A DNA stretch of 64,000 nucleotides from Microbispora sp. H11081. Lineage in GTDB: Bacteria > Actinomycetota > Actinomycetes > Streptosporangiales > Streptosporangiaceae. Both the position numbers and the translations under genes were made by a program. Of the stretch, positions 1 through 64,000 are shown piece after piece. Position 1 is the first letter of the stretch; each line of letters begins with the position of its first letter. The notes below the pieces were generated by a model that saw only the letters and a list, made by a program, of their open reading frames with translations, was not told where the DNA came from and searched no databases. Where the stretch lies: contig NZ_JABBWV010000003.1 in the NCBI RefSeq assembly GCF_012999535.1, positions 394,439-458,438 of the forward strand. Direction: 5' to 3'.

Positions 1-429
1 GCCGTACGCGCCGCCGGGGGCCGCCTGATCGCGACCGGCGGGTGCTTCGACCTGCTGCACGCCGGGCACGTGAGCCTGCTGCGACGGGCCAGGGCGTTAG
101 GCGACGCACTGGTGGTCTGCGTGAACTCCGACGACTCCATCCGGCGGCTCAAGGGCCCGGGCAGGCCGTTGGTGAGCGAACTCGACCGGGTCGAGGTGCT
201 GCGCGCGCTCGGCTGCGTGGACGCTGTGACGGTCTTCGACGAGGACACGCCCTCGCGGGTCATCGAGCGTCTGTGCCCGGACGTGTGGGTGAAGGGCGGC
301 GACTACGACGAGCGGTCGATGCCCGAGGCCGAGGCCGTGCGCAGGAGCGGCGGGGAGGTCGTCATCCTGCCGACCGTGCCCGGCTACTCCACCACCGGCC
401 TCATCGCCGCCGCTCAGGCCGCTTCGTGA
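1..429 (+). CDS. rfaE2: D-glycero-beta-D-manno-heptose 1-phosphate adenylyltransferase-like nucleotidyltransferase (5' end outside window)
   Basis: The reading frame is open from base 1 and stops at a TGA at 427-429, so the N-terminus lies outside the window. The visible 142 residues form one cytidylyltransferase-like Rossmann domain. It has the nucleotide-binding signature GCFDLLHAGH near residue 14 (HxGH), then VCVNSDDSIRRLKG and the C-terminal VKGGDYDERSMPE and GYSTTGLI segments typical of RfaE domain II / HldE C-terminus. That family adenylylates heptose 1-phosphate to ADP-heptose in the cytoplasm. The kinase half is not visible, which fits the stand-alone RfaE2 form. A GT9 glycosyltransferase and a UXS-like enzyme follow on the same strand, so it probably feeds a cell-surface or secondary-metabolite glycan. 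Family assignment is good; the exact sugar is inferred. Confidence 0.85.
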   Translation, partial: AVRAAGGRLIATGGCFDLLHAGHVSLLRRARALGDALVVCVNSDDSIRRLKGPGRPLVSELDRVEVLRALGCVDAVTVFDEDTPSRVIERLCPDVWVKGGDYDERSMPEAEAVRRSGGEVVILPTVPGYSTTGLIAAAQAAS

Positions 430-461
430 CATCGGCCGCTTATCGAAAGGGATTGACCTCG

Positions 462-1142
462 ATGGTGGGAAACGTACTGATCACCGGGGGTGCGTCCGGG
501 CTGGGCCGCGCCACCGCGACGGCGGTCGCCAAGGCCGGCGGCCGGCCGCTGGTCGTCGACGTCAACGAGCCGGACGGCGGGTTCGACCACGTACGCGCCG
601 ACCTGGCCGACAGGGACCAGGCCGAGCGGGCCGTGCGCGAGCTCGCGGAGCGGGCGGGCGGGCTCGACGGTGTCGTGACGGCGGCGGGCATCGACGCCTG
701 CGGCCGGCTGGAGGACGTGCCCGCCGACCAGTGGGAACGGGTGATCGCGGTCAACCTGCTCGGGACCGCGGCGGTCGTCAGGGCGGCCCTGCCGCACCTG
801 CGCGAGTCCGGCGGCAAGGTCGTCACCGTCGCCTCCACGCTCGGGGTGCGCGCGCTCAGCCACGCGACGGCCTACTGCGCGTCCAAGTTCGGCGTCGTCG
901 GCTTCACCCGGGCCCTGGCGGCCGAGCTGGCCGGGCAGGTGGGGGTGACCCTGCTGATCCCCGGCGGCATGCGGACGAACTTCTTCGACGACCGGCCAGA
1001 CCAGTACAAGCCCGGCCCCGACGCCCGCCTCAACCAGCCGGAGGACGTCGCCTCGGCGATCCTGTTCGCGCTCGGCCAGCCGCGGGGCTGCGAGGTCAGA
1101 GAGCTGGTCGTGTGCGCCTCCACGGAGACGTCATGGCCCTAG
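462..1142 (+). CDS. SDR family NAD(P)-dependent oxidoreductase
   Basis: A 226-residue classical short-chain dehydrogenase/reductase. The cofactor motif TGGASGLG is near residue 7, an NxAG-like AAG near residue 70, and the catalytic YxxxK appears as YCASK, with the Ser in VVTVAS upstream. The ATG at 462 follows GAAAGG and gives the normal SDR length. A longer open frame upstream overlaps rfaE2 and is not credible. The last codons overlap the ATG of the following GT9 gene at 1133, so the two are translationally coupled. Substrate is unknown; its place between a heptose nucleotidyltransferase and a GT9 enzyme suggests oxidation or reduction of a sugar or sugar nucleotide (inference). Confidence 0.85.
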   Translation: MVGNVLITGGASGLGRATATAVAKAGGRPLVVDVNEPDGGFDHVRADLADRDQAERAVRELAERAGGLDGVVTAAGIDACGRLEDVPADQWERVIAVNLLGTAAVVRAALPHLRESGGKVVTVASTLGVRALSHATAYCASKFGVVGFTRALAAELAGQVGVTLLIPGGMRTNFFDDRPDQYKPGPDARLNQPEDVASAILFALGQPRGCEVRELVVCASTETSWP

Positions 1143-2083
1143 AGGATCCGCGAAGACCGGTCCTGCTCGCCCTGCGCGGGCTCGGGCTCGGCGACCTGCT
1201 GACCTCGGTGCCGGCGCTGCGGGCGCTGCGCCGGGCGTATCCGGGGCACCGCTTCGTGCTGGCCACCCCGGCCTACCTCGGCGGTCTCCTCCCGCTGATC
1301 GGCGGCGTCGACGAGGTGCTCGACGTGTCCGGCCCGGGCCCGGTGCCGTACGAGTCGCCCGAGGTCGCGGTCAACCTGCACGGCAGCGGCCCGGAGAGCA
1401 TCCAGGCGCTGCGCCGCACCCGGCCCGGCCGCCTGCTCACGCACACCCACCACCTGGTGCCCGGCTCCGAAGGGCCGGCGTGGGAGCCGGAGACGCACGA
1501 GAGGCGGCGGTGGTGCTCGCTGCTCGAGTGGTACGGCATCCCGGCCGACCCCCTGGACCTCGCTATCGCCGACCCCGGGCACAGCCCGCTCGCCGCGGGC
1601 GGCGAGGTGGTCATCCATCCGGGTGCGGCGTTCCCGTCCCGGCAGTGGCCGCCGGACCGCTTCGCACACGTCGCGGCCGAGCTGGCCCGGCGGGGTCACC
1701 GGGTCGTCGTCACCGGCGGCGTCACCGAGGTCGCGCTCGCACGGCACGTCGCCCAGCTCGCCGGCCTGCCGGAGGAGTCCGTGCTGGCCGGCCGTACGAA
1801 CCTGGCCGAGCTGGCCGCGCTGACCGCGCACGCCGCGCTGGTCATCTGTGGGGACACGGGCGTGGCGCACCTGGCCGTCGCGGTCGGCACGCCCGCGGTC
1901 ATCCTGTACGGCCCGGTGCCGCCCGCGCTGTGGGGACCGCCGCAGGGCGGCCCGCACATCGCGCTGTGGACCGGGCGCAGGGGCGACCCCCACGGCGACC
2001 GGCCGTCGGAGGGACTGCTCGAAATCGGAGTGACCGAGGTGCTCGACGCGGTCGCGAGGGTGCGAGGGGTGGGGGTGCGGTGA
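1133..2083 (+). CDS. Glycosyltransferase family 9 (ADP-heptose:LPS heptosyltransferase-like)
   Basis: A 316-residue GT9 / GT-B protein. The N-terminal half opens with LLALRGLGLGDLLTSVPALRALRRAYPG, the family's first Rossmann strand and acceptor loop. The C-terminal half carries VIHPGAAFPSRQWP, VVTGG and CGDTGVAHLAVAVGTPAVILYGP, the nucleotide-sugar-binding segment of heptosyltransferases. The ATG at 1133 follows GGAGA and overlaps the SDR end by 10 bp. The stop shares GTGA with the next gene. Gram-positive bacteria lack LPS, so in this actinobacterium the acceptor is more likely a wall glycan or a natural product. The donor is probably the ADP-heptose implied by rfaE2, which is inference. Confidence 0.88.
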   Translation: MALEDPRRPVLLALRGLGLGDLLTSVPALRALRRAYPGHRFVLATPAYLGGLLPLIGGVDEVLDVSGPGPVPYESPEVAVNLHGSGPESIQALRRTRPGRLLTHTHHLVPGSEGPAWEPETHERRRWCSLLEWYGIPADPLDLAIADPGHSPLAAGGEVVIHPGAAFPSRQWPPDRFAHVAAELARRGHRVVVTGGVTEVALARHVAQLAGLPEESVLAGRTNLAELAALTAHAALVICGDTGVAHLAVAVGTPAVILYGPVPPALWGPPQGGPHIALWTGRRGDPHGDRPSEGLLEIGVTEVLDAVARVRGVGVR

Positions 2084-3042
2084 AGGGGTCCCGTGTCGTG
2101 GTCACCGGAGGGGCCGGATTCCTCGGCTCCTACCTGTGCGAGCGGTTGCTGGGACGCGGTGCGGCGGTCGTCTGCCTGGACAACTTCCTCACCGGGTCGC
2201 CGCGCAACGTGGAGCACCTGATCGGACGGCCGGCGTTCCGGCTCGTGGAGTGCGACCTCACCGGGTTCGTCCACGTGCCGGGTCAGGTCGACCTGGTGCT
2301 CCACTTCGCCTCGGCCGCGTCGCCCGCCGACTATCTGCGTCATCCGATCGAGACCCTGAAGGTCGGCAGCATGGGCACGCTGCACGCCCTCGGACTCGCC
2401 GCCGAGAAGGGCGCGCGGCTCGTCCTCGCCTCCACCAGCGAGGTGTACGGCGACCCGCTGGAGCACCCGCAGAAGGAGACGTACTGGGGCAACGTCAACC
2501 CGGTCGGCCCGCGCAGCGTCTACGACGAGGCCAAACGCTTCGCAGAGTCGCTGACCACGGCCTACCGCAACTCGCGCGGGACCGACACCGCGATCGTGCG
2601 GATCTTCAACACGTACGGCCCGCGGATGCGGCCCTACGACGGCCGGGCGATCCCCACGTTCATCCGGCAGGCGCTGCTGGGCGAGCCGATCACGGTGACC
2701 GGCGACGGCACCCAGACGCGGTCGATCTGCTACGTGGACGACACGATCGACGGCGTGCTCGCGCTCGCCGACAGCGACTTCGCCGGGCCGGTGAACATCG
2801 GCAACCCGGCGGAGATGTCGATGGCGGCGCTGGCGGAGACGATCCGCGACCTGGCGGGCTCGTCGTCCCCGGTCCGTTTCGTCGAACGGCCCGTCGACGA
2901 CCCCGCGGTGCGGCGTCCCGACACCACGCTCGCGGAGGAGCGGCTCGGCTGGCGTCCGCGCGTCGACCCCGTCACGGGCCTGCGACGCACCATCGACTGG
3001 TTCGAGAAGGAGCTGAACCTGTCCTGTTCCGCCGCCTCCTGA
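2080..3042 (+). CDS. NAD-dependent epimerase/dehydratase, UDP-glucuronate decarboxylase-like
   Basis: A 320-residue extended SDR. It has the NAD site VTGGAGFLGSYLCERLL at residues 7-23, the sequence CLDNFLTGSPRNVEHL, the Ser/Thr region LASTSEVYGDPLEHPQ, the catalytic YDEAKR, and RIFNTYGPRM followed by a GDGTQTRSICYVDD substrate-loop motif. This combination is closest to the UDP-xylose synthase (UXS) group, which turns UDP-glucuronate into UDP-xylose, although dTDP- or ADP-sugar epimerases share most of it. The GTG start at 2080 overlaps the GT9 stop (GTGA) and follows a GAGGGGTGGGG purine run. It is the last gene of the operon; the next gene begins after 121 bp. Confidence 0.82.
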   Translation: MKGSRVVVTGGAGFLGSYLCERLLGRGAAVVCLDNFLTGSPRNVEHLIGRPAFRLVECDLTGFVHVPGQVDLVLHFASAASPADYLRHPIETLKVGSMGTLHALGLAAEKGARLVLASTSEVYGDPLEHPQKETYWGNVNPVGPRSVYDEAKRFAESLTTAYRNSRGTDTAIVRIFNTYGPRMRPYDGRAIPTFIRQALLGEPITVTGDGTQTRSICYVDDTIDGVLALADSDFAGPVNIGNPAEMSMAALAETIRDLAGSSSPVRFVERPVDDPAVRRPDTTLAEERLGWRPRVDPVTGLRRTIDWFEKELNLSCSAAS

Positions 3043-3163
3043 CCACCGCCGCCGGGCTCGGTTCATTCCCGTCTCATCACCGTCTCATCGAAGGGCTGCG
3101 CCGGAGGCCGCGAGCGGCGACGCTGGGGGTGCGGAAAACCCGGCGAGCGGTGGAGAAGAGACC

Positions 3164-3769
3164 ATGGACAGGATCGGTTTTCTCAGTGTCCCGGATGACA
3201 CCGACGAGGCGCGGCAGATCTTCGACGAGGACGTCGCCGAGTTGGGCTACGTGATGAGCACATCACGCCTGTGGGCCTATCAGCCGGCCACGATGGCCGG
3301 GCTGTTCGACCTGCAGCGGCAGGTGAACGCGGGGAATCACCTCAGCCCGCGTCAGCGTGCCGTCCTCGTCACCGCGTGCGCGTCGGCGTTCGGCGACTCC
3401 TACTGCTCGCTCATGTGGGGAAACAGGCTGGCCGAGATGAGCGACGCGCAGACCGCCGCCGGAGTGCTGACAGGCGTCGACGACGGCCTGAGCGAGAGCG
3501 AACGGGCGCTGGCCGCGTGGGCCCGCAAGGTGGCGCGCGACCCCAACGGCACCACCGCAGCGGACGTGCAGGAGTTGCGCGACGCGGGGTTCGACGATCC
3601 GCAGATCTTCACGATCACCGCGTTCGTGGCTCTTCGCATGGCGTTCTCGACCGTCAACGACGCGCTCGGGCTGCGCCCCGACGCGCCCCTCCGCTCCACC
3701 TTGCCGGCGGCCGTACGCGACGCGGTCACGTTCGGCCGCCCGATCGACGACGCCGGGGACGAGGCGTAG
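3164..3769 (+). CDS. AhpD / carboxymuconolactone decarboxylase-like protein
   Basis: A 201-residue all-helical protein of the AhpD-like fold (peroxidase-related or CMD group). The central block LSPRQRAVLVTACASAFGDSYCSLMWGNRLAEMS occupies the place of the family active-site helix, which usually reads CxxC followed by a His three residues later. Here only the first Cys is present: the second is Met, and Asn stands in the His area. Disulfide peroxidase activity is therefore doubtful. The ATG at 3164 has an excellent GGAGAAGAG ribosome site. It is transcribed alone, converging with a DUF6461-like gene. A degenerate or differently used AhpD fold is the safest reading. Confidence 0.7.
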   Translation: MDRIGFLSVPDDTDEARQIFDEDVAELGYVMSTSRLWAYQPATMAGLFDLQRQVNAGNHLSPRQRAVLVTACASAFGDSYCSLMWGNRLAEMSDAQTAAGVLTGVDDGLSESERALAAWARKVARDPNGTTAADVQELRDAGFDDPQIFTITAFVALRMAFSTVNDALGLRPDAPLRSTLPAAVRDAVTFGRPIDDAGDEA

Positions 3770-3785
3770 CCACCGGCGCCGGTGT

Positions 3786-4901
3786 TCAGTCGTCCGTGCT
3801 GGTCAGGATCTCCCTGACGGTCTTTCGCACCGAGGGCCAGTCGCAGCCCAGGGCCAGACCGGCGTGGTGGTAGGCGTCGAACACGTGCGGGATCTCGAAC
3901 TCGAGCGCGGGGTCCACCGGACCCCGCGCCGCGATCTCCAGGGCGACTCCCGCCTGCATCCGCTGCCACGCCGGGTCCTGCTCGAACGCCATGTCGTCCT
4001 CGCTGTCGTCGTCGCAGTCGTGGAACTCCTGGGCCAGCGGCGCCACGAGCCGCTCACGCAGCTCCCCGGCCCGGTGCTCCCCGCCACGCCGCCCGGACGC
4101 GAGGTCGGTCAGGACATGCCGTACGACGGGGAACTCGCCCAGGCGGAACCTGGCGGCGAGCACCTCCGCCAGGTGCGCGAGGGCGGCGAACTGCCGCGCC
4201 TGCGGCGCCGCACGCACCGCGGCTCTCAGCTTCGTCTCCGGGTCGTCCCGGTGTGCGGCGAGTTCCTCGGGCGAGGGCGGCTCCGTCGCCACGGGCCACT
4301 GGAAGGTGAGGTAGGGATGCTCCCCGGACAGCCATTCCGTGGTGAGCCGCACCCCCGTCACCAACTCGACCACGGTCATCGCGGCGGCCTGCCAGTCGTC
4401 CTCGTTCTCGGCGACCAACTCGGTCATGACCCGCAACTCCGGCTCCAGGACCGCGAAGTCGTCGTCGTCCCATTCCTCGCTGAACATCGCGTCGAGGGAG
4501 ACCAGCACCCGTCCGTCGGCCGCGTAGCTGAGGCGGTTGTTCCCCTCCACGTTCCAGTAGACGCCGCACGCCCGCCCGTCACGGCTGAGCCGGCGCAGGA
4601 CCTCGGGCAGGCTGCCCAGGAAGCCGTTGTTCTCGAACAGCAGCACGGCCGAGCCCGCGGGCGCCGCCGACATCGGATGGACCCCGTCGTAGTAGGGGAG
4701 CGCATCCAGCGGGGCGGCCTCGTGCACGTCGTGCGGCCTTCCACCACTGACCCTGGATCCGATGTCGGCGACGGAGAACGGCCGGCGGTCGTGCGGGACG
4801 ACGACCGTCCAGCAGGCGGCCGTCTCCAGCCATGGCTCCGCCCGCAGCAGCTCCCGGTAGTGGGAGAACACCTCGGCGGGGACTGAGCTGCCATCGGTCA
4901 T
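3786..4901 (-). CDS. DUF6461-like hypothetical protein
   Basis: A 371-residue cytoplasmic protein with no signal or membrane segment. The N-terminal 150 residues contain CWTVVV, VLLFENNGFLGSLPEVLRRLS and VYWNVEGNNRLSYAADGRVLVSLDAMF. This pattern is shared by small actinobacterial proteins of the DUF6461 type, in which the W-N-V-E/N block is the hallmark. The C-terminal half is helical and acidic (HDCDDDSEDDMAFEQD) and is not recognised. The ATG at 4901 was chosen because GGAG lies 9 bases ahead; an in-frame ATG at 4928 has a poorer site. Function is unknown. It stands alone, converging with the AhpD-like gene and downstream of merR on the same strand. Confidence 0.6.
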   Translation of the reverse strand: MTDGSSVPAEVFSHYRELLRAEPWLETAACWTVVVPHDRRPFSVADIGSRVSGGRPHDVHEAAPLDALPYYDGVHPMSAAPAGSAVLLFENNGFLGSLPEVLRRLSRDGRACGVYWNVEGNNRLSYAADGRVLVSLDAMFSEEWDDDDFAVLEPELRVMTELVAENEDDWQAAAMTVVELVTGVRLTTEWLSGEHPYLTFQWPVATEPPSPEELAAHRDDPETKLRAAVRAAPQARQFAALAHLAEVLAARFRLGEFPVVRHVLTDLASGRRGGEHRAGELRERLVAPLAQEFHDCDDDSEDDMAFEQDPAWQRMQAGVALEIAARGPVDPALEFEIPHVFDAYHHAGLALGCDWPSVRKTVREILTSTDD

Positions 4902-4965
4902 TGCGGGCACTCCGGAGCACGGGGACATGTCGGAGCGATCTTCGCAGGAGGAACCGGGGCGCGTC

Positions 4966-5889
4966 TCACGACGTGCGTGTGCGCAGGGCGTCGGTGAACC
5001 AGGTGAGGGCGGGGGTGGGGTCGTGCGGGGGCGGCCAGCCGTTGACCACCGCGAGCAGCCGGAGGTAAGTCTGGCGGCGCGGGTCGGCGGCGGTCTCCAG
5101 CACGGTGAGCAGCCGGCTGCGGAGGGCGGTGTCGTCCGGCCGGCCGACGAGGGCGGCGTACCGCGCGGTGACGGTAGCGATGATCGCATCGGCCCGCGGT
5201 GAGGCGCTGCCGACGCCCGCGGCCAGCGCGGGGGCGACCTGGTCGCGGACGATCGCGACGGCGTCCGGGCGCGGGCCGTCCACGTGGGCGCGGTCGGCCA
5301 GGTGCTGCTCCGCCATACGCCGCGTGAGCCGGCCGAACTCCGGGTCGCGGACCATCTCGGCGAGCTCGATCCATGCCTCGATCTGCTCGTCCTCCGGGTC
5401 GTCCGGTAGCTCGGGGGTCATCGTGCGCCTGATTCCCGCCAGGCCCGCGTCCAGCCCGCCGAAGACGGAGTCGAGGAAGTCGCCGGTCAGTCGCCGCCGC
5501 TCGTCCTCGGTGAGCCTGGCCAGTCTGTGCATGAGATCCGTCTCCTCGGGGGTGGAGCCGCGCCGTGCCACCGCCGTCGACACCGCGCGCCGCAGGCGCA
5601 GCACCCGGATCTGCACCGCCAGCGCCTCGGCGTGCGCCGCCGCGACCTGGTCCAGGGAGAGCTCCCCGTCCACGACCTTCCGGATCGTGGGCAGGCCGAG
5701 CCCCAGGTCGCGCAGCGTGCGTACGAGGGCGAGGCGGGCGACGGCGCCGGTGTCGTAGAGGCGGTAGCCGGCCGGGCTGCGGCCGGTGGGCGGCACGATC
5801 CCGCGGTCGGAGTAGAACCGCACGGCCTTGACCGTCAGTCCGGTCCGCCGGGCCAGTTCCCCGATCGGGTAGAGCGTGCCGCCGTCCAT
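4966..5889 (-). CDS. MerR family transcriptional regulator
   Basis: A 307-residue MerR regulator. The N-terminal DNA-binding domain reads YPIGELARRTGLTVKAVRFYSDRGIVPP and RSPAGYRLYDTGAVARLALVRTLRDLGLGLPTIRKVV. The usual dimerisation helix follows (residues about 75-125). The rest is an unrecognised helical effector domain of about 180 residues, longer than in metal-sensing MerR proteins. No Cys cluster typical of metal sensors is visible, so a small-molecule ligand is more likely. The ATG at 5889 sits 15 bases from an inverted repeat spaced like a MerR operator, suggesting autoregulation. The pirin gene lies immediately upstream on the same strand. Confidence 0.88.
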   Translation of the reverse strand: MDGGTLYPIGELARRTGLTVKAVRFYSDRGIVPPTGRSPAGYRLYDTGAVARLALVRTLRDLGLGLPTIRKVVDGELSLDQVAAAHAEALAVQIRVLRLRRAVSTAVARRGSTPEETDLMHRLARLTEDERRRLTGDFLDSVFGGLDAGLAGIRRTMTPELPDDPEDEQIEAWIELAEMVRDPEFGRLTRRMAEQHLADRAHVDGPRPDAVAIVRDQVAPALAAGVGSASPRADAIIATVTARYAALVGRPDDTALRSRLLTVLETAADPRRQTYLRLLAVVNGWPPPHDPTPALTWFTDALRTRTS

Positions 5890-5903
5890 GCCCCCACCTT
5901 CGC

Positions 5904-5922
5904 GTCTCCTCCTACGGGAGAC
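5904..5922 (-). promoter_or_regulatory. Candidate MerR operator, inverted repeat GTCTCC-N7-GGAGAC
   Basis: Perfect 6-bp arms (5904-5909 and 5917-5922) are separated by 7 bp. On the minus strand a TTGAGT hexamer overlaps the upstream arm. The layout resembles regulators of the TipA/BmrR type, which bind CTCC...GGAG elements inside their own promoters. It lies directly before the merR start. Confidence 0.5.
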
Positions 5923-5929
5923 TCAACCC

Positions 5930-6895
5930 TCAGGTGTGGGGGACCCGCTCGGCGGGGATGACGCCGAGGCGTCCCGCCTGGTAGTCCTCCATGGCCTGGA
6001 TGATCTCGGCGCGGGTGTTCATCACGAACGGGCCGTAGTGCGCGATCGGCTCGCGGATCGGCTGTCCGCCGAGCAGCAGCACCTCCAGATCGGGCTCGGC
6101 CTGAGGCTGGGCGGTGTCCGCCGCGAGGGTCAGCGACCCGCCGGGGCCGAAGACGGCGAGCTGTCCCTTGCGCACGGGCCGCCGCTCGGCGCCCACGGTG
6201 CCCTGACCGGCCAGCACGTAGGCGAGGGCGTTGAAGCCCGGGTTCCACGGCAGGTCCAGCCGTGCGCCGGGGCTGACCGTCGCGTGCACCATCGTGATCG
6301 GGGTGAACGTGACGCCCGGGCCCGCGTGCCCGTCGAGCTCACCGGCGATCACCCGCAGCAGCGCGCCGCCGTCGGCGGAGGCGAGCAGCGCCGCCTCCCG
6401 CCCCCGGATGTCCTGGTAACGCGGCAGGTGGAACTTGTGCGCGCGGGGAAGGTTGACCCACAGCTGGATGCCGTGGAACAGCCCGCCCGAGACCACCAGG
6501 TGCTCCGGGGGCTTCTCGATGTGGAGCAGCCCGGAGCCCGCGGTCATCCACTGGGTGTCGCCGTTGGTGATGGTGCCGCCGCCTCCGTTGGAGTCCTGGT
6601 GCTCGAAGACGCCGTCGATGATGTAGGTGACGGTCTCGAAGCCGCGGTGCGGGTGCCACGGGGTGCCCTTCGGCTCGCCCGGGGCGTACTCCACCTCGCC
6701 CATCTGGTCCATGTGGATGAACGGGTCCAGCAGGGACTGCGGCACGCCGGCGAAGGCGCGGCGTACGGGGAAGCCCTCGCCCTCGAAGCCGCTGGGGGCG
6801 GTCGTCACCGACCGGACGGGGCGCGGTCCCGCGAGGGCCGGATCGGGTACGGCGACGCGCGGCAGTGTCAGGGTGTCGGCGGTGACGGCGGGCAT
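5930..6895 (-). CDS. Pirin family protein
   Basis: A 321-residue bicupin of the pirin family. The N-terminal cupin shows DPFIHMDQMGEVEYAPG, then WHPHRGFETVTYIIDGVFEHQDSNGGGG, which contains the metal-binding His/His/Glu set, and GDTQWMTAGSGLLHIEKP. The C-terminal domain ends with GGQPIREPIAHYGPFVMNTRAEIIQAMEDYQAGRLG, the family's closing signature. Pirins are cytoplasmic iron proteins, some with quercetinase activity and others acting as redox co-regulators. The ATG at 6895 follows a strong AGGAGGGG. An imperfect palindrome around TTGAAAGTTCAA lies just upstream. It precedes merR with 40 bp between. Confidence 0.92.
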   Translation of the reverse strand: MPAVTADTLTLPRVAVPDPALAGPRPVRSVTTAPSGFEGEGFPVRRAFAGVPQSLLDPFIHMDQMGEVEYAPGEPKGTPWHPHRGFETVTYIIDGVFEHQDSNGGGGTITNGDTQWMTAGSGLLHIEKPPEHLVVSGGLFHGIQLWVNLPRAHKFHLPRYQDIRGREAALLASADGGALLRVIAGELDGHAGPGVTFTPITMVHATVSPGARLDLPWNPGFNALAYVLAGQGTVGAERRPVRKGQLAVFGPGGSLTLAADTAQPQAEPDLEVLLLGGQPIREPIAHYGPFVMNTRAEIIQAMEDYQAGRLGVIPAERVPHT

Positions 6896-6907
6896 GGCCC
6901 CTCCTGA

Positions 6908-6919
6908 TTGAAAGTTCAA
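6908..6919. promoter_or_regulatory. Short palindrome TTGAA-AG-TTCAA upstream of pirin
   Basis: Five-base arms separated by AG lie 13-24 bases upstream of the pirin ATG, just beyond the ribosome site. Similar A/T-rich dyads are used by MarR-type redox regulators, and pirin genes are often redox-controlled. No regulator of that type is visible nearby, so this is only a candidate. Confidence 0.3.
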
Positions 6920-7175
6920 CTTGCGTCGCCTTGCAACCACGGAGGACCGCCGGGCATTCCCCCGGAACGGCGGGGTCGGCTCACGTCCCGGGAACGGCCC
7001 GGCCCATCGCCGCCGCGTCCGGGCGCCGTCTTCCCCGGGCACGGCCGGCCGGATGCTGCTCCACGAATGGCGTCGAGGTCGAAGAGGCGATGGCCGGCCG
7101 GTGGTCCAGGTGCCCGGCCGATCTCATGCCATCGTCGAAGCCCGCGCCGCCGGCCTTGGTCGGGATCCGCGTTGG
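6920..7175. other. Intergenic stretch without a recognised gene
   Basis: The interval between the pirin promoter and the RHH-protein stop is very GC-rich and contains only frames without family resemblance or a ribosome site. It borders the scarred accessory patch at 7.2-8.0 kb and may hold decayed sequence. Confidence 0.5.
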
Positions 7176-7409
7176 TCAGGCGGAGTCACGTAGCTCGTGC
7201 TCGACCGCGCGCCGGATCCATGAGGACAGCGACCGGTCGTCGGCCTCGGCGCGACGGCGTACCTCGGCCAGCAACTCGGGTGGGAAGCGGACCGGCACGA
7301 TCGTTGAGAGCCGGGCAGTACGGCGCCGGGCTGGGCCCTGTGGTTCCTGGTTCTCCGGCTGGGCGTAGAACTCGTACTCCTCGTCAGAAGTCATCGGTGT
7401 ATCGCTCAT
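7176..7409 (-). CDS. Ribbon-helix-helix (CopG/Arc-type) small DNA-binding protein, probable antitoxin
   Basis: A 77-residue protein. The first 30 residues are acidic and probably disordered. The C-terminal part, RLSTIVPVRFPPELLAEVRRRAEADDRSLSSWIRRAVEHELRDS, is a ribbon-helix-helix fold: a beta strand, then two helices with S-x-W-I-R-R-A near the end. Its ATG at 7409 overlaps the stop of the upstream toxin-like gene (ATGA). Small RHH proteins placed like this are usually the antitoxin of a type II pair, here in toxin-first order. It probably represses its own operon. Because the partner looks damaged, it may be an orphan antitoxin. Confidence 0.7.
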   Translation of the reverse strand: MSDTPMTSDEEYEFYAQPENQEPQGPARRRTARLSTIVPVRFPPELLAEVRRRAEADDRSLSSWIRRAVEHELRDSA

Positions 7410-7645
7410 CGATCCCTCCGGTATTGGTTCGCGAGGCCCGGAGCGGCCTCATAGCAGCCGATCGGACGGCAACGGCGCGGGTCGCCGCTGCGGGCTGGTG
7501 CCAGCGGCACCATCAGCACCCGGCCGGACACCTCACCGCACATCAACCAGTGTGCGGGTGGCTTGGCCGGATAGAACAGCGGATCGTTCGCCCAGACGTC
7601 CTTGATGTCGTCGATCCCCAGGTGGGGATGTCTGAAAAGCAGCAA
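7406..7645 (-). pseudogene. Toxin-like partner of the RHH protein, apparently truncated at its 5' end
   Basis: A 79-residue frame starting at a TTG at 7645. The recognisable part, LGIDDIKDVWANDPLFYPAKPPAHWLMCGEVSGRVLMVPLAP and RPIGCYEAAPGLANQYRRD, resembles small BrnT-like or related toxins found next to RHH antitoxins: a short beta fold ending in R-P-I-x-x-Y-x-A. About 15-20 N-terminal residues that such proteins normally carry are missing. No good ribosome site precedes the TTG, and upstream codons read as a Pro run. The break coincides with the truncated 5' end of a response-regulator gene on the other strand. It could still be expressed as a short protein, so the pseudogene call is moderate. 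Confidence 0.5.
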
Positions 7646-7968
7646 CTCCGGCTGCGGAGGAGGCGGTGCGCAGGGCCGCCGCGGGGGAGCCGGTGCTGTC
7701 TCCCGAGGTGACCCGCGGCCTGATCGCCCACGTGACCGGGGGCGGAGCCACCCGCGCCCAGCAGGCGCGCGACCGGCTCTCGGTGCTGTCGGACCGGGAG
7801 CGCGAGGTGGCGTACGCCGTCGCGGACGGGTTGTCCAACGCGGAGATAGCCCAGCGGCTGTACATGTCGGTGGGCGCGGTCAAGGCGCACGTGTCCAGCG
7901 CGCTCGCCAGGCTCGGCCTGCTCAACCGGATCCAGCTCGCCCTGCTGGCGCACGACGCGCGGCACTGA
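7636..7968 (+). pseudogene. C-terminal remnant of a NarL/LuxR-family response regulator
   Basis: The frame opens right after a stop at 7633-7635 and runs into EEAVRRAAAGEPVLSPEVTRGLIAHV, the end of a receiver domain plus linker. It then reads LSDREREVAYAVADGLSNAEIAQRLYMSVGAVKAHVSSALARLGLLNRIQLALLAHD, a complete LuxR-type helix-turn-helix. The phospho-acceptor receiver domain, about 120 residues, is absent. A GTG at 7666 could make a 100-residue HTH-only protein, but it has no normal upstream region. The 3' end overlaps the convergent Mut7-C gene by 47 bp. The abrupt loss of the N-terminal half marks a deletion junction near 7640. Confidence 0.75.
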
Positions 7969-8677
7969 CCGCGCGGCGGGCGCGCTCGACGACGGCCGCC
8001 AGGCTGCCGCCGTGCGCGCCGTGCCAGTAGACCCGGCCGCAGGCGAGGCAGCGGGCGAACTCGTCGTAGCTGCGCCGGGTGCCGGGTTCCAGCGCGTCCT
8101 CCACCTCGGCCTTGCCGACCGGGGCGAGCCGTCCGTTGCAGGCCGGGCACCGGGTCCACGGGGCCAGCGGCGGCCGGAAGCGGTCGAGCACGTCGAGCAT
8201 CTGGTCGTCCGGCCTTGCCCCGCGCACGTACGCGCCGAGCCGCAGCGACCGGCGGCGCAGGATGCCCCGGTCCTGCGTGAGCAGCACCCGGCCCTCGGCG
8301 TTGGCCTGCTCGATCAGCGCGTCGTCGTCCCTGTCGTTGTGATAGGCGGTGTCGAGGCCGACGAGGCGCAGCCGCCGGGCGAGCGTGCCCAGGTGGACGT
8401 CCAGGAGGAACGCCGGGCGCGCCACCCGCTGAGGGCGGCGCACCGGCGGCACCTCCACCACCTCGTCCGGCCCCGGCCGGTACGAGGGGCCGACCGGGCG
8501 GCCTCCCGCCAGGAGGCCGCCGACCTCCGTCAGCGGAACACCGGCCGACTCGATCACGTGGCCGAGCGAGGACGTCCCGTCGTACGGCAGGAGCACCTCG
8601 GGCCGCCGGTCGCGCGGCGCGAGGAAGATCCACAGCTCGGGTGAGAAGCGCGCGTACACCCGCATGCCCTCCAGCAT
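7922..8677 (-). CDS. Mut7-C RNase-domain protein with N-terminal ubiquitin-like domain
   Basis: A 251-residue protein with two parts. Residues 1-85 are a ubiquitin-like beta-grasp region (MRVYARFSPELWIFL through PDEVVEVPPVRRP). Residues 90-235 are a Mut7-C domain: FLLDVHLGTLARRLRLVGLDTAYHNDRDDDALIEQANAEGRVLLTQDRGIL has the conserved Asp residues of this PIN-like nuclease fold. A zinc ribbon follows, with Cys pairs RCPACNGRL and RCLACGRVYWHG. The family is proposed to act on RNA; no activity is proven here. Two starts are possible, 8677 and 8665; neither has a well-spaced ribosome site. The 3' end overlaps the decayed response regulator. Confidence 0.82.
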   Translation of the reverse strand: MLEGMRVYARFSPELWIFLAPRDRRPEVLLPYDGTSSLGHVIESAGVPLTEVGGLLAGGRPVGPSYRPGPDEVVEVPPVRRPQRVARPAFLLDVHLGTLARRLRLVGLDTAYHNDRDDDALIEQANAEGRVLLTQDRGILRRRSLRLGAYVRGARPDDQMLDVLDRFRPPLAPWTRCPACNGRLAPVGKAEVEDALEPGTRRSYDEFARCLACGRVYWHGAHGGSLAAVVERARRAVSAARRAPAGRAGSG

Positions 8678-8710
8678 GCCCCCGCGCCGGCTCGGCGGGG
8701 ACGACTGGTC

Positions 8711-10168
8711 TCAGGGGCGGAACCAGTGCTGGGGGCGGGGGTCGGTGTTCTGCCAGATGTGCTTGATCTCGCGGTACTCGTTCAGGCCGGTCGGGCCGAG
8801 CTCCCGGCCCACGCCGGACTGCTTGAACCCGCCCCACTCCGCCTGCGGCACATAGGGGTGGTAGTCGTTGATCCACACGGTGCCGTGCCGCAGCCGGGCG
8901 GCCACCCGCTGCGCCCTGCCCGCGTCCGTCGTCCAGACCGCCCCCGCGAGGCCGTAGTCGGTGTCGTTGCCCAGCGCGACGGCCTCGTCCTCGCCGGAGA
9001 ACCGCTCCACCGTCAGCACCGGGCCGAACGACTCCTCGCGGACCACCCGCATGCCGCGGTGGCACTCGTCCAGCACGGTCGGCCGGTAGAAGTAGCCCTT
9101 CCCTTCCACCCGCCGGCCGCCGCAGCGGAGCTTGGCACCCTCCGCGACGCCCGCCTCGACGTACGCCTCGACCTTGGCCAGGTGCCCGGCCGAGACGAGC
9201 GGCCCGGTCTCGGCCTCCGGGTCGAACGGCCCGCCCAGCCTGATGCGCTCGGCCCGCCGTACGACCTCGTCCACGAACGCGTCGTGGACGGAGTCCTCCA
9301 CCAGCAGCCGGGCCCCGGCCGAGCAGACCTGTCCGGAGTGCAGGAAGACGGCCGTCAGCGCGAAGTCCACGGCGGTGTCGAAGTCGGCGTCGGCGAACAC
9401 GATGTTGGGGTTCTTGCCGCCCAGCTCCAGCGCGACGCGCTTGACCGTGCGCGCGGCGGTCGCCATGATCCACCGCCCGGTCGACAGCCCGCCGGTGAAC
9501 GACACCAGGTCGACGTCGGGGTGCTCGGCCAGCGGCGCCCCGGCCTCCGCGCCCGCCCCGAGCACGAGGTTGCCGACGCCCGGCGGCAGCCCCGCCTCCT
9601 CCAGCAGCCGCATCAGCAGGATCGCCGTCGACGGGGTCAGCTCGCTCGGCTTGAGCACGAAGGTGTTCCCCGCCGCCAGCGCGGGGGCGACCTTCCAGGA
9701 GGTCTGCAGCAGCGGGTAGTTCCACGGCGTGATCAGCCCGCAGACGCCGACCGGCTCGTACACCACCCGGCTCACCGCGTCGGCGCGGCCGGTGTCGATC
9801 ACCCGCCCGGCGTCGGTCCCGGCGATGCCGCCGAAGTAGCGGAAGCTCGCGACCACGTCGTCGACGTCGTACTCGCTCTCCACCAGGCGCTTGCCGGTGT
9901 CGAGCGACTCCGCCCGCGCGATCTCGGCCTTGTCCCGCTCCAGCAGGCCGGCCACCCGCAGCAGCAGCGCGCCGCGCTCGCGCTCCGGCGTACGCGGCCA
10001 CGGGCCCTCGTCGAAGGCCCGGCGGGCCGCGGCGATCGCCGCCTCCGTGTCGGCGCGGGTGGCCTCCGCGACGGTGGCCACGTGCTCCTCGTCGGCCGGG
10101 CAGCGGATCTCCCGGCGGCCGCCCTCGGCGGCGTCGCGCCACTGCCCGCCGATGTACAGGTCCTTCAT
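8711..10168 (-). CDS. betB: Betaine-aldehyde dehydrogenase
   Basis: A 485-residue aldehyde dehydrogenase of normal length. It carries the NAD-binding block ITPWNYPLLQTSWKVAPALAAGN, KPSELTP, VSFTGG, the catalytic Glu motif ALELGGKNPNIVF and the nucleophile region HSGQVCSAGARL (Cys near residue 286). The C-terminal NDYHPYVPQAEWGGFKQSGVGRELG resembles betaine-aldehyde dehydrogenases. It oxidises betaine aldehyde to glycine betaine with NAD(P)+ in the cytoplasm. The start lies 1 bp after the betA stop, so the two form a coupled betA-betB operon. That partner, and the IclR regulator divergent from it, support the choline assignment. Confidence 0.9.
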   Translation of the reverse strand: MKDLYIGGQWRDAAEGGRREIRCPADEEHVATVAEATRADTEAAIAAARRAFDEGPWPRTPERERGALLLRVAGLLERDKAEIARAESLDTGKRLVESEYDVDDVVASFRYFGGIAGTDAGRVIDTGRADAVSRVVYEPVGVCGLITPWNYPLLQTSWKVAPALAAGNTFVLKPSELTPSTAILLMRLLEEAGLPPGVGNLVLGAGAEAGAPLAEHPDVDLVSFTGGLSTGRWIMATAARTVKRVALELGGKNPNIVFADADFDTAVDFALTAVFLHSGQVCSAGARLLVEDSVHDAFVDEVVRRAERIRLGGPFDPEAETGPLVSAGHLAKVEAYVEAGVAEGAKLRCGGRRVEGKGYFYRPTVLDECHRGMRVVREESFGPVLTVERFSGEDEAVALGNDTDYGLAGAVWTTDAGRAQRVAARLRHGTVWINDYHPYVPQAEWGGFKQSGVGRELGPTGLNEYREIKHIWQNTDPRPQHWFRP

Positions 10169-10169
10169 G

Positions 10170-11804
10170 TCAGGCGTCCTTCCGGTGCCGGTAGAACTCC
10201 ACCGGCTCGGGGGCCAGGGGCGTGTTCCCGAGGATCAGGTCGGCCGCCTTCTCGGCGACCATCATCACCGGGGCGTAGATGTTGCCGTTCGTGACGTACG
10301 GCATGACCGAGGCGTCCACGACGCGCAGGCCCTCAAGGCCGTGCACGCGCATGGTCAGCGGGTCGACCACGGACATCTCGTCCACGCCCATCTTGGCCGT
10401 GCAGGAGGGGTGCAGCGCGGTCTCGCCGTCCCTGGCCACCCAGTCGAGGATCTGCTCGTCGGTCTCGACCTCCAGGCCGGGGGACAGCTCCCCGCCGTTG
10501 TACGCGTCCAGGGCCGGCTGGTTGAGGATGCCGCGGGCCACGCGTACGGCCTCGACCCATTCGCGGCGGTCCTGCTCGGTGGACAGGTAGTTGAACCGCA
10601 GCGCGGGCTTCACCCGGGGGTCGGCGCTCTTGATCTTCACCGAGCCGCGTGCGTCGGAGTACATCGGCCCGATGTGCACCTGGTAGCCGTGCCCGCCGGC
10701 CGGGGCGGAGCCGTCGTACCGCACGGCGACGGGCAGGAAGTGGAACATCAGGTTGGGGTAGTCGACGTCCTCGTTGCCGCGGACGAAGCCGCCGGCCTCG
10801 AAGTGGTTGGTCGCGCCGGGGCCCTTGCGCAGGAACAGCCACTGTGCGCCGACCATCGGCCGGTTGCGCCACTTCATCGCGGGCTGCATCGAGACCGGCT
10901 GCTTGCAGGCGTACTGGATGTAGACCTCCAGGTGGTCCTGGAGGTTCTCGCCGACGCCGGGCAGGTCGTGGACCACGTCGACGCCGTGCGCCTTCAGGTG
11001 GTCGGCCTCGCCGACGCCGGACAGCTGCAGGAGCTGCGGGGAGTTGATCGCGCCGCCGCAGAGGACGACCTCCCCGGCCCGCACCCGCTTGCCGTCGAAC
11101 TCGACACCGACCGCGCGCTTGCCCTCGAACAGGATCTTCGTGACGAACGCCCCGGTCTTCACCGTGAGGTTCGGCCGGTTCATCACCGGGTGGAGGTACG
11201 CCCTGGCGGCCGACAGGCGGCGTCCGCGGCGCAGGTTGCGGTCGAACGGCGCGAAGCCCTCCTGGCGGTAGCCGTTCACGTCGTCGGTCAGCGGGTAGCC
11301 CGCCTGCTGCACCGCCTCGAAGAACGCCTTGAACAGGGGGTTCCTGGCCGGTCCCCGCTCCAGCACCAGCGGCCCGTCGTGACCGCGCATGGGGTCGGCG
11401 TCGTCGGCCGCCAGGCAGTTCTCCATGCGCTTGAAGTACGGCAGGCAGTGCGCGAAGTCCCAGGTCTCCATGCCGGGATCGGCGCCCCAGCGCTCGTAGT
11501 CCAGCGGGTTGCCGCGCTGGAAGATCATGCCGTTGATGCTGCTCGACCCGCCGAGCACCTTCCCCCGGGCGTGGTAGATGCGCCTGCCGTGCATGTGCGG
11601 CTCGGGCTCGGACTCGTACTTCCAGTCGTAGAACCGGCTGCCGATGGGGAACATCAGCGCGGCGGGCATGTGGATGAACACGTCCCACAGGTAGTCGGGA
11701 CGGCCCGCCTCCAGCACGAGGACGCGGTTGGAGGGGTCGGCCGACAGCCGGTTCGCTAGCGCGCTCCCCGCTGATCCACCGCCGACGATGACAAAGTCAT
11801 ACAT
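10170..11804 (-). CDS. betA: Choline dehydrogenase/oxidase (GMC oxidoreductase)
   Basis: A 544-residue GMC flavoprotein. The N-terminal FAD dinucleotide fold reads [20 protein letters not shown] with VLVLEAG. The GMC signatures are [19 protein letters not shown] and [17 protein letters not shown]. The C-terminal catalytic region holds [12 protein letters not shown] and [22 protein letters not shown]. It oxidises choline to betaine aldehyde, which BetB completes. The start at 11804 faces the IclR gene across only 29 bp that contain palindromic sites. Related GMC enzymes act on other alcohols, but adjacency to betB makes choline most likely. BetA proteins usually associate with the membrane or respiratory chain; no membrane segment is visible. 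Confidence 0.9.
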
Positions 11805-11827
11805 GTCCGCCTCCCGGGCAGGATGAT

Positions 11828-11862
11828 ATTGATATGCGCAATAGAGTGCAGCATTCGCAACG
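11828..11862. promoter_or_regulatory. IclR operator region between betA and iclR (two related sites)
   Basis: Site 1 at 11828-11842 is ATTGATATGCGCAAT, an ATTG-N7-CAAT dyad that overlaps the iclR start codon. Site 2 at about 11852-11862 contains ATTCGCAACG. Both share the core AT-N-CGCAA with a site upstream of the Rieske gene at 14258-14276. Placement between the divergent regulator and target fits IclR control of both. Confidence 0.55.
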
Positions 11863-12676
11863 TCATGGGTCGGACCCCGCGCCCGCGGAGACCGAGGAGG
11901 CCACCGCGCGGTCCGAGGGGAGCGGCGGCGTCCAGTCGGTGGACCGTGCCGTGACGATCCTGGAGATCCTCTCCCAGCGGGGCGAGGCCGGCGTGAGCGA
12001 GGTCGCCGCGCAGATCGGCGTCCACAAGTCCACCGCGTTCCGGCTGCTGGGCGCGCTGGAGGCCCGCGGGCTGGCGGAGCAGGCGGAGGACCGCGGCAAG
12101 TATCGCCTCGGCTTCGGCGTCGTCAGGCTCGCCGCCGGGGTGGCCGCGCGGCTCGACCTCGTCCAGCAGAGCCGGCCGGTGTGCCGGCGGCTCGCCGAGG
12201 AGATCGGCGAGACCGTCAACATCGCCGTCGCGCGGTCCCACTACGCCATCAACCTCGACCAGGTGCGCGGGCCCGCGGCCGTTACCGCGCACAACTGGGT
12301 CGGCCAGCCGACCCCCCTGCACGCCACGTCGAGCGGCAAGATCCTGCTCGCCCACCTCGACGAGCGGCAGCGCGAGCGGCTCCTCACCGCGTCGGGGCTG
12401 GAACGCTACACCCCCGCGACGGTGACCGACGCCGCCGAGTTGCGCCTGCAGCTCGGCGAGGCGGTGCGGCGGGGCTACGCGGTCACCGTGGAGGAGTACG
12501 AGATCGGGCTGAACGCCATCGCCGCGCCCATCCGCTCCCACGAGGGCGAGGTGGTGGCCGCGGTCAGCGCATCCGGCCCGGCCTACCGGTTCAGCGAGGA
12601 GCGCATGCGCGAGATCGCGCCCGTGCTGGTGGCGGGCGCCGGCGACATCAGTCACCGTCTCGGCCACGCGGGATGA
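11834..12676 (+). CDS. IclR family transcriptional regulator, probable regulator of the choline genes
   Basis: A 280-residue IclR protein. After a 30-residue polar N-terminus, the winged helix reads [51 protein letters not shown]. The effector domain contains [37 protein letters not shown] and the C-terminal [39 protein letters not shown]. All are typical of the family, whose effectors are small organic molecules. It is divergent from betA with 29 bp between and ends 24 bp from the convergent ferredoxin reductase. AGGA lies 11 bases before the ATG, which itself overlaps a candidate operator, suggesting autorepression. Confidence 0.9.
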
Positions 12677-12700
12677 CCGGGCCCCTGGACGCGCGGGCGC

Positions 12701-13867
12701 TCATCGCGCGCCGGCGGGCTCGTTCAGGCGGCGGCGCCACCGGGTGAACGAGCGCGGCTGTTCGACGCCGAGCACCGCCACCGTGCGGCCCTCCCTGCGG
12801 TAGACGGCCAGGAACCGGCGGGACGCGAGGTCGCCCTCCTCCACGCTCACCTCGTCTCCCGGCAGCGTGTGCCCGGCGAACTGCACGCGCAGGCCGTACT
12901 GGTCCGACCACAGGTAGGGCGGCGCGAGGGTGTCGGGCACGGCGGCGCCGCCGGACAGCAGCGTCTGCACGGCGGTCGCGGGACGCCGCGCCGCGCCGGT
13001 CCAGTGCTCCACCCGCAGGTGGGCGCCGAGGGCGGGGTCGAACCAGGCGGCGCAGTCGCCGACCGCGACGACTCCCGGCACGCTCGTCGCGCCGCCGGTG
13101 TCGCAGACGACGCCGTCGCCGACCAGCACCCCGCTGCCGTCGAGCCAGTCGACCACCGGCCGCGCGCCGATGCCGGCGAGCACCACGTCGGCGTCCAGGC
13201 GGCGTCCGTCCTCGAGGAGCACGCCGTCGACGCGGCCCTCGCCCGTCAGGCCTCGTACGGCGGCGCCGCAGATCAGGCGCACTCCGTGGTCCTCGTGCAG
13301 CCCGGAGAGCGCGGTGCCCATCTCGGGGCCGAGCGCGCGGGCGAACGGCGCGGGCGCCGCCTCGACGATCGTCACGTCGAGCCCGAGGGCGCGGGCGACG
13401 CAGGCGACCTCGGCGCCGATGAAGCCCGCCCCGATCACCACGAGCCGCCGCGCGCCGTCGAGATCGGCCCGCAGGGCCGCCGCGTCCTCGATCGTGCGCA
13501 GCGTGTGGACCCCGGCGAGACCGTCCCCGAGGGTGCGGGCGACCGCGCCGGTGGCGATCACCACGCCGCCGGCCTCGACCGCGGAGCCGTCGGCGAGCGC
13601 GATCCGCAGCGACCGGCCCTGTTCCAGCCCGGTGGCGGCCACGCCCAGACGCCACTCGGCGTCGAGGTCCTCGCCTTCGCCCTCCAGGGCGAGGTCGGCC
13701 GTCGTCATCTGCCCCGCGAGGAACTCCTTCGACAGCGGGGGCCGGTCGTAGGGTCGGTGGGGTTCGGCCCCGACGATCGTCAGGCGCCCGCCGAAACCCT
13801 GGGCGCGCAGCGCGCGGGCCGCCGACAGCCCGGCGAGCGACGCGCCGACGACGGCGACGGAGTCCAC
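12701..13867 (-). CDS. FAD-dependent ferredoxin reductase (partner of Rieske ferredoxin)
   Basis: A 388-residue reductase of the BphA4/rubredoxin-reductase type. The FAD site is VAVVGASLAGLSAARALRAQGF, followed by RPYDRPPLSKEFL. The NAD site is RRLVVIGAGFIGAEVACVARALGLDVTIVE, and the second FAD block is VVAVGDCAAWFDP with HWTGA downstream. The C-terminal reductase domain ends RSFTRWRRRL. It takes electrons from NADH and passes them to a small Fe-S ferredoxin. The GTG at 13867 has AGGACGGGG ahead and lies 11 bp after the Rieske stop. No oxygenase subunit is present in the window, so the terminal acceptor must be elsewhere. Confidence 0.9.
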   Translation of the reverse strand: MDSVAVVGASLAGLSAARALRAQGFGGRLTIVGAEPHRPYDRPPLSKEFLAGQMTTADLALEGEGEDLDAEWRLGVAATGLEQGRSLRIALADGSAVEAGGVVIATGAVARTLGDGLAGVHTLRTIEDAAALRADLDGARRLVVIGAGFIGAEVACVARALGLDVTIVEAAPAPFARALGPEMGTALSGLHEDHGVRLICGAAVRGLTGEGRVDGVLLEDGRRLDADVVLAGIGARPVVDWLDGSGVLVGDGVVCDTGGATSVPGVVAVGDCAAWFDPALGAHLRVEHWTGAARRPATAVQTLLSGGAAVPDTLAPPYLWSDQYGLRVQFAGHTLPGDEVSVEEGDLASRRFLAVYRREGRTVAVLGVEQPRSFTRWRRRLNEPAGAR

Positions 13868-13878
13868 GGCGCCCCGTC

Positions 13879-14226
13879 CTAGGCCGACGTGGTGCGGACG
13901 CCGGGCGGGAGGTTGGGCGGCAGGTCCGACGGCACGACGTAGACGGTCTCGTCCTGGACCACCACCTGGTGGGTGCGCACCGGCAGCTTCGCGGGAGGAG
14001 CGTCCACCCGGCCCGTGCGCAGGTCGAAGCGCGACGCGTGCAGGGGGCACTCCACCTCGCACCCTTCCAGCCACCCGTCCGCGAGCGAGGCGTCCTGGTG
14101 TGTGCAGGTGTCGTCCACCGCGTACAGTTCACCGTCTTCGGTGTGGAAGACGGCGATCGGGGGATCTGTCTCGATTCGAAGGGCCTCGCCCCTGGGCAGG
14201 GCGGCGAGGGGGCACGCAGGAATCAT
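13879..14226 (-). CDS. Rieske [2Fe-2S] ferredoxin
   Basis: A 115-residue protein consisting of one Rieske domain. The cluster ligands are clear: CTHQDASL (C-x-H) and CPLHASRF (C-x-x-H), 19 residues apart. This is the small ferredoxin of ring-hydroxylating or betaine-type oxygenase systems, carrying electrons from the reductase encoded immediately downstream. No strong ribosome site precedes the ATG at 14226. About 32-50 bp upstream sits a site very like the IclR operators of the bet genes, so it may be co-regulated with choline oxidation. Glycine-betaine demethylation would fit that context, but the oxygenase is missing here, so this is only inference. Confidence 0.9.
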   Translation of the reverse strand: MIPACPLAALPRGEALRIETDPPIAVFHTEDGELYAVDDTCTHQDASLADGWLEGCEVECPLHASRFDLRTGRVDAPPAKLPVRTHQVVVQDETVYVVPSDLPPNLPPGVRTTSA

Positions 14227-14257
14227 GCGGAGGTCCCGGTTTCGTAAGGTGGAACAG

Positions 14258-14276
14258 GCAGCGCTATACGCAACAG
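14258..14276. promoter_or_regulatory. Candidate IclR site upstream of the Rieske/reductase operon
   Basis: TATACGCAACAG here matches TATGCGCAATAG at the betA-iclR site in 10 of 12 positions, in the same orientation. It lies 32-50 bp upstream of the Rieske start. Shared operators would join the two units into one regulon. Confidence 0.5.
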
Positions 14277-14343
14277 CGTGGGCGGAGATCGTACCAAAGT
14301 CAAGGGGTGGCGCGCCTGGCCAGGTGTAGGGCCCGCATGACGA

Positions 14344-14394
14344 CGTACGGCCCCGCTGCCGGTCGCGGGAGGCGACGGGCGGCGGGGCCGTACG
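14344..14394 (-). terminator. Terminator hairpin downstream of the SPW-repeat gene
   Basis: Perfect 13-bp arms CGTACGGCCCCGC (14344-14356) and GCGGGGCCGTACG (14382-14394) enclose a 25-nt loop. It begins 20 bp after the SPW stop. No T-run follows, which is usual in high-GC actinobacteria. Confidence 0.7.
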
Positions 14395-14413
14395 CGGTGC
14401 CGGGGAAGGCGGG

Positions 14414-14758
14414 TCAGGCGGTGACGGTCGTGCGGCCGCGCACCTGCAGGACGACGAGCAGGCCGACGATGACGGTGACGGCGCCGGTGATCCAGGCGGT
14501 CCACGCCGAGGCGGAGTCGCCGTCGAAGCCGAACGCCCAGGGGGCGACGAACAGCAGGGCGCCGAACGCGGCGGTCACCCAGGAGCCGGCGCCGCCGGCG
14601 CCCAGGACGGACCAGAGGGCGGAGACGACGAGCAGTGCGCCGAGGATGAGCAGCGGCTGCGCGGCCGCCTGGGCGTCGGCCCAGAAGAACGGCGCGAGGA
14701 CCGCGACCAGGCCGGCGACGAGGGCGACGATGTCGGAGAGCGATCTCGTGAGATCCAT
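14414..14758 (-). CDS. SPW repeat membrane protein
   Basis: A 114-residue integral membrane protein with about four hydrophobic segments. It has the SPW-family motif near the middle: SWVTAAFGALLFVAPWAFGF, preceded by a first copy in degenerate form (DIVALVAGLVAVLAPFF). SPW proteins are small four-helix membrane proteins of unknown function found in actinobacteria and proteobacteria. The ATG at 14758 begins a monocistronic unit that ends before a strong hairpin. Direction is the same as the Rieske operon, but the hairpin separates them. Confidence 0.8.
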   Translation of the reverse strand: MDLTRSLSDIVALVAGLVAVLAPFFWADAQAAAQPLLILGALLVVSALWSVLGAGGAGSWVTAAFGALLFVAPWAFGFDGDSASAWTAWITGAVTVIVGLLVVLQVRGRTTVTA

Positions 14759-14877
14759 CCGTGCCTCCGTACGGGGGAGAGGTGACCTATGAACCGACGG
14801 TGTGCCTGATTGACCGCCCGGTCAACATTCCTCTCAGTCAGGATTACCTAACCCAGCGTCACCCTCCCCCAACCCGC

Positions 14878-15131
14878 GTGATCTTGTAGTTTGTCGCACG
14901 CGGGGCCCCTGAGCTGGTACGGAACCCTCCGTGATCTTGCAGTTGTCGGCCGCATATCCCTTCCGAGCTGGGAAAACGGAATTCGTGATCTTGCACCGGC
15001 GGGCGAACCGCCAAGTGCAAGATCACGAATCGGGTTTCCGCTGGTCAGGCTTCCACGTCGCCGATCACTGCATGATCACGACAGGGAAAAGCCCAGGTGG
15101 CGGCCTTCTGTGCGACTAACTACAAGATCAC
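14878..15131. repeat. 254-bp inverted-repeat element with internal hairpin (REP- or MITE-like)
   Basis: The outer ends are 22-bp inverted repeats matching at 21 positions (14878-14899 and 15110-15131), each beginning GTGATCTTGTAGTT. Inside is a perfect 16-bp inverted repeat, ATTCGTGATCTTGCAC at 14981-14996 against 15015-15030, with a smaller GGCGG/CCGCC stem in its loop. The core GTGATCTTG occurs five times: at 14878, 14931 and 14985 on the plus strand, and ending at 15026 and 15131 on the minus strand. No coding frame is credible. The right end supplies the stop codon of the M14 peptidase gene. A dispersed repeat or miniature element is likely; a target duplication was not evident. Confidence 0.75.
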
Positions 15132-17575
15132 GGCCGGGTGGGGAGTTGGATGGTTTGCTTGTTGTAGTTCTTGCCGTTGCCGTCCGGCTTGTAGTTCTTC
15201 TCGATGTTGCCCGCGAGGTCCATGGCGAACCAGTGCACCTCGGTGGTCTTGTCGACAGTGATCTTCGCGGCGCCCTCACGCATGCCCGCCGAGGTCAGCT
15301 TGGGCGAGGTCAGAGTCGGACGGCTGCCGTCGAGGGTGTAGTAGACGTTCGCCGGCTCGTCCACCGAGAAGGTGAACGTCGCAGAACCGGCGGACTTGTC
15401 GGTCACCACGAGCTTCGAGCCGGGCCGCTGCTTGTCCTTGTCGTACGCGCGGGCGACCTCGAGGATGCCGATCTGCCCGTTGGAGAACTCCATCGCCTCC
15501 TCGTGGCCCTCCTCGAACGGGGGCTGGAAGCCGACGGCGCGGTACTGCTTCGTCGCCTGATCGTAGATGTCGGCGCCGACCTCGAAGTCCCAGCCGATGA
15601 TGCCCTTGTTGTACCAGAACTCGTCGGCGCTGTTACCGGCCGCCGAGTAGAGCACGTCGACCACCGGGCCGGTGCGTCCCGGCCAGATGGCCGTGCCGCG
15701 CCACCCCTGTACGGCGGACAGGATGTGGTTGGAGGCGTTCCAGAAGTACTCCTCCGTGCCCAGGTCCGTACGCGGCAGCGTCTCGCGCCCGGCGGTCTTG
15801 TACGCCCCCGGAGGCCACATGAAGTAGCCGCCGTACGAGTGGGTGTTCATCGCGAACTTGATGTTCGGGAACTTCTCCGTGAGCCACACCTCGTTGCGCG
15901 TCTCCGGCTCGGACAGCTCCGACGGCCCGGCGAAGGTGTCGCTGGTGCAGGCGGTCGAGCCGCCGTTGAATCCGTCGTAGACGCTGCCCACCGAGAAGTT
16001 GCGGTTGAGGTCGACGCCCCAGGAGTTGCGCCGCCCGGGGTCCGACCCGTCGGCCGCGCAGTAGTTGACCATGTTCCTGCGCTGCATGTTGTAGTCGTAC
16101 ATCGAGTAGTGGCCGCCGTCGGGGTTGATGGTCGGCACGATGAAGATGTCGAGGTCGTCGACCAGCTTCTTGGTGTCCGCGTCGTGCGCGTAGTTGCGCA
16201 GCAGCCGCTCGGCGGTCTCCACACACGTGATGGAGGTGACCCACTCGCGGGCGTGCTCCTGGCAGTAGAGGAAGACGCCGGTCTTCGAGCCGTTCCTGGC
16301 CTTTCCGATGCGCAGCGCCTTCATCTGGAACGGCTGACGCGAGACGCTCGCCGGCGCCTTGAGGCCGTCGGTCAGCTTCGTCGCGGGGGCGGCCGCCACC
16401 ACGCCGGCGCCCGTACTGGTCCGGTAGAGGGCGGCGGTCAGCAGCGCCGAGGCGGCGGAGTCGCCGTTCAGCGCGGCGACGACCTGGGAGGCCGTGCTGG
16501 TGACCGCGCCGGAGGCGTCCGTGGCCAGGCCGACCACGACGTCCTTGCCGTTGACGGCGACGGAGAGCGGGGCCGAGGCGGTCCCGGGGTTCACCAGCGC
16601 GACGCCGACGTCGTTGCCGCCCTCGCTGCCGTACGCCTTGGACGTCACGTAGAAGGTGCTCGCGAGCGCGCTGCCCGAGCCCGTGCCGAACTGCGCCTGC
16701 GCGTGGCGGCGGTAGCCGTTCGTCTTGTACGGGAGGTCGACGATCTCCGAGATCTTCGGGAACTCCGCGGACAGCGACACGATGCGGTCGGTGAGCTCGG
16801 TGGGGTCCATGTAGTGGTCGACGAAGTCCTGCACGTAGTGCTTGCCCGGCGCCTTGCGCGGCTCGCCCAGCCACTTCGTCACCGGCACGGTGATCGAGCC
16901 GCCCCGGTTGCTGGTGACGGTGACCTTGGTGGGGGTCGCCGTGATCGGCAGCGGCGAGCTGAACCGGTGGTACATGTACTGCCCGGCGTCGGTGAAGCGG
17001 GACATCGTCGCCGTGCCGCCGGAGTCGGGGGCGGTGCCGGGACCGCTGTCCCAGGTGGCGGTGAGCACGGTCTGGGCGTCGGTCGCGGTCGTCTTGACCT
17101 CCACCGACAGGAACCGCTGGTCGTCGAGGCTGGTGAACCACTCCGCGCGCAACGAGGTCAGCGTGTCGGTCGCCACCGCGTCGGCGGAGGCGGTGGCGAG
17201 GGCCTGCCGCCGTTCCGCGAGGTTCGCGGCGTGGTCGCTCTGGTCGGAGATGGCGTCCCTGACGTCGAAGCCCTGGTCGCGCAGGCTCCGCGCCTCCTCG
17301 GGGCTGAGCACGGCGTGCACCTCGATGCCGCCGTCGACGGGCTTGGTGTATTCGGCCAGGTCGACGCCGAGGGCGGCGAGCCTGTCCACGCCCGACTGGT
17401 CGGCGACGACGACCCGCATGAGCGCGACGCCGTTCTGCGCGGTGGTGGACGCCCTGTCGGGCGGCACCGGGCTGGGAGCGGGGTCCGCGAGCGCCGGGAG
17501 GGCGTTCAGGGCGAACACCAGGGGGAGTGAGAGCGCGGCGGTGTAGAGCCGCGCCCTCCGGGGAGAGCTACTCAT
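15128..17575 (-). CDS. Secreted M14 zinc carboxypeptidase with C-terminal chitobiase-like domain
   Basis: An 815-residue exported metallopeptidase. The ATG at 17575 has GGAGG 8 bases ahead and begins a signal peptide (MSSSPRRARLYTAALSLPLVFALNALPALA). A propeptide-like region follows. The M14 catalytic domain has zinc ligands in HAREW (His and Glu near residues 438 and 441) and a later His in NTHSYGGYFMWPPG (about 575). LNRNF lies near 523 and the general-base Glu is probably in WDFEVGAD near 663. A roughly 110-residue insert precedes HAREW. The C-terminus has a chitobiase-type beta domain (VYYTLDGSRPTLTSPKL, about 735-765). It should trim C-terminal residues of extracellular peptides. Its stop codon lies inside the repeat element. 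Confidence 0.9.
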   Translation of the reverse strand: MSSSPRRARLYTAALSLPLVFALNALPALADPAPSPVPPDRASTTAQNGVALMRVVVADQSGVDRLAALGVDLAEYTKPVDGGIEVHAVLSPEEARSLRDQGFDVRDAISDQSDHAANLAERRQALATASADAVATDTLTSLRAEWFTSLDDQRFLSVEVKTTATDAQTVLTATWDSGPGTAPDSGGTATMSRFTDAGQYMYHRFSSPLPITATPTKVTVTSNRGGSITVPVTKWLGEPRKAPGKHYVQDFVDHYMDPTELTDRIVSLSAEFPKISEIVDLPYKTNGYRRHAQAQFGTGSGSALASTFYVTSKAYGSEGGNDVGVALVNPGTASAPLSVAVNGKDVVVGLATDASGAVTSTASQVVAALNGDSAASALLTAALYRTSTGAGVVAAAPATKLTDGLKAPASVSRQPFQMKALRIGKARNGSKTGVFLYCQEHAREWVTSITCVETAERLLRNYAHDADTKKLVDDLDIFIVPTINPDGGHYSMYDYNMQRRNMVNYCAADGSDPGRRNSWGVDLNRNFSVGSVYDGFNGGSTACTSDTFAGPSELSEPETRNEVWLTEKFPNIKFAMNTHSYGGYFMWPPGAYKTAGRETLPRTDLGTEEYFWNASNHILSAVQGWRGTAIWPGRTGPVVDVLYSAAGNSADEFWYNKGIIGWDFEVGADIYDQATKQYRAVGFQPPFEEGHEEAMEFSNGQIGILEVARAYDKDKQRPGSKLVVTDKSAGSATFTFSVDEPANVYYTLDGSRPTLTSPKLTSAGMREGAAKITVDKTTEVHWFAMDLAGNIEKNYKPDGNGKNYNKQTIQLPTRP

Positions 17576-17789
17576 CGAGTTTCCTCCATCGTGCGTGTCC
17601 TCCGGGGAGGGGGTCGGCCCGGAGTGGATCACGCGAGGTCGATGGAAGTCTTCGCCTCCTGTCAAACGGCGTCAAGGCGCGCGAAGACCCAAAAACGGGG
17701 ATTTTTCGTAACAAGCTGACTAAGCGCTCGATCGTGAATTAAGCGCTTTGTGGACGGGATAACGGTCTCCGGACCGTCTCCGCACGTCA

Positions 17790-18449
17790 TCACAACAACG
17801 TGAGTCGTACGGCCTCGGCGACGGGCACGCCTCCGCCGATGAGTTCGAAGACGCGGTGGCGTGTCCGCGGCGTGTCGATCAGCGTGGCGATCACGGCGGC
17901 GACGTCCTCGCGCGGCACCTCACCCGGGGGCAGCGGCGGGTCGGCGAGCGTCACCAGGCCGGTCCCCGGCTCGTCGGTGAGCCGCCCGGGCCGCAGGATC
18001 GTCCAGTCGAGCGGCCGGGCGCGGAGATCCTCCTCCGCCGCCGTCTTGGCCGCGATGTAGGCCGCCCAGACCTCGTCGCGTCCCGGGGCGGGCGGTGCTC
18101 CCGCGCCCATGGTGGAGATCTGGATGAAGCGGGACACACCGGCTCGCTCCGCCGCCTCTGCGAGCAGCACCGAGGCGCCCTTGTCCACGGTGAACTTGCG
18201 CGCCACGCCGCTGCCGGGCCCCGCCCCGGCGGCGAAGACCACCGCGCCCGCGCCGAGCAGCGTCTCGGCCACCTCGGCGGGCGTGGCCCGCTCCAGGTCG
18301 CACACGACCGCCTCGGCGCCGGCCGCCTCCACGTCCGCGACCTGGTCCGGGTCGCGGATCAGTCCCACGGGCGCGTCACCCCGCCCGCCGAGCAGGCGGG
18401 CCAGCCGAAGTGCGATCTTCCCGTGCCCGCCCGCGATCACCACGCGCAT
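17790..18449 (-). CDS. NAD(P)H-binding atypical SDR
   Basis: A 219-residue protein of the NAD(P)-binding, atypical SDR class. It has the glycine-rich site VVIAGGHGKIALRLARLL, an acidic/Arg position GLIRDPDQ, VVFAAGAGPGSG and FIQISTMGAG. WTILRPGRLTDEPGTG and EVPREDVAAVIATLI are the usual C-terminal markers. Such proteins resemble flavin reductase BLVRB and complex-I assembly-type reductases; the substrate is unknown. The ATG at 18449 lies close to the divergent DUF4239-like gene. A TGATTAC/GTAATCA dyad about 90 bp upstream may control either gene. Confidence 0.82.
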   Translation of the reverse strand: MRVVIAGGHGKIALRLARLLGGRGDAPVGLIRDPDQVADVEAAGAEAVVCDLERATPAEVAETLLGAGAVVFAAGAGPGSGVARKFTVDKGASVLLAEAAERAGVSRFIQISTMGAGAPPAPGRDEVWAAYIAAKTAAEEDLRARPLDWTILRPGRLTDEPGTGLVTLADPPLPPGEVPREDVAAVIATLIDTPRTRHRVFELIGGGVPVAEAVRLTLL

Positions 18450-18535
18450 GCGATCACCCCCGCGCCGATCCTGCCACGGGCCACCCGTACGACCGGGGCA
18501 GGCCGCGCCGTGGCCCGCCCGCCTTGGCTGGTCAA

Positions 18536-18575
18536 TGATTACTTGTTGTGATAGTCATGTCACTACTTGTAATCA
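18536..18575. promoter_or_regulatory. A/T-rich dyad TGATTAC...GTAATCA in a divergent promoter
   Basis: Perfect 7-bp arms (18536-18542 and 18569-18575) are separated by 26 bp, itself containing ATAGT and ACTA half-matches. The stretch is strikingly A/T-rich for this genome and lies between the reductase and membrane-protein starts. The form resembles HxlR- or MarR-type operators, often found near NAD(P)H-binding reductase genes. No cognate regulator is adjacent. Confidence 0.45.
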
Positions 18576-18597
18576 GCAAAGTGTCTGTGGAGATGCC

Positions 18598-19365
18598 ATG
18601 CTCATGGGCGTACTGGCGGTCGCGGCGGCCGTCGGACTGGTCGTGTTGGCGGCCCTGCTGTTCCGGGCGCTGGGCCGGGGCACCGACGACCGCGATCCCG
18701 GCGGCGCGTCGGCCGGGCACGCCGGGTCGATGCTCTCCTCGCTGTTCCTGCTCGTGTTCGCCATCGCGATCGTCGTGCCGTGGACGACGGCCGACTCGGC
18801 CCGGCAGAACACCTACTCGGAGACCCAGGCCCTCGTGGAGGCCTACTGGGCCGCCGCGCCGTTACCCGCCCCCGACGCCGCCCAGGTGCGGGAGGGCCTG
18901 CGGGAGTACGCGCGGTACGTCGTCGAGGACGAGTGGCCGGGGATGGCGGAGGGGCGCCTCGGCACCGAGGGGACGGCGCGTCTGGAGGCGCTGCGCGCCC
19001 GCGTGACCGAGTTGCCGGTCACGACGGACGAGGCGAGCGACGCCAGGGACACCGTGCTGGAGCGGATGGCGGACCTGTTCGCCGCCCGCAGGCAGCGCGC
19101 CGCCGACGCGGGCACCGAGCCGCCCCCCGGCGTCATGGCGCTGACGGTCCTCACCGGCGCCCTTGTCGTCGTCTTCCCCTTCCTGGCCGGGGCCCGCCCA
19201 CGTGGGGTCACGCTCATCCCGGTGACGGCGATGGCGGTCCTGCTGGGCGTCGGCGTCTACCTCGCCTGGAACATCTCCCATCCGTTCAGCGGGGGCCTGG
19301 CGGTCAAGCCCGACGCGTTCGTGAGCGCCATCCACGAGTTCCAGCGGATCCCCGAGGGCCGCTGA
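18598..19365 (+). CDS. DUF4239-like membrane protein
   Basis: A 255-residue membrane protein with four predicted transmembrane helices: two N-terminal (VLAVAAAVGLVVLAALLF and SLFLLVFAIAIVVPW) and two C-terminal (VMALTVLTGALVVVFPFLAGA and VTAMAVLLGVGVYLAW). A soluble helical domain of about 110 residues lies between them. SETQALVEAYW and the closing NISHPFSGGLAVKPDAF are markers of DUF4239 (bestrophin-like) proteins. Function is unknown. The ATG at 18598 follows TGGAG. The stop is 1 bp from the next gene, so they are co-transcribed. Confidence 0.75.
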   Translation: MLMGVLAVAAAVGLVVLAALLFRALGRGTDDRDPGGASAGHAGSMLSSLFLLVFAIAIVVPWTTADSARQNTYSETQALVEAYWAAAPLPAPDAAQVREGLREYARYVVEDEWPGMAEGRLGTEGTARLEALRARVTELPVTTDEASDARDTVLERMADLFAARRQRAADAGTEPPPGVMALTVLTGALVVVFPFLAGARPRGVTLIPVTAMAVLLGVGVYLAWNISHPFSGGLAVKPDAFVSAIHEFQRIPEGR

Positions 19366-19366
19366 C

Positions 19367-19948
19367 ATGGGCAGGACCGCGGGCCCGCGCCCGGCCTTCG
19401 CCGTCGTGATCGCCTGCGCCGCGCTGACCTGCGCCATGCCGGTCGCCATGCCGGTCGCCGCGTCGGCCGCCCCGGCGCCGGCCGACGCGGCTCCCGCTCC
19501 CGTGCGGGCCGCCGTGGACGCATCCCTGAAGGCCGACGACCCGGGCGGACCGGGCCTGCGGGTCGGCGTGTGCGTCGACGTGAACGTGCTCATCGGCCTG
19601 CACGCCGAGATCGGCATCGGCCGGCCCGGATGCGCGCCGCCGCCGGCGCCCGCTCCGGCACCGCCGCCACCGCCACCGCCACCGCCACCGCCACCGCCGC
19701 GGGCGCCTGAGGAGCCCTCCCCGCCCCGGGTGGTGGCCGCCCCCCGGCCGCCCGCCCCGGCGCAGTCCCCCCGCCCTCGTCCGTCGCCGCGGACCACCCC
19801 CACGCCGTCGAGCTCGCCGGTCCACCGCGTGCCCGCCATGCGCGCTATCGCGCCGGTGCGGCACCGCAACCCGCTGGGGACGCTCGTGGTGGTCGTGGTC
19901 CTGTCCGTGGCGATCGCCGCCGCCGGCGCCGCCGCCTTCCGCCGGTAG
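19367..19948 (+). CDS. Proline-rich exported protein with C-terminal membrane anchor
   Basis: A 193-residue protein. An N-terminal signal-like segment (AFAVVIACAALTCAMPVAMPVAASAAPA) precedes a small conserved-looking region with two Cys (RVGVCVDVNVLIGLHAEIGIGRPGC). A proline run of 13 residues and a Pro/Ser/Thr-rich stretch follow. A single C-terminal helix (TLVVVVVLSVAIAAAGAAAF) and two Arg end it. This architecture suggests a wall-spanning stalk anchored in the membrane. The start is 1 bp after the DUF4239-like stop. I do not recognise a family. The proline run is encoded by an imperfect CCACCG hexanucleotide repeat at about 19660-19700. Confidence 0.7.
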   Translation: MGRTAGPRPAFAVVIACAALTCAMPVAMPVAASAAPAPADAAPAPVRAAVDASLKADDPGGPGLRVGVCVDVNVLIGLHAEIGIGRPGCAPPPAPAPAPPPPPPPPPPPPPRAPEEPSPPRVVAAPRPPAPAQSPRPRPSPRTTPTPSSSPVHRVPAMRAIAPVRHRNPLGTLVVVVVLSVAIAAAGAAAFRR

Positions 19949-20028
19949 GAGAGCACGGGCATCAGGCGTTACATTGGGCTCGCAATCTAGATCATGAAAC
20001 ACCCCGCGCGGTGAAGGACGTGAGCCCT

Positions 20029-20850
20029 ATGACGGCTGAGCAGGCGCCTCGTGGAGTCGATCCGAGCATCCCTAACGCGGCCCGCATGTACGACTACTTC
20101 CTGGGCGGCAAGGACAACTTCCAAGCCGATCGTGACCTGGCGAACCTGGTGCTGAGCGTGCTGCCCGAGACCAGGGAGGGCACCAGGCAGAACCGCCGGC
20201 TGATCGGCCGGATCGTGCGTTACCTGGTGGACCAGGGGATCAGGCAGTTCGTCGACCTCGGGTCGGGACTTCCGGCGCAGGACAACGTGCACGAGGTGGC
20301 CCACCGGCTCGCGCCCGACACGCGCGTGGTCTACGTGGACATCGATCCCGTGGTCTGCGCGCACGGCCGGGCGCTGCTCGCCGACCCCGACCGGGTGGCG
20401 ATGATCCAGGCCGACGCGCGCCGACCCGCGGAGGTCCTCGGCAACCCACTACTGCGCGAACTGATCGACTTCGACCGGCCGGTCGCGGTGCTGATGATGT
20501 TCTTCGTGCACCTGGTGCCGGACGAGGACGACCCGCAGGGGTTCGTCGCCGCCTACCGGGAGGCCCTCGCGCCGGGCAGCTACCTCGCGCTCTCGCACGT
20601 CTGCGGCGACGCCGCCCCGGAGCGGATGGACAAGATCGCCGACTTCTATCGCCAGGCCGACGTGCCGTTCGTCCCCCGATCGCGTACGGAGATCGCCCGC
20701 TTCTTCGGCGATTTCGAGCTGATTCCTCCGGGCCTGGCCAGCGGCACCGGGCCGGAGAACGTCTGGCCGTTCGGCGACGACGAGACCTCGCTGTTCGCCG
20801 ACGAGGAGACCGCTCGCATGGGCTGTGCGGGAGTGGGCCGCAAACCCTGA
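20029..20850 (+). CDS. SAM-dependent methyltransferase, DUF574 family
   Basis: A 273-residue protein with the actinobacterial DUF574 hallmarks: DPSIPNAARMYDYFLGGKDNFQADRDLA at the N-terminus and REGTRQNRRLIGRIVRYL. Then come the SAM site FVDLGSGLPAQDNVHEVA, VVYVDIDPVVCAHGRALL and the C-terminal RSRTEIARFFGDFELIPPGL. These proteins have a class I methyltransferase fold; substrates are unknown and genomes usually hold many copies. The ATG at 20029 was chosen from three in-frame starts (GTG at 20011 and 20020) because the family starts near MTAEQAPRGVDPSIP; AAGGA lies 11 bases ahead. It converges with the ATPase gene across a hairpin. Confidence 0.9.
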   Translation: MTAEQAPRGVDPSIPNAARMYDYFLGGKDNFQADRDLANLVLSVLPETREGTRQNRRLIGRIVRYLVDQGIRQFVDLGSGLPAQDNVHEVAHRLAPDTRVVYVDIDPVVCAHGRALLADPDRVAMIQADARRPAEVLGNPLLRELIDFDRPVAVLMMFFVHLVPDEDDPQGFVAAYREALAPGSYLALSHVCGDAAPERMDKIADFYRQADVPFVPRSRTEIARFFGDFELIPPGLASGTGPENVWPFGDDETSLFADEETARMGCAGVGRKP

Positions 20851-20856
20851 CGAGGG

Positions 20857-20888
20857 AGCCGGCGCCGCGCCCGAGGGCGGGGCCGGCT
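20857..20888. terminator. Bidirectional terminator between convergent genes
   Basis: AGCCGGC (20857-20863) pairs with GCCGGCT (20882-20888), and GC-rich inner sequence can extend the stem. It lies between the stops of the DUF574 gene and the AAA/HerA gene. Confidence 0.55.
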
Positions 20889-20902
20889 TCGCGGTCCTCC
20901 GT

Positions 20903-23900
20903 TCAGGTCCGGTTCGCCCGCGCCACGACCTCTTCGCTCGTCAGCGGGCTGCTCGGGTGGTGGCTCAGGCACAGCGGCGTACGGACCTTGGTGAAGGACC
21001 CGCCTTCGAACGCCGCGTAGAACTGGCCGGACTTCAGCCGCGACACGTCGAGGACGTCGCCGCCCTTGGCCCTGGCCAGCTCCCGCGCCGCCGTGATCTG
21101 GGCCGGCGCGTTGAGCAGGCCGAAGAACTGGGTGGCGGCGTTGCCCGTGATCCGGTTGTGCAGGCCCTTCGGCGCCTGGGTGGCGAACACCAGCCCGAGG
21201 CCGTACTTGCGGGCCTGGGCGGCGAGGGCGAGCGTGCTCTGGGTGCACACGGTCGCCGCCCCCGACGGCGCGAACGTCTGGGCCTCGTCCATCACGAACA
21301 GCCCGCCGAGCGGCCGGTCTCCGGCGGGATTCCGCTTGATCCAGGAGAACAACGCCATCTGCAACTGGTTGACGAAGCCCTGCCGCTGGGCGTCGGAGGC
21401 CATGCCGGTGAGGCTGATCACCGACACCCGGGCCCGCTTCCCCTCCGGCGGGGTCAGCAGGACGCCGGGATCGACGGGCGCCCCGGTCCCCGCGAACAGG
21501 GGATCGCTGATCGTCTCCGCCCTGAGGTGCTGGGCCATCTCGGTCGCGAGCCTTGCCGCGCCCTCGAGACTGCTCACGCCGTCCGGCAGGTCGTCGAGCA
21601 GCGCGATCAGGCCGCCCAGCCCCGCGCCGCCGCGCCGTCCGTAGTGGGCGACGGCCTCGCGGAGCACCGCCCGGCTGAGGTGCGCTTTGGCGGCCCTCGT
21701 CTCCAGCTTCGCCCGGGGCACCAGTGCGGCGACCGCCGCGTCCACGGCCTCGCCGAACTCGTCCGCGTCGTCGGCGATGCTCGCGAAGTCGGGCAGCGGC
21801 TGGAAGCTCAGCGGGCGTCCCGACTCCTTGCGCGGCGTCCAGATCACCACGTCGGTGTCCGCCAGGTAGTCGTCGGCCTTGGCCGCGTCGCCCTCGCCCC
21901 ACTCGGCGGGTGGTTCCGGCCACCGGTCGCCGAGCCGCGCGAGGTCGTTGTTCGCGTCGAGGACGATCGACGAGACCCCCTGCAGGGCGCACTCCTCCAC
22001 GAGACGGCGGATCAGCACCGTCTTGCCGGAGCCGGAGCCCGCGAAGATCGCCGTGTGCTTGCGCAGGAGCTCCAGCGGGATCCGTACGGGCCGGGTGTCC
22101 GAGGTCGCCGTGCCGATCGTCAGGTACGCGGCCGCCTGGGCCTCGCCCGGCGACAGCGGCCTGCGCGGGTGGGGAACGGCCGGAGTCGCGGTGGCCCGTT
22201 CCTCCGCGGGCACCACCTTCGAGGCCGGCGCCTCCGGCAGCGGCGTGGGTCGCGGCACGGGGGTCCGCTGAAGCACTCGCCGCTCGGGATTGGCGGTGGG
22301 CGGGGGGTGGCCCGGCGACCGCGCCGCTCGCGAGGACGTCCCGGCGGCCGGATCGGACACCCGCGGTACGGCCACGTCGCTTAGCGCCTCGGCGAACAGC
22401 TTCACCTCGCTCGTCGGTCTCCGGGAGACGAGCCACGCCTGGAGATCGGGCGGATCGTCGGCGAGAAGGTTCCGGAGAGCGGCGAAGATCCGGAGGTCGT
22501 TCTCCTCGGCCTGAAGCACACGGCCGCCCGCCTGCTCGAAGGCCGCCAGGGCATCCTGGGTCGCCGGTCCCTTCGCCCAGCCCTGGTTCCTGAGCACGAA
22601 CAGTTTGCGCGCGGAGATCCGCTCGTCGAGCCCGGCCGCCGTGGAGGCGGCCTTCAGCCGGGTGAGCGCGGCGGTGTGATGGGACGCCGAGATGGCCCGG
22701 AAGCACCAGTGGGCCTCGTTCTCCGTCGCCTCGTCCAGCGTCCTGCGCAGGCGGGCGTGCAGGGGCGGCTTCGTGCTCGGCGGCGGGTCCTGGGTGAACA
22801 GGCGCCCGTCGTCGCCCTGCTCGGTGATCCAGGCGGACAGCCCGGCCGACAGCAGGCCCGGCATCACGGCGTCCTCGGTGATCGGATTCAGCGCGCCCGC
22901 CACGTCCGCCCGCTCCCGCAGCTCCGCGAAGCGCCTGTCCAGTGTGTCGAAGTCGGCTTCCCGTTCTGGGAGCCGCTTGACGGCGACGGTCTTCTCGGGC
23001 TGGGAGCCGGTCAGCCGGTCCAGCTCCGTGACCTGCCCGTTCGCCAGGCACGACCGCACGTGCCTGTCGATCCGGATGAGCAACTGGCGGGGCGTGTACT
23101 GGGTCGCCTCCTCGAACGCCTCCGGCTTCACCGGCCACGTCGGATACGGCGGCGTGAACCCCGCCGCGTCGTACTGCGCGCCGAACCGCTTCTCGACCAG
23201 CGCCCGGCCGGTCTCCGCATCCGGAATCGCCCTCAGGGGCATAGTCGTCCTGAAGCGGTCCTGAACGGTGTCCGTGGCGCCCTCTTCGATCAACGTCCAC
23301 GTGAGGGGGAGACAGGACAGGACCGTCAGCGTGCGGCGGGTGACCTCACGAAGGGTCATCAGACCGCCCGCGATGCGTTCTATCGCCCGGCGGTGCTCCG
23401 GGTCGTCCGCCGATCCGGCCCCGGTGAGGGTCGCGGACTGGGCGATCAGCGTGTCGACCTGGTCGACGGCGATGATGGAGGGACCGGTGAGTGCGAGGAG
23501 CCCGGACAGGTCGTGGACGATCTCCTGCGGAGTCTTCTCGACGGTCCGGAACCCCCATTTTGCGCGCTCGCCGGGCTCGCCCTGAGGCGCGGAGATGAGG
23601 TAGGCGTCACCGACGTCCTGCGCCGTGAGGTCACAAGAAGCCCGCAAGGTGAGGGCGCGTGCGATGTCCTGCACGTCACGGCCGACGCGAGGGTCGTAGC
23701 GGCGCAGGGCGTTGACGAAGGCATCCAGGTCAGCCCGTGACAGGGGGATGTCGCCGATGATCGCGCCACGTGCCGCCCGTGGCACCTCGGCGAGCACGCA
23801 GAGGCGCCACAGGAGCTCCCTCAGCTGACTGCCGTCTCCGGCCATCGGCCGGGAGAGGCTGTCGAGCATAGAGAGCAGCACGCTCTCCCAGAAGTCCTTG

Positions 23901-24190
23901 GCGTCGAGCAGGCTGACGAGGAAGAAGTACGCGTCCTCTTCGTGAACCTTCTCGCGCACCCAGCCGAGCAGATGCGTCTTGCCCGTTCCCCGCTGGCCCT
24001 GTATCGCGACGCCGATGGGACTCGCGGCGACGCTCTCCTCCGCCTCCAGCAGCCCGTCGAGGATGACCTGCGCGGTCTCCCGGTGAATCCCCTCGACGTG
24101 GAACGGCAACGGGCGCCACACGTCGTCGGCGACCCGGGTGTAGTTGAACCGTAGGGCCCGAAGGGCGTCGAGTTCGGCGCTCGTCATCAT
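20903..24190 (-). CDS. Large dual ATPase: N-terminal AAA domain plus C-terminal HerA/FtsK-like translocase domain
   Basis: A 1095-residue cytoplasmic protein with two P-loop modules. The first has Walker A GQRGTGKTHLLGW near residue 65 and a Walker B-like SIIAVDQVDT near 240, in an AAA module with ORC/Cdc6- or BrxC-like flavour. A helical middle (about 330-620) and a Pro-rich linker (about 620-690) follow. The second has Walker A FAGSGSGKTVLIRRL near 715, LDANNDLARLG, Walker B GGLFVMDEAQTF near 963 and GLVFATQAPKGLHNRI. These match the HerA/DUF853-type helicase-translocase fold. The start ATGATGA overlaps the stop of the winged-helix gene. It is the third gene of an operon with a DUF559-type nuclease. 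A DNA-translocating motor in a defence or repair complex is inferred. Confidence 0.85.
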   Translation of the reverse strand: MMTSAELDALRALRFNYTRVADDVWRPLPFHVEGIHRETAQVILDGLLEAEESVAASPIGVAIQGQRGTGKTHLLGWVREKVHEEDAYFFLVSLLDAKDFWESVLLSMLDSLSRPMAGDGSQLRELLWRLCVLAEVPRAARGAIIGDIPLSRADLDAFVNALRRYDPRVGRDVQDIARALTLRASCDLTAQDVGDAYLISAPQGEPGERAKWGFRTVEKTPQEIVHDLSGLLALTGPSIIAVDQVDTLIAQSATLTGAGSADDPEHRRAIERIAGGLMTLREVTRRTLTVLSCLPLTWTLIEEGATDTVQDRFRTTMPLRAIPDAETGRALVEKRFGAQYDAAGFTPPYPTWPVKPEAFEEATQYTPRQLLIRIDRHVRSCLANGQVTELDRLTGSQPEKTVAVKRLPEREADFDTLDRRFAELRERADVAGALNPITEDAVMPGLLSAGLSAWITEQGDDGRLFTQDPPPSTKPPLHARLRRTLDEATENEAHWCFRAISASHHTAALTRLKAASTAAGLDERISARKLFVLRNQGWAKGPATQDALAAFEQAGGRVLQAEENDLRIFAALRNLLADDPPDLQAWLVSRRPTSEVKLFAEALSDVAVPRVSDPAAGTSSRAARSPGHPPPTANPERRVLQRTPVPRPTPLPEAPASKVVPAEERATATPAVPHPRRPLSPGEAQAAAYLTIGTATSDTRPVRIPLELLRKHTAIFAGSGSGKTVLIRRLVEECALQGVSSIVLDANNDLARLGDRWPEPPAEWGEGDAAKADDYLADTDVVIWTPRKESGRPLSFQPLPDFASIADDADEFGEAVDAAVAALVPRAKLETRAAKAHLSRAVLREAVAHYGRRGGAGLGGLIALLDDLPDGVSSLEGAARLATEMAQHLRAETISDPLFAGTGAPVDPGVLLTPPEGKRARVSVISLTGMASDAQRQGFVNQLQMALFSWIKRNPAGDRPLGGLFVMDEAQTFAPSGAATVCTQSTLALAAQARKYGLGLVFATQAPKGLHNRITGNAATQFFGLLNAPAQITAARELARAKGGDVLDVSRLKSGQFYAAFEGGSFTKVRTPLCLSHHPSSPLTSEEVVARANRT

Positions 24191-24924
24191 GCTCCGATCA
24201 GGATGAGGTGCTTGGCCTGGTCCCCGATCACGACAGCGGCACCTCTGTCCTCGTCGGTGAGCATCTTCTGGTTGGACTCGGGCACGAGACGCACGTCGGG
24301 CATGCTGATCATCCGGCGGAGCGTGGCGTCGACCTTGTCCCTCGGGGCATCGCCCAGCCGCGGGCGCAGCCGGGTCAGGCTCACCCAGGCGTTCGGCCTG
24401 TCGGCCAGTTGTGCGTACGCCTTGCGGATCGACGTCTCGATGTCGTCGGACGAGGGAGCCGGCACGCTCGCGGTAGGCGCGTTCACGATCACGCTGGGTT
24501 CCGTCGCGACCTCGGCAGCCGGCGGTTCCTCAACCGGCGCGTCGGTCGCGGGGACGGGGCCGGGCTCCCGGCCGAAGATGTCGGCGAGACCGATGCCGTT
24601 GCGCCGCATGTGCCGGTTGAGGCCGGAGGCCATCGCCCGTACGACCGCCTCGAGCATCCGTGCTGCGAGAACGATGGACATGGGGATGCCCTCAGCGAAA
24701 AGCGCGTTCGCCTTAAGTAACCCGTTTTTGGTCAGCTTGTGGGTGAATGCCCGATTCCGCTTCCCGACGTCGATGAATCCGAACTGCCGCAGGCGCTCTC
24801 GCTCCTGCTTCTTGATCTCGAAGCCGTACTGCTCCAGAAGCTCCGGGTTGGTGAACTCACGGGCCTCGGCCATGAGCAGCAGGAGAATGGCCGTCTCGCG
24901 CTGGGAGAGGGGTCTGTCAGACAC
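24187..24924 (-). CDS. Winged-helix protein of the nuclease/HerA operon
   Basis: A 245-residue protein I do not recognise as a named family. Residues 5-75 (LSQRETAILLLLMAEAREFTNPELLEQYG through KLTKNGLLKANALF) look like a winged-helix domain. A helical segment and a flexible Pro/Ala linker follow. The C-terminal 85 residues (IETSIRKAYAQLADRPNAWVSLTRLRPRLG through RRMISMPDVRLVPESNQKMLTDEDRGAAVVIGDQAKHLILIG) form a second winged-helix-like unit that I associate with proteins of phage-defence operons. The GTG at 24924 was preferred over the ATG at 24948 because AAGGA is 7 bases ahead. It overlaps the nuclease stop by 8 bp and the ATPase start by 4 bp. It may be the DNA-binding adaptor between them. 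Confidence 0.65.
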   Translation of the reverse strand: MSDRPLSQRETAILLLLMAEAREFTNPELLEQYGFEIKKQERERLRQFGFIDVGKRNRAFTHKLTKNGLLKANALFAEGIPMSIVLAARMLEAVVRAMASGLNRHMRRNGIGLADIFGREPGPVPATDAPVEEPPAAEVATEPSVIVNAPTASVPAPSSDDIETSIRKAYAQLADRPNAWVSLTRLRPRLGDAPRDKVDATLRRMISMPDVRLVPESNQKMLTDEDRGAAVVIGDQAKHLILIGA

Positions 24925-25996
24925 GGGGGGTTCCTTCGAACGTTCCATTGCGGCGGGTGTGGAGGAAGTTCTCGATCTCGGCCAGGACGGTGCCTACGTG
25001 GCCGAGGACCTGGTCGTTGGTGAAGCGGCGCACGGCGTAGCCCTCCCGCTGGAGGCGCTGGTCGCGGCGCAGGTCGGTGGCGCGGTGGAGCGGGTGGAGG
25101 TGTTCGGGCCCGTCGATCTCGACGACGCATCGTTCGGCCCGCCACAGCAGGTCCAACCGGATGGGAACGCTGAGCGGACCGGACCGGAACGTCTGGTTCC
25201 AGGCCCGTCCGACCGCCCACGCGCAGGACGTCAGAGCGGTCTCCAGGCGTTTCTCGGCGGTGCTGCCGGGGTGCGGCAGACCGGCGAGGGGTGGAAAGGC
25301 GAGGGGCGGAAAGGTGAGCACCGGGGGCCGATCGGCCGCCGGCCCGCCGCAGCCATAGTGGCGGGCGCCGGCCAGTTCCCGTACGAGGGCCGCCACCTCG
25401 TCCGGGATGGGGGCTGTCAGGCTCTCGACGCGATCGACCGCCCGCAGGGGCGGCCCGGTGAGCCAGACGCCGAACCCGCCGTGGTGGGCGAGCCATTCGA
25501 GCGCGGCGACCAGCACCTCCTCCCCGGCCGGGGAGAGGTCCCCGCCCACCTGGACGAGGATCGCCGTCTCGTCCCGCCCGTAGCCGGTGCGGAGTACCCG
25601 CGCCAGCCCGGCGGCGCGGATCTCGGGCGGGAAGCCGCCCGGGGTTTCGCCGAGCAGGGCACGCTCCGCGAGATGGGCGAGGTAGGGCGCGAAGTGCCGG
25701 GTGCCCGACGCCGTGCGCAGGGCGAGCGCCCGGATGGCGGGGACGGCCGCCCCGCCCGGCCCTGTGATGCCCTCGGCCCCGGGCAGCCAGGCGGGAAACA
25801 ACGCCAGTGCGGCGGACTCCAGTTCGCTCAGCACGTCGGCGACCACGGCCGCCGGAGTCCAGGCCGGACGGGGGACGTACGTGACCAGCGCGGGCGCGTC
25901 GGCGGGCAGGGGGTCGGCCGCCAGCGCGACGGCGTCCGGGTCGCCGTGCAGGTGTACGACCCGCCCCGTGGGAAGCTCTCTCCACGAGCGCGCCAC
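24917..25996 (-). CDS. DUF559-type (PD-(D/E)XK, Vsr-like) endonuclease-domain protein
   Basis: A 359-residue protein. The last 115 residues hold a restriction-endonuclease-like fold: STAEKRLETAL, PIRLDLLWRAERCVVEIDGPEH (candidate catalytic Asp and E-x-D) and RRDQRLQREGYAVRRFTNDQV. These are hallmarks of DUF559/Vsr-type nucleases, though a catalytic Lys is not obvious. The first 240 residues, an alpha/beta region including ILVQVGGDLSPAGEEVLVAALEWL, are unrecognised. The frame stays open to 26230, but codons above 25996 lose third-position G/C. The GTG at 25996 has GCGAGGAC 5 bases ahead, so I chose it; GTG at 26056 is an alternative. First gene of the operon; likely the nuclease of the module. 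Confidence 0.72.
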   Translation of the reverse strand: MARSWRELPTGRVVHLHGDPDAVALAADPLPADAPALVTYVPRPAWTPAAVVADVLSELESAALALFPAWLPGAEGITGPGGAAVPAIRALALRTASGTRHFAPYLAHLAERALLGETPGGFPPEIRAAGLARVLRTGYGRDETAILVQVGGDLSPAGEEVLVAALEWLAHHGGFGVWLTGPPLRAVDRVESLTAPIPDEVAALVRELAGARHYGCGGPAADRPPVLTFPPLAFPPLAGLPHPGSTAEKRLETALTSCAWAVGRAWNQTFRSGPLSVPIRLDLLWRAERCVVEIDGPEHLHPLHRATDLRRDQRLQREGYAVRRFTNDQVLGHVGTVLAEIENFLHTRRNGTFEGTPRV

Positions 25997-26103
25997 GCCG
26001 TCCTCGCCTGTCGTTGAAGATCCGACAATCTCGACCCGGCAGAGGGTATCGGGCACTGACCGGAGCGTCCACAAATTTGGAAATTTCCGGTTTACGCCGC
26101 CAA

Positions 26104-26137
26104 GGGCCCGTGCCCCATGGGCGGACGGCACGGGCCC
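26104..26137 (-). terminator. Terminator of the ECF sigma/CU044_5270 operon
   Basis: Perfect 11-bp arms GGGCCCGTGCC (26104-26114) and GGCACGGGCCC (26127-26137) enclose a 12-nt loop, starting 7 bp after the CU044_5270-type stop. It insulates the downstream nuclease/ATPase operon, which therefore needs its own promoter within the next 107 bp. Confidence 0.75.
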
Positions 26138-26144
26138 GTAGCGG

Positions 26145-27149
26145 TTACGGCCGTTCGCCGATCTTCTCGACCCAGCCGGACGACTCGTACACGGTCTTCT
26201 CGCCAGTGCGAGCGCCGACGCGGACGCCACGCCCGACGCGCTCTTCCTCCCGGTCCGGGCCGGTGTACTCCTCCGCCAGCAGGCGCGCGCCCGACTCGTC
26301 GACGATCAGCCGGTTGGCGCCGTCGGCGGACACGACCGCGGCGCCGGGGCGGCCGATCGGGTCGGCCACACCACGTTCCAGCCGCAGGCCCGGCTGGTCC
26401 GCGAGGACGCGCAGCATGGCGGCCCGGGTGGCCGGAGTGGTCGGGCCGGACAGCACCAGCCTCGTCATCGAGAACGTGAAGTCCACGGAGGGCTCGCCCC
26501 GCCGACGGGCTTCCAGCCAGCGGCGCAGGTCCTCGGCCTGCCGGGGCAGCCGCCAGAGGTCGTCCTGGGACAGGCTCTCGCCGCCGACGCCGGTCAGCAG
26601 CTTGATCCGGAAATCGCGGGTGCGGGGCGTCGGCTTGGCCTTGGCGGTGGCCCCGCCCGCGACGACCTCCGCGTCCAGGCCGCTCGTGGTCCTTCCCCGG
26701 CCGGTCTCGCCGTCGTACCAGGTCTCGGTGGAGGAGACGAGCACCTCGCCGGACGGCTGCGGCTCGTAGGACCGCTCGCGGCTGTACCAGTATCGGCCCG
26801 CCTTCACGTCCGCGCGGGCGGCGTTGTCGGCCCCCGCCAGGAGGAACGACCGCGCGTCGAGTGTCACGACGGGAGCCACCCGGTCCGCCGGGGCGGACGC
26901 GACGCCGCTGCCGGCCGGTCCGCCCGCCACGATCGGCCCTGTGGCACCGGACACGAGGACCGGGACCGCCAGCGCGGCGGACACGGCGGCCGCCGCGCCC
27001 CCGAGCAGCAGCCGGGCCCGTACGGGTGAGGGACGGCGGGAGGGAGGGTCGGTGAGGATCCGCGTGAGGTCGGCCCCGCGGCGGCGGTGGTAGGCGTCGT
27101 CGAGCAGGTCGTCGGGCCGCAGGGCGCGGACCAGTTCGTCGGTGTTCAT
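26145..27149 (-). CDS. CU044_5270-family membrane protein (putative anti-sigma-type partner)
   Basis: A 334-residue protein with a short cytoplasmic N-terminus (MNTDELVRALRPDDLLDDAYHRRRGADLTRIL). One transmembrane segment follows (LLLGGAAAAVSAALAVPVLVSG, about 45-67), then an extracytoplasmic domain of about 260 residues. That domain has YWYSRERSYEPQPSGE, DDLWRLPRQAEDLRRWLEAR and ADPIGRPGAAVV, the pattern of actinobacterial CU044_5270 proteins. These are regularly encoded behind ECF sigma factors and are thought to act like anti-sigma or sensor proteins, though no zinc-anti-sigma motif is present. The ATG at 27149 overlaps the sigma stop (ATGA). A strong hairpin closes the operon. Confidence 0.8.
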   Translation of the reverse strand: MNTDELVRALRPDDLLDDAYHRRRGADLTRILTDPPSRRPSPVRARLLLGGAAAAVSAALAVPVLVSGATGPIVAGGPAGSGVASAPADRVAPVVTLDARSFLLAGADNAARADVKAGRYWYSRERSYEPQPSGEVLVSSTETWYDGETGRGRTTSGLDAEVVAGGATAKAKPTPRTRDFRIKLLTGVGGESLSQDDLWRLPRQAEDLRRWLEARRRGEPSVDFTFSMTRLVLSGPTTPATRAAMLRVLADQPGLRLERGVADPIGRPGAAVVSADGANRLIVDESGARLLAEEYTGPDREEERVGRGVRVGARTGEKTVYESSGWVEKIGERP

Positions 27150-27640
27150 CGCAGCTGCTCCTGAAGGACCGTCTGAGAGGAGTTGAGCATGTCCGCCAGA
27201 CGCCGGCGGGCACGGTGGAGACGGACGGCGAACGTCCGTGCGGAGCATCCGACGACCTTCGCGGCCTCGGCCGGGCCGAGACCGTACCAGCTCGTGAGGA
27301 TCAGGGCCTCCGCGTCGGCGCCGGACAGACGGGCGAGGGCGTCGAGCGCCGCCTGCCGCTCGCCGACCTGGTCGGCCACGTCCCCCTCCGGGGCCGACAA
27401 GGTGAGCCGCAGCGGCCGCAGTTCCAGATGGCGCTGCTTGCGCAGCAGGTTGCGGGCCACGACGAGGAGCCATGGCAGAGGGTGCTCCGGCACCTGGGCG
27501 AGCCGTCGCCAGGCGATCAGGAACGTCTCGCTCGCGATGTCCTCGGCCGACTGCCGTTCGGCGCGGAGCAGCGCGTAGCCGAGCACGTTCCGGTAATGCC
27601 GGTCGTACAGCTCGGTGAAGCGTTCTTCGGGGTCGTCCAT
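27146..27640 (-). CDS. ECF RNA polymerase sigma factor (SigE/CU044_5270-associated type)
   Basis: A 164-residue ECF sigma factor with region 2 (FTELYDRHYRNVLGYALLRAERQSAEDIASETFLIAWRRLAQVPEHPLPWLLVVARNLLRKQRH) and region 4. The latter spans LDALARLSGADAEALILTSWYGLGPAEAAKVVGCSARTFAVRLHRARRRLADML. It redirects RNA polymerase to stress-type promoters. The ATG at 27640 gives the standard ECF length. The coupled downstream membrane protein probably controls its activity. The 57 bp upstream should contain its promoter; GGAAC close to the start is too near to be a -35 box. Confidence 0.88.
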   Translation of the reverse strand: MDDPEERFTELYDRHYRNVLGYALLRAERQSAEDIASETFLIAWRRLAQVPEHPLPWLLVVARNLLRKQRHLELRPLRLTLSAPEGDVADQVGERQAALDALARLSGADAEALILTSWYGLGPAEAAKVVGCSARTFAVRLHRARRRLADMLNSSQTVLQEQLR

Positions 27641-27697
27641 GCCCAGTAGTTCCGGTTCGAGGTCTCCGATTACAGGACCGGCGCGAAAATCTCGCGA

Positions 27698-28441
27698 CTA
27701 CGCCGTCTCTGATCTGATCAGGCGGAGGAACGCCTTGATGCCCGACAGGACCTCCTGGTTGTCGGTGAGGCGGCTCAGGGAGTCTTCGAACGTCCTGCCC
27801 ATGGCGTCGAGCCGGCGGTCGAGGGCGTCCCCCGTGGCCGTGGCCGTGTGGAACCCGGCGCGCGTCTCCGCTGTGAGGGAGTCGAGGCGCTCGGCCAGTT
27901 CGGCGGTCCGGGCCTCGGACTCCTCGGCCCGCGCCTCCAGTGCCTCGACGCGCCCGGCCAGCGTGACGACGTCCTCGCGGGGATAACGGACCTCTTCCAG
28001 CATCGTGGTCATCCGGCTGCGCAGGTGGGAGAACCAGGCCCCGGCCGGCCGGAAGAACGTGCCGAGCAGGTAGAAGACGGCGAAGTAGTAGCCGACGGTC
28101 TCACCGGAGAAGTAGGTGACGGCCGCGAGCAGGGCCGCCGACACCAGGTGGGCGGCGACGGCGGCCCGGCGCATGCGCACCGCGATGCGGTGGGCCTCCG
28201 TCTCGCGTTCCGGCGAGACGGCCACGCCGCGCTCGCGGCTGACGCGGATCTCGTGGATCAGGGAGTGGGCCTGGAAGTACAGGTTCCACGGCACCGTCAG
28301 GAGCACGATCAGCCAGAGCAGGCACAGCGCCCCGAAGCCCAGCGAGACGACCACCGGCAATGGCACGTCCACCACGTAGACGAGGACGATCCCCGCGATC
28401 GTGGTGACGATCGTGAGTAAGACGATCCCGCTTCTGCTCAC
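27698..28441 (-). CDS. Membrane protein with C-terminal coiled coil
   Basis: A 247-residue protein. It has two N-terminal transmembrane helices (GIVLLTIVTTIAGIVLVYVV and LPVVVSLGFGALCLLWLIVLL), a basic cytoplasmic loop and two more hydrophobic segments (VAAHLVSAALLAAVTYF and YYFAVFYLLGTFF). A long coiled coil of about 85 residues follows, with heptads such as RVEALEARAEESEARTAELAERLDSL. No family recognised. The GTG at 28441 has GGAAAGG 6 bases ahead; ATGs at 28447 and 28456 are in frame but badly spaced. It might be a structural or clustering protein at the membrane. It precedes the ECF operon by 57 bp. Confidence 0.65.
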   Translation of the reverse strand: MSRSGIVLLTIVTTIAGIVLVYVVDVPLPVVVSLGFGALCLLWLIVLLTVPWNLYFQAHSLIHEIRVSRERGVAVSPERETEAHRIAVRMRRAAVAAHLVSAALLAAVTYFSGETVGYYFAVFYLLGTFFRPAGAWFSHLRSRMTTMLEEVRYPREDVVTLAGRVEALEARAEESEARTAELAERLDSLTAETRAGFHTATATGDALDRRLDAMGRTFEDSLSRLTDNQEVLSGIKAFLRLIRSETA

Positions 28442-28547
28442 GGTCATCCTTTCCATCGGCGTTGTGACACGTCAGTGTCGCCTCCGGATCGGCGTGCGGG
28501 CATGAGCGCGATCACCCGGTTCGGGTGAGTACGTTCGCTCAGCGGAA

Positions 28548-28576
28548 GGGGGTGGCCCGGGACGCGGGCCACCCCC
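28548..28576 (-). terminator. Terminator downstream of the 5'-nucleotidase gene
   Basis: GGGGGTGGCCC (28548-28558) pairs perfectly with GGGCCACCCCC (28566-28576) around a 7-nt loop, 5 bp after the stop. A second small hairpin, CACCCG-GTT-CGGGTG, lies at 28513-28527. Confidence 0.8.
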
Positions 28577-28581
28577 ACTCG

Positions 28582-30348
<1,767 letters not shown>

Positions 30349-30470
30349 GCCGACCGACGATAGTCAGGGGGAATTACCACATGGTCACGAAGTTCTTAAC
30401 CGGACATGTCGCCATAAGGTGACACGGTTGTCGCTCACGGTCCGCCGCGCCGCTGGGTAGGAGCACGAGA

Positions 30471-31481
30471 ATGGCGGACAAACTCGAGACCTACCGGGCC
30501 AAGCGCGACGCGTCGCGCACGAGCGAGCCCGTCCCCGCCGAGGGGCCGCTGCCGCGGGGTGATGACGACACGTTCGTCGTCCAGGAGCACCATGCCCGAT
30601 CCCTGCACTGGGACCTGCGCCTGGAGCGGGGCGGGGTGCTCGTCTCCTGGGCGATCCCCAAGGGACTTCCGCCCGACCCGGCGACCAACCACCTCGCCGT
30701 GCACACGGAGGACCACCCCATCGAGTACGCCGAGTTCGAGGGCGAGATCCCCAGAGGCGAGTACGGCGGCGGCACGATGACCATCTGGGACCGCGGTCAC
30801 TACGCGACGGAGAAGTGGAGCGACCGCGAGGTCAAGATCGTGCTGAGCGGCTCGCGGGTGTCGGGCCGCTACGTGCTGTTCCGGACCCGCGGCCGCGACT
30901 GGATGATCCACCGGATGGACCCGTCGGCCGGGCGGTGGGAGCCGCCGCCCGGCTCGCTCGCGCCGATGACCCCCGTGACGCGCGCCCGCGCGCCACGCGA
31001 TCCCGAGGCGTACGCCTGGGAGTTCTGGTGGGGAGGGGCGCGGGCGCTCGCGTACGTGACGGGCGGCAGGCTCACCCTGCGGGACGCCGGCGGCGCGGAC
31101 GTCACCGGGGAGCACCGCTGGCTGCGCCCGATGGCCGAGTCGTTCGGCAGCAGGGCGGTGGTCCTCGACGGCGAGATCGTCACGGTCGCGGGCACTCCCG
31201 TCTACGTCGCCTACGACCTGCTCTACGACGACGGGCGGTCGCTGCTCGGCGAGCCGTTCGAGCGCCGCCGCGCGGGCCTGGAGAGCCTCGCGGTGAACGG
31301 GCCCCGCTGGCAGACGGCCCCCTCGTGGCCGGGAGAGGTGCACGCCGTACGGCGGGCCGCGGCCGAGCAGGGCCTGCCCGGCGTCGTGGGCAGGCGCCTC
31401 GACTCGGCGTACGCGCCGGGGGAGGAGTCCGCCGCCTGGGTGCTGCTGCCGGGCACGGGGCGGGGCGGAGCCGCAGGATAA
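30471..31481 (+). CDS. LigD-type 3'-phosphoesterase fused to a decayed ATP-dependent ligase domain
   Basis: A 336-residue protein. Residues 28-150 are a LigD 3'-phosphoesterase domain: FVVQEHHARSLHWDLRLERGGVLVSWAIPKG and HTEDHPIEYAEFEGEIPRGEYGGGTM carry its metal-binding His/Asp/Glu residues. The rest aligns with the ligase adenylation domain, with VVLDGEIV and VYVAYDLLYDDGRSLLGEPFERRR. However, the adenylation motif, normally E-x-K-x-D-G, reads EFWWGGARALAYV, so the nucleophilic Lys and the Asp are gone. Motif IV is also altered (PGVVGRRLDS). It probably trims 3' ends during NHEJ but cannot ligate. The ATG at 30471 has AGGAG 8 bases ahead. No Ku gene is in the window. Confidence 0.85.
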   Translation: MADKLETYRAKRDASRTSEPVPAEGPLPRGDDDTFVVQEHHARSLHWDLRLERGGVLVSWAIPKGLPPDPATNHLAVHTEDHPIEYAEFEGEIPRGEYGGGTMTIWDRGHYATEKWSDREVKIVLSGSRVSGRYVLFRTRGRDWMIHRMDPSAGRWEPPPGSLAPMTPVTRARAPRDPEAYAWEFWWGGARALAYVTGGRLTLRDAGGADVTGEHRWLRPMAESFGSRAVVLDGEIVTVAGTPVYVAYDLLYDDGRSLLGEPFERRRAGLESLAVNGPRWQTAPSWPGEVHAVRRAAAEQGLPGVVGRRLDSAYAPGEESAAWVLLPGTGRGGAAG

Positions 31482-31521
31482 GGCGGGTGGCGCGGGGTAA
31501 GGGGACCGGGGAGGTGGCGAC

Positions 31522-31890
31522 ATGTCCGAGCAGCATCATCCGGTCACCGGCGAGCACAAGTACGAGCAGGAGATCGGCGCCCCGGACGAGCACGAGGAGC
31601 GCCCGGGCCGCAGCCTGATCACGACCGACCACGAGGCCATCAAGCGGTGGGCCGAGGAACGCGGCGCCAAACCGGCCACCGTCCCCGGCACCGAGCACGA
31701 GGGCCGTCCCGGGGTGCTCCGGTTCGACTTCCCGGGCTACGGCGGCGGCGACCTGGAGGAGATCTCCTGGGACGAGTGGTTCACGACGTTCGAGGAACGC
31801 AAGCTCAACTTCATCTACCAGGAGCACCGCAGGGACGGCAGCCCGAGCAACTTCTTCCGGCTGGAGAATCCCGAGCGCGAGGACGCCTGA
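31522..31890 (+). CDS. Conserved small acidic hypothetical protein
   Basis: A 122-residue soluble protein. The conserved-looking core runs TTDHEAIKRWAEERGAKPATVPGTEHEGRPGVLRFDFPGYGG, then LEEISWDEWFTTFEERKLNFIYQEHRRDGSPSNFFRLE. This pattern occurs in actinobacterial and proteobacterial proteins of unknown function that I have seen near LigD/Ku or stress genes. The N-terminal 25 residues are polar and disordered. The ATG at 31522 has GGAGG 6 bases ahead. It follows the LigD-type gene by 40 bp and may be co-transcribed. It converges with the SigR-like gene, stops 9 bp apart. Confidence 0.7.
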   Translation: MSEQHHPVTGEHKYEQEIGAPDEHEERPGRSLITTDHEAIKRWAEERGAKPATVPGTEHEGRPGVLRFDFPGYGGGDLEEISWDEWFTTFEERKLNFIYQEHRRDGSPSNFFRLENPEREDA

Positions 31891-31899
31891 GCCCGGTCT

Positions 31900-32508
31900 T
31901 CAGGCCCCCTCGCGCGCCGCGGCGCCCGTCGGCGTGAGACCGAGTTCGGCGGCGTAGTCGCGCAGCTTGACCCGTAGCTGCTTGCGTCCCCGATGCAGCC
32001 GCGACATCACCGTGCCGATGGGGACGTTCATGATCTGGGCGATCTCCTTGTAGGCGAAGCCCTCCACGTCGGCGAGGTAGACAGCCAGCCGGAACTCCTC
32101 GGGCAGTTCCTGCAGCGCCTGCTTGACCCGGGAGTCCGGCAGCCCTTCCAGGGCCTCCACCTCGGCGGACTTGAGCCCCGACGAGGTGTGCGAGGCCGCG
32201 TCGGCGAGTTGCCAGTCCTCGACGTCCTCGGTGGCGGCCCGATGCGGCTGCCGCTGCTGCCTGCGGTAGGTGTTGATGTAGGTGTTGGTCAGGATGCGGT
32301 ACAGCCATGCCCGCAGGTTCGTGCCCTCGCGGAACTGGTGGAAGTTGCTGAAGGCCCGCATGAACACGTCCTGCACCAGGTCTTCCGCGTCGGCGGGGTT
32401 GCGGGCGAGCCGTAGCGCGCCGGCGTATATCTGGTCGATGTACGGCAGCGCGTCCCGCTCGAACCGCAGTCGCCGTCGGTCGACCGCCGTGTCGTCGACG
32501 ATCGTCAT
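31900..32508 (-). CDS. sigR: SigR/RpoE-like ECF sigma factor
   Basis: A 202-residue ECF sigma factor. Region 2 spans [69 protein letters not shown]. The linker carries [29 protein letters not shown]. Region 4 is [44 protein letters not shown]. The linker and region 4 are strongly like SigR of streptomycetes and SigH of mycobacteria, which drive the thiol-oxidative stress response under control of the redox anti-sigma factor RsrA. Here no rsrA follows: the gene converges directly with the preceding hypothetical gene. It may be a paralogue with another control. Confidence 0.88.
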
Positions 32509-32713
32509 ACCCCACCCCCTTGTGAGCCTGCCTCTACTTATTACGACCGCTTTGTCTGATCCGGTCGCACGGTCCGCCTACCCGTGGTCACCTTTTCGAC
32601 ACGGCTTGGGGGTCTGTTTTCGGCTACTGCGGCCGTTCCTCGCGGACCGGCCGAATGTCCGCCCGGCGGAGGGGTACGGCCGTGACGGAGGCGCGCGGCA
32701 CGAGGAGGACGCC

Positions 32714-32878
32714 ATGCCGAACGACAACGAGGGGCGGGACCTGATCCCCGAGCGGCTGCCGCCGCTGGCGCAGTCGGCCGACGCGGAGCCCAGCGCGGAG
32801 CCGGGAGGAGGATCCGGCGACTGGCACGCCCCCGGCGCGGACTCGCCCGACGACGTCGAGGAGCCCGCGGACGACTGA
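32714..32878 (+). CDS. Small acidic, probably disordered protein
   Basis: A 54-residue protein starting at an ATG with GAGGAGG 6 bases ahead. The sequence (MPNDNEGRDLIPERLPPLAQ at the start, then Gly/Asp/Glu/Pro-rich) is acidic with no fold prediction. The strong ribosome site and third-position G/C support translation. No homologous family recognised. It lies between divergent sigR and the convergent site-2 protease gene, with 24 bp to the latter's stop. Confidence 0.6.
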   Translation: MPNDNEGRDLIPERLPPLAQSADAEPSAEPGGGSGDWHAPGADSPDDVEEPADD

Positions 32879-32902
32879 CCCGGAGGCGTGCGGGCGTGGC
32901 GT

Positions 32903-34150
32903 TCAGGCCGCGTCGCGCCGACCGGCCGTCGGAGCCGCGCCTCCGGGAGCGGGGTCGCGGGGAGCGGGGCCTCCAGGTGGCGGCGGGGCGAGGTCGGCGC
33001 CGCGCGGCGTCCGGTACGGCTCACGCGCCCGCAGATCCACCGTCTGGATGGTCCGGCTGATGTCGGTGGGGGTCACCAGGCCGACGAGGCGGCCGTCGTC
33101 GCCGAGCACCACGGCCCGGCCGTCCGCGCAGCCGCTCATCCGCTGGAGCAGTTCGGTGAGCTGGTCGCCGGGGTGCGCGGAGGGCACGTCCGAGAGCGGG
33201 CACGCGATGTCCCGCAACCGGGTGGCCGCCCGGCCGTCCGGCGGCACGCCCCGGATGCGGCCCAGCGTGACCAGCCCCGTGAACCGGCCCTCGTCGTCGA
33301 CCAGCGGATAGGTGGACAGGTGGTGGCGCAGCACGAGCCGGTCGATCAGACCGGCCACCGTCTCGCCGGGGTGGGCGACGACGGGATCGCGCGACATGAC
33401 CTCGCCCACCGTGAGCCCGTGGAGCGCGGCGTCGATCTGCGTCTGCTGCTCCTCCGCGGTCGCCGCGTTCACCAGGAACAGCCCGATCAGGGCGAGCCAG
33501 AAGCCCTGGAGGCTGAGCCCGGAGACGAGGTTGAGGAAGCCCAGCGCGATCAGCGTGTACCCGAAGACCCGGCCGGCCCGGGCGGCGGCGACGGCGGCCC
33601 GCATGCGGTCGCCCCAGCGGGCCCACAGGAAGGCGCGCAGCACCCGGCCGCCGTCCAGCGGCGCGGCCGGCACCAGGTTGAACACGGCCAGCAGCACGTT
33701 CACCGCGGCCAGGTAGCCGAACATCCCGCCGGCCAGGGGCGGGGCCCCGGCGAGGGAGAGCGCCCAGGCCAGGAAGGCGAAGACACCGGCGCACACGACG
33801 CTGGTCAGCGGCCCCACCCCGGCGATCTTGAGGTCGGCGCCGGGGGAGCGGGGCTCGCCGCGCAGTTCGGCCACCCCGCCGAGCAGCCACAGGGTGATCC
33901 CCGACACCTCGACGCCATGCCGCCTGGCGACGAACGCGTGGGCCAGTTCGTGCGCGAGCAGCGAGGCCAGGAAGAGCACGGCCGACACCAGGGCGGCCAG
34001 CACGTACGCCACGACCGGCAGGCCGGGAAACGCGATGGGGAACCGGCCGAAGGCGAGCCCGACCACCAGGATCGCGACAATCACGATGACGCTGATGTTG
34101 AGCCCGACCGGGACCCCGCCCACACGGCCGAGACTGATCGACGATCGCAT
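32903..34150 (-). CDS. Site-2 protease (M50) family protein with CBS domain pair
   Basis: A 415-residue membrane metalloprotease. The first segments include VIVIVAILVVGLAFG and YVLAALVSAVLFLASLLAHELAHAFVARRHG, containing the HExxH zinc site (HELAH near residue 61). LWLLGGVAEL is followed by AGVGPLTSV. The third zinc ligand is in FNLVPAAPLDGGRVLRAFLW (NxxPxxPxDG near 163). Two CBS motifs fill residues 245-370 (VGEVMSRDPVVAHPGETV and ADGRAVVLGDDGRLVGLVTPTDISRTIQ), probably sensing adenine nucleotides. The C-terminus is Pro-rich. Such proteases cut membrane-bound regulators. The ATG at 34150 with GAGGGGG upstream gives the normal family length. Substrate unknown. Confidence 0.9.
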   Translation of the reverse strand: MRSSISLGRVGGVPVGLNISVIVIVAILVVGLAFGRFPIAFPGLPVVAYVLAALVSAVLFLASLLAHELAHAFVARRHGVEVSGITLWLLGGVAELRGEPRSPGADLKIAGVGPLTSVVCAGVFAFLAWALSLAGAPPLAGGMFGYLAAVNVLLAVFNLVPAAPLDGGRVLRAFLWARWGDRMRAAVAAARAGRVFGYTLIALGFLNLVSGLSLQGFWLALIGLFLVNAATAEEQQTQIDAALHGLTVGEVMSRDPVVAHPGETVAGLIDRLVLRHHLSTYPLVDDEGRFTGLVTLGRIRGVPPDGRAATRLRDIACPLSDVPSAHPGDQLTELLQRMSGCADGRAVVLGDDGRLVGLVTPTDISRTIQTVDLRAREPYRTPRGADLAPPPPGGPAPRDPAPGGAAPTAGRRDAA

Positions 34151-34402
34151 GCCGCCACCCCCTCGCCCCTCCGTAGTGACTGACCTACCCACAAAGGCGC
34201 AGGTCACGCGGTTGACGCGGGTCTGGAGGGCTCGGCGCGCGGTCAGCGGGACGCCGCGCGGCCTTCGTGCGGAGACCGCGAGACCCTGTGGGAACCGGCA
34301 CCCGCTCGTGGTGCTCCGGCGGTGCAATCGTGGGCGGAGCCTGACCGGCCACTGGCTAGCGTTGGTGTTGCGTGGAATACCGACCATCGAAGGACGTTCG
34401 TC

Positions 34403-34837
34403 ATGTCCGATCCATGGCAGGTGAAACGGCAGCTGACCGACGCGCTCAACGAGCACGATCTGGAAGCCGTGCTGGAGACGTTCGCTCCGGACGCCGTGCT
34501 CGTCTCGCCCTTCGGTGTGGCGGAGGGACACGAGCAGATCGGGTGGATGTACGAGCAGGTCTTCAAGAGCTTCCCCGACTTCCATCTGGTGGCGTGGTAC
34601 GAAGCCGTCACGTGCCACACTCCCTTGATGGTGGAGTGGACGGTCACGGGCACGCACCTCGGGCCTCTCCTGCTGCCGGACGGACGGGAGCTGGCGGCGA
34701 CGGGTCGTCCGGTGACCTTCCGCGGCACCTGCGCGTCCTTCATCGAGGACGGCAAGATCAAGACGCATCGGGAGTACTTCGACCAGCTGGAGGTGTACAG
34801 CCAGCTCGGTCTGCGCCTCGCGGAGCCCGTCGGCTGA
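34403..34837 (+). CDS. SnoaL-like / nuclear transport factor 2 fold protein
   Basis: A 144-residue protein of the NTF2-like superfamily. The pattern is WQVKRQLTDALNEHDLEAVLETFAPDAVLVSPFGVAEGHEQIGWMYEQVFKSFPDFHL, then VEWTVTGTHLGPLLLPDGRELAATGRPVTFRGTCASFIEDGKIKTHREYFDQLEVYSQLGL. That is the SnoaL/polyketide-cyclase arrangement with an aromatic pocket. The exact reaction cannot be told; many members are non-catalytic or act in secondary metabolism. The ATG at 34403 has AAGGA 8 bases ahead. Monocistronic, ending at a shared terminator. Confidence 0.82.
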   Translation: MSDPWQVKRQLTDALNEHDLEAVLETFAPDAVLVSPFGVAEGHEQIGWMYEQVFKSFPDFHLVAWYEAVTCHTPLMVEWTVTGTHLGPLLLPDGRELAATGRPVTFRGTCASFIEDGKIKTHREYFDQLEVYSQLGLRLAEPVG

Positions 34838-34879
34838 GGAACCGGGCGGGTCCGGAGTGACCGGTTCGACCGGCGTGAC

Positions 34880-34917
34880 GGCGGCCGCGGGCCCCGCCAG
34901 GTGCGCCCGCGGCCGCC
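34880..34917. terminator. Bidirectional terminator between SnoaL-like and PL11 genes
   Basis: Perfect 13-bp arms GGCGGCCGCGGGC (34880-34892) and GCCCGCGGCCGCC (34905-34917) with a 12-nt loop. It lies between two convergent stops. Confidence 0.8.
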
Positions 34918-34924
34918 GCCAGGA

Positions 34925-37228
34925 TCACCTCAGGTAGATGTTCGGCCTGGCGGGCGTCGCCATGCCGTCCCCGAGGAAGAAACCGGTGTGGGGTGGCTGG
35001 TTGTAGGCGGTGTTCTGCCAGGCGATCGCGAGGCGGTACACCGGGTCGTGCATGAGCGTGTGGATCTGCCGGTTTGTCGTCGCGGTCGTGCTGTAGATCC
35101 GCAGGGCGGTGTTGTCGCTCGTCGGCCAGACGACCTCCTCGCGCCAGTCGCCGAACAGGTCGGCCGACAGCGAGGGGGTGGACTTGGTGCCGTTGTTGGA
35201 GTGCACTCCGCTCGCCGTCAGCAGCCGGGTGTCGCCGCCGGTGCCGTACTTGTCGATGTGGGTGCCGTCGAGCAGTTCGCGTACGGGGTCGGCGTCCCAC
35301 CACACGAGGAAGTTCGCCGAGCCGGGCTTGCGCCCGACGTTCTGACCCCTGGTGTTGTAGATGCCGCTGACGGCCGACGACCACGACTCGGCGCCCGGGC
35401 TGCCGGACCAGACGTCGCCGGAGACGCCGCGCCCGTTGTCGCAGCCGCAGGAGGCGTTGCTCCAGATGATCGAGCCGGTGCGCGCGTCGGCCATCCACGC
35501 CGCGGGCTTGCTGGTGTCCTCGGAGATCTTGAACACCTCCAGGCCCGAGCGTGCCGGATCGAGGTCGCCGACGTGCATGGCGTCGCCGTGGCCGTTGCGG
35601 GTGTTCCACAGCGCCGAGCCGTTGTCGTTGATCGCCATCGCGCCGAAGACGATCTCGTCCCTGCCGTCGGCGTCCACGTCGGCGACGGCCAGGTTGTGGT
35701 TGCCCTGGCCGGTGTACTGGCTGCCGGCGGAGTTGGAGTCGAACGTCCACCGCTTGGTCAGCGAGCCGTTGCGGAAGTCCCACGCCGCGATGACCGTACG
35801 GGTGTAGTAGCCGCGGGACATGACCAGGGACGGGCGGGCGCCGTCGAGGTAGGCCGTGGCGGCGAGGAAGCGGTCCACCCGGTTGCCGTAGTTGTCGCCC
35901 CAGGAGGAGACCGTCCCGCGCGGCGGGTCATAGTTCACGGTCGACATGGCCGCGCCGGTCTGGCCGTTGAACATCGTCAGATACTCAGGGCCGGACAGGA
36001 CGTAGCCGGAGGAGTTCCGGTAGTCGGCCGAGGAACTGCCGATGACACTCCCCGCGCCGTCCCTGGTGCCGTCGGCGGTCTTCATGGCCACCTCGGCCCT
36101 GCCGTCGCCGTCGTAGTCGTACACCTGGAACTGCGTGTAGTGGGCTCCGGCGCGGATGTTGCGCCCGAGGTCTATCCGCCACATGCGGGTGCCGTTGAGC
36201 CGGTACGCGTCGACGAACACGTTGCCGGTGTAGCCCGACTGGGAGTTGTCCTTGGCGTTGGACGGGTCCCACTTCAGCACGAACTCGTACTGCCCGTCGC
36301 CGTCGAGGTCGCCCACGCTCGCGTCGTTGGCGCTGTAGGTGTAGCCGACCCCGTCGGGGGTGGTGCCGCCGGACGGCGGCTGGATCGGCACGTCGAGGTA
36401 ACCGTTGGCCAGGCGCAGCGACGTCCCCGACGCGTCCTGCTCGGCGCCGTTCACCACGGCCCGCACGGTGTACGTCGCGTCGGCGGCGGCCCCGGAGTCG
36501 AAGTAGTTGGTGGAGGTGGTGATCGGCGAGGAGTTGAGCCTCGTGGAACCCCGGTAGACGTTGAACCCGGTGCCGATGTTCTCGGTGCCGAGCAGCCGCC
36601 AGGAGACCAGGTTGCCGCTGCCCGACCGCACGCTGATCACGCCCCGGTCGAGGTCCTCCATCTGCCGCGCGCCCGCCGGGATGATCGTGGGGCTGGGAGA
36701 GGGGCTCGGGGACGGGCTGGGAGACGGGCTCGCACTGGGCGAGACACTGGGCGACGCGCTGGGAGAGGGGCTGGGGGACGCGCTGGGAGAGGGGCTCGGG
36801 CTGCTCGTGACCGCGCCGGTGCAGGTGGTGCCGTTGAGCGCGAAGCTCGCGGGCGCGGGGTTCGACGAGTCGTTCCACGAGGCGTTGAAGCCGAACGACG
36901 TCGTGCCGCCCGTGGGGATGACCGCGTTGTAGCCGGCGTCCTTCGCGCTGACCTGCCCGCCGTTCTGGGTGACCGTGGTGTTCCACGCCTGCGTGATGGT
37001 CTGACCCGCCGTGTACGTCCAGGTGAGGGTCCATCCGTTGACCGCGTCACCGAGGTTGGTGATGGTGACGGCGGTGCCGAAGCCGCCCTGCCACTGGTTG
37101 GTCACCTGGTAGTCGACCCGGCAGCCGGCCGCCGCCGAGGCGGGCGGGACGGGCAGGATCGCGGCCGCCGCGAGCGAGGCGGCCGAGGCCACGCCGGCGA
37201 GCAGAGCGGATCTTCGTCGTGTGGTCAT
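34925..37228 (-). CDS. Secreted rhamnogalacturonan lyase (PL11) with N-terminal CBM2
   Basis: A 767-residue exported enzyme. Signal peptide (MTTRRRSALLAGVASAASLAAAAILPVPPASA). Residues 34-138 are a family 2 carbohydrate-binding module with aromatic residues (VTNQWQGGFGTAVTITN, GWTLTWTY, FNASWND) and its terminal Cys pair. A Ser-Pro-rich linker covers about 140-188. The PL11 domain starts at RQMEDLDRGVISVRSGSGNLVSWRLLG and has calcium-type DxDxDG loops (VGDLDGDGQYEF, YDYDGDGRAEV, ADVDADGRDEI). It ends with LMHDPVYRLAIAWQNTAYNQPPHTGFFLGDGM. It cleaves pectin rhamnogalacturonan I by beta-elimination while bound to cellulose-like surfaces. A candidate LacI-type operator lies upstream. Confidence 0.93.
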   Translation of the reverse strand: MTTRRRSALLAGVASAASLAAAAILPVPPASAAAGCRVDYQVTNQWQGGFGTAVTITNLGDAVNGWTLTWTYTAGQTITQAWNTTVTQNGGQVSAKDAGYNAVIPTGGTTSFGFNASWNDSSNPAPASFALNGTTCTGAVTSSPSPSPSASPSPSPSASPSVSPSASPSPSPSPSPSPSPTIIPAGARQMEDLDRGVISVRSGSGNLVSWRLLGTENIGTGFNVYRGSTRLNSSPITTSTNYFDSGAAADATYTVRAVVNGAEQDASGTSLRLANGYLDVPIQPPSGGTTPDGVGYTYSANDASVGDLDGDGQYEFVLKWDPSNAKDNSQSGYTGNVFVDAYRLNGTRMWRIDLGRNIRAGAHYTQFQVYDYDGDGRAEVAMKTADGTRDGAGSVIGSSSADYRNSSGYVLSGPEYLTMFNGQTGAAMSTVNYDPPRGTVSSWGDNYGNRVDRFLAATAYLDGARPSLVMSRGYYTRTVIAAWDFRNGSLTKRWTFDSNSAGSQYTGQGNHNLAVADVDADGRDEIVFGAMAINDNGSALWNTRNGHGDAMHVGDLDPARSGLEVFKISEDTSKPAAWMADARTGSIIWSNASCGCDNGRGVSGDVWSGSPGAESWSSAVSGIYNTRGQNVGRKPGSANFLVWWDADPVRELLDGTHIDKYGTGGDTRLLTASGVHSNNGTKSTPSLSADLFGDWREEVVWPTSDNTALRIYSTTATTNRQIHTLMHDPVYRLAIAWQNTAYNQPPHTGFFLGDGMATPARPNIYLR

Positions 37229-37689
37229 CCAAACTCCAAGGGGGGTGCCGATGGGGGACCGACGGCGGAGCCGTGACTGCGCCCGGGAGGCGGGGCGCGG
37301 GGACGAGTGATCGGGCTTGTCGGAAGCGGGACCTCCGGGGGTCGGCCCGGCCGCGGCGGTTCACACGGGGTCATGCGGGAGGTGCCGGGGTGCGCCATCA
37401 CAACGCGAAACCGGCGACGTGGTCAATCAGCTCCTGATCGGCGATGTGAGCGCAATCATCGGATGCGTGCCGGCAGGCGGATCCCCGGCTGGTGAGCGCG
37501 GGTGCGGGTGTTCCACCTGCGCGGGGCGCCATGAAGCCGATCACTGAAATTTTCAGATCTCCGCATGCCGTCCAGATTTGTGAACGATCACAGGGCTGAT
37601 CTCTTCCCCTCGTATGGGCGCCGCTGCATCCGCGGCCATGGTCCGGCGCGAAATCTCTGAAGGAGCCGTACGGCGGAGGGGGAACGCTG
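37229..37689. other. 461-bp intergenic control region of the PL11 gene and the flavoprotein gene
   Basis: No credible gene is seen; open frames here lack ribosome sites. It holds the divergent promoters of the lyase and the amine oxidase-like gene. The part from about 37540 to 37600 is relatively A/T-rich, and a LacI-type dyad candidate lies at 37445-37458. Confidence 0.6.
37445..37458. promoter_or_regulatory. Candidate LacI-family operator TGTGAGCGCAATCA
   Basis: The sequence resembles the TGGGAGCGCTCCCA type bound by CebR-like repressors of polysaccharide genes, with a central AGCGC and TG/CA ends. It lies about 220 bp upstream of the lyase start. The dyad is imperfect. Confidence 0.35.
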
Positions 37690-38991
37690 ATGCCACAGCC
37701 AGCCGAGGTGATCGTCGTCGGCGCCGGGCTCGCCGGCCTGGCCTGCGCGTGGCGCCTGCGCGAGGCGGGCGTGGCGGTCCGGGTCCTGGAGGCGTCCGAC
37801 GCCGTGGGCGGCCGGATCCGCACCGACGTGGTGGACGGCTTCCGGCTCGACCGGGGGTACCAGATCTTCAACACCAGCTATCCCGAGGCCGCCCGGGTCC
37901 TCGACATCGGCGCGCTGGACCTGCGGCGGTTCACCAACGGAGCGATGATCTTCCGGGACGGCCGGCGGGAGCGTGTCGAGCTGCCGTGGCGGCACCCCCG
38001 GCACGCGCTCAGCGCCCTGCTCGCGCGGGTCGGCACCCCGGTGGACAAGGCGGTCCTCGTCGCGCTGACCACCCGCGACCTGCTGCTGCCCGGCTCCCTC
38101 GTACGGCGGCGCGGCCGGGCAGAGCGCACCACCCTCGCCGAGCTGCGGCGCTGGGGCGCGTCCCCCGAGATCGTCGAGAACCTGTTCCGTCCCCTCCTCG
38201 CGGGGGTCGTGCTGGAACGCGAGCTGGAAACCTCCAGCCGGATCTTCCACCTCCTGTGGCGGTCGTTCTCCCGCGGCAGGATCGGCGTTCCCGCCCTCGG
38301 CATGCAGCGCATTCCCGCGCAGCTCGCCGACCGCCTGCCCGAGGGCGCGATCTCGCTGGAGACGCCGGTGCGCGCGCTGACCCCCGAGGGCGTTGCCCTC
38401 GACGGCGGAGGCGAGGTCGCGGGGGCGGCCGTGGTGGTGGCGGTCGACCCGCCCACGGCCGCGCGGCTGGTGCCCGGGCTGCCGGCGCCCGCGATGCGGC
38501 CGGTGACGACCTTCTACCACGCCGCCCCGTTCTCGCCCCTGTGCGAGCCCACCCTGATCGTGGACGCACAGGGCGTGATCGCCGACACGATCGTGGTCAC
38601 CGACGCGGCGCCCGAGTACTCCGCCGACGGCCGCGCCCTCATCGCCACCTCGGTCCTCGGCGTCCTGGGCGACCAGGACGAGCCATGGGTGCGGGCCAGG
38701 CTCACCGAGATCTACGGCGACACCTCGTCGTGGGAGCACATCGCCACCTACGCGATCGAGGCGGCCCTGCCCGCGATGCCGCCCCCGATGCCGCTGCGCC
38801 GCCCGGTGCGGCTGGAGGCGCTGGGACTCGGCGCCCGGCGCTACGTGTGCGGCGACCACCGGGACACCGGCTCCCAGCAGGGCGCGCTGGTCTCCGGGCG
38901 GCGGGCCGCCCAGGCGGTGCTGGCGGACCTGCGCAGGACCGCGCAGGCCAGGGGTCGCCGCACCGCGCCCGCGGCGGCCCGCAGGTCATGA
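37690..38991 (+). CDS. FAD-dependent amine oxidase / protoporphyrinogen oxidase-like protein
   Basis: A 433-residue flavoprotein. The FAD fold reads VIVVGAGLAGLACAWRLREAGVAVRVLEASDAVGGRIRT, the classic amine oxidase/phytoene desaturase N-terminus, followed by GFRLDRGYQIFNTSYPEAARVLD. RIGVPALGMQRIPAQLADRLP and ISLETPVRAL mark the second FAD region, and YVCGDHRDTGSQQGALVSGRRAAQAVL closes the FAD site. It is close to the NAD(P)/FAD-dependent oxidoreductases often annotated as amine oxidase; the substrate is unknown. The stop codon lies in the first copy of a 13-bp tandem repeat. No neighbour gives context. Confidence 0.82.
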   Translation: MPQPAEVIVVGAGLAGLACAWRLREAGVAVRVLEASDAVGGRIRTDVVDGFRLDRGYQIFNTSYPEAARVLDIGALDLRRFTNGAMIFRDGRRERVELPWRHPRHALSALLARVGTPVDKAVLVALTTRDLLLPGSLVRRRGRAERTTLAELRRWGASPEIVENLFRPLLAGVVLERELETSSRIFHLLWRSFSRGRIGVPALGMQRIPAQLADRLPEGAISLETPVRALTPEGVALDGGGEVAGAAVVVAVDPPTAARLVPGLPAPAMRPVTTFYHAAPFSPLCEPTLIVDAQGVIADTIVVTDAAPEYSADGRALIATSVLGVLGDQDEPWVRARLTEIYGDTSSWEHIATYAIEAALPAMPPPMPLRRPVRLEALGLGARRYVCGDHRDTGSQQGALVSGRRAAQAVLADLRRTAQARGRRTAPAAARRS

Positions 38992-39039
38992 ACGCAGGTC
39001 ATGAACGCAGGTCATGAACGCAGGTCATGAACGCAGGTC
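38981..39039. repeat. Tandem repeat, four and a half copies of a 13-bp unit
   Basis: GCAGGTCATGAAC is repeated without change at 38981, 38994, 39007 and 39020, with a partial fifth copy ending at 39039. Copy 1 contains the flavoprotein stop codon. The repeat fills the gap to the histidine kinase stop. Confidence 0.9.
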
Positions 39040-39065
39040 CTGAGCGCCGCGCCTGAGCGCCGGGC

Positions 39066-43877
<4,812 letters not shown>

Positions 43878-44010
43878 GTTCACCCTTACGATCACCGTTT
43901 GACCAGGATAAAGAAAGCATATAAAGCTCCGCGCGGAACGCCATGGCACTTGGGACGGCACTTGGGACGGCGGTTGGGACGGCGGTCGCGGACGGAGAGC
44001 GGCCGGGAAC

Positions 44011-44433
44011 TCAGCCGGTGGAGTCGCGGCCGGCGTCGAAGACCTGCTCGTAGTGTTCACGCGCCTGCCCGACGACCGCGTCGTCGAGCCACGCGACCGG
44101 CTCCACCTGGTCGACGAGCGGCTCGTGGTCGGGACCGCGGCCCACCACCCGGCCGGTCAGCACCCACCCGTGCCGTTCCTCGTCCTTCTCGGCCAGGTGG
44201 GTGTACTTGCAGATCTGGCGGGCCAGCCAGTCCCGCAGCGGGAGCGTCCACCAGCGCTCGGCGTCGAGCACGGTCGCCGACAACCCGGGCAGCTCGAGAC
44301 GGCTCTCGTAGTCGACGCTCGGCTTGCCCGAGTCGGCCTCGGGTCCCTTGGAATACCGCAGGTACAGGCCGGGCCGGTGCTCGACGAGCTCGGTCAGCTC
44401 GTCCAGGCTCTTGATGGTGGGTATACCGCTCAC
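44011..44433 (-). CDS. DUF6098-like hypothetical protein
   Basis: A 140-residue soluble protein. SLDELTELVEHRPGLYLRYSKGPEADSGKPSVDYESRLELPGLSATVLDAERWW is followed by PLRDWLARQICKYTHLAEKDEERHGWVLTGRVVGRGPDHEPLVD. This looks like the DUF6098 group, small actinobacterial proteins of unknown function. The GTG at 44433 has AAGGA 7 bases ahead; the longer frame to 44841 overlaps the M1 peptidase and is a shadow. It lies between the M1 terminator and the histidine kinase promoter region, probably monocistronic. Confidence 0.65.
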   Translation of the reverse strand: MSGIPTIKSLDELTELVEHRPGLYLRYSKGPEADSGKPSVDYESRLELPGLSATVLDAERWWTLPLRDWLARQICKYTHLAEKDEERHGWVLTGRVVGRGPDHEPLVDQVEPVAWLDDAVVGQAREHYEQVFDAGRDSTG

Positions 44434-44453
44434 GGTCGTCCTTCCCTCCCCAA

Positions 44454-44482
44454 CGGCCGGAGGGGCAAACCCCCACCGGCCG
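44454..44482 (-). terminator. Terminator of the M1 peptidase unit
   Basis: CGGCCGG (44454-44460) pairs with CCGGCCG (44476-44482), with an inner GGGG/CCCC stem, 13 bp after the M1 stop. Confidence 0.65.
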
Positions 44483-44495
44483 GGCCGGAGCCGGG

Positions 44496-45887
44496 TCAGA
44501 GCCGGGGCTTGGCGGCCTGGTAAAGCCACGCGTCGAAGAAGGGGCGGAGGTTCTGCCCGCTCATCTTCTCCGCGAGGGCGATGAATTCGGCCGTGGTCGC
44601 CGTGCCGTGGCTGTGGTCCCGCACCCAGGTCTTGAGCAGGGGGAAGAACACCTTGTCCCCGATCTTCACGCGCAGGGCGTGGACGGTCATCGCGCCCCGC
44701 AGGTACACCGCGTGCTCGTCGAACATGTGGGCCTGACCGGGATCGCCGGTCTTCAGGTGCCAGAAGTGGCCGGTCTGCCGGTAGTGCCGGTCGAAGATCT
44801 CCTGGGCGGCCGGCCCGCCGTGCTGCTCCTGGTAGAGCCACTCCGCGTACGTCGCGAAGCCCTCGTTGAGCCAGATGTCGCGCCAGCTCCGCACGCCGAC
44901 GCTGTCACCGAACCACTGGTGCGCCAGTTCGTGCACGATCTCCGAGTCGTTGGTCGGGCCGCCGCTGTAGACGGGCCGGCCCTGCGTCTCCAGCGCGGTC
45001 ACGGAGCCGTCGCCGTCGGCGATGCCGCCCGTGGAGGAGAACGGGTAGGGACCGAAGAGCCGGGTTCCCCACGCCACCGCCTTCGCCGTGACGTCGTGCA
45101 GGTTCTTCGACTTGTCCTTCAATGAGGGGTCGTAGGCGGTCACGTTGGGCACGCCGTCCACTTTGCCCTCGTCGACCACGAAGCGGCCGATCGCGACGGT
45201 GGCGAGATAGGGCGCCATCGGCTGCCGCATCTCCCACCGCACCGTCCGGTAGCCGTCGCTGTCCGCGTGGTCCGTCCCCGTACGCTCGCCGTTGGCCAGC
45301 ACGGTGAGGTCCTCGGGCGCCGACACCTGGAAGGAGAAGGTGGCCTTGTCCGCCGGGCTGTCGTTGGAGGGGAACCAGCTGCGCGCACCGTCCGGCTGGG
45401 ACGCCACGAACGCGCCGTCCTTGGTCCTGATCCACCCCTGGCGGCCGGTCGCGTCCGAGACCGCCTTCGGCGTGCCTGCGTAGGAGACCACGACCGTGAA
45501 CGTGCTCCCCGACCTCAGCCCCTTCGACGGGGTGACGACCAGTTCCTGGCCGTCGCGGCGGTACTCGGCCCGGGCGCCGTCCACCGTAACGGCGCTGATC
45601 GGCGGCCCGGAGAAGTCGAGGTTGAACCGGGACAGGTTCTGCACGGCGGTCGCGGTGATCGTGGTGGTGGCGTTCACCTCGTGGTCGTCGGGGTCGAACC
45701 GCATACGCAGGTCGTAGTGTCCGACGTCGTAGCCGCCGTTCCCCTGGAGGGGATAGTAGGGGTCGCCGACCCCGGCGGCCCCGGGCACGAAGGTGACCGG
45801 CTCCGCGGGAGCGGGAGCGGGAGCGGGGGCGGCCGAAGAGGCGATCATCATGAGGCCCGCGGCAAGGGCGGCTAATTCACGCACCAT
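44496..45887 (-). CDS. Secreted M1 family zinc aminopeptidase
   Basis: A 463-residue exported peptidase, short for the M1 family because the large C-terminal domain is absent. A signal peptide (MVRELAALAAGLMMIASSAAPAPAPA) is followed by an N-terminal beta domain (YDLRMRFDPDDHEVNATTTITATA). The catalytic domain has VTALETQGRPVY in place of the exopeptidase G-x-M-E-N motif. The zinc site is VHELAHQWFGDSVGVRSWRDIWLNEGFATYAEWL (HExxH, then Glu 18 residues on). The ATG at 45887 directly abuts GGGAGG, so GTG at 45884 is also possible; codons farther upstream are A/T-rich and non-coding. It follows the BPL_N and Pls-like genes on the same strand. Known poly-lysine depolymerases are M1-like, so a link is possible. 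Confidence 0.88.
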   Translation of the reverse strand: MVRELAALAAGLMMIASSAAPAPAPAPAEPVTFVPGAAGVGDPYYPLQGNGGYDVGHYDLRMRFDPDDHEVNATTTITATAVQNLSRFNLDFSGPPISAVTVDGARAEYRRDGQELVVTPSKGLRSGSTFTVVVSYAGTPKAVSDATGRQGWIRTKDGAFVASQPDGARSWFPSNDSPADKATFSFQVSAPEDLTVLANGERTGTDHADSDGYRTVRWEMRQPMAPYLATVAIGRFVVDEGKVDGVPNVTAYDPSLKDKSKNLHDVTAKAVAWGTRLFGPYPFSSTGGIADGDGSVTALETQGRPVYSGGPTNDSEIVHELAHQWFGDSVGVRSWRDIWLNEGFATYAEWLYQEQHGGPAAQEIFDRHYRQTGHFWHLKTGDPGQAHMFDEHAVYLRGAMTVHALRVKIGDKVFFPLLKTWVRDHSHGTATTAEFIALAEKMSGQNLRPFFDAWLYQAAKPRL

Positions 45888-45979
45888 CCTCCCATAATGA
45901 GGATTTTGGGGTAAAAGCGGTAATTCGTTCCTTTTAGTACCTCTTGTCATAATTTGTCTCGTCCGTCACAGCGGTCACA

Positions 45980-46711
45980 TCAGTCACCGATCATCACCGC
46001 GTCCACGAGATCGAGGCCGAGGTCCCAGGCGTGCCGCACCGGCAGACCGGCGTCGGTGAACCAGTCGTCGGTGGCCTCGGGATGCGGGCCGACCACGCCG
46101 ACCCGGCCCGCGCCGTACGGCGTGACGAGGGCGGCGACGGCGCCGTTGGGGTAGGTGGCGAGGACGTGCGCCGCGTTGCCGGGGTCGAGCAGGAAGCAGG
46201 GCCCGTCCTGGAAGAACACCGTCCTGTCCCTGCCGCGCCACCGCACGTCGACGAGCGTGTCCTCCTCGCCCCGCACGGTCGCGTCCGGCGTGCCGATGTA
46301 CTGGTCGGTGTCGCCCGGCAGCAGGGCGAACCCCGGGGTGGCTCCGGCGAGATAGCCGCCGAGACAGAAGCCGAGATAGCGGCCTCCGCGGGCGACGTAG
46401 TCGCGGAGCGGGCCGCGAAATCGCCTGAGCCGCCGGTAGCCGCGCGCCAGGTCGCCGCCGCCCGGCTGGGCGTAGACGGTCGCATCGGCCAGCGCCTCGG
46501 CCGAGAGCGGGATCTCCTCGTGCGGGCCGGTGTAGCGGACGTCGAAGCCCCAGCGGCTGGCCTTCAGCAACGCCGCGACCGCCTCCGAGCAGCCCGGGAT
46601 CGAGGCGGGGCCCCGGTAGACGAGCGCGATCGGCCGTCCGGACCGTGGCGCGGGGACCTCGCCGGAGCGGAACAGGCGGCGCAGGGCCCCGCGTACGCCC
46701 ATGAATCTCAT
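45980..46711 (-). CDS. BPL_N-domain (glutamine amidotransferase-like) protein
   Basis: A 243-residue protein matching the biotin-protein-ligase N-terminal domain family, which has a class I glutamine amidotransferase fold. IALVYRGPASIPGCSEAVAALLKASRWGFDVRYTGPHEEIPLS, YAQPGGGDLARGYRRLRRF, and GGRYLGFCLGGYLAGATPGFALLPGDTD place a Cys at the nucleophile elbow (GFCLGGYL, near residue 137). VGVVGPHPEATDDWF supplies a late His/Glu. No ligase domain follows. The ATG at 46711 overlaps the stop of the synthetase gene (ATGA), so they are coupled. A role in processing or transferring the synthetase product is inferred. Confidence 0.8.
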   Translation of the reverse strand: MRFMGVRGALRRLFRSGEVPAPRSGRPIALVYRGPASIPGCSEAVAALLKASRWGFDVRYTGPHEEIPLSAEALADATVYAQPGGGDLARGYRRLRRFRGPLRDYVARGGRYLGFCLGGYLAGATPGFALLPGDTDQYIGTPDATVRGEEDTLVDVRWRGRDRTVFFQDGPCFLLDPGNAAHVLATYPNGAVAALVTPYGAGRVGVVGPHPEATDDWFTDAGLPVRHAWDLGLDLVDAVMIGD

Positions 46712-49700
46712 GTGTTCCCCGCACATCCGGCCGGCGGGGCGGCCTGGGCCGGGATCCCGCGCCAGCTCGTCCCCGGCGTGAGCCGCTCGCCCTTCATCAG
46801 CAGCGACAGGGCGCCGAGCGACACGTCCTCGCCCACCACCGAGTCGTAGAGCACCACGGCGCGGGCGCCGATGCTCGCGCCGGACCGCACGGTCACGTCG
46901 GACATCTTCATCACCCGGTCCTCGAACAGGTGGGTCTGCAGCGACACCCCGGAGTCGATCGCGACGTCGTCCCCGATCTCGACCAGGTCGAACTCGGTCA
47001 GGAAGGTGGTCGCGACGCAGGTGCGCCTGCCGACGCGGGCCCCGAACCAGCGCAGCACGGGCGGGAGGAACGGGGTCCCGGTCAGGTAGGCGATCCCGGC
47101 CGGAACCGCGGCGGCCTCGTACAGCCCGGTGACGAACTCCGTACGCCGGACGAACCGGCTCCACAGCGGCTCCACACGCGGCCGGTAGGCGCCGACGAGC
47201 CGCCGCTTGAAGGCGACGCAGCAGCCGATCACCGCCAGCGCCGCCGCGCAGGCGACGAGCGGCGCGGCGGCGACGACCGCGGGCAGGGGCAGGACGCGGG
47301 AGAGCGCGTGCACGCCGAGCAGGTGGAGATAGAAGCCGGAGCCGAACAGCGTCGCGGGCAGGCAGACGCGGAAGAACTCGACGCCCAGGCGGTGCAGCAC
47401 CAGCCGGCGGGGCGGACGGAACGTCCGGTCCTCGGAGAACGAGCCGCTGTCCTGCCGCACGGGAAGGTGCATCGGGGGAGAGCCCAGCCACGAGGTGCCC
47501 TCGGGCACGCCGTCACCCGGCGGGACCGTGCTCACGCCCACCAGGGACCCCGGGCCCATCCGCGTCCCCGCGGGGATGACGGCGGCGTTGCCGACGAACG
47601 CGCGCCTGCCCACCTCCGTCGGCAGGAAGGCGACCCGGCCGTGGGCGAAGCCCGCGGCTCCCACGCTCGCCATGTCCGCGACGAAGCTCTCCTCGCACAG
47701 GGTGAGGAGATCGGGATCGAGTTGCGCCGCCGTGGACACCTCGGCGCGGCGGCCGACCCGCGCGCCGAGCAGCCGCAGCCACGGGGCGGTGTAGAGCGTG
47801 CCGTAGAGCGAGTTGGTGGCCCGCAGGCTGAACTCCAGGAGCTTGTCCACCGCCCACTTGCGCACGCCGAGCCAGGAGCGCGCCGGGTGGACGCCGACCG
47901 GCGCCCTCCGCAGGACGAGGCGCTTGCCCGCGGCCACCACGGCGCAGACGACGACCACGTACAGCGGGCCGGCCACCAGGACGGCGGCGGGGGCGGCCGC
48001 GACGCCCCAGGCGGCGACGGCCGCCCAGACGACCAGGACGCTCGGCACGATCGAGGCCACCGTGACCGCCTCGACGCAGGCGAGGACCAGTACGGCCGCG
48101 GTCGTGTGACGTGCCCGCCACCCGGCGGCGGCGGGGGCGCGCAGCATCGCCTCGACCACGGGCCCCAGCGACTCCACCGAGCTCGGCGGCGACCCCGCCC
48201 ACCGCGCTCCTGGCGGCACCGTCTCGCCGTGCGTCAGCGCCGACTGGTCGCCGAGCCCGGCATGAGCGCCGACCCGCGTGCCGGGCCCGAGCACGACGCC
48301 GTTGCCGACGAACGCGTGCGGGCCGACCTCGACGGGGGAGACGACCACCCAGCCGTCCGCCGTACGCCACGCGTGCAGGGAGGAGCGGTACCCGACCGAG
48401 GCGCCCGCGCCGATCCGCAGCATCGCGGGGAGGTTGACGTCGCCGGTCGCGACCGCGGCACCCGGCCCGACCCGCGCGCCGAGCAGCCGCAGGTACGCCC
48501 CCATGAGGGGGGAGCCGCTCAGCAGTGGCAGCGGGGAGAGCGACAGCAGCAGCCGCAGCGCCCACAGCCGGAGGTAGGTGGCGCCCCAGAGCGGGTACCG
48601 GCCGGGCCGGATCCCCGCCGCCAGCGGTCGCGCGAGCAGCACCGGAAGCAGCCAGTGCGCCCAGAGATAGGCGGTCGTCGCGGCCAGCGCCAGCGAGGAG
48701 AGCAGGTCGGCGCCGGCGCCGGGCAGCAGCAGCCACCCGTCGACCCCGCCGGGGGCGGGGCGGGCGCCGGTCCACGCGTGCAACGTGACGGAGATCGGCA
48801 GCGTGAGCATTAACAGCAGCAGGTAGATGACCACGCTCTGCGCGGCCCCGGCCAGTGCGACGCGGCGGCCGCGGTGCCGCAGGGGAGCCGGGCGAGGCGG
48901 GGCGGCCGGCTCTTCGAGGCCCGCCTGGGCGTCCAGATGCGCGGCGAGGCCGCGCACGGTGGGGTTGGCGTAGAGGTCGCGCACCGCCAGGCCCGCACCG
49001 ATCTCGTCGGCGCGCAGCAGCGACACCACGCGTGCCGCCAGCAGGGAGTGACCACCGAGGTCGGTGAAGAAGTCCGCCTCGACCGACAGCGACTCGGGGG
49101 CGACGCGGAACGCCTCCGCCCACACCGCGCGCAGGCGCGTCTCCAGTTCGCCGTCGGCGGGCGTCACCGGCCCGGCGCCCACCAGGCGACGGCCGGTCGG
49201 CGGGGGCAGCCTGCCGCGGTCCACCTTGCCGCTCGGCATGGCCGGCAGCGCGGGCACGACGTCCAGGAACGAGGGCAGCATGTACGCGGGCAGCCTGCGG
49301 CGCAGCCGGCCGTGGAGCCGCCCGGTGAGGCCCCGGTCGCCGTCGCCGTCACCGTCACTGGGACCGTCGCCGTTGTGCGCGGTGGGCACGACGTAGGCGG
49401 CGAGTTCGGCGCCGGAGGCGCCCGTGCCGGGCGCGGGCACCAGGGCGACCACGGCCTCGGCGACACCGGCGTCCTCCAGCAGCACGTTCTCGATCTCGCC
49501 CAGGTCCACCCGGTGTCCCCGGATCTTCACCTCGGAGTCGGCGCGGCCGAGGAACTCGATGTCCCCGGTCGCGGTCACCCGGCCGAGGTCCCCGGTGCGG
49601 TACAACCTGCCGCCGTCAGGGGCCAGCGGATGCTCGACGAAGCGGTCGGCGGTCAGGTCGGGACGGCCGACGTAGCCGCGGGCGACGCCGGGCCCGCCGA

Positions 49701-50799
49701 TGCAGATCTCGCCGACCTCGCCGTCCGGCACCGGGTCGCGCCGCTCGTCGAGCAGCACCACGGAGTAGGTCGGCAGCGGCCTGCCGATGGTGACCGGCCG
49801 GCCCGGCAGTAACTCGGCGCAGGTCGCGGTGACGGTCGCCTCGGTGGGCCCGTACGTGTTGAGTATCCGGCGGCCGGGCCTGCTCCACCGCTCCACCAGC
49901 CGGGGCGGGCAGGGCTCACCCCCGACGATCAACGTGCGCACGGACGGCAGCTCACGCGGGATCGTCGCGAGCAGCGTCGGGACGCAGTAGAGCATCGTGA
50001 TTCCGCTCCGGTCCAGGAAGTCCGCCAGCTCGGGGCCGAGCTGCGGCACGTCGGCCGGGCCCGCGACGAGGACGGCGCCGGCCGACCACGTCGGCCAGAT
50101 CTCCTCGATGGAGAAGTCGAAGGAGATCGTCATCCCCTGGTAGACGCGGTCGTGCGGACGCACGCCGTACAGGCCGGGCACGACGTCCAGGAAGTTGCGG
50201 ATGCTCGACTGCGCCACCTCGACGCCCTTCGGCCTGCCGCTCGACCCCGAGGTGTACATGACGTACGCGACCGGGTCGTCGTCCGCCGCGCCGCCGACCG
50301 GGCCGCCGACCGGGCCGCCGAGCGGGCGGGTGACCGGCGCGGCGGCGAGGCCGGGAGAGGCGTCGAGGTCGAGCACGCGGCGCCCGAGCGCGACGACGGC
50401 GGGCGACCGGTCCGACGTGGTGAGCACGAGGTCGACGCCGGCGTCGCCGAGGATGTAGCCGACCCGGTCAGGGGGCGACTGCGGGTCGATCGGGACGAAC
50501 GCCGCGCCCGCCTTGCCCACCGCGAGCAGCGCCACGTACGTGTGCACCGACCTCGGCAGCAGGATCGCGACGCGGGACCCGGGTCCGATCCCCAGGGCGC
50601 GCAGCAGGTGCGCCAGCCGGTTCGCCCGGACGTCCAGCGCGGCGTACGTCAGCCTCAGCCGTCCGCATTCCAGGGCCGTGGCCTCCGGCGTCAGGTCGCA
50701 CCGTGCCTCGAAGACGTGGTGCAGCCGTCCGCCCGAAGGCCTGAGCGGGGTCCGTGAGCCGCTTTCGGCCCGTGCTGTTCGCGATGCGTGACTCGGCAT
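46708..50799 (-). CDS. Pls/PosA-like non-ribosomal peptide synthetase (A-PCP-membrane/LbH domains)
   Basis: A 1363-residue membrane synthetase. An adenylation domain (about 30-540) has YTSGSSGRPKG, NTYGPTEATVT, YRTGDLGR and SGKVDR. A carrier domain has its phosphopantetheine Ser in LGGHSLLAAR near 586. From 650 on come hydrophobic segments alternating with three left-handed beta-helix acyltransferase-like regions (about 750-870, 1020-1110 and 1250-1353). That is the layout of epsilon-poly-L-lysine synthetase Pls, which makes isopeptide homopolymers. Manual alignment to GrsA gives pocket residues D, F, E, Y, I, G, T, V; not an obvious Lys code. The ATG at 50799 has AAGGGTGA ahead. BPL_N and M1 genes follow. 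Product unknown. Confidence 0.9.
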   Translation of the reverse strand: MPSHASRTARAESGSRTPLRPSGGRLHHVFEARCDLTPEATALECGRLRLTYAALDVRANRLAHLLRALGIGPGSRVAILLPRSVHTYVALLAVGKAGAAFVPIDPQSPPDRVGYILGDAGVDLVLTTSDRSPAVVALGRRVLDLDASPGLAAAPVTRPLGGPVGGPVGGAADDDPVAYVMYTSGSSGRPKGVEVAQSSIRNFLDVVPGLYGVRPHDRVYQGMTISFDFSIEEIWPTWSAGAVLVAGPADVPQLGPELADFLDRSGITMLYCVPTLLATIPRELPSVRTLIVGGEPCPPRLVERWSRPGRRILNTYGPTEATVTATCAELLPGRPVTIGRPLPTYSVVLLDERRDPVPDGEVGEICIGGPGVARGYVGRPDLTADRFVEHPLAPDGGRLYRTGDLGRVTATGDIEFLGRADSEVKIRGHRVDLGEIENVLLEDAGVAEAVVALVPAPGTGASGAELAAYVVPTAHNGDGPSDGDGDGDRGLTGRLHGRLRRRLPAYMLPSFLDVVPALPAMPSGKVDRGRLPPPTGRRLVGAGPVTPADGELETRLRAVWAEAFRVAPESLSVEADFFTDLGGHSLLAARVVSLLRADEIGAGLAVRDLYANPTVRGLAAHLDAQAGLEEPAAPPRPAPLRHRGRRVALAGAAQSVVIYLLLLMLTLPISVTLHAWTGARPAPGGVDGWLLLPGAGADLLSSLALAATTAYLWAHWLLPVLLARPLAAGIRPGRYPLWGATYLRLWALRLLLSLSPLPLLSGSPLMGAYLRLLGARVGPGAAVATGDVNLPAMLRIGAGASVGYRSSLHAWRTADGWVVVSPVEVGPHAFVGNGVVLGPGTRVGAHAGLGDQSALTHGETVPPGARWAGSPPSSVESLGPVVEAMLRAPAAAGWRARHTTAAVLVLACVEAVTVASIVPSVLVVWAAVAAWGVAAAPAAVLVAGPLYVVVVCAVVAAGKRLVLRRAPVGVHPARSWLGVRKWAVDKLLEFSLRATNSLYGTLYTAPWLRLLGARVGRRAEVSTAAQLDPDLLTLCEESFVADMASVGAAGFAHGRVAFLPTEVGRRAFVGNAAVIPAGTRMGPGSLVGVSTVPPGDGVPEGTSWLGSPPMHLPVRQDSGSFSEDRTFRPPRRLVLHRLGVEFFRVCLPATLFGSGFYLHLLGVHALSRVLPLPAVVAAAPLVACAAALAVIGCCVAFKRRLVGAYRPRVEPLWSRFVRRTEFVTGLYEAAAVPAGIAYLTGTPFLPPVLRWFGARVGRRTCVATTFLTEFDLVEIGDDVAIDSGVSLQTHLFEDRVMKMSDVTVRSGASIGARAVVLYDSVVGEDVSLGALSLLMKGERLTPGTSWRGIPAQAAPPAGCAGNT

Positions 50800-51044
50800 G
50801 ATCACCCTTTGGCCGATCGCGTATGAGTCGGGCGGGTTGCTCGATCCGCACGAGGACACGATGAGTGTGCGGCGCGACCCCCGGGGCGGACGGGCGCTCA
50901 TGTGCGCCCCCCGGGGTCCCCTGACGCCCGATGACACCGCCGCGCGGCGGTCGTCCTACGGAGTGTGTGCCCCCGATGCCGTCGCGGTCCGGCAGCGAAT
51001 TCCCCAGACAACGCAAAAACATGGCGACGAAGGGCGCGGCGATC

Positions 51045-51695
51045 TCAGGAGCGCTGCTCGCGTTCGGCGATGAGCCGGGCGGTCTCGTCGGAGACCTCGC
51101 TGGCGAGGACGGCCGCGACAACGTCGATCAGGTGGCTGGTGAACAGGCGGTCGTCCCTGGCCTGCGCCGCGCCCGCCCGGCGGGCCAGCTCCACGTACGT
51201 CATGCGGATCGCCATGAAGCGCTGATGCAGGCGCAGGGCGGGCCGGGGGAGCAGCGGGGCGACCAGTTCCCGCCAGCGGCCGATGCTGCTGCCGCTGGTC
51301 ACGCCGTCGTCGGGGAGGAGGGGCGGCATGCGGTGGACCAGTTGCTCCATGACACGCAGGTAGGCGCGGCCGCCGTCCGGGTCGGACAGTTTGGCGGCGG
51401 CCGGGCGGACGAGCGCGGCGGCGAGCGTGCGGCGCGCACAAGCCGGTGGCAGCGGGCCGCGTGCCTCGTACTCGTCGAGGAGCTGGTGGCGCCGCGCCTC
51501 GATCTCCGGCCGGTGCTTGGCGAGCACCGCCTTCAGCAGCCCGGCGCGGTCGCCGAAGTGGTACTGCAGCGCGGTGGAGTTGCGCTGCCCGGCGACGGCG
51601 TTGATCTCGCGCAGCGAGACCGCGTCGATGCCGCGCTCGGCGAACAGGCGCTCCGCGGCGTCCACCAGCCGCCGGACCGTGCTCTCCGCCGCCAT
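51045..51695 (-). CDS. TetR family transcriptional regulator
   Basis: A 216-residue TetR protein. The N-terminal HTH is VRRLVDAAERLFAERGIDAVSLREINAVAGQRNSTALQYHFGDRAGLLKAVLAKHRP. The C-terminal ligand domain is helical and carries LVAPLLPRPALRLHQRFMAIRMTYVELARR, a form common in TetR proteins that control acyl-CoA metabolism. It is divergent from the acyl-CoA dehydrogenase/SDR operon with 97 bp between. A perfect palindrome at 51718-51744 is the likely operator. It probably represses both itself and that operon until an acyl-CoA-type ligand binds (inference). Confidence 0.9.
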   Translation of the reverse strand: MAAESTVRRLVDAAERLFAERGIDAVSLREINAVAGQRNSTALQYHFGDRAGLLKAVLAKHRPEIEARRHQLLDEYEARGPLPPACARRTLAAALVRPAAAKLSDPDGGRAYLRVMEQLVHRMPPLLPDDGVTSGSSIGRWRELVAPLLPRPALRLHQRFMAIRMTYVELARRAGAAQARDDRLFTSHLIDVVAAVLASEVSDETARLIAEREQRS

Positions 51696-51717
51696 CGATC
51701 CTCCCTTGTCGCCCGTA

Positions 51718-51744
51718 CGCCTGATAGATACGGTAATTCAGGCG
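51718..51744. promoter_or_regulatory. Candidate TetR operator, CGCCTGA-N13-TCAGGCG
   Basis: Perfect 7-bp arms (51718-51724 and 51738-51744) lie between the divergent tetR and acyl-CoA dehydrogenase starts, 23 bp from the tetR ATG. The centre is A/T-rich. Size and position fit a TetR dimer site overlapping both promoters. Confidence 0.55.
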
Positions 51745-51792
51745 ATCGCATTATTTGGTGCGGCAGTCGCCTTAGCGGACCCAGGGAGGACC

Positions 51793-53031
51793 ATGGCCGT
51801 CGACTTCACGCTCGCCCCGGAGCACGAGGAGACCCGCGCGCGGGTGCGGACGTTCATCCAGGAGACCGTGGTCCCGGCGGTGCGGCCGTTCGAGGAGCCC
51901 GCGGAGAAGACGCGCGCCAGGGACGAGTACCTGCGCACGATCTTCGACCTGCGCCGCAGGGCCAGGCAGGAAGGGCTCTGGCTCCCGCACATGCCCGCGG
52001 AGTGGGGTGGCATGGGCCTCGGCCACGTCGAACTGGCCATGGTGCAGGCCGAGGCGGCCAAGACCAGGCTCGGCCCATGGGTGCTCAACTGCGCGGCGCC
52101 CGACGAGGGCAACATGCACACGCTGCTGCACTGGGGCACCGACGAGCAGAAGGAGCGCTACCTGCGTCCGCTGCTCGACGGTGTGACGATGTCGTGCTTC
52201 GCGATGACCGAGCCCGAGGTGGCCGGCTCCGATCCCACGCTCATCCGTACGAACGCCGTGAAGGACGGCGACGAATGGGTGATCAACGGGCACAAGTGGT
52301 TCATCTCCAACGCCCGCAGGGCGAGCTTCGCGATCCTGATCGCCAAGACCGAGTTCGACCTGCCGGAGGGAGCGCGGGGCGCCAACACGGCCTTCCTGGT
52401 GGACCTGCCGGCCGACGGCTGGAACGACGTACGCGAGATCGAGACCATGCACGGCTCGACCGGCCACAGCGAGATCGTCATCACCGACCTGCGCGTGCCC
52501 GACTCCGCGGTGCTCGGCGGGCGGGGCAACGGCCACCGGCTGGGGCAGTACCGCCTCGGCCCGGCCAGGCTGGCGCACTGCATGCGGTGGATCTCGCAGG
52601 CGGAGACGGCCCTCGACATGATGGTGGGCAGGGCGTTGGACAGGTACAGCCACGGGTCGCCGCTCGCCGACAAGCAGGGCGTGCAGTGGATGATCGCCGA
52701 CTCGGCCATGGAGCTGTACCAGTGCAAGCTCATGGTGCTGCACGCCGCCTCGAAGATCGACAAGGGTGAGGACTTCCGCACCGAGGTCTCCATGGCCAAG
52801 CACTTCGTGGCGAACAGCCTGAACCGGATCGTCGACCGCGCCATCCAGATCCACGGGGCGCTCGGCTACTCGACCGACACCCCGCTGGCGCACATGTTCC
52901 AGCACGCCCGGTGGGCCAGGTTCGCCGACGGCGCCGACGAGATCCACCAGATGCGCATCGCCGAGCGGACGATCGCGGCGTACCGCGCCACCGGCTCGAC
53001 CAGGGCCGCGACGGGAGGGCTTCCCCTGTGA
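51793..53031 (+). CDS. Acyl-CoA dehydrogenase family protein
   Basis: A 412-residue acyl-CoA dehydrogenase. The middle beta domain has CFAMTEPEVAGSDPTLIRTNAV and WFISNARRASFAILIAKT; the C-terminal helical domain has QIHGALGYSTDTPLAHMFQHARWARFADGADEIHQMRIAERTI. The last block is the usual FAD-contacting signature, and a catalytic base is plausible in it, as in ACAD10/11-like members. It oxidises an acyl-CoA at alpha-beta carbons; chain type is unknown. The ATG at 51793 follows GGGAGG. The stop shares GTGA with the SDR gene, so the two form an operon under the divergent TetR. Confidence 0.9.
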   Translation: MAVDFTLAPEHEETRARVRTFIQETVVPAVRPFEEPAEKTRARDEYLRTIFDLRRRARQEGLWLPHMPAEWGGMGLGHVELAMVQAEAAKTRLGPWVLNCAAPDEGNMHTLLHWGTDEQKERYLRPLLDGVTMSCFAMTEPEVAGSDPTLIRTNAVKDGDEWVINGHKWFISNARRASFAILIAKTEFDLPEGARGANTAFLVDLPADGWNDVREIETMHGSTGHSEIVITDLRVPDSAVLGGRGNGHRLGQYRLGPARLAHCMRWISQAETALDMMVGRALDRYSHGSPLADKQGVQWMIADSAMELYQCKLMVLHAASKIDKGEDFRTEVSMAKHFVANSLNRIVDRAIQIHGALGYSTDTPLAHMFQHARWARFADGADEIHQMRIAERTIAAYRATGSTRAATGGLPL

Positions 53032-53771
53032 ACGCCGAGGACATCCCCGGCAAGATCGCGCTCGTCACCGGGGGCGCGGGCGGCATCGGCGCGGGCGTGG
53101 CCCGCCGTCTCGCCGCGTACGGCGCCCACGTCGTGCTGGCCGACGTCGACGCCGAGGCCGGCGCGCGCACCGCGGAGGAGATCGGCGCCTCGTTCGTCCG
53201 GGCCGACGTGTCCAGCCTTGAGGACAACCAGGTCGCGGTCGAGTTCGCGGTCGAGCGGCACGGCGGGCTCGACCTCGCCTTCCTCAACGCGGGCGTCGCC
53301 TCGGCCTGCGGGCTCGGCGACGACTTCGACCTCGGCCGCTACCGGCGCGTGATGGGGATCAACCTCGACGGGGTCGTCTTCGGCGTACAGGCCGCGCTGG
53401 AGGCCATGCGGGCCGGCGGGGTCATCGTGGCGACCGCCAGCATGGCGGGGATCGTGGGCATTCCGCAGGATCCCCTCTACGCGGCCAACAAGCACGCGGT
53501 CGTCGGACTCGTCCGCTCGCTCGGCCCGCGGCTTGAGTCCTTCGGCATCCGGGTGCAGGGACTGTGCCCGTCGTTCGCGGACACCGCGATCCTGGACGGC
53601 GACGTCAGGGCGCTGCTGGACGAGACGAGGTTTCCGATCCTCGACGTCGAGACGGTCGTCGACGCGTTCTTCTCGCTGCTCGCGAGCGAGGGCACCGGCG
53701 AGTGCTGGTTCGTCGTGCCGGGCCGGGACAGCGAGCCCTTCGTCTTCCGGGGCGCCCCGGGCCCCCGCTGA
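53028..53771 (+). CDS. SDR family oxidoreductase of the acyl-CoA dehydrogenase operon
   Basis: A 247-residue classical SDR. Motifs: VTGGAGGIGAGVARRL, LADVDAEAG (Asp favouring NAD+), LNAGVA, catalytic Ser in VATASMAGI and YAANK for YxxxK. The GTG at 53028 overlaps the preceding stop (GTGA) with GGGAGG about 9 bases ahead. The longer frame from 52911 overlaps the dehydrogenase and is not used. It probably acts on a hydroxyacyl or alcohol product related to the acyl-CoA dehydrogenase step (inference). Confidence 0.87.
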   Translation: MNAEDIPGKIALVTGGAGGIGAGVARRLAAYGAHVVLADVDAEAGARTAEEIGASFVRADVSSLEDNQVAVEFAVERHGGLDLAFLNAGVASACGLGDDFDLGRYRRVMGINLDGVVFGVQAALEAMRAGGVIVATASMAGIVGIPQDPLYAANKHAVVGLVRSLGPRLESFGIRVQGLCPSFADTAILDGDVRALLDETRFPILDVETVVDAFFSLLASEGTGECWFVVPGRDSEPFVFRGAPGPR

Positions 53772-53867
53772 TCGCCGTCCCCCCGGCCAGGAGCCGAACC
53801 CGGCCGGCGGCACTGCGCCCACTCGGTGGACACGGTGAGGGATATCGGCGATAACACGTGTGTGATT

Positions 53868-53911
53868 CCACTGTTATTACCAGTGGTACGCTGTCGATGA
53901 TTCCAGTGGAA
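53868..53911. promoter_or_regulatory. Palindromic CCACTG/CAGTGG cluster upstream of the amidohydrolase
   Basis: CCACTG-N7-CAGTGG (53868-53886) is a perfect dyad. CAGTGG occurs again within TTCCAGTGGAA at 53901-53911. The cluster ends 22 bp before the amidohydrolase ATG, in an unusually A/T-rich stretch, so it probably binds a dimeric regulator at this promoter. Confidence 0.5.
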
Positions 53912-53933
53912 ACAGAACGTTGAGGAGCATCGC

Positions 53934-54983
53934 ATGTCCGACCGACTGCGGATCATCGCCGTGGAAGAACATGTCGTTTTGCCCGCGATCATGGAGGCGT
54001 GGTCGCGGTCCGGGGTGCCGGAGCTGCCGAACCTGGGGTTCGGCGACAGCCCCGTCGCCCGGCGGCTGCGCGACACCACGGAGGCGAGGCTCGCGCACAT
54101 GGACGACCAGGGAATCGATGTGGCCGTGCTGTCGATCTCTTCGCCGGGTGCGCAGAACCTGCCTGACGCGGATGCGGTCGCCGTGGCCCGCGACACCAAC
54201 GACCAGCTCGCGGAGATCGTGGCTGGCAACCCCGACCGGTTCCAGGCGTTCGCGGCGATCCCGACCCAGTCGCCGTCGGCCGCGGCCGCGGAGTTGGAGC
54301 GGGCGGTCACCGAGCTGGGCTTTCCGGGTGCCATGCTCTACGGGCGCACCGGATCCAAGCTCGCCGACGACCCCGAGTACGACGAGCTGTACGCCGCCGC
54401 GGAGCGGTTGCGGGTACCCCTCCACTTCCACCCGCAGATGCCTGTGCAGGCGGTGATGGACGCCTACTACTCGAACATCGGTCCCATCGGGACCGCGCTG
54501 GCGGGGCCGGCGATCGGCTGGTACTACGACCTGGGCGTGCAGTACCTACGGATGATCTTCTCCGGCGTCTTCGACCGGCACCCCGATCTCCAGGTGATCG
54601 CCGGCCATTGGGGAGAGGTCGTGCTCTTCTATCTCGACCACACCGGATTCTTCGCCGATGCCGGCGGTCTGGCTCGCCCTCTCGCCGACTACTTCACGCA
54701 CAACTTCTGGGTCGCCGGCAGCGGCACCGTCAGCCCCCGCTATCTCCGCTGGACAGCCGAAGTCGTGGGGACGGAGCGGATGCTGTACTCCACCGACTAC
54801 CCCTTCACCTTCGGGTTCCGCCCCGGTGGCTTCCCCTTCGTGGACACCAGCGCCGGCGTCGCCCGTTCCTTCCTTGAGAACGCTCCCTTCAACGATGAGG
54901 AGAAGGCCGACATCGCCCACCGCAACTGGGAACGCCTCACGTCCCGCGCCGCAAGCCCCCACCTGCGGAGCGGGGCCCGCTGA
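53934..54983 (+). CDS. Amidohydrolase family protein (ACMSD-like)
   Basis: A 349-residue amidohydrolase of the amidohydrolase 2 / ACMSD group. The N-terminal metal motif appears as VEEHVVLP rather than D-x-H-x-H, as in decarboxylases of the gamma-resorcylate type. Other ligands are HFHPQMP (His near 162), IAGHWGE (His near 224) and YSTDYPFTF (Asp near 287). It decarboxylates or hydrolyses an aromatic or cyclic carboxylate. The ATG at 53934 has GAGGAG 7 bases ahead. It stands 162 bp from the SDR gene behind its own dyad-bearing promoter. Confidence 0.88.
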   Translation: MSDRLRIIAVEEHVVLPAIMEAWSRSGVPELPNLGFGDSPVARRLRDTTEARLAHMDDQGIDVAVLSISSPGAQNLPDADAVAVARDTNDQLAEIVAGNPDRFQAFAAIPTQSPSAAAAELERAVTELGFPGAMLYGRTGSKLADDPEYDELYAAAERLRVPLHFHPQMPVQAVMDAYYSNIGPIGTALAGPAIGWYYDLGVQYLRMIFSGVFDRHPDLQVIAGHWGEVVLFYLDHTGFFADAGGLARPLADYFTHNFWVAGSGTVSPRYLRWTAEVVGTERMLYSTDYPFTFGFRPGGFPFVDTSAGVARSFLENAPFNDEEKADIAHRNWERLTSRAASPHLRSGAR

Positions 54984-55057
54984 TCGGTTCCCGATAATGT
55001 GTTCGCCAGAAGCCGCCGGGGCGACGGCCGGATGGAAGCGGAGCGAGGGCGAACGCG

Positions 55058-56215
55058 ATGAGCTGGGCGGACTTCCAGTACGAGATCTACCTCAACGGCA
55101 TGACGGGGGCCGTGCCCAGGTTGCCGACCGACCTGACCCGGCTGGAGGAGATGGCCGAACGGCGGCTCGGCCCGGGCCCGTACGGCTACGTCGCGGGGAG
55201 CGCGGGCAGCGGGCGTACCGAGCGCGCCAACCGCGAGGCGCTCGACCACTGGCGGATCGTGCCGCGGATGCTCCGGGACGTGCGCGAACGCGACCTGTCG
55301 GTGACCGTGCTCGGCAGGAGGCTGCCCGCGCCGCTGGCACTGGCGCCGATCGGCGTGCTGTCGATCATGCACCCCGAGGCCGAACGGGCCGCCGCCCGAG
55401 CGGCGGCGGCGCTCGGCGTGCCCTTCGTCCTGTCGTCGGCCTCCAGCACGCCGATGGAGGACGTCGCGGCGGCCATGGGGGACGCCGAGCGGTGGTTCCA
55501 GCTCTACTGGGGCAAGGACCGCGAGGTCACCCTCAGCTTCCTCGCCCGGGCCAGGGCGGCGGGGTTCACCGTGCTCGTCGTCACCCTCGACACCCCGATG
55601 CTGGCCTGGCGGCCCCGCGACCTCGACCAGGCGTACCTGCCGTTCCTTCGTGGTGTCGGCACCGCCAACTACTTCACCGACCCGGCGTTCCAGGCCGGGC
55701 TCGCCCGGCCGGTGCACGAGGACCCGAACGCCGCCGTCCTGCGCTTCGTGGCGATGTTCGGCGACCCGGGCAAGACGTGGCCCGACCTCGCGCTGCTGCG
55801 CGACCACTGGGACGGCCCGATCGTGCTGAAGGGCGTCCTGCACCCCGACGACGCCCGCCTGGCCGCCGACGCGGGAGTGGACGGCGTCGTCGTCTCCAAC
55901 CACGGGGGACGCCAGGTCAACGGCTCGATCGGGGCGGCCGACGCCCTGCCGGCCGTCGCCGACGCCGTGGCCGACCGGCTCACCGTGCTGTTCGACGGCG
56001 GCATCCGCACCGGGGACGACGTCGTCAAGGCGCTCGCGCTCGGCGCCAGGACCGTGCTGCTCGGCCGTCCGTACGCGTACGGACTGGGGCTGGACGGCCA
56101 GGCCGGGGTGGAGCACGTGATCCGCTGCGTGCTGGCGGAAGCCGATCTCACCCTTGCCTTGTCCGGCTGCGCCGGCGTCGCCGCGCTCACCCCCGCCCTG
56201 CTGACGCGGATCTGA
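55058..56215 (+). CDS. FMN-dependent alpha-hydroxy-acid oxidase / lactate 2-monooxygenase-like
   Basis: A 385-residue FMN enzyme with a TIM-barrel fold. GPGPYGYVAGSAGSGRTERANREALDHWRIVPRML opens the family. LALAPIGVLSIMHPEAE, VLSSASSTPMEDVA and WFQLYWGKDREV follow. The active-site block is VSNHGGRQVNGSIGAADALP, with the catalytic His and Arg, and DGGIRTGDDVVKALALGARTVLLGRPYAYGL binds FMN phosphate. The sequence around residues 160-220 is like lactate 2-monooxygenase, but lactate, glycolate or mandelate oxidases cannot be excluded. GAGGGCGA precedes the ATG. It is 74 bp behind the amidohydrolase and may be in its operon. Confidence 0.88.
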   Translation: MSWADFQYEIYLNGMTGAVPRLPTDLTRLEEMAERRLGPGPYGYVAGSAGSGRTERANREALDHWRIVPRMLRDVRERDLSVTVLGRRLPAPLALAPIGVLSIMHPEAERAAARAAAALGVPFVLSSASSTPMEDVAAAMGDAERWFQLYWGKDREVTLSFLARARAAGFTVLVVTLDTPMLAWRPRDLDQAYLPFLRGVGTANYFTDPAFQAGLARPVHEDPNAAVLRFVAMFGDPGKTWPDLALLRDHWDGPIVLKGVLHPDDARLAADAGVDGVVVSNHGGRQVNGSIGAADALPAVADAVADRLTVLFDGGIRTGDDVVKALALGARTVLLGRPYAYGLGLDGQAGVEHVIRCVLAEADLTLALSGCAGVAALTPALLTRI

Positions 56216-56341
56216 CCCGGCCCCCCGGGAGCCGGGGCGTCGCGAGCCTCGCGAGTGGCGCTTGGAGGTCAACGCGGTTGCATGGCTGTTTGTCTATAAA
56301 TCGGTATGCGACTCTACGGTCAAAGACAGGAAGGTTAGACC

Positions 56342-57633
56342 GTGAGCGGTGGCCGGTGGCAGGAACGCCGTCTCCTGATGGGCGTGGTCGCTCTAGCCGG
56401 TCTGGGTACCGCGACCGCAGCTCTTGCCGCCTTCAAGGTGACCGACCCGTGGGCGATCAGCGGGGCCGCCGCGGCAGTCGCGATGGTGACCGTCCTGTCG
56501 GGGCTGATCCAGGAGCGGTACAAGAGGCTTGTGGGCCGCCGGGACGACACCGCGCTGAGGCTGCAAGACGGGTGCCTGGTCTTGCCCAACGGGCGTCTGC
56601 CCAAAGTGGCGCAGATCGAGGACCCGGTGCGGCTTGGCGTTCACCCGGCCCTCGTGCTCAGCACCGGTACCGATGATCAGCCGCCGGCGTATGTTCCGCG
56701 TGACATCGATGACCAGGTGCGCGAACGACTGGCCGGCGGGGGATTCCTACTGGTGGTCGGCGACTCCACCGCGGGCAAGTCCCGCACCGCTTTTGAAGCC
56801 ATGCGCGCCACCGTGCCCGACCATCTTCTGATCGCCCCGCACGACCGCACCGCGTTGCCGGCCGCCATCGAGCACGCCGCCCGCGCCGACCGCTGCGTAC
56901 TGTGGTTGTCGGATCTGGAGCACTACCTGGGCACCGCCGGGCTGACCCGCGAGCACATCGCCCGACTGACCGCCGGCAAAGGCCACCGCATCATCTTGGC
57001 GACTCTTCGCAGCGCCGAACAGACCCGCTTGACCAGCCCGCCCACCGACAGGGACCAAGCCGCCCGGTCGGCCGTACGCGAGATCTGCGAGACGCTGGAA
57101 CAGGCCACCCAGATCCGTCTGCCTCGCATGTTCAGCCCGGCTGAGCTGGACCGCGCCCGATCACGCGCCTGGGACCCGCGCATCGCCGTAGCCGTGCAGC
57201 AGGCCGATGACTTCGGTATCGCCGAGTACCTCGCCTCCGGTCCCGAACTGCAACAGGCCCTGGACAACGCCTGGGACATCGGCGCCAACCCCCGCGGCGC
57301 CGCACTGGTGTCCGCAGCGATCGACTGCCGCCGCGCCGGCTACACCAGCCCCGCACCCCGCAAACTATTGGAAGACCTGCACAGCGCTTATCTCGACGCC
57401 AAAGGTGGCCACCGCCTGCAACCAGAATCGCTGGACCAGGCATGGGGGGGTTCCCCCCGGTATGTGGGCGGTTGGAGGAGGCCGAGGCCGAGCACCGGGC
57501 CGTGCTGGAGGTGCGCCGTCGGGTGCTGGGTGAGGAGCATCCGGACACGTTGACCAGCCGGAGCAACCTGGCGCGCCTGCTGTGGGCTTGTGGGCGGTTG
57601 GAGGAGGCCGAGGCCGACCAGCCACCTCGGTGA
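56342..57633 (+). pseudogene. Membrane-anchored P-loop ATPase with C-terminal TPR, disrupted by internal deletion/frameshift
   Basis: Two membrane helices (residues about 12-30 and 37-55) precede a P-loop module (LLVVGDSTAGKSRTAFEAMRATVPDH, LWLSDLEHYLGTAGLTREHIARL, RIILATLRSAEQTR). A helical region follows to ESLDQAW near residue 366. There the frame passes a GGGGGGG-TT-CCCCCC tract at 57444-57458 and becomes nonsense. TPR sequence (GRLEEAEAEHRAVLEVRRRVLGEEHPDTLTSRSNLARLLWACGRLEEAEAD) continues in a second frame to 57633. Related actinobacterial proteins have several hundred more residues between ATPase and TPR. A deletion that left one or two TPRs out of frame is likely. A 403-residue truncated product ending at 57553 remains possible. 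Confidence 0.7.
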
Positions 57634-57661
57634 AAGCTGCCGCGCCGCAAGTAAAACGCCA

Positions 57662-58015
57662 TTACGAGTCGAGAGACGCGACGCTCTGTAACCCCATCGG
57701 CGATTGCGGCTGTGATCGGGTGTCTTTCAGATGGAGAGGCGAAGCGTAGATCAACCATACGGTGCGCATTCCGTCGTCGATGACATACCGGACGCGGCCC
57801 CCACTTGTGACCTCGAACTCCCACTGTTCGAGATCCTTGCCGTTGTGGCGGTGGACTGCACGGTCGCCGCGGAGACGGTGCTGACGCTCGTGATCTGCTC
57901 GCGAGCGTGGATTGGCGCGCAGAGCTTCAGGACAGCGCCGTGCGTTCGCCAGGGCGTGCCTGCACAGTTCCTCCCACCCCCTTGCCGCGTCACTGGTAAC
58001 GAGGCGAACGCTCAC
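57662..58015 (-). CDS. RelE/ParE-like toxin candidate
   Basis: A 117-residue basic protein. VTSDAARGWEELCRHALANARRCPEALRANPRSRADHERQHRLRGDRAVHRHNGKDLEQWEFEVTSGGRVRYVIDDGMRTVWLIYASPLHLKD has the length, charge and closing beta strands (VRYVIDD, TVWLIYAS) of RelE-superfamily ribonuclease toxins common in actinobacteria. The GTG at 58015 gives that length. The antitoxin-like gene lies 46 bp upstream on the same strand. Toxic activity is inferred only. Confidence 0.6.
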   Translation of the reverse strand: MSVRLVTSDAARGWEELCRHALANARRCPEALRANPRSRADHERQHRLRGDRAVHRHNGKDLEQWEFEVTSGGRVRYVIDDGMRTVWLIYASPLHLKDTRSQPQSPMGLQSVASLDS

Positions 58016-58061
58016 TCATCGTCAGGAGGGGGAACGGCGACACGATCCCCACGTTCGGGAC

Positions 58062-58295
58062 TCACACAGAGACCTCGACTGGCCCGAAGTCTCCGCTCGT
58101 AGGCTTACGCGCGTCCGCGTACTCCGCCGGGTCCGCCTTGATCCGAGCCGTCGCCCGCCAGCCCGCGATCACTTCTTCGGCCGTGCTGTCCAAGTCGGGG
58201 TCCGCAGCGTCGGACAGAGCCTCGACCAGTTCGAACGTGAACCTCCGCAGTTCGTTCGTGGTGAGATGGCGGACCCAGGGGAAGACCTCAGCCAT
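58062..58295 (-). CDS. Antitoxin candidate paired with the RelE-like gene
   Basis: A 77-residue acidic protein: MAEVFPWVRHLTTNELRRFT and then FELVEALSDAADPDLDSTAEEVIAGWRATARIKADPAEYADARKPTSGDFGPVEV. The pattern of a short N-terminal segment, a helix ending AGWRATARIKADP and a terminal GDFGPVEV is one I associate with small antitoxins that precede RelE-like toxins in actinobacteria. The ATG at 58295 overlaps the end of the truncated HTH frame, so all four small frames here form one unit. It converges with nothing and ends 46 bp before the toxin. Confidence 0.6.
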   Translation of the reverse strand: MAEVFPWVRHLTTNELRRFTFELVEALSDAADPDLDSTAEEVIAGWRATARIKADPAEYADARKPTSGDFGPVEVSV

Positions 58296-58437
58296 CGCGA
58301 TATTCTCGCCGCTCGCGCATCGCCCTGACTGTCTTGCCCAGCTCATAGGCGATCCGCGTGGCTTCATAGGCCTCGGCCGCCCCCGGCTCGGCCATTCGGC
58401 GATCCCTGAGCTCCCGCCAGTTTCCCTGCTCGCTCAT
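58288..58437 (-). pseudogene. Truncated HigA-like antitoxin remnant
   Basis: A 49-residue frame: MSEQGNWRELRDRRMAEPGA, then AEAYEATRIAYELGKTVRAMRERREYRDG. This is the N-terminal part of HigA/XRE-type antitoxins that come second in toxin-first pairs. The helix-turn-helix that should follow the Arg-rich segment is missing, cut by a stop that overlaps the next start. Its ATG overlaps the stop of the upstream toxin remnant (ATGA), as in intact higBA operons. Too short for automatic calling. Confidence 0.6.
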
Positions 58438-58616
58438 ACCGCTTCTTCTTCCTCGTCGACGGTGTGCGCCAACTCGATGCAGCGGCGCATGGCCCGCCGA
58501 GCCCGCTCGATCTCCCGATCATCGCGTGCCCGCGTCTTACGGAACACGGTCAGGAGCACGATCCGGCGACCGGGTGCGATCCAAGCTCCATGGCACCCCA
58601 GCTCATGGCGTTGATG
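58434..58616 (-). pseudogene. 3' remnant of a RelE/HigB-type toxin gene
   Basis: The frame reads HELGCHGAWIAPGRRIVLLT, then VFRKTRARDDREIERARRAMRRCIELAHTVDEEEE, the C-terminal half of HigB/RelE toxins (P-G-R-R-I-V-L-L-T-V-F-x-K-T). It is blocked upstream by a TAG at 58617-58619, and the first half of the gene is absent. The stop overlaps the start of the HigA-like fragment. This is a decayed toxin-antitoxin pair. Confidence 0.65.
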
Positions 58617-58808
58617 CTATGAGCCACAAGATAGTCGCGCATTGCTTTCGCCTGAACACGGTGAGCGGTGAGATCAAGTGCGTGGAGGCGACGTACCCGT
58701 CCTCCGCCCAAGGCGGAGGTTCGGTGTTTCCCGAACGACACGAGAGCAGATGGAGTCCAGGGCGCGACCTCAGAACGAGTTGTGGCCCGCCGGTGAGGGG
58801 GCTCTCGT
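58617..58808. other. Stretch without a recognised gene
   Basis: This lies between the toxin remnant and the Lnt-like gene. Frames on both strands lack family resemblance. An imperfect dyad around CCTCCGCC-CAA-GGCGGAGG near 58700-58718 may be a terminator. Local composition is less G/C-biased than neighbours, suggesting decayed foreign DNA. Confidence 0.5.
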
Positions 58809-60125
58809 TCACCGAGTTGGAAGACTTCGTAGGGCCAGCGCACCGAGCGCGAGCAGCAGGAGCCCGGCCGAGGCCCACGCGGCCCAGTCGCCCAGGGCGA
58901 TGTAGAGGGTGGCCGAGCCCTGTCGAGGCAGGGTGGCCGTGACCGTGGTCATGCCCGTTCTGTCGCTGTAGCGCTCGGTCACGATCCGGCCGCGGCTGTC
59001 GCTGACCGTCACCCATCCCTGGCGTGCGGCACGGGCCACCGCCAGGCCGTTCTCCACACCGCGCACCACCGCCATGCGGCTGTGCAGCCACGCGTCCTCG
59101 TCGAAGTCCCAAGCGGGCGCGAGCAGGGCGGCGGCGCCGGCCTTGCCGTACGCCCTGACCAGGCCGGGGAAGTCGAGGTCCTTGCAGATGATGAGGCCGA
59201 GCCGGTTGCCGTCCACGAAGGCCAGGCTCGTGCCGGGCCGGAACTCGCGCTCCACCCCGGGGACCATGTGGTGCTTGTCGTAGCGCACCCCAGAGGGGTA
59301 GCCGACCGCGCTGTTGGTCTCCATGGCGATCCCGGCGATCACCTCCACGCCCGGGCGGGCGAACGGCAGGTCGGCGGTCGTGAAAACCTTCTCGGGCAGC
59401 ACCACGATCTCCGCGCCGCGGGCCACCGCTGCGTCGACGGCCTCGCCGTACCGGCGGACAAGATCCTCGGAGTCGTCGGTCGCGAGCAGCGCGACCTTCC
59501 GTCCTCCGGTGTCGGCGGGCGTCGCGAGTCGTACGAAACCATGGCCGAGCGTGAGCGCGACCAGCGCGCCCGAGACCACCGCCGCGCGTGGCCGCAGGAC
59601 CGCGATCGAGGCGGGCACGAACAGCAGGAGGAAGGTGATGCCCCAGATCCCGGTGACGGAGGCGGTCTGCAGCACGGGCAGGAAGTCGGCCTGCGTGTAC
59701 GCCAGGCTCCACCAAGCGCCATGCGGTCCGGCGAGGTTCATGACCCACTCGGCGGTGACCCAGACGGCCGGTACGGCTGCCGCCGCCAGGAGCGGCCTGC
59801 CGCGTACGAGCAGGGTGCGGAAGAGCAGCACGCCCAGGCCGTAGCAGAGCGCGGGGCCGGCGATGAGGGCGGCGACCAGCGCGGGCGGCATCTCCAGGGT
59901 CCGGGTGAAATATGGCCACATCTGCGCCTGGCCGGCGAGCCAGACGAGCGTCCCGGCGGCGAAAGCCGCGCCTCTGCCCGCCCGGCGAGCAAGGAACAGG
60001 ACGGGCAGCGGCGCGAGCCAGGTGAGCCACCAGAGGGGGTGAAGACCGGTGCTGAAATGCATCAGGACGGCTGAGGCGAGGGTGAGGAGGATGCGTTGCA
60101 CGCCGACGAGCGTGCTTCCTCTCAC
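58809..60125 (-). CDS. Apolipoprotein N-acyltransferase-like (nitrilase-domain) membrane protein
   Basis: A 438-residue protein with about six N-terminal transmembrane helices, including PLWWLTWLAPLPVLFLA and a WVTAEWVMNLAGPHGAWWSLAYTQADF block as in Lnt. A carbon-nitrogen hydrolase domain follows (about 205-400), with Glu in VVLPEKVF, Lys in RYDKHHMVPGVE and Cys in IICKDLDFPG. One C-terminal helix ends the protein. Lnt N-acylates lipoproteins; actinobacteria often have such genes singly or fused with a mannosyltransferase. The GTG at 60125 starts 12 bp after the response-regulator stop, so it is probably the third gene of a kinase-regulator operon. The substrate could be another lipid or peptide. 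Confidence 0.85.
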   Translation of the reverse strand: MRGSTLVGVQRILLTLASAVLMHFSTGLHPLWWLTWLAPLPVLFLARRAGRGAAFAAGTLVWLAGQAQMWPYFTRTLEMPPALVAALIAGPALCYGLGVLLFRTLLVRGRPLLAAAAVPAVWVTAEWVMNLAGPHGAWWSLAYTQADFLPVLQTASVTGIWGITFLLLFVPASIAVLRPRAAVVSGALVALTLGHGFVRLATPADTGGRKVALLATDDSEDLVRRYGEAVDAAVARGAEIVVLPEKVFTTADLPFARPGVEVIAGIAMETNSAVGYPSGVRYDKHHMVPGVEREFRPGTSLAFVDGNRLGLIICKDLDFPGLVRAYGKAGAAALLAPAWDFDEDAWLHSRMAVVRGVENGLAVARAARQGWVTVSDSRGRIVTERYSDRTGMTTVTATLPRQGSATLYIALGDWAAWASAGLLLLALGALALRSLPTR

Positions 60126-60137
60126 CCGGCCGGCGCG

Positions 60138-60824
60138 TCAGTCGCGGGTGCGATCTCCGTTGTCACTCTCACCGGCGACCACCAGCCCGGACTCGTAGGC
60201 GAGCACCACGGCCTGGACTCGGTCTCGCAGGTCCAGCTTGGCGAGCATGCGGCTGACGTGCGTCTTGACCGTGTGCTCGGTGACCACGAACGTGGCGGCG
60301 ATCTCCGCGTTCGACAGGCCGCGCGCGACCAGCTTCAGCGTCTCACGCTCGCGGTCGGTCAGTGCCTCCAGCCTGGCCGCCAGCCGGGGGGCGACGCCGT
60401 GGGCGGGCCTGCGCACCAGGTCCTCGAGCAGTCTCCTGGTCGCCGCCGGGGCGAGCAGGGCCTCACCTGAGGCGACGGTGCGTACGGCGTGGGCGAGTTC
60501 GTCGCGCCGGATGTCTTTCAGCAGGAAACCGCTCGCCCCCGCCCGGACCGCGTCATAGACGTACTCGTCGAGATCGAACATGGTCAGCACGAGCACCTTG
60601 GCGGCGGTGGTGCCGCAGATCTCCCTGGTCGCCTCGATGCCGTTCTTGCCCGGCATGCGCACGTCCATCAGGACCACGTCCGGCTGGAGCCGCCTGGCCT
60701 CGGCGATCGCCTCCTCGCCGTCGGCGGCCTCGCCGACCACCTCGATGTCCGGCTGCGCGTCCAGGATCAGCCCGAACCCCGCGCGGAAGAGGTCCTGGTC
60801 GTCGGCGATGAGCACCCGTAACAC
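60138..60824 (-). CDS. NarL/LuxR-type response regulator
   Basis: A 228-residue regulator. The receiver domain has acidic pair LIADDQDLFRAG, phospho-acceptor Asp in VVLMDVRMPGKNG (near 54), Thr in VLVLTMFD and Lys in FLLKDIRR. The LuxR-type DNA-binding domain reads LTDRERETLKLVARGLSNAEIAATFVVTEHTVKTHVSRMLAKLDLRDRVQAVVLAYE. The GTG at 60824 lies 5 bp after the kinase stop. Partner kinase is upstream and the Lnt-like gene is downstream, a likely target in the same transcript. Confidence 0.92.
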   Translation of the reverse strand: MLRVLIADDQDLFRAGFGLILDAQPDIEVVGEAADGEEAIAEARRLQPDVVLMDVRMPGKNGIEATREICGTTAAKVLVLTMFDLDEYVYDAVRAGASGFLLKDIRRDELAHAVRTVASGEALLAPAATRRLLEDLVRRPAHGVAPRLAARLEALTDRERETLKLVARGLSNAEIAATFVVTEHTVKTHVSRMLAKLDLRDRVQAVVLAYESGLVVAGESDNGDRTRD

Positions 60825-60829
60825 GCAGG

Positions 60830-61984
60830 CTATTCAAGCGGGAATTCAGCTTTGACCACGAATCCCCCGTTTGGTCCGGCCCCGACCCTGAGCGTCCCGC
60901 CACATGCCGCCGCCCGTTCCCGCATCCCGGCCAACCCGTACCCGCCGCCCTCACCCGGCCCCCGCCCGTCGTCGGCGATCTCCACCGTCAGGCTCTCCCG
61001 CCAGGTCAGAGTGAGGCGTACGGCACGCATCCCGGCGTGCTTGCGTACGTTGGTGAGCGCCTCCTGAACGATGCGGTAGACGGCGGCCTCGACGCTTTCG
61101 GTGACCGGGCGCGGGGTGCCGACAGTCATGCTCGCCACATCGAGACCGCTGCGCTCGATCAGCGCGGGCAGGTTGGCCAGACGCGGCTGAAACAGCGACT
61201 CGCGCAGGCGCTCGCCGGCATGGCCCAACGCCGGTCCGCCACCTTCGCCCGGGGTCCGCAGGGCGGCGAGCGCCCCCCTGAGCTCGGCCAGCGCACCCCT
61301 TCCCGTGCCGGCGATGGCGTCAAAGACCGCTTCGGCCTTGTCCGGGTCGCTGCGGAGCACCACCGGCCCGGCTTCGGCCTGCACCACCATCAGGCCGACG
61401 GAATGGGTGACGATGTCATGCATGTCGCGCGCGATCCGGGTGCGCTCCTCTGCCGCCGCCGCGATGTGCTCCTGCTCCCGCCGCCGCGCCCGCTCGGCCA
61501 GTTCGGCGGCTCGCGAGCGACTTGCCCTGACACTGGTGCCCAGCGCGTAGGCGGCCACAAAGGCTGTCCCCACCAGCCGGAAGGTCTCGTCGTTCTCTCC
61601 GGGCAGCACCAGCGAGACACCCACAGCCGCCACGATCCCCGGAATCGCCGCCAGCCTCTTCCAGGTGGGACTCAGGTCGGCGATCGTGTAGACGGCCAGC
61701 AGCGGCCCGAAGGGCAGAAACGGCTTCTCCCACGTCACCATCACCGTCATCGCCGTCCCGACCACCACCGCCACCGCCATCGGCGCCCGCCTGCGCCACC
61801 ACACCGGCACCGACGCCAGCAGCCCCAGCCCGATGATCCACCACGGTCTGGGATCGGGCAGCAGTAGCGGTCCGACCGTAGCCAGGACCACGCCCACGGC
61901 GAGCGCCCCGTCAACCGCCCTGCCGATCCGGCCCGCTGCGAACATCCGCCCATTATCAGGACCCATCGGCCCACTTGGCCTCAC
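60830..61984 (-). CDS. Sensor histidine kinase (HisKA_3 type)
   Basis: A 384-residue kinase with about four to five N-terminal membrane helices (residues 20-160) and no evident extracellular sensor domain, the DesK/NarL-partner type. The dimerisation domain has the phospho-acceptor His in RIARDMHDIVTHSVGLMVVQAE near residue 196. HATPase has EALTNVRKHAG (N box) and DDGRGPGEGGGYGLAGMRERA. Start sites are uncertain: GTG at 61984 gives the length used; ATGs at 61966 and 61945 are in frame. The cognate regulator follows after 5 bp. It probably senses a membrane state. Confidence 0.88.
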   Translation of the reverse strand: MRPSGPMGPDNGRMFAAGRIGRAVDGALAVGVVLATVGPLLLPDPRPWWIIGLGLLASVPVWWRRRAPMAVAVVVGTAMTVMVTWEKPFLPFGPLLAVYTIADLSPTWKRLAAIPGIVAAVGVSLVLPGENDETFRLVGTAFVAAYALGTSVRASRSRAAELAERARRREQEHIAAAAEERTRIARDMHDIVTHSVGLMVVQAEAGPVVLRSDPDKAEAVFDAIAGTGRGALAELRGALAALRTPGEGGGPALGHAGERLRESLFQPRLANLPALIERSGLDVASMTVGTPRPVTESVEAAVYRIVQEALTNVRKHAGMRAVRLTLTWRESLTVEIADDGRGPGEGGGYGLAGMRERAAACGGTLRVGAGPNGGFVVKAEFPLE

Positions 61985-62033
61985 TCTCCGGAGTGATGCC
62001 GGCGCGGTGATCAGTCAGGGAGCTGGGGAGGCG

Positions 62034-62846
62034 CTAGGCGACCCGGTACTGGTCCCGGATCTCGGGAAGTCGCTGGAAGCCGGCTGACTCGTAGGTGGCG
62101 ACGGCGCCGGCATTGGAGCTCGGGGTGCAGACGATCGCACTCGACGAGCCCAGCTCCCGAAGAGCGGCCGCTGCGGCGACGGTGATCGCGGTGCCGTAAC
62201 CGTGACCGCGATGTTCCCGGTGCACGCCCATCGGCTCGAGCAGCCCAGGCTTACCCGGACCGGCCGACCACACCGTCACCGCCGCCACCGCGTCGCCCTG
62301 GTCGTCGTACGCGACCAGGCACCGGGCGTCGGCGTACGGCAACCCGGCCGCCATCGCGTGCCAGCGCTCGTCCGTGAACGTGGACCCGTCGAACGCTGCT
62401 CGCTGTACGGCGGTCCGCACGTGCGCCCGCTCCGGACCGATCACCTCTATCCGCACGCCCGGATCCTTCGCCGGCTCCGCGAGGTCGTGGCGCAGCGGCG
62501 TCCACGGCTCGTCGGCCTTCCAGCCGTCCTTGCACAGCAGATCTTGGACAAGCGCGCACATCGACGCGTCGACGTGCGCCTTCCCCTCGGTCAGTACGCC
62601 GCGCTCCGGCTCGGTCACGTCCTCGACCAGTCGCTGCGCCAGTTCCTCGTCCCGCCGAGCGTCTGGCGCGACCGCCAGCCGCAACAGCTTGGGATGGTCG
62701 AGCAGCCCGACGGCGAGAATCCGTCCGTCCCGGCTCCACGTCCGGACCGCCGCGGCCGTCGCCTCCGCACCGAACCGCCAGAACCAGCCCAGATCCCCCG
62801 GATGCAGTTGCACCAGCGCCCCGTCGTACTGCCAATCCCGCAGCAC
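62034..62846 (-). CDS. GNAT acetyltransferase family protein (two-domain)
   Basis: A protein of about 270 residues with a degenerate N-terminal GNAT-like half (GDLGWFWRFGAEATAAAVRTWSRDGRILAVGLLDHPKLLRLAVAPD). The C-terminal GNAT is clearer: GVHREHRGHGYGTAITVAAAAALRELGSSSAIVCTPSSNAGAVATYESAGFQRLPE carries the acetyl-CoA-binding R-G-x-G-x-G and the N-x-x-A-x-x-x-Y-x-x-x-G-F ending. Substrate unknown. The open frame reaches 63104, but GTG at 62846 with GCGAGG 8 bases ahead fits best; GTG at 62852 is an alternative. Monocistronic on the minus strand. Confidence 0.78.
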   Translation of the reverse strand: MLRDWQYDGALVQLHPGDLGWFWRFGAEATAAAVRTWSRDGRILAVGLLDHPKLLRLAVAPDARRDEELAQRLVEDVTEPERGVLTEGKAHVDASMCALVQDLLCKDGWKADEPWTPLRHDLAEPAKDPGVRIEVIGPERAHVRTAVQRAAFDGSTFTDERWHAMAAGLPYADARCLVAYDDQGDAVAAVTVWSAGPGKPGLLEPMGVHREHRGHGYGTAITVAAAAALRELGSSSAIVCTPSSNAGAVATYESAGFQRLPEIRDQYRVA

Positions 62847-62986
62847 TCCCACAACCTCGCCCAGCCCACCGGCTCCCGGCTCACCCAACACAATTGCCAC
62901 GCACCGATCACACACACCCGCACCGACGGTCCGCACCTGGATTTCGGCCGGCCGGCGTTGGGCTCCTTTGCCGCCCAGGACAGAAC

Positions 62987-63024
62987 GAGACCTCCGAGCG
63001 GCCCGACCGCCGCCCGGAGGTCTC
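62987..63024 (-). terminator. Terminator downstream of the SnoaL-like gene at 63121
   Basis: Perfect 10-bp arms GAGACCTCCG (62987-62996) and CGGAGGTCTC (63015-63024) with an 18-nt loop. It lies 97 bp past the minus-strand SnoaL-like stop and upstream of the GNAT start. Confidence 0.6.
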
Positions 63025-63120
63025 AGCGATGCCGGCCGCTGCTCCGAACGGTCACCTGCGGTGGCACTCGTGCCACCGATGCCGCGGTGGCCGTCCGGCC
63101 TCAAATACGCTTCACCGGGG

Positions 63121-63546
63121 TCAGCCGCGCTTGGCGGGCGGCCACCCGTGGCCCCAGCCGCCCTGCGCCATCGTCTGGAACGCCCACCCTTCCTCTGTAC
63201 GCACCAGCAGGTCGCCGTAGTGCATGCTCTCCCTGCGGCCCTCGATCGTCATCGTCGCCCTGGTCTCCACGAACACGAGGTTGGGGCTGAGGAAACGCGG
63301 CGTCCGAACCGACTCAAGCCCGAGCCCCGCCGTTCCGCCGCCCATGGCCTCCTTCATCGCCTCGACGTACTCCTCGCGCGTCCACTGCCGCACCGCGGCG
63401 AAGCCGCCCGGCACGTCGGTGACCAGGTTCATCGGGAAGACCGCGAGGTCGGCCACTTTCTCGATCTCTCCGAGTTCGGCGAGCGCGTCGTACTGGGCGA
63501 ACCAGTCCTCGACGCTCTTCAGTTCCTCGTCGCTCGGCTCGTACAT
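63121..63546 (-). CDS. SnoaL/DUF4440-like NTF2-fold protein
   Basis: A 141-residue protein. SDEELKSVEDWFAQYDALAELGEIEKVADLAVFPMNLVTD is followed by WTREEYVEAMKEAMG and LVFVETRATMTIEGRRESMHYGDLLVRTEEGWAFQTMAQGGWG, the alpha-plus-beta cone of the NTF2 superfamily. The W-A-F-Q-T-M-A-Q-G strand ends the pocket. No catalytic residues can be assigned. The ATG at 63546 has GGTGGAG ahead and was preferred over the frame start at 63585. It follows the AraC gene by 90 bp on the same strand and may be its target. Confidence 0.75.
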   Translation of the reverse strand: MYEPSDEELKSVEDWFAQYDALAELGEIEKVADLAVFPMNLVTDVPGGFAAVRQWTREEYVEAMKEAMGGGTAGLGLESVRTPRFLSPNLVFVETRATMTIEGRRESMHYGDLLVRTEEGWAFQTMAQGGWGHGWPPAKRG

Positions 63547-63636
63547 GCACTCCACCCTTCTCGCGTACGCCTTACCGTACACCATACGGTTCGGAAGTCG
63601 CGTGTGCGTGAGGGTGCTCGCCGACGACGATCCGGA

Positions 63637-64000
63637 TCACGCCGGCTCGTCCACCAACTCCCGCGTGACGTCGTGCGCCATGGCGGACAGTCGCGCGGCG
63701 TCCCGGCCGGGAGAGGCCTCGAACACCTTGCGGTACTCCCTGCTGAACTGCGACGGGCTTTCGTAACCGACGAAATAGCCGATCTCCGCCACGTTCCCCG
63801 ACCGGGTCATGAGCAGGGTGCGGGCCGTCTGGAGACGGATCTGCTTCTGGAACCGCACCGGCGTCATCGACGTCGCGGCGCGGAAGTGCCGGTGAAAGGA
63901 CGACGCGCTCATACCGCAGAGTTCCGCCAGATCCGTGACGGAGAGGTGCTCCCGGTAGTGCTCGCGGATCCAGCGGATTCCCCGGGAGATGAGCGCGAGA
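63637..64000 (-). CDS. AraC family transcriptional regulator (N-terminal part outside window)
   Basis: The visible 120 residues are the C-terminal DNA-binding part. IRWIREHYREHLSVTDLAELCGMSASSFHRHFRAATSMTPVRFQKQIRLQTARTLLM is the first helix-turn-helix. GNVAEIGYFVGYESPSQFSREYRKVFEASPGRDA is the second, with the AraC signature. The frame continues past base 64000, so the ligand-binding N-terminus is missing from view. It is transcribed towards the SnoaL-like gene and may control it. Confidence 0.9.
   Translation of the reverse strand, partial: LALISRGIRWIREHYREHLSVTDLAELCGMSASSFHRHFRAATSMTPVRFQKQIRLQTARTLLMTRSGNVAEIGYFVGYESPSQFSREYRKVFEASPGRDAARLSAMAHDVTRELVDEPA

Follow-up and report, generated by a model that had tools for sequence, protein, structure and literature searches.

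A three-gene operon of Microbispora with a fused AAA+ and HerA/FtsK motor, probably an unnamed actinobacterial anti-invader system

We analysed a window of 64,000 nucleotides from Microbispora sp. H11081 and found that an operon of three minus-strand genes in it is probably an unnamed actinobacterial anti-invader system with a fixed motor, a swapped recognition domain and interchangeable weapons. Defence, as the original prediction had suggested, is the likeliest role for the predicted operon, and we consider it fairly likely that it is an anti-invader operon of the HerA/FtsK 'capture' type with exchangeable recognition modules and effectors.

The nuclease gene (24917-25996, minus strand) starts with GTG at 25996 and stops at 24917, encoding 359 aa. 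The gene of the winged-helix-like protein (WH; 24187-24924, minus strand) encodes 245 aa from GTG 24924 to the stop at 24187, and the motor gene (20903-24190, minus strand) encodes 1095 aa from ATG 24190 to 20903. All three frames are open, so the expected set of intact, overlapping genes is indeed present. The nuclease and WH genes overlap by GTGTCTGA with the WH start at GTG 24924, and the WH and motor genes by ATGA. An alternative WH start is ATG 24948, but GTG 24924 was preferred because aligned relatives often have Met there.

The WH gene adjoins the motor gene in 150 of the 153 loci compared, and with both side by side so often the association is not chance; these two genes are conserved together. 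The proposed self-contained motor-plus-nuclease complex stood only in part: nuclease, WH and motor make up a conserved unit, but the nuclease is not fixed, as DUF559 nucleases lie beside the core in 99/153 loci. A different recognised partner takes the place of the nuclease in 39/153 loci. These are the PADLOC candidate pair PDC-M02A/B (19/153, M02A being a DUF4365 protein), a trypsin-like/WD40 protein in a divergent gene (11/153, with Trypco1 present in 9), a large HTH/P-loop-like protein alone (6/153), TIR/KGGVGR proteins (2/153) and an AIPR/AbiU partner (1/153). We take the DUF4365 and AIPR proteins to be nuclease-like. The name 'trypsin-like' is based on one representative (PADLOC Avs1b, 1.4e-6; NCBIfam MarP, 8.1e-5) plus Trypco1, and 'HTH/P-loop-like' is a reading of the sequence, Pfam giving nothing for L060 and a weak TPR for L159. 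The divergent trypsin-like gene is not co-transcribed with the core, which we counted against the anti-invader reading. Partner classes were assigned within distance limits that we set, using nine query seeds and a nuclease profile, and the 15/153 loci with no recognised partner, two of them on cut contigs (L017, L196), therefore lack only the queried partners. Before the tree was built, we removed L009, L017, L171, L178, L190 and L196 because their cores were cut or broken, together with seven repeat loci. The partners were clustered on the tree (11 changes, compared with 48.0 after shuffling), so they have not been replaced often; this and the loci with no recognised partner we also counted against the anti-invader reading. 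We infer that the partners standing in for the nuclease serve as effectors of this WH and motor core.

The motor consists of an Orc/Cdc6-type AAA+ module (residues 7-396; 23003-24172, minus strand), an alpha/beta middle domain delimited by the secondary structure of the model (residues 412-605; 22376-22957, minus strand), a linker and a HerA/FtsK ATPase module (residues 686-1095; 20906-22135, minus strand). Pfam matched AAA_22 (1.6e-7) and DUF87 (4.3e-10). The AAA+ module has Walker A at 65-72 and Walker B VDQ(V/I)D at 242-246, and G65, G68, G70-K71-T72 and D243-Q244-x-D246 are invariant in 46 aligned proteins. In the HerA module, with Walker A GSGSGKT at 718-724 and Walker B FVMDEAQ at 965-971, the residues invariant across 46 aligned proteins are G718, G720-S-G-K-T724 and V966-M-D-E-A-Q971, and S719 is kept in at least 90 %. 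Invariance at these positions confirms the earlier description of a 1095-residue protein with two complete P-loop modules, AAA followed by HerA-like. Searches of PDB sequences and Pfam with the middle domain gave nothing convincing. When ten profiles (nuclease N- and C-terminal domains, AAA+, middle domain, HerA, both WH halves, M02A, M02B and the HTH/P-loop-like protein) were compared with one another, there was no pair above probability 15, while a control indicated that the program ran properly.

Regarding the nuclease, residues 243-350 (24947-25270, minus strand) form a DUF559/Vsr-like catalytic domain with a Pfam match to DUF559 (7.7e-12), and all of the 48 sequences compared keep D282, E293, D295, H299, D308, R311 and D312, which confirms a DUF559/Vsr-type nuclease with D...E-x-D residues. 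The model was matched by VIA-align to the Vsr fold and, in its N-terminal part, to an AAA/STAND-like fold with middling fold scores; Foldseek returned no match under E 0.001. Residues 1-208 (25373-25996, minus strand), which carry no GK(S/T), may thus be an AAA/STAND-like domain without P-loop, possibly an inactive STAND, and since no profile pair exceeded probability 15, it is the fold that suggests this assignment. No PADLOC model matched the nuclease at E up to 1, and the NurA family was absent among its Pfam matches at the same limit.

The WH protein has two winged-helix-like ends, an N-terminal domain (24595-24921, minus strand) and a C-terminal domain (24190-24447, minus strand) with the consensus NQKxLTxxDRxAAVxIGxQDxHLLxIG, separated by a variable linker. 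The member in the window had no Pfam match and no PADLOC match at E up to 1. HTH_27 weakly matched 3 of 53 members (best 0.0049). The winged-helix assignment was made from the sequence pattern, which we counted against the anti-invader reading; by that pattern the N-terminal domain weakly resembles MarR/HTH_27 winged helices, MarR being our own reading. The alignment profile also matched many calmodulins (best 2.7e-5), which we judged a chance helix-loop-helix resemblance and dropped, because the WH consensus reads as HTH and does not show the EF-hand acid pattern. The protein had been suggested to be a DNA adaptor, and it looks like more than that, as no other part of the locus varies and recombines as much as its N-terminal half.

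In a comparison of 14 Microbispora genomes, conservation extends over the HerA module and one flanking gene, while the N-terminal half of WH falls into allele classes only 40-46 % identical that were exchanged by recombination, also between strains with near-identical HerA. The AAA+ module is a second exchanged block, exchanged separately from the WH N-terminal half and together with the WH C-terminal domain, whose identity follows that of the AAA module (Spearman 0.89, 91 genome pairs). Outside the Microbispora set, the WH N-domain fell to 55 % or less in just 12 of the 162 pairs that are close by HerA (85 % or more), so the strength of the exchange varies between groups, a further point against the anti-invader reading. 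Because its nuclease gene has a frame break, L209 does not enter some of the pair counts.

The Orc/CDC6-type 'HerA/FtsK capture' systems (NAR 2024, PMC10853773; restated in 2026, PMC12839542) are, in the text consulted of the former, proposals from gene neighbourhoods which unite Orc/CDC6, HerA/FtsK, a fast-evolving wHTH protein and a nuclease to intercept invader DNA. The operon has in common with them an Orc/Cdc6-family AAA+ ATPase coupled to a HerA/FtsK ATPase, and its fast-evolving WH protein and predicted nuclease may correspond to their wHTH protein and effector. According to PMC10853773, an inactive REase is inserted after the AAA+ core, and our middle domain occupies the corresponding position but is not established as an REase, given the profile-profile result. 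The active REase of these systems belongs to one of two families, one in common with AbiJ and the other unnamed in the text consulted; the nuclease here is DUF559/Vsr-like. DUF559, Vsr and actinobacteria do not occur in the main text of PMC10853773, nor DUF559, DUF4365, trypsin and actinobacteria in that of PMC12839542, and the figures and supplementary tables of both may hold members. Our operon differs in having AAA+ and HerA in one protein, an AAA/STAND-like domain without P-loop predicted in the nuclease, partners other than nucleases, and WH alleles that recombine. Among the literature matches listed, which cover subscription journals sparsely, none described the cassette. PADLOC likewise matched neither WH nor the nuclease, but the system is not wholly undescribed, because the general scheme was proposed in 2024 (PMC10853773).

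Other known systems share fewer features. The cassette lacks the DndH-like multi-domain chain of DndFGH/DptFGH: PADLOC DndH matched the motor at 0.061 over the P-loop alone, and the DndH architecture and DndF/DndG partners were not seen. MADS is an eight-gene mad1-8 locus, and the HerA half does match PADLOC mad8 (2.3e-19, residues 698-1063), but that model is 314 long without an AAA+ half, and among 13 scanned proteins of the window only this half and a weak mad2 were found. In SIR2-HerA, DUF4297-HerA and HerA-NurA, too, a separate protein supplies the effector enzyme to a HerA motor, but this enzyme is SIR2, DUF4297 or NurA and not DUF559, and their HerA chains of ~490-670 residues read as too short for an extra AAA+ half; no NurA lies beside HerA here, the partner matching DUF559 and the Vsr fold. 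For PDC-M02, not found in the literature searched, the WH and motor match neither the A nor the B model. Trypco/trypsin conflict systems (PMC7159879) also have Trypco1 beside a trypsin-like protein, and HerA occurs in the reference list alone of the text available.

We propose that WH, via its N-terminal winged-helix-like domain, would recognise a fast-changing invader feature, which could be a site on the DNA or a protein bound to it. The Orc/Cdc6-type module would bind ATP and assemble on the WH-invader complex, and the constant HerA module would form a ring, pump or grip DNA and activate the effector. In the window this would be the DUF559/Vsr-fold nuclease, tied in by its AAA/STAND-like domain, and in other lineages the same core may act with PDC-M02A/B, AIPR/AbiU, trypsin-like/WD40 with Trypco1, or TIR/KGGVGR proteins. 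More tentatively, the family could be an immune chassis modular in two ways, in which the recombining WH N-domain and the separate AAA+ allele set the target, much like the recognition domains that restriction S subunits recombine. The weapon, be it a trypsin-like protease, TIR proteins or nuclease-like proteins of the DUF559, DUF4365 or AIPR kind, would change on a slower time scale. If true, recognition and effector would both be interchangeable in this unnamed system. The family is a compact three-gene example of the capture-type scheme with natural controls, namely near-identical HerA with strongly differing WH N-domain or AAA+ alleles, and homologous cores with different partners, so that direct tests are possible of what determines the target and of how nucleases, a protease or TIR proteins could all be driven by one motor.

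The distribution of the operon bears on a housekeeping role in DNA processing, in which a HerA-NurA-like complex would serve end resection or segregation, the DUF559 protein taking the role of NurA and WH loading the motor on the chromosome. The operon is found in 11/11 Microbispora genomes, one locus each (single copy in the genome of the window), which fits such a role and was counted against the anti-invader reading; so do the structural resemblance of the HerA module to SsHerA and HerA-NurA structures and the ordinary chromosomal surroundings, at one place judged from common flanking genes. PADLOC (E up to 0.001) found no defence island in 10 flanking reading frames around the Microbispora operon, the lone match being a weak mad2 in an opposite-strand methyltransferase (1.3e-4), which was likewise counted against the anti-invader reading. 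Beyond the genus, however, the operon is patchy, with at least 6/396 genomes in a phylum draw and at least 100/297 in the order, all one family (own genome included, lower bounds). Replacement of the nuclease by trypsin-like/WD40 or TIR proteins in some lineages also speaks against this role, and the WH N-domain exchange would be unexpected of a housekeeping factor; we regard the role as quite unlikely. No match was found in 50,697 phage records and no relative was confirmed in viral contigs, two more points against the anti-invader reading. None was seen in E. coli by megablast, which reaches near DNA alone, and 3 of 72,556 plasmid records matched.

Rather unlikely, too, is a STAND-like alarm with AAA+ and WH as sensors of an invader protein and HerA only as a scaffold for oligomeric effectors, which would stop growth or kill the cell by abortive infection in the manner of SIR2-HerA. 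The trypsin-like/WD40 and TIR/KGGVGR partners need not act on DNA, the AAA+ Walker B is DQ(V/I)D and not DE, and the predicted fold of the nuclease N-terminal half would suit it; the HerA motifs GSGSGKT and MDEAQ, invariant in 46 sequences apart from S719, and the DNA-nuclease fold of the commonest partner speak against this reading. A transcriptional or developmental regulator, in which WH would control host genes or the operon itself and be remodelled by the motor, is very improbable: the weak MarR/HTH_27 resemblance is consistent with it, but the upstream region stays 85-89 % identical across swaps of the WH N-domain class (two pairs), and effector replacement fits poorly with regulation.

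A G+C-rich hairpin (26104-26137, minus strand), originally taken for a strong terminator, lies in the gap that separates the operon from the gene upstream of it. This was an overstatement, because no T run follows it and the terminator scan did not list it, but the hairpin itself is real by folding, with -39.5 kcal/mol over 66 nt (z -2.84) and 2 of 200 shuffles folding equally well.

All three overlapping minus-strand genes claimed in the original prediction are real and intact: the DUF559 nuclease gene (24917-25996), the gene for the winged-helix-like protein WH (24187-24924, alternatively 24187-24948) and the motor gene (20903-24190) are joined by short overlaps. The strong terminator proposed upstream of the operon held only in part, with the hairpin present and the T tract absent. 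The nuclease and WH proteins had one match each in the host genome, where the operon DNA had a single full match. The structure model has low confidence at about 22138-22375, where a linker joins the motor's middle domain to its HerA module, and the matched motor stretch is 1095 to 1262 aa long across 14 Microbispora genomes.

We classified the neighbouring genes in 153 loci related to the operon (L numbers below), comprising 83 from the contig scan and plasmid records, 41 and 28 from two further sets, and the window. Joint conservation of the three genes was borne out for WH and motor, which adjoin in 150 of the 153 loci, but not for the nuclease as a fixed member, as a DUF559 partner was found in 99. 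The exceptions to the WH-motor pairing are L017, cut by a contig end, and the solo motors L191 and L194. Other loci carried the pair PDC-M02A and M02B (19 loci; M02A is a DUF4365 protein by Pfam), a divergent trypsin-like/WD40 protein (11, nine of which also showed Trypco1), an HTH/P-loop-like protein as sole partner (6), TIR and KGGVGR partners (2) or an AIPR/AbiU partner (1, L066, starting 13 nt past the motor). No partner was recognised in 15 loci, including L017 and L196 on cut contigs. Partner representatives matched DUF4365 (4e-10), Trypco1 (2.5e-18), TIR_2 (9.2e-14), SEFIR (2.3e-17) and AIPR (4.1e-40), and among defence families PDC-M02A (1.9e-71), PDC-M02B (5.4e-141), AbiU (3.5e-115), PDC-M28B (1.3e-26) and bSEFIR (8.4e-31); the trypsin-like representative matched Avs1b (1.4e-6).

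The HTH/P-loop-like protein also stands alongside the nuclease at two further loci, L026 and L160. Rather than an effector, it may be an accessory sensor. It has about 725-780 aa (cut in L170) and lies upstream at L026, L160, L053, L060, L132, L159, L169 and L170. Family searches of the L060 and L159 proteins gave a weak TPR match at most.

On a FastTree tree of 140 cores, at least 11 partner changes were needed (least possible 6; shuffled mean 48.0; none of 200 shuffles that low), and at least six changes in DUF559 presence or absence are forced by well supported branches. Partners thus stay with the core for long stretches and were replaced several times; the placement of long branches (L084, L083, L195 and others) on this tree is unsure.

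Over the 91 pairs of 14 Microbispora genomes (the window and 13 of the same genus), median protein identity stood at 92 % (flanking 5′-nucleotidase), 88 % (HerA), 83 % (middle domain), 77 % (WH C-domain), 72 % (AAA+) and 46 % (WH N-domain); the nuclease N-domain (75 %) and DUF559 (73 %) both include the frame-broken L209. There are two main WH N-domain classes, which share 40-46 % identity, besides a third class (L006, L204). Among the 32 pairs with HerA identity of at least 93 % (26 without L209), the WH N-domain was at or below 50 % in 16 (13 of 26), and AAA+ at or below 76 % in 20 (17 of 26). In these pairs, the only other of the eight modules compared to reach 50 % or less was DUF559, in the six that involve L209. 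In 300-base windows of DNA, L027 and L037 share 61-64 % at about 24,940-24,490 versus 79-98 % over the remaining operon, and L028 and L206 share 71-76 % at about 24,340-23,140 versus 78-98 % elsewhere in it.

Class II of the WH N-domain (L004, L027, L028, L206, L209) forms a clade in its own tree (99/99), and the window, L027, L028 and L037 do so in the AAA+ tree (100/100). Both groups were picked from identity tables, before the trees and after seeing the data; the AU test rejected the former with HerA (p 1.6e-62), AAA+ (2.6e-14) and nuclease data (2.4e-104), and the latter with HerA (3.6e-8), WH N-domain (1.2e-12) and nuclease data (2.1e-53). In the 91 pairs, the identity of the WH N-domain showed hardly any correlation with that of AAA+ (Spearman 0.12, permutation p 0.11) and a weak one with that of HerA (0.19, p 0.02), against 0.89 between the WH C-domain and AAA+. 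A second clade shows a similar pattern (L130 vs L142: HerA 98 %, AAA+ 62 %, WH N-domain 39 %). However, among the 162 pairs with HerA identity of 85 % or more that lie outside the Microbispora set, the WH N-domain median was 77 %, with 12 pairs at or below 55 %, so the effect is strong in some lineages only.

The genome-contig scan gave 230 relatives, the best 80 of which were taken further. In even draws that included the own genome, the AAA+ part occurred in at least 6 of 396 genomes at phylum level, 45 of 394 at class level and 100 of 297 at order level (the last in 26 of 62 genera and one family), all lower bounds because scoring covered some first-look candidates only. All 11 Microbispora genomes in the genus-level draw carry the WH protein. 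Relatives occurred in three of 72,556 plasmid records, one being a chromosome-sized Nonomuraea record; the operon's three-gene order recurs on a Tsukamurella plasmid and, in a different phylum, on a Methylobacterium megaplasmid. The phage records searched held no relatives. Two versions of the system coexist in Dactylosporangium vinaceum (L060, L064), Rhizocola hellebori (L053, L042) and one further genome (L132, L155).

Partner replacement, module exchange and the correlations together suggest a division of roles, in which the WH N-terminal half and the AAA+ module would carry recognition, the WH C-domain would dock on AAA+, HerA would be the engine common to all versions, and the nuclease or its replacement would be the output. 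Autoregulation as the cause of the WH variation is disfavoured by the DNA directly upstream, which does not follow the WH class: between L027 and L037, and between L004 and L014, it is 85-89 % identical in the windows that begin at 26,290 and 26,140. From the partner families, patchy spread and diversification we infer that the targets are invaders. The family would operate like the Orc/CDC6 HerA/FtsK capture systems, whose neighbourhoods are described in PMC10853773 with inactive REase, active REase and wHTH proteins, and which are proposed there, and again in PMC12839542, to intercept invader DNA. In a comparison with the main text, it shares two of five defining features, the Orc/CDC6-type AAA+ ATPase and the HerA/FtsK ATPase, and has candidate counterparts of the other three (a winged-helix-like protein, an alpha/beta middle domain in the place of the inactive REase, and a DUF559/Vsr-like nuclease), so we file the family as a variant of these systems rather than a member. 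In the available text of the papers on Trypco and related conflict systems (PMC7159879, PMC8195603), HerA appears in the reference lists only.

Between the operon and the conserved gene at 27698-28456, positions 26145-27640 hold a sigma-factor gene, found in one of eight Microbispora loci, and a next gene, found in two (one partial); this is a variable spot adjoining the operon. At the other end of the operon lies a plus-strand PF04672 S-adenosyl methyltransferase (20011-20850), 95 % identical in L003 and 41 % in L006, with a weak PADLOC mad2 match (1.3e-4); it was not found in the stretches retrieved for six further Microbispora loci, some of them ending early. L173 (about 4216-13901, reversed orientation) has a second motor gene immediately upstream of a complete nuclease-WH-motor set; its genome belongs to the family that includes Frankia, and its loci L175 and L176 repeat the Frankia loci L079 and L082. 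In related genomes the solo motors L191 and L194, with no recognised WH gene, adjoin two divergent genes that by eye look Ser/Thr-kinase-like. In a Tsukamurella record (L083), the three-gene cassette is flanked by rpsQ and rplN, both genes for ribosomal proteins, with a VapB antitoxin and a PIN-domain gene close by.
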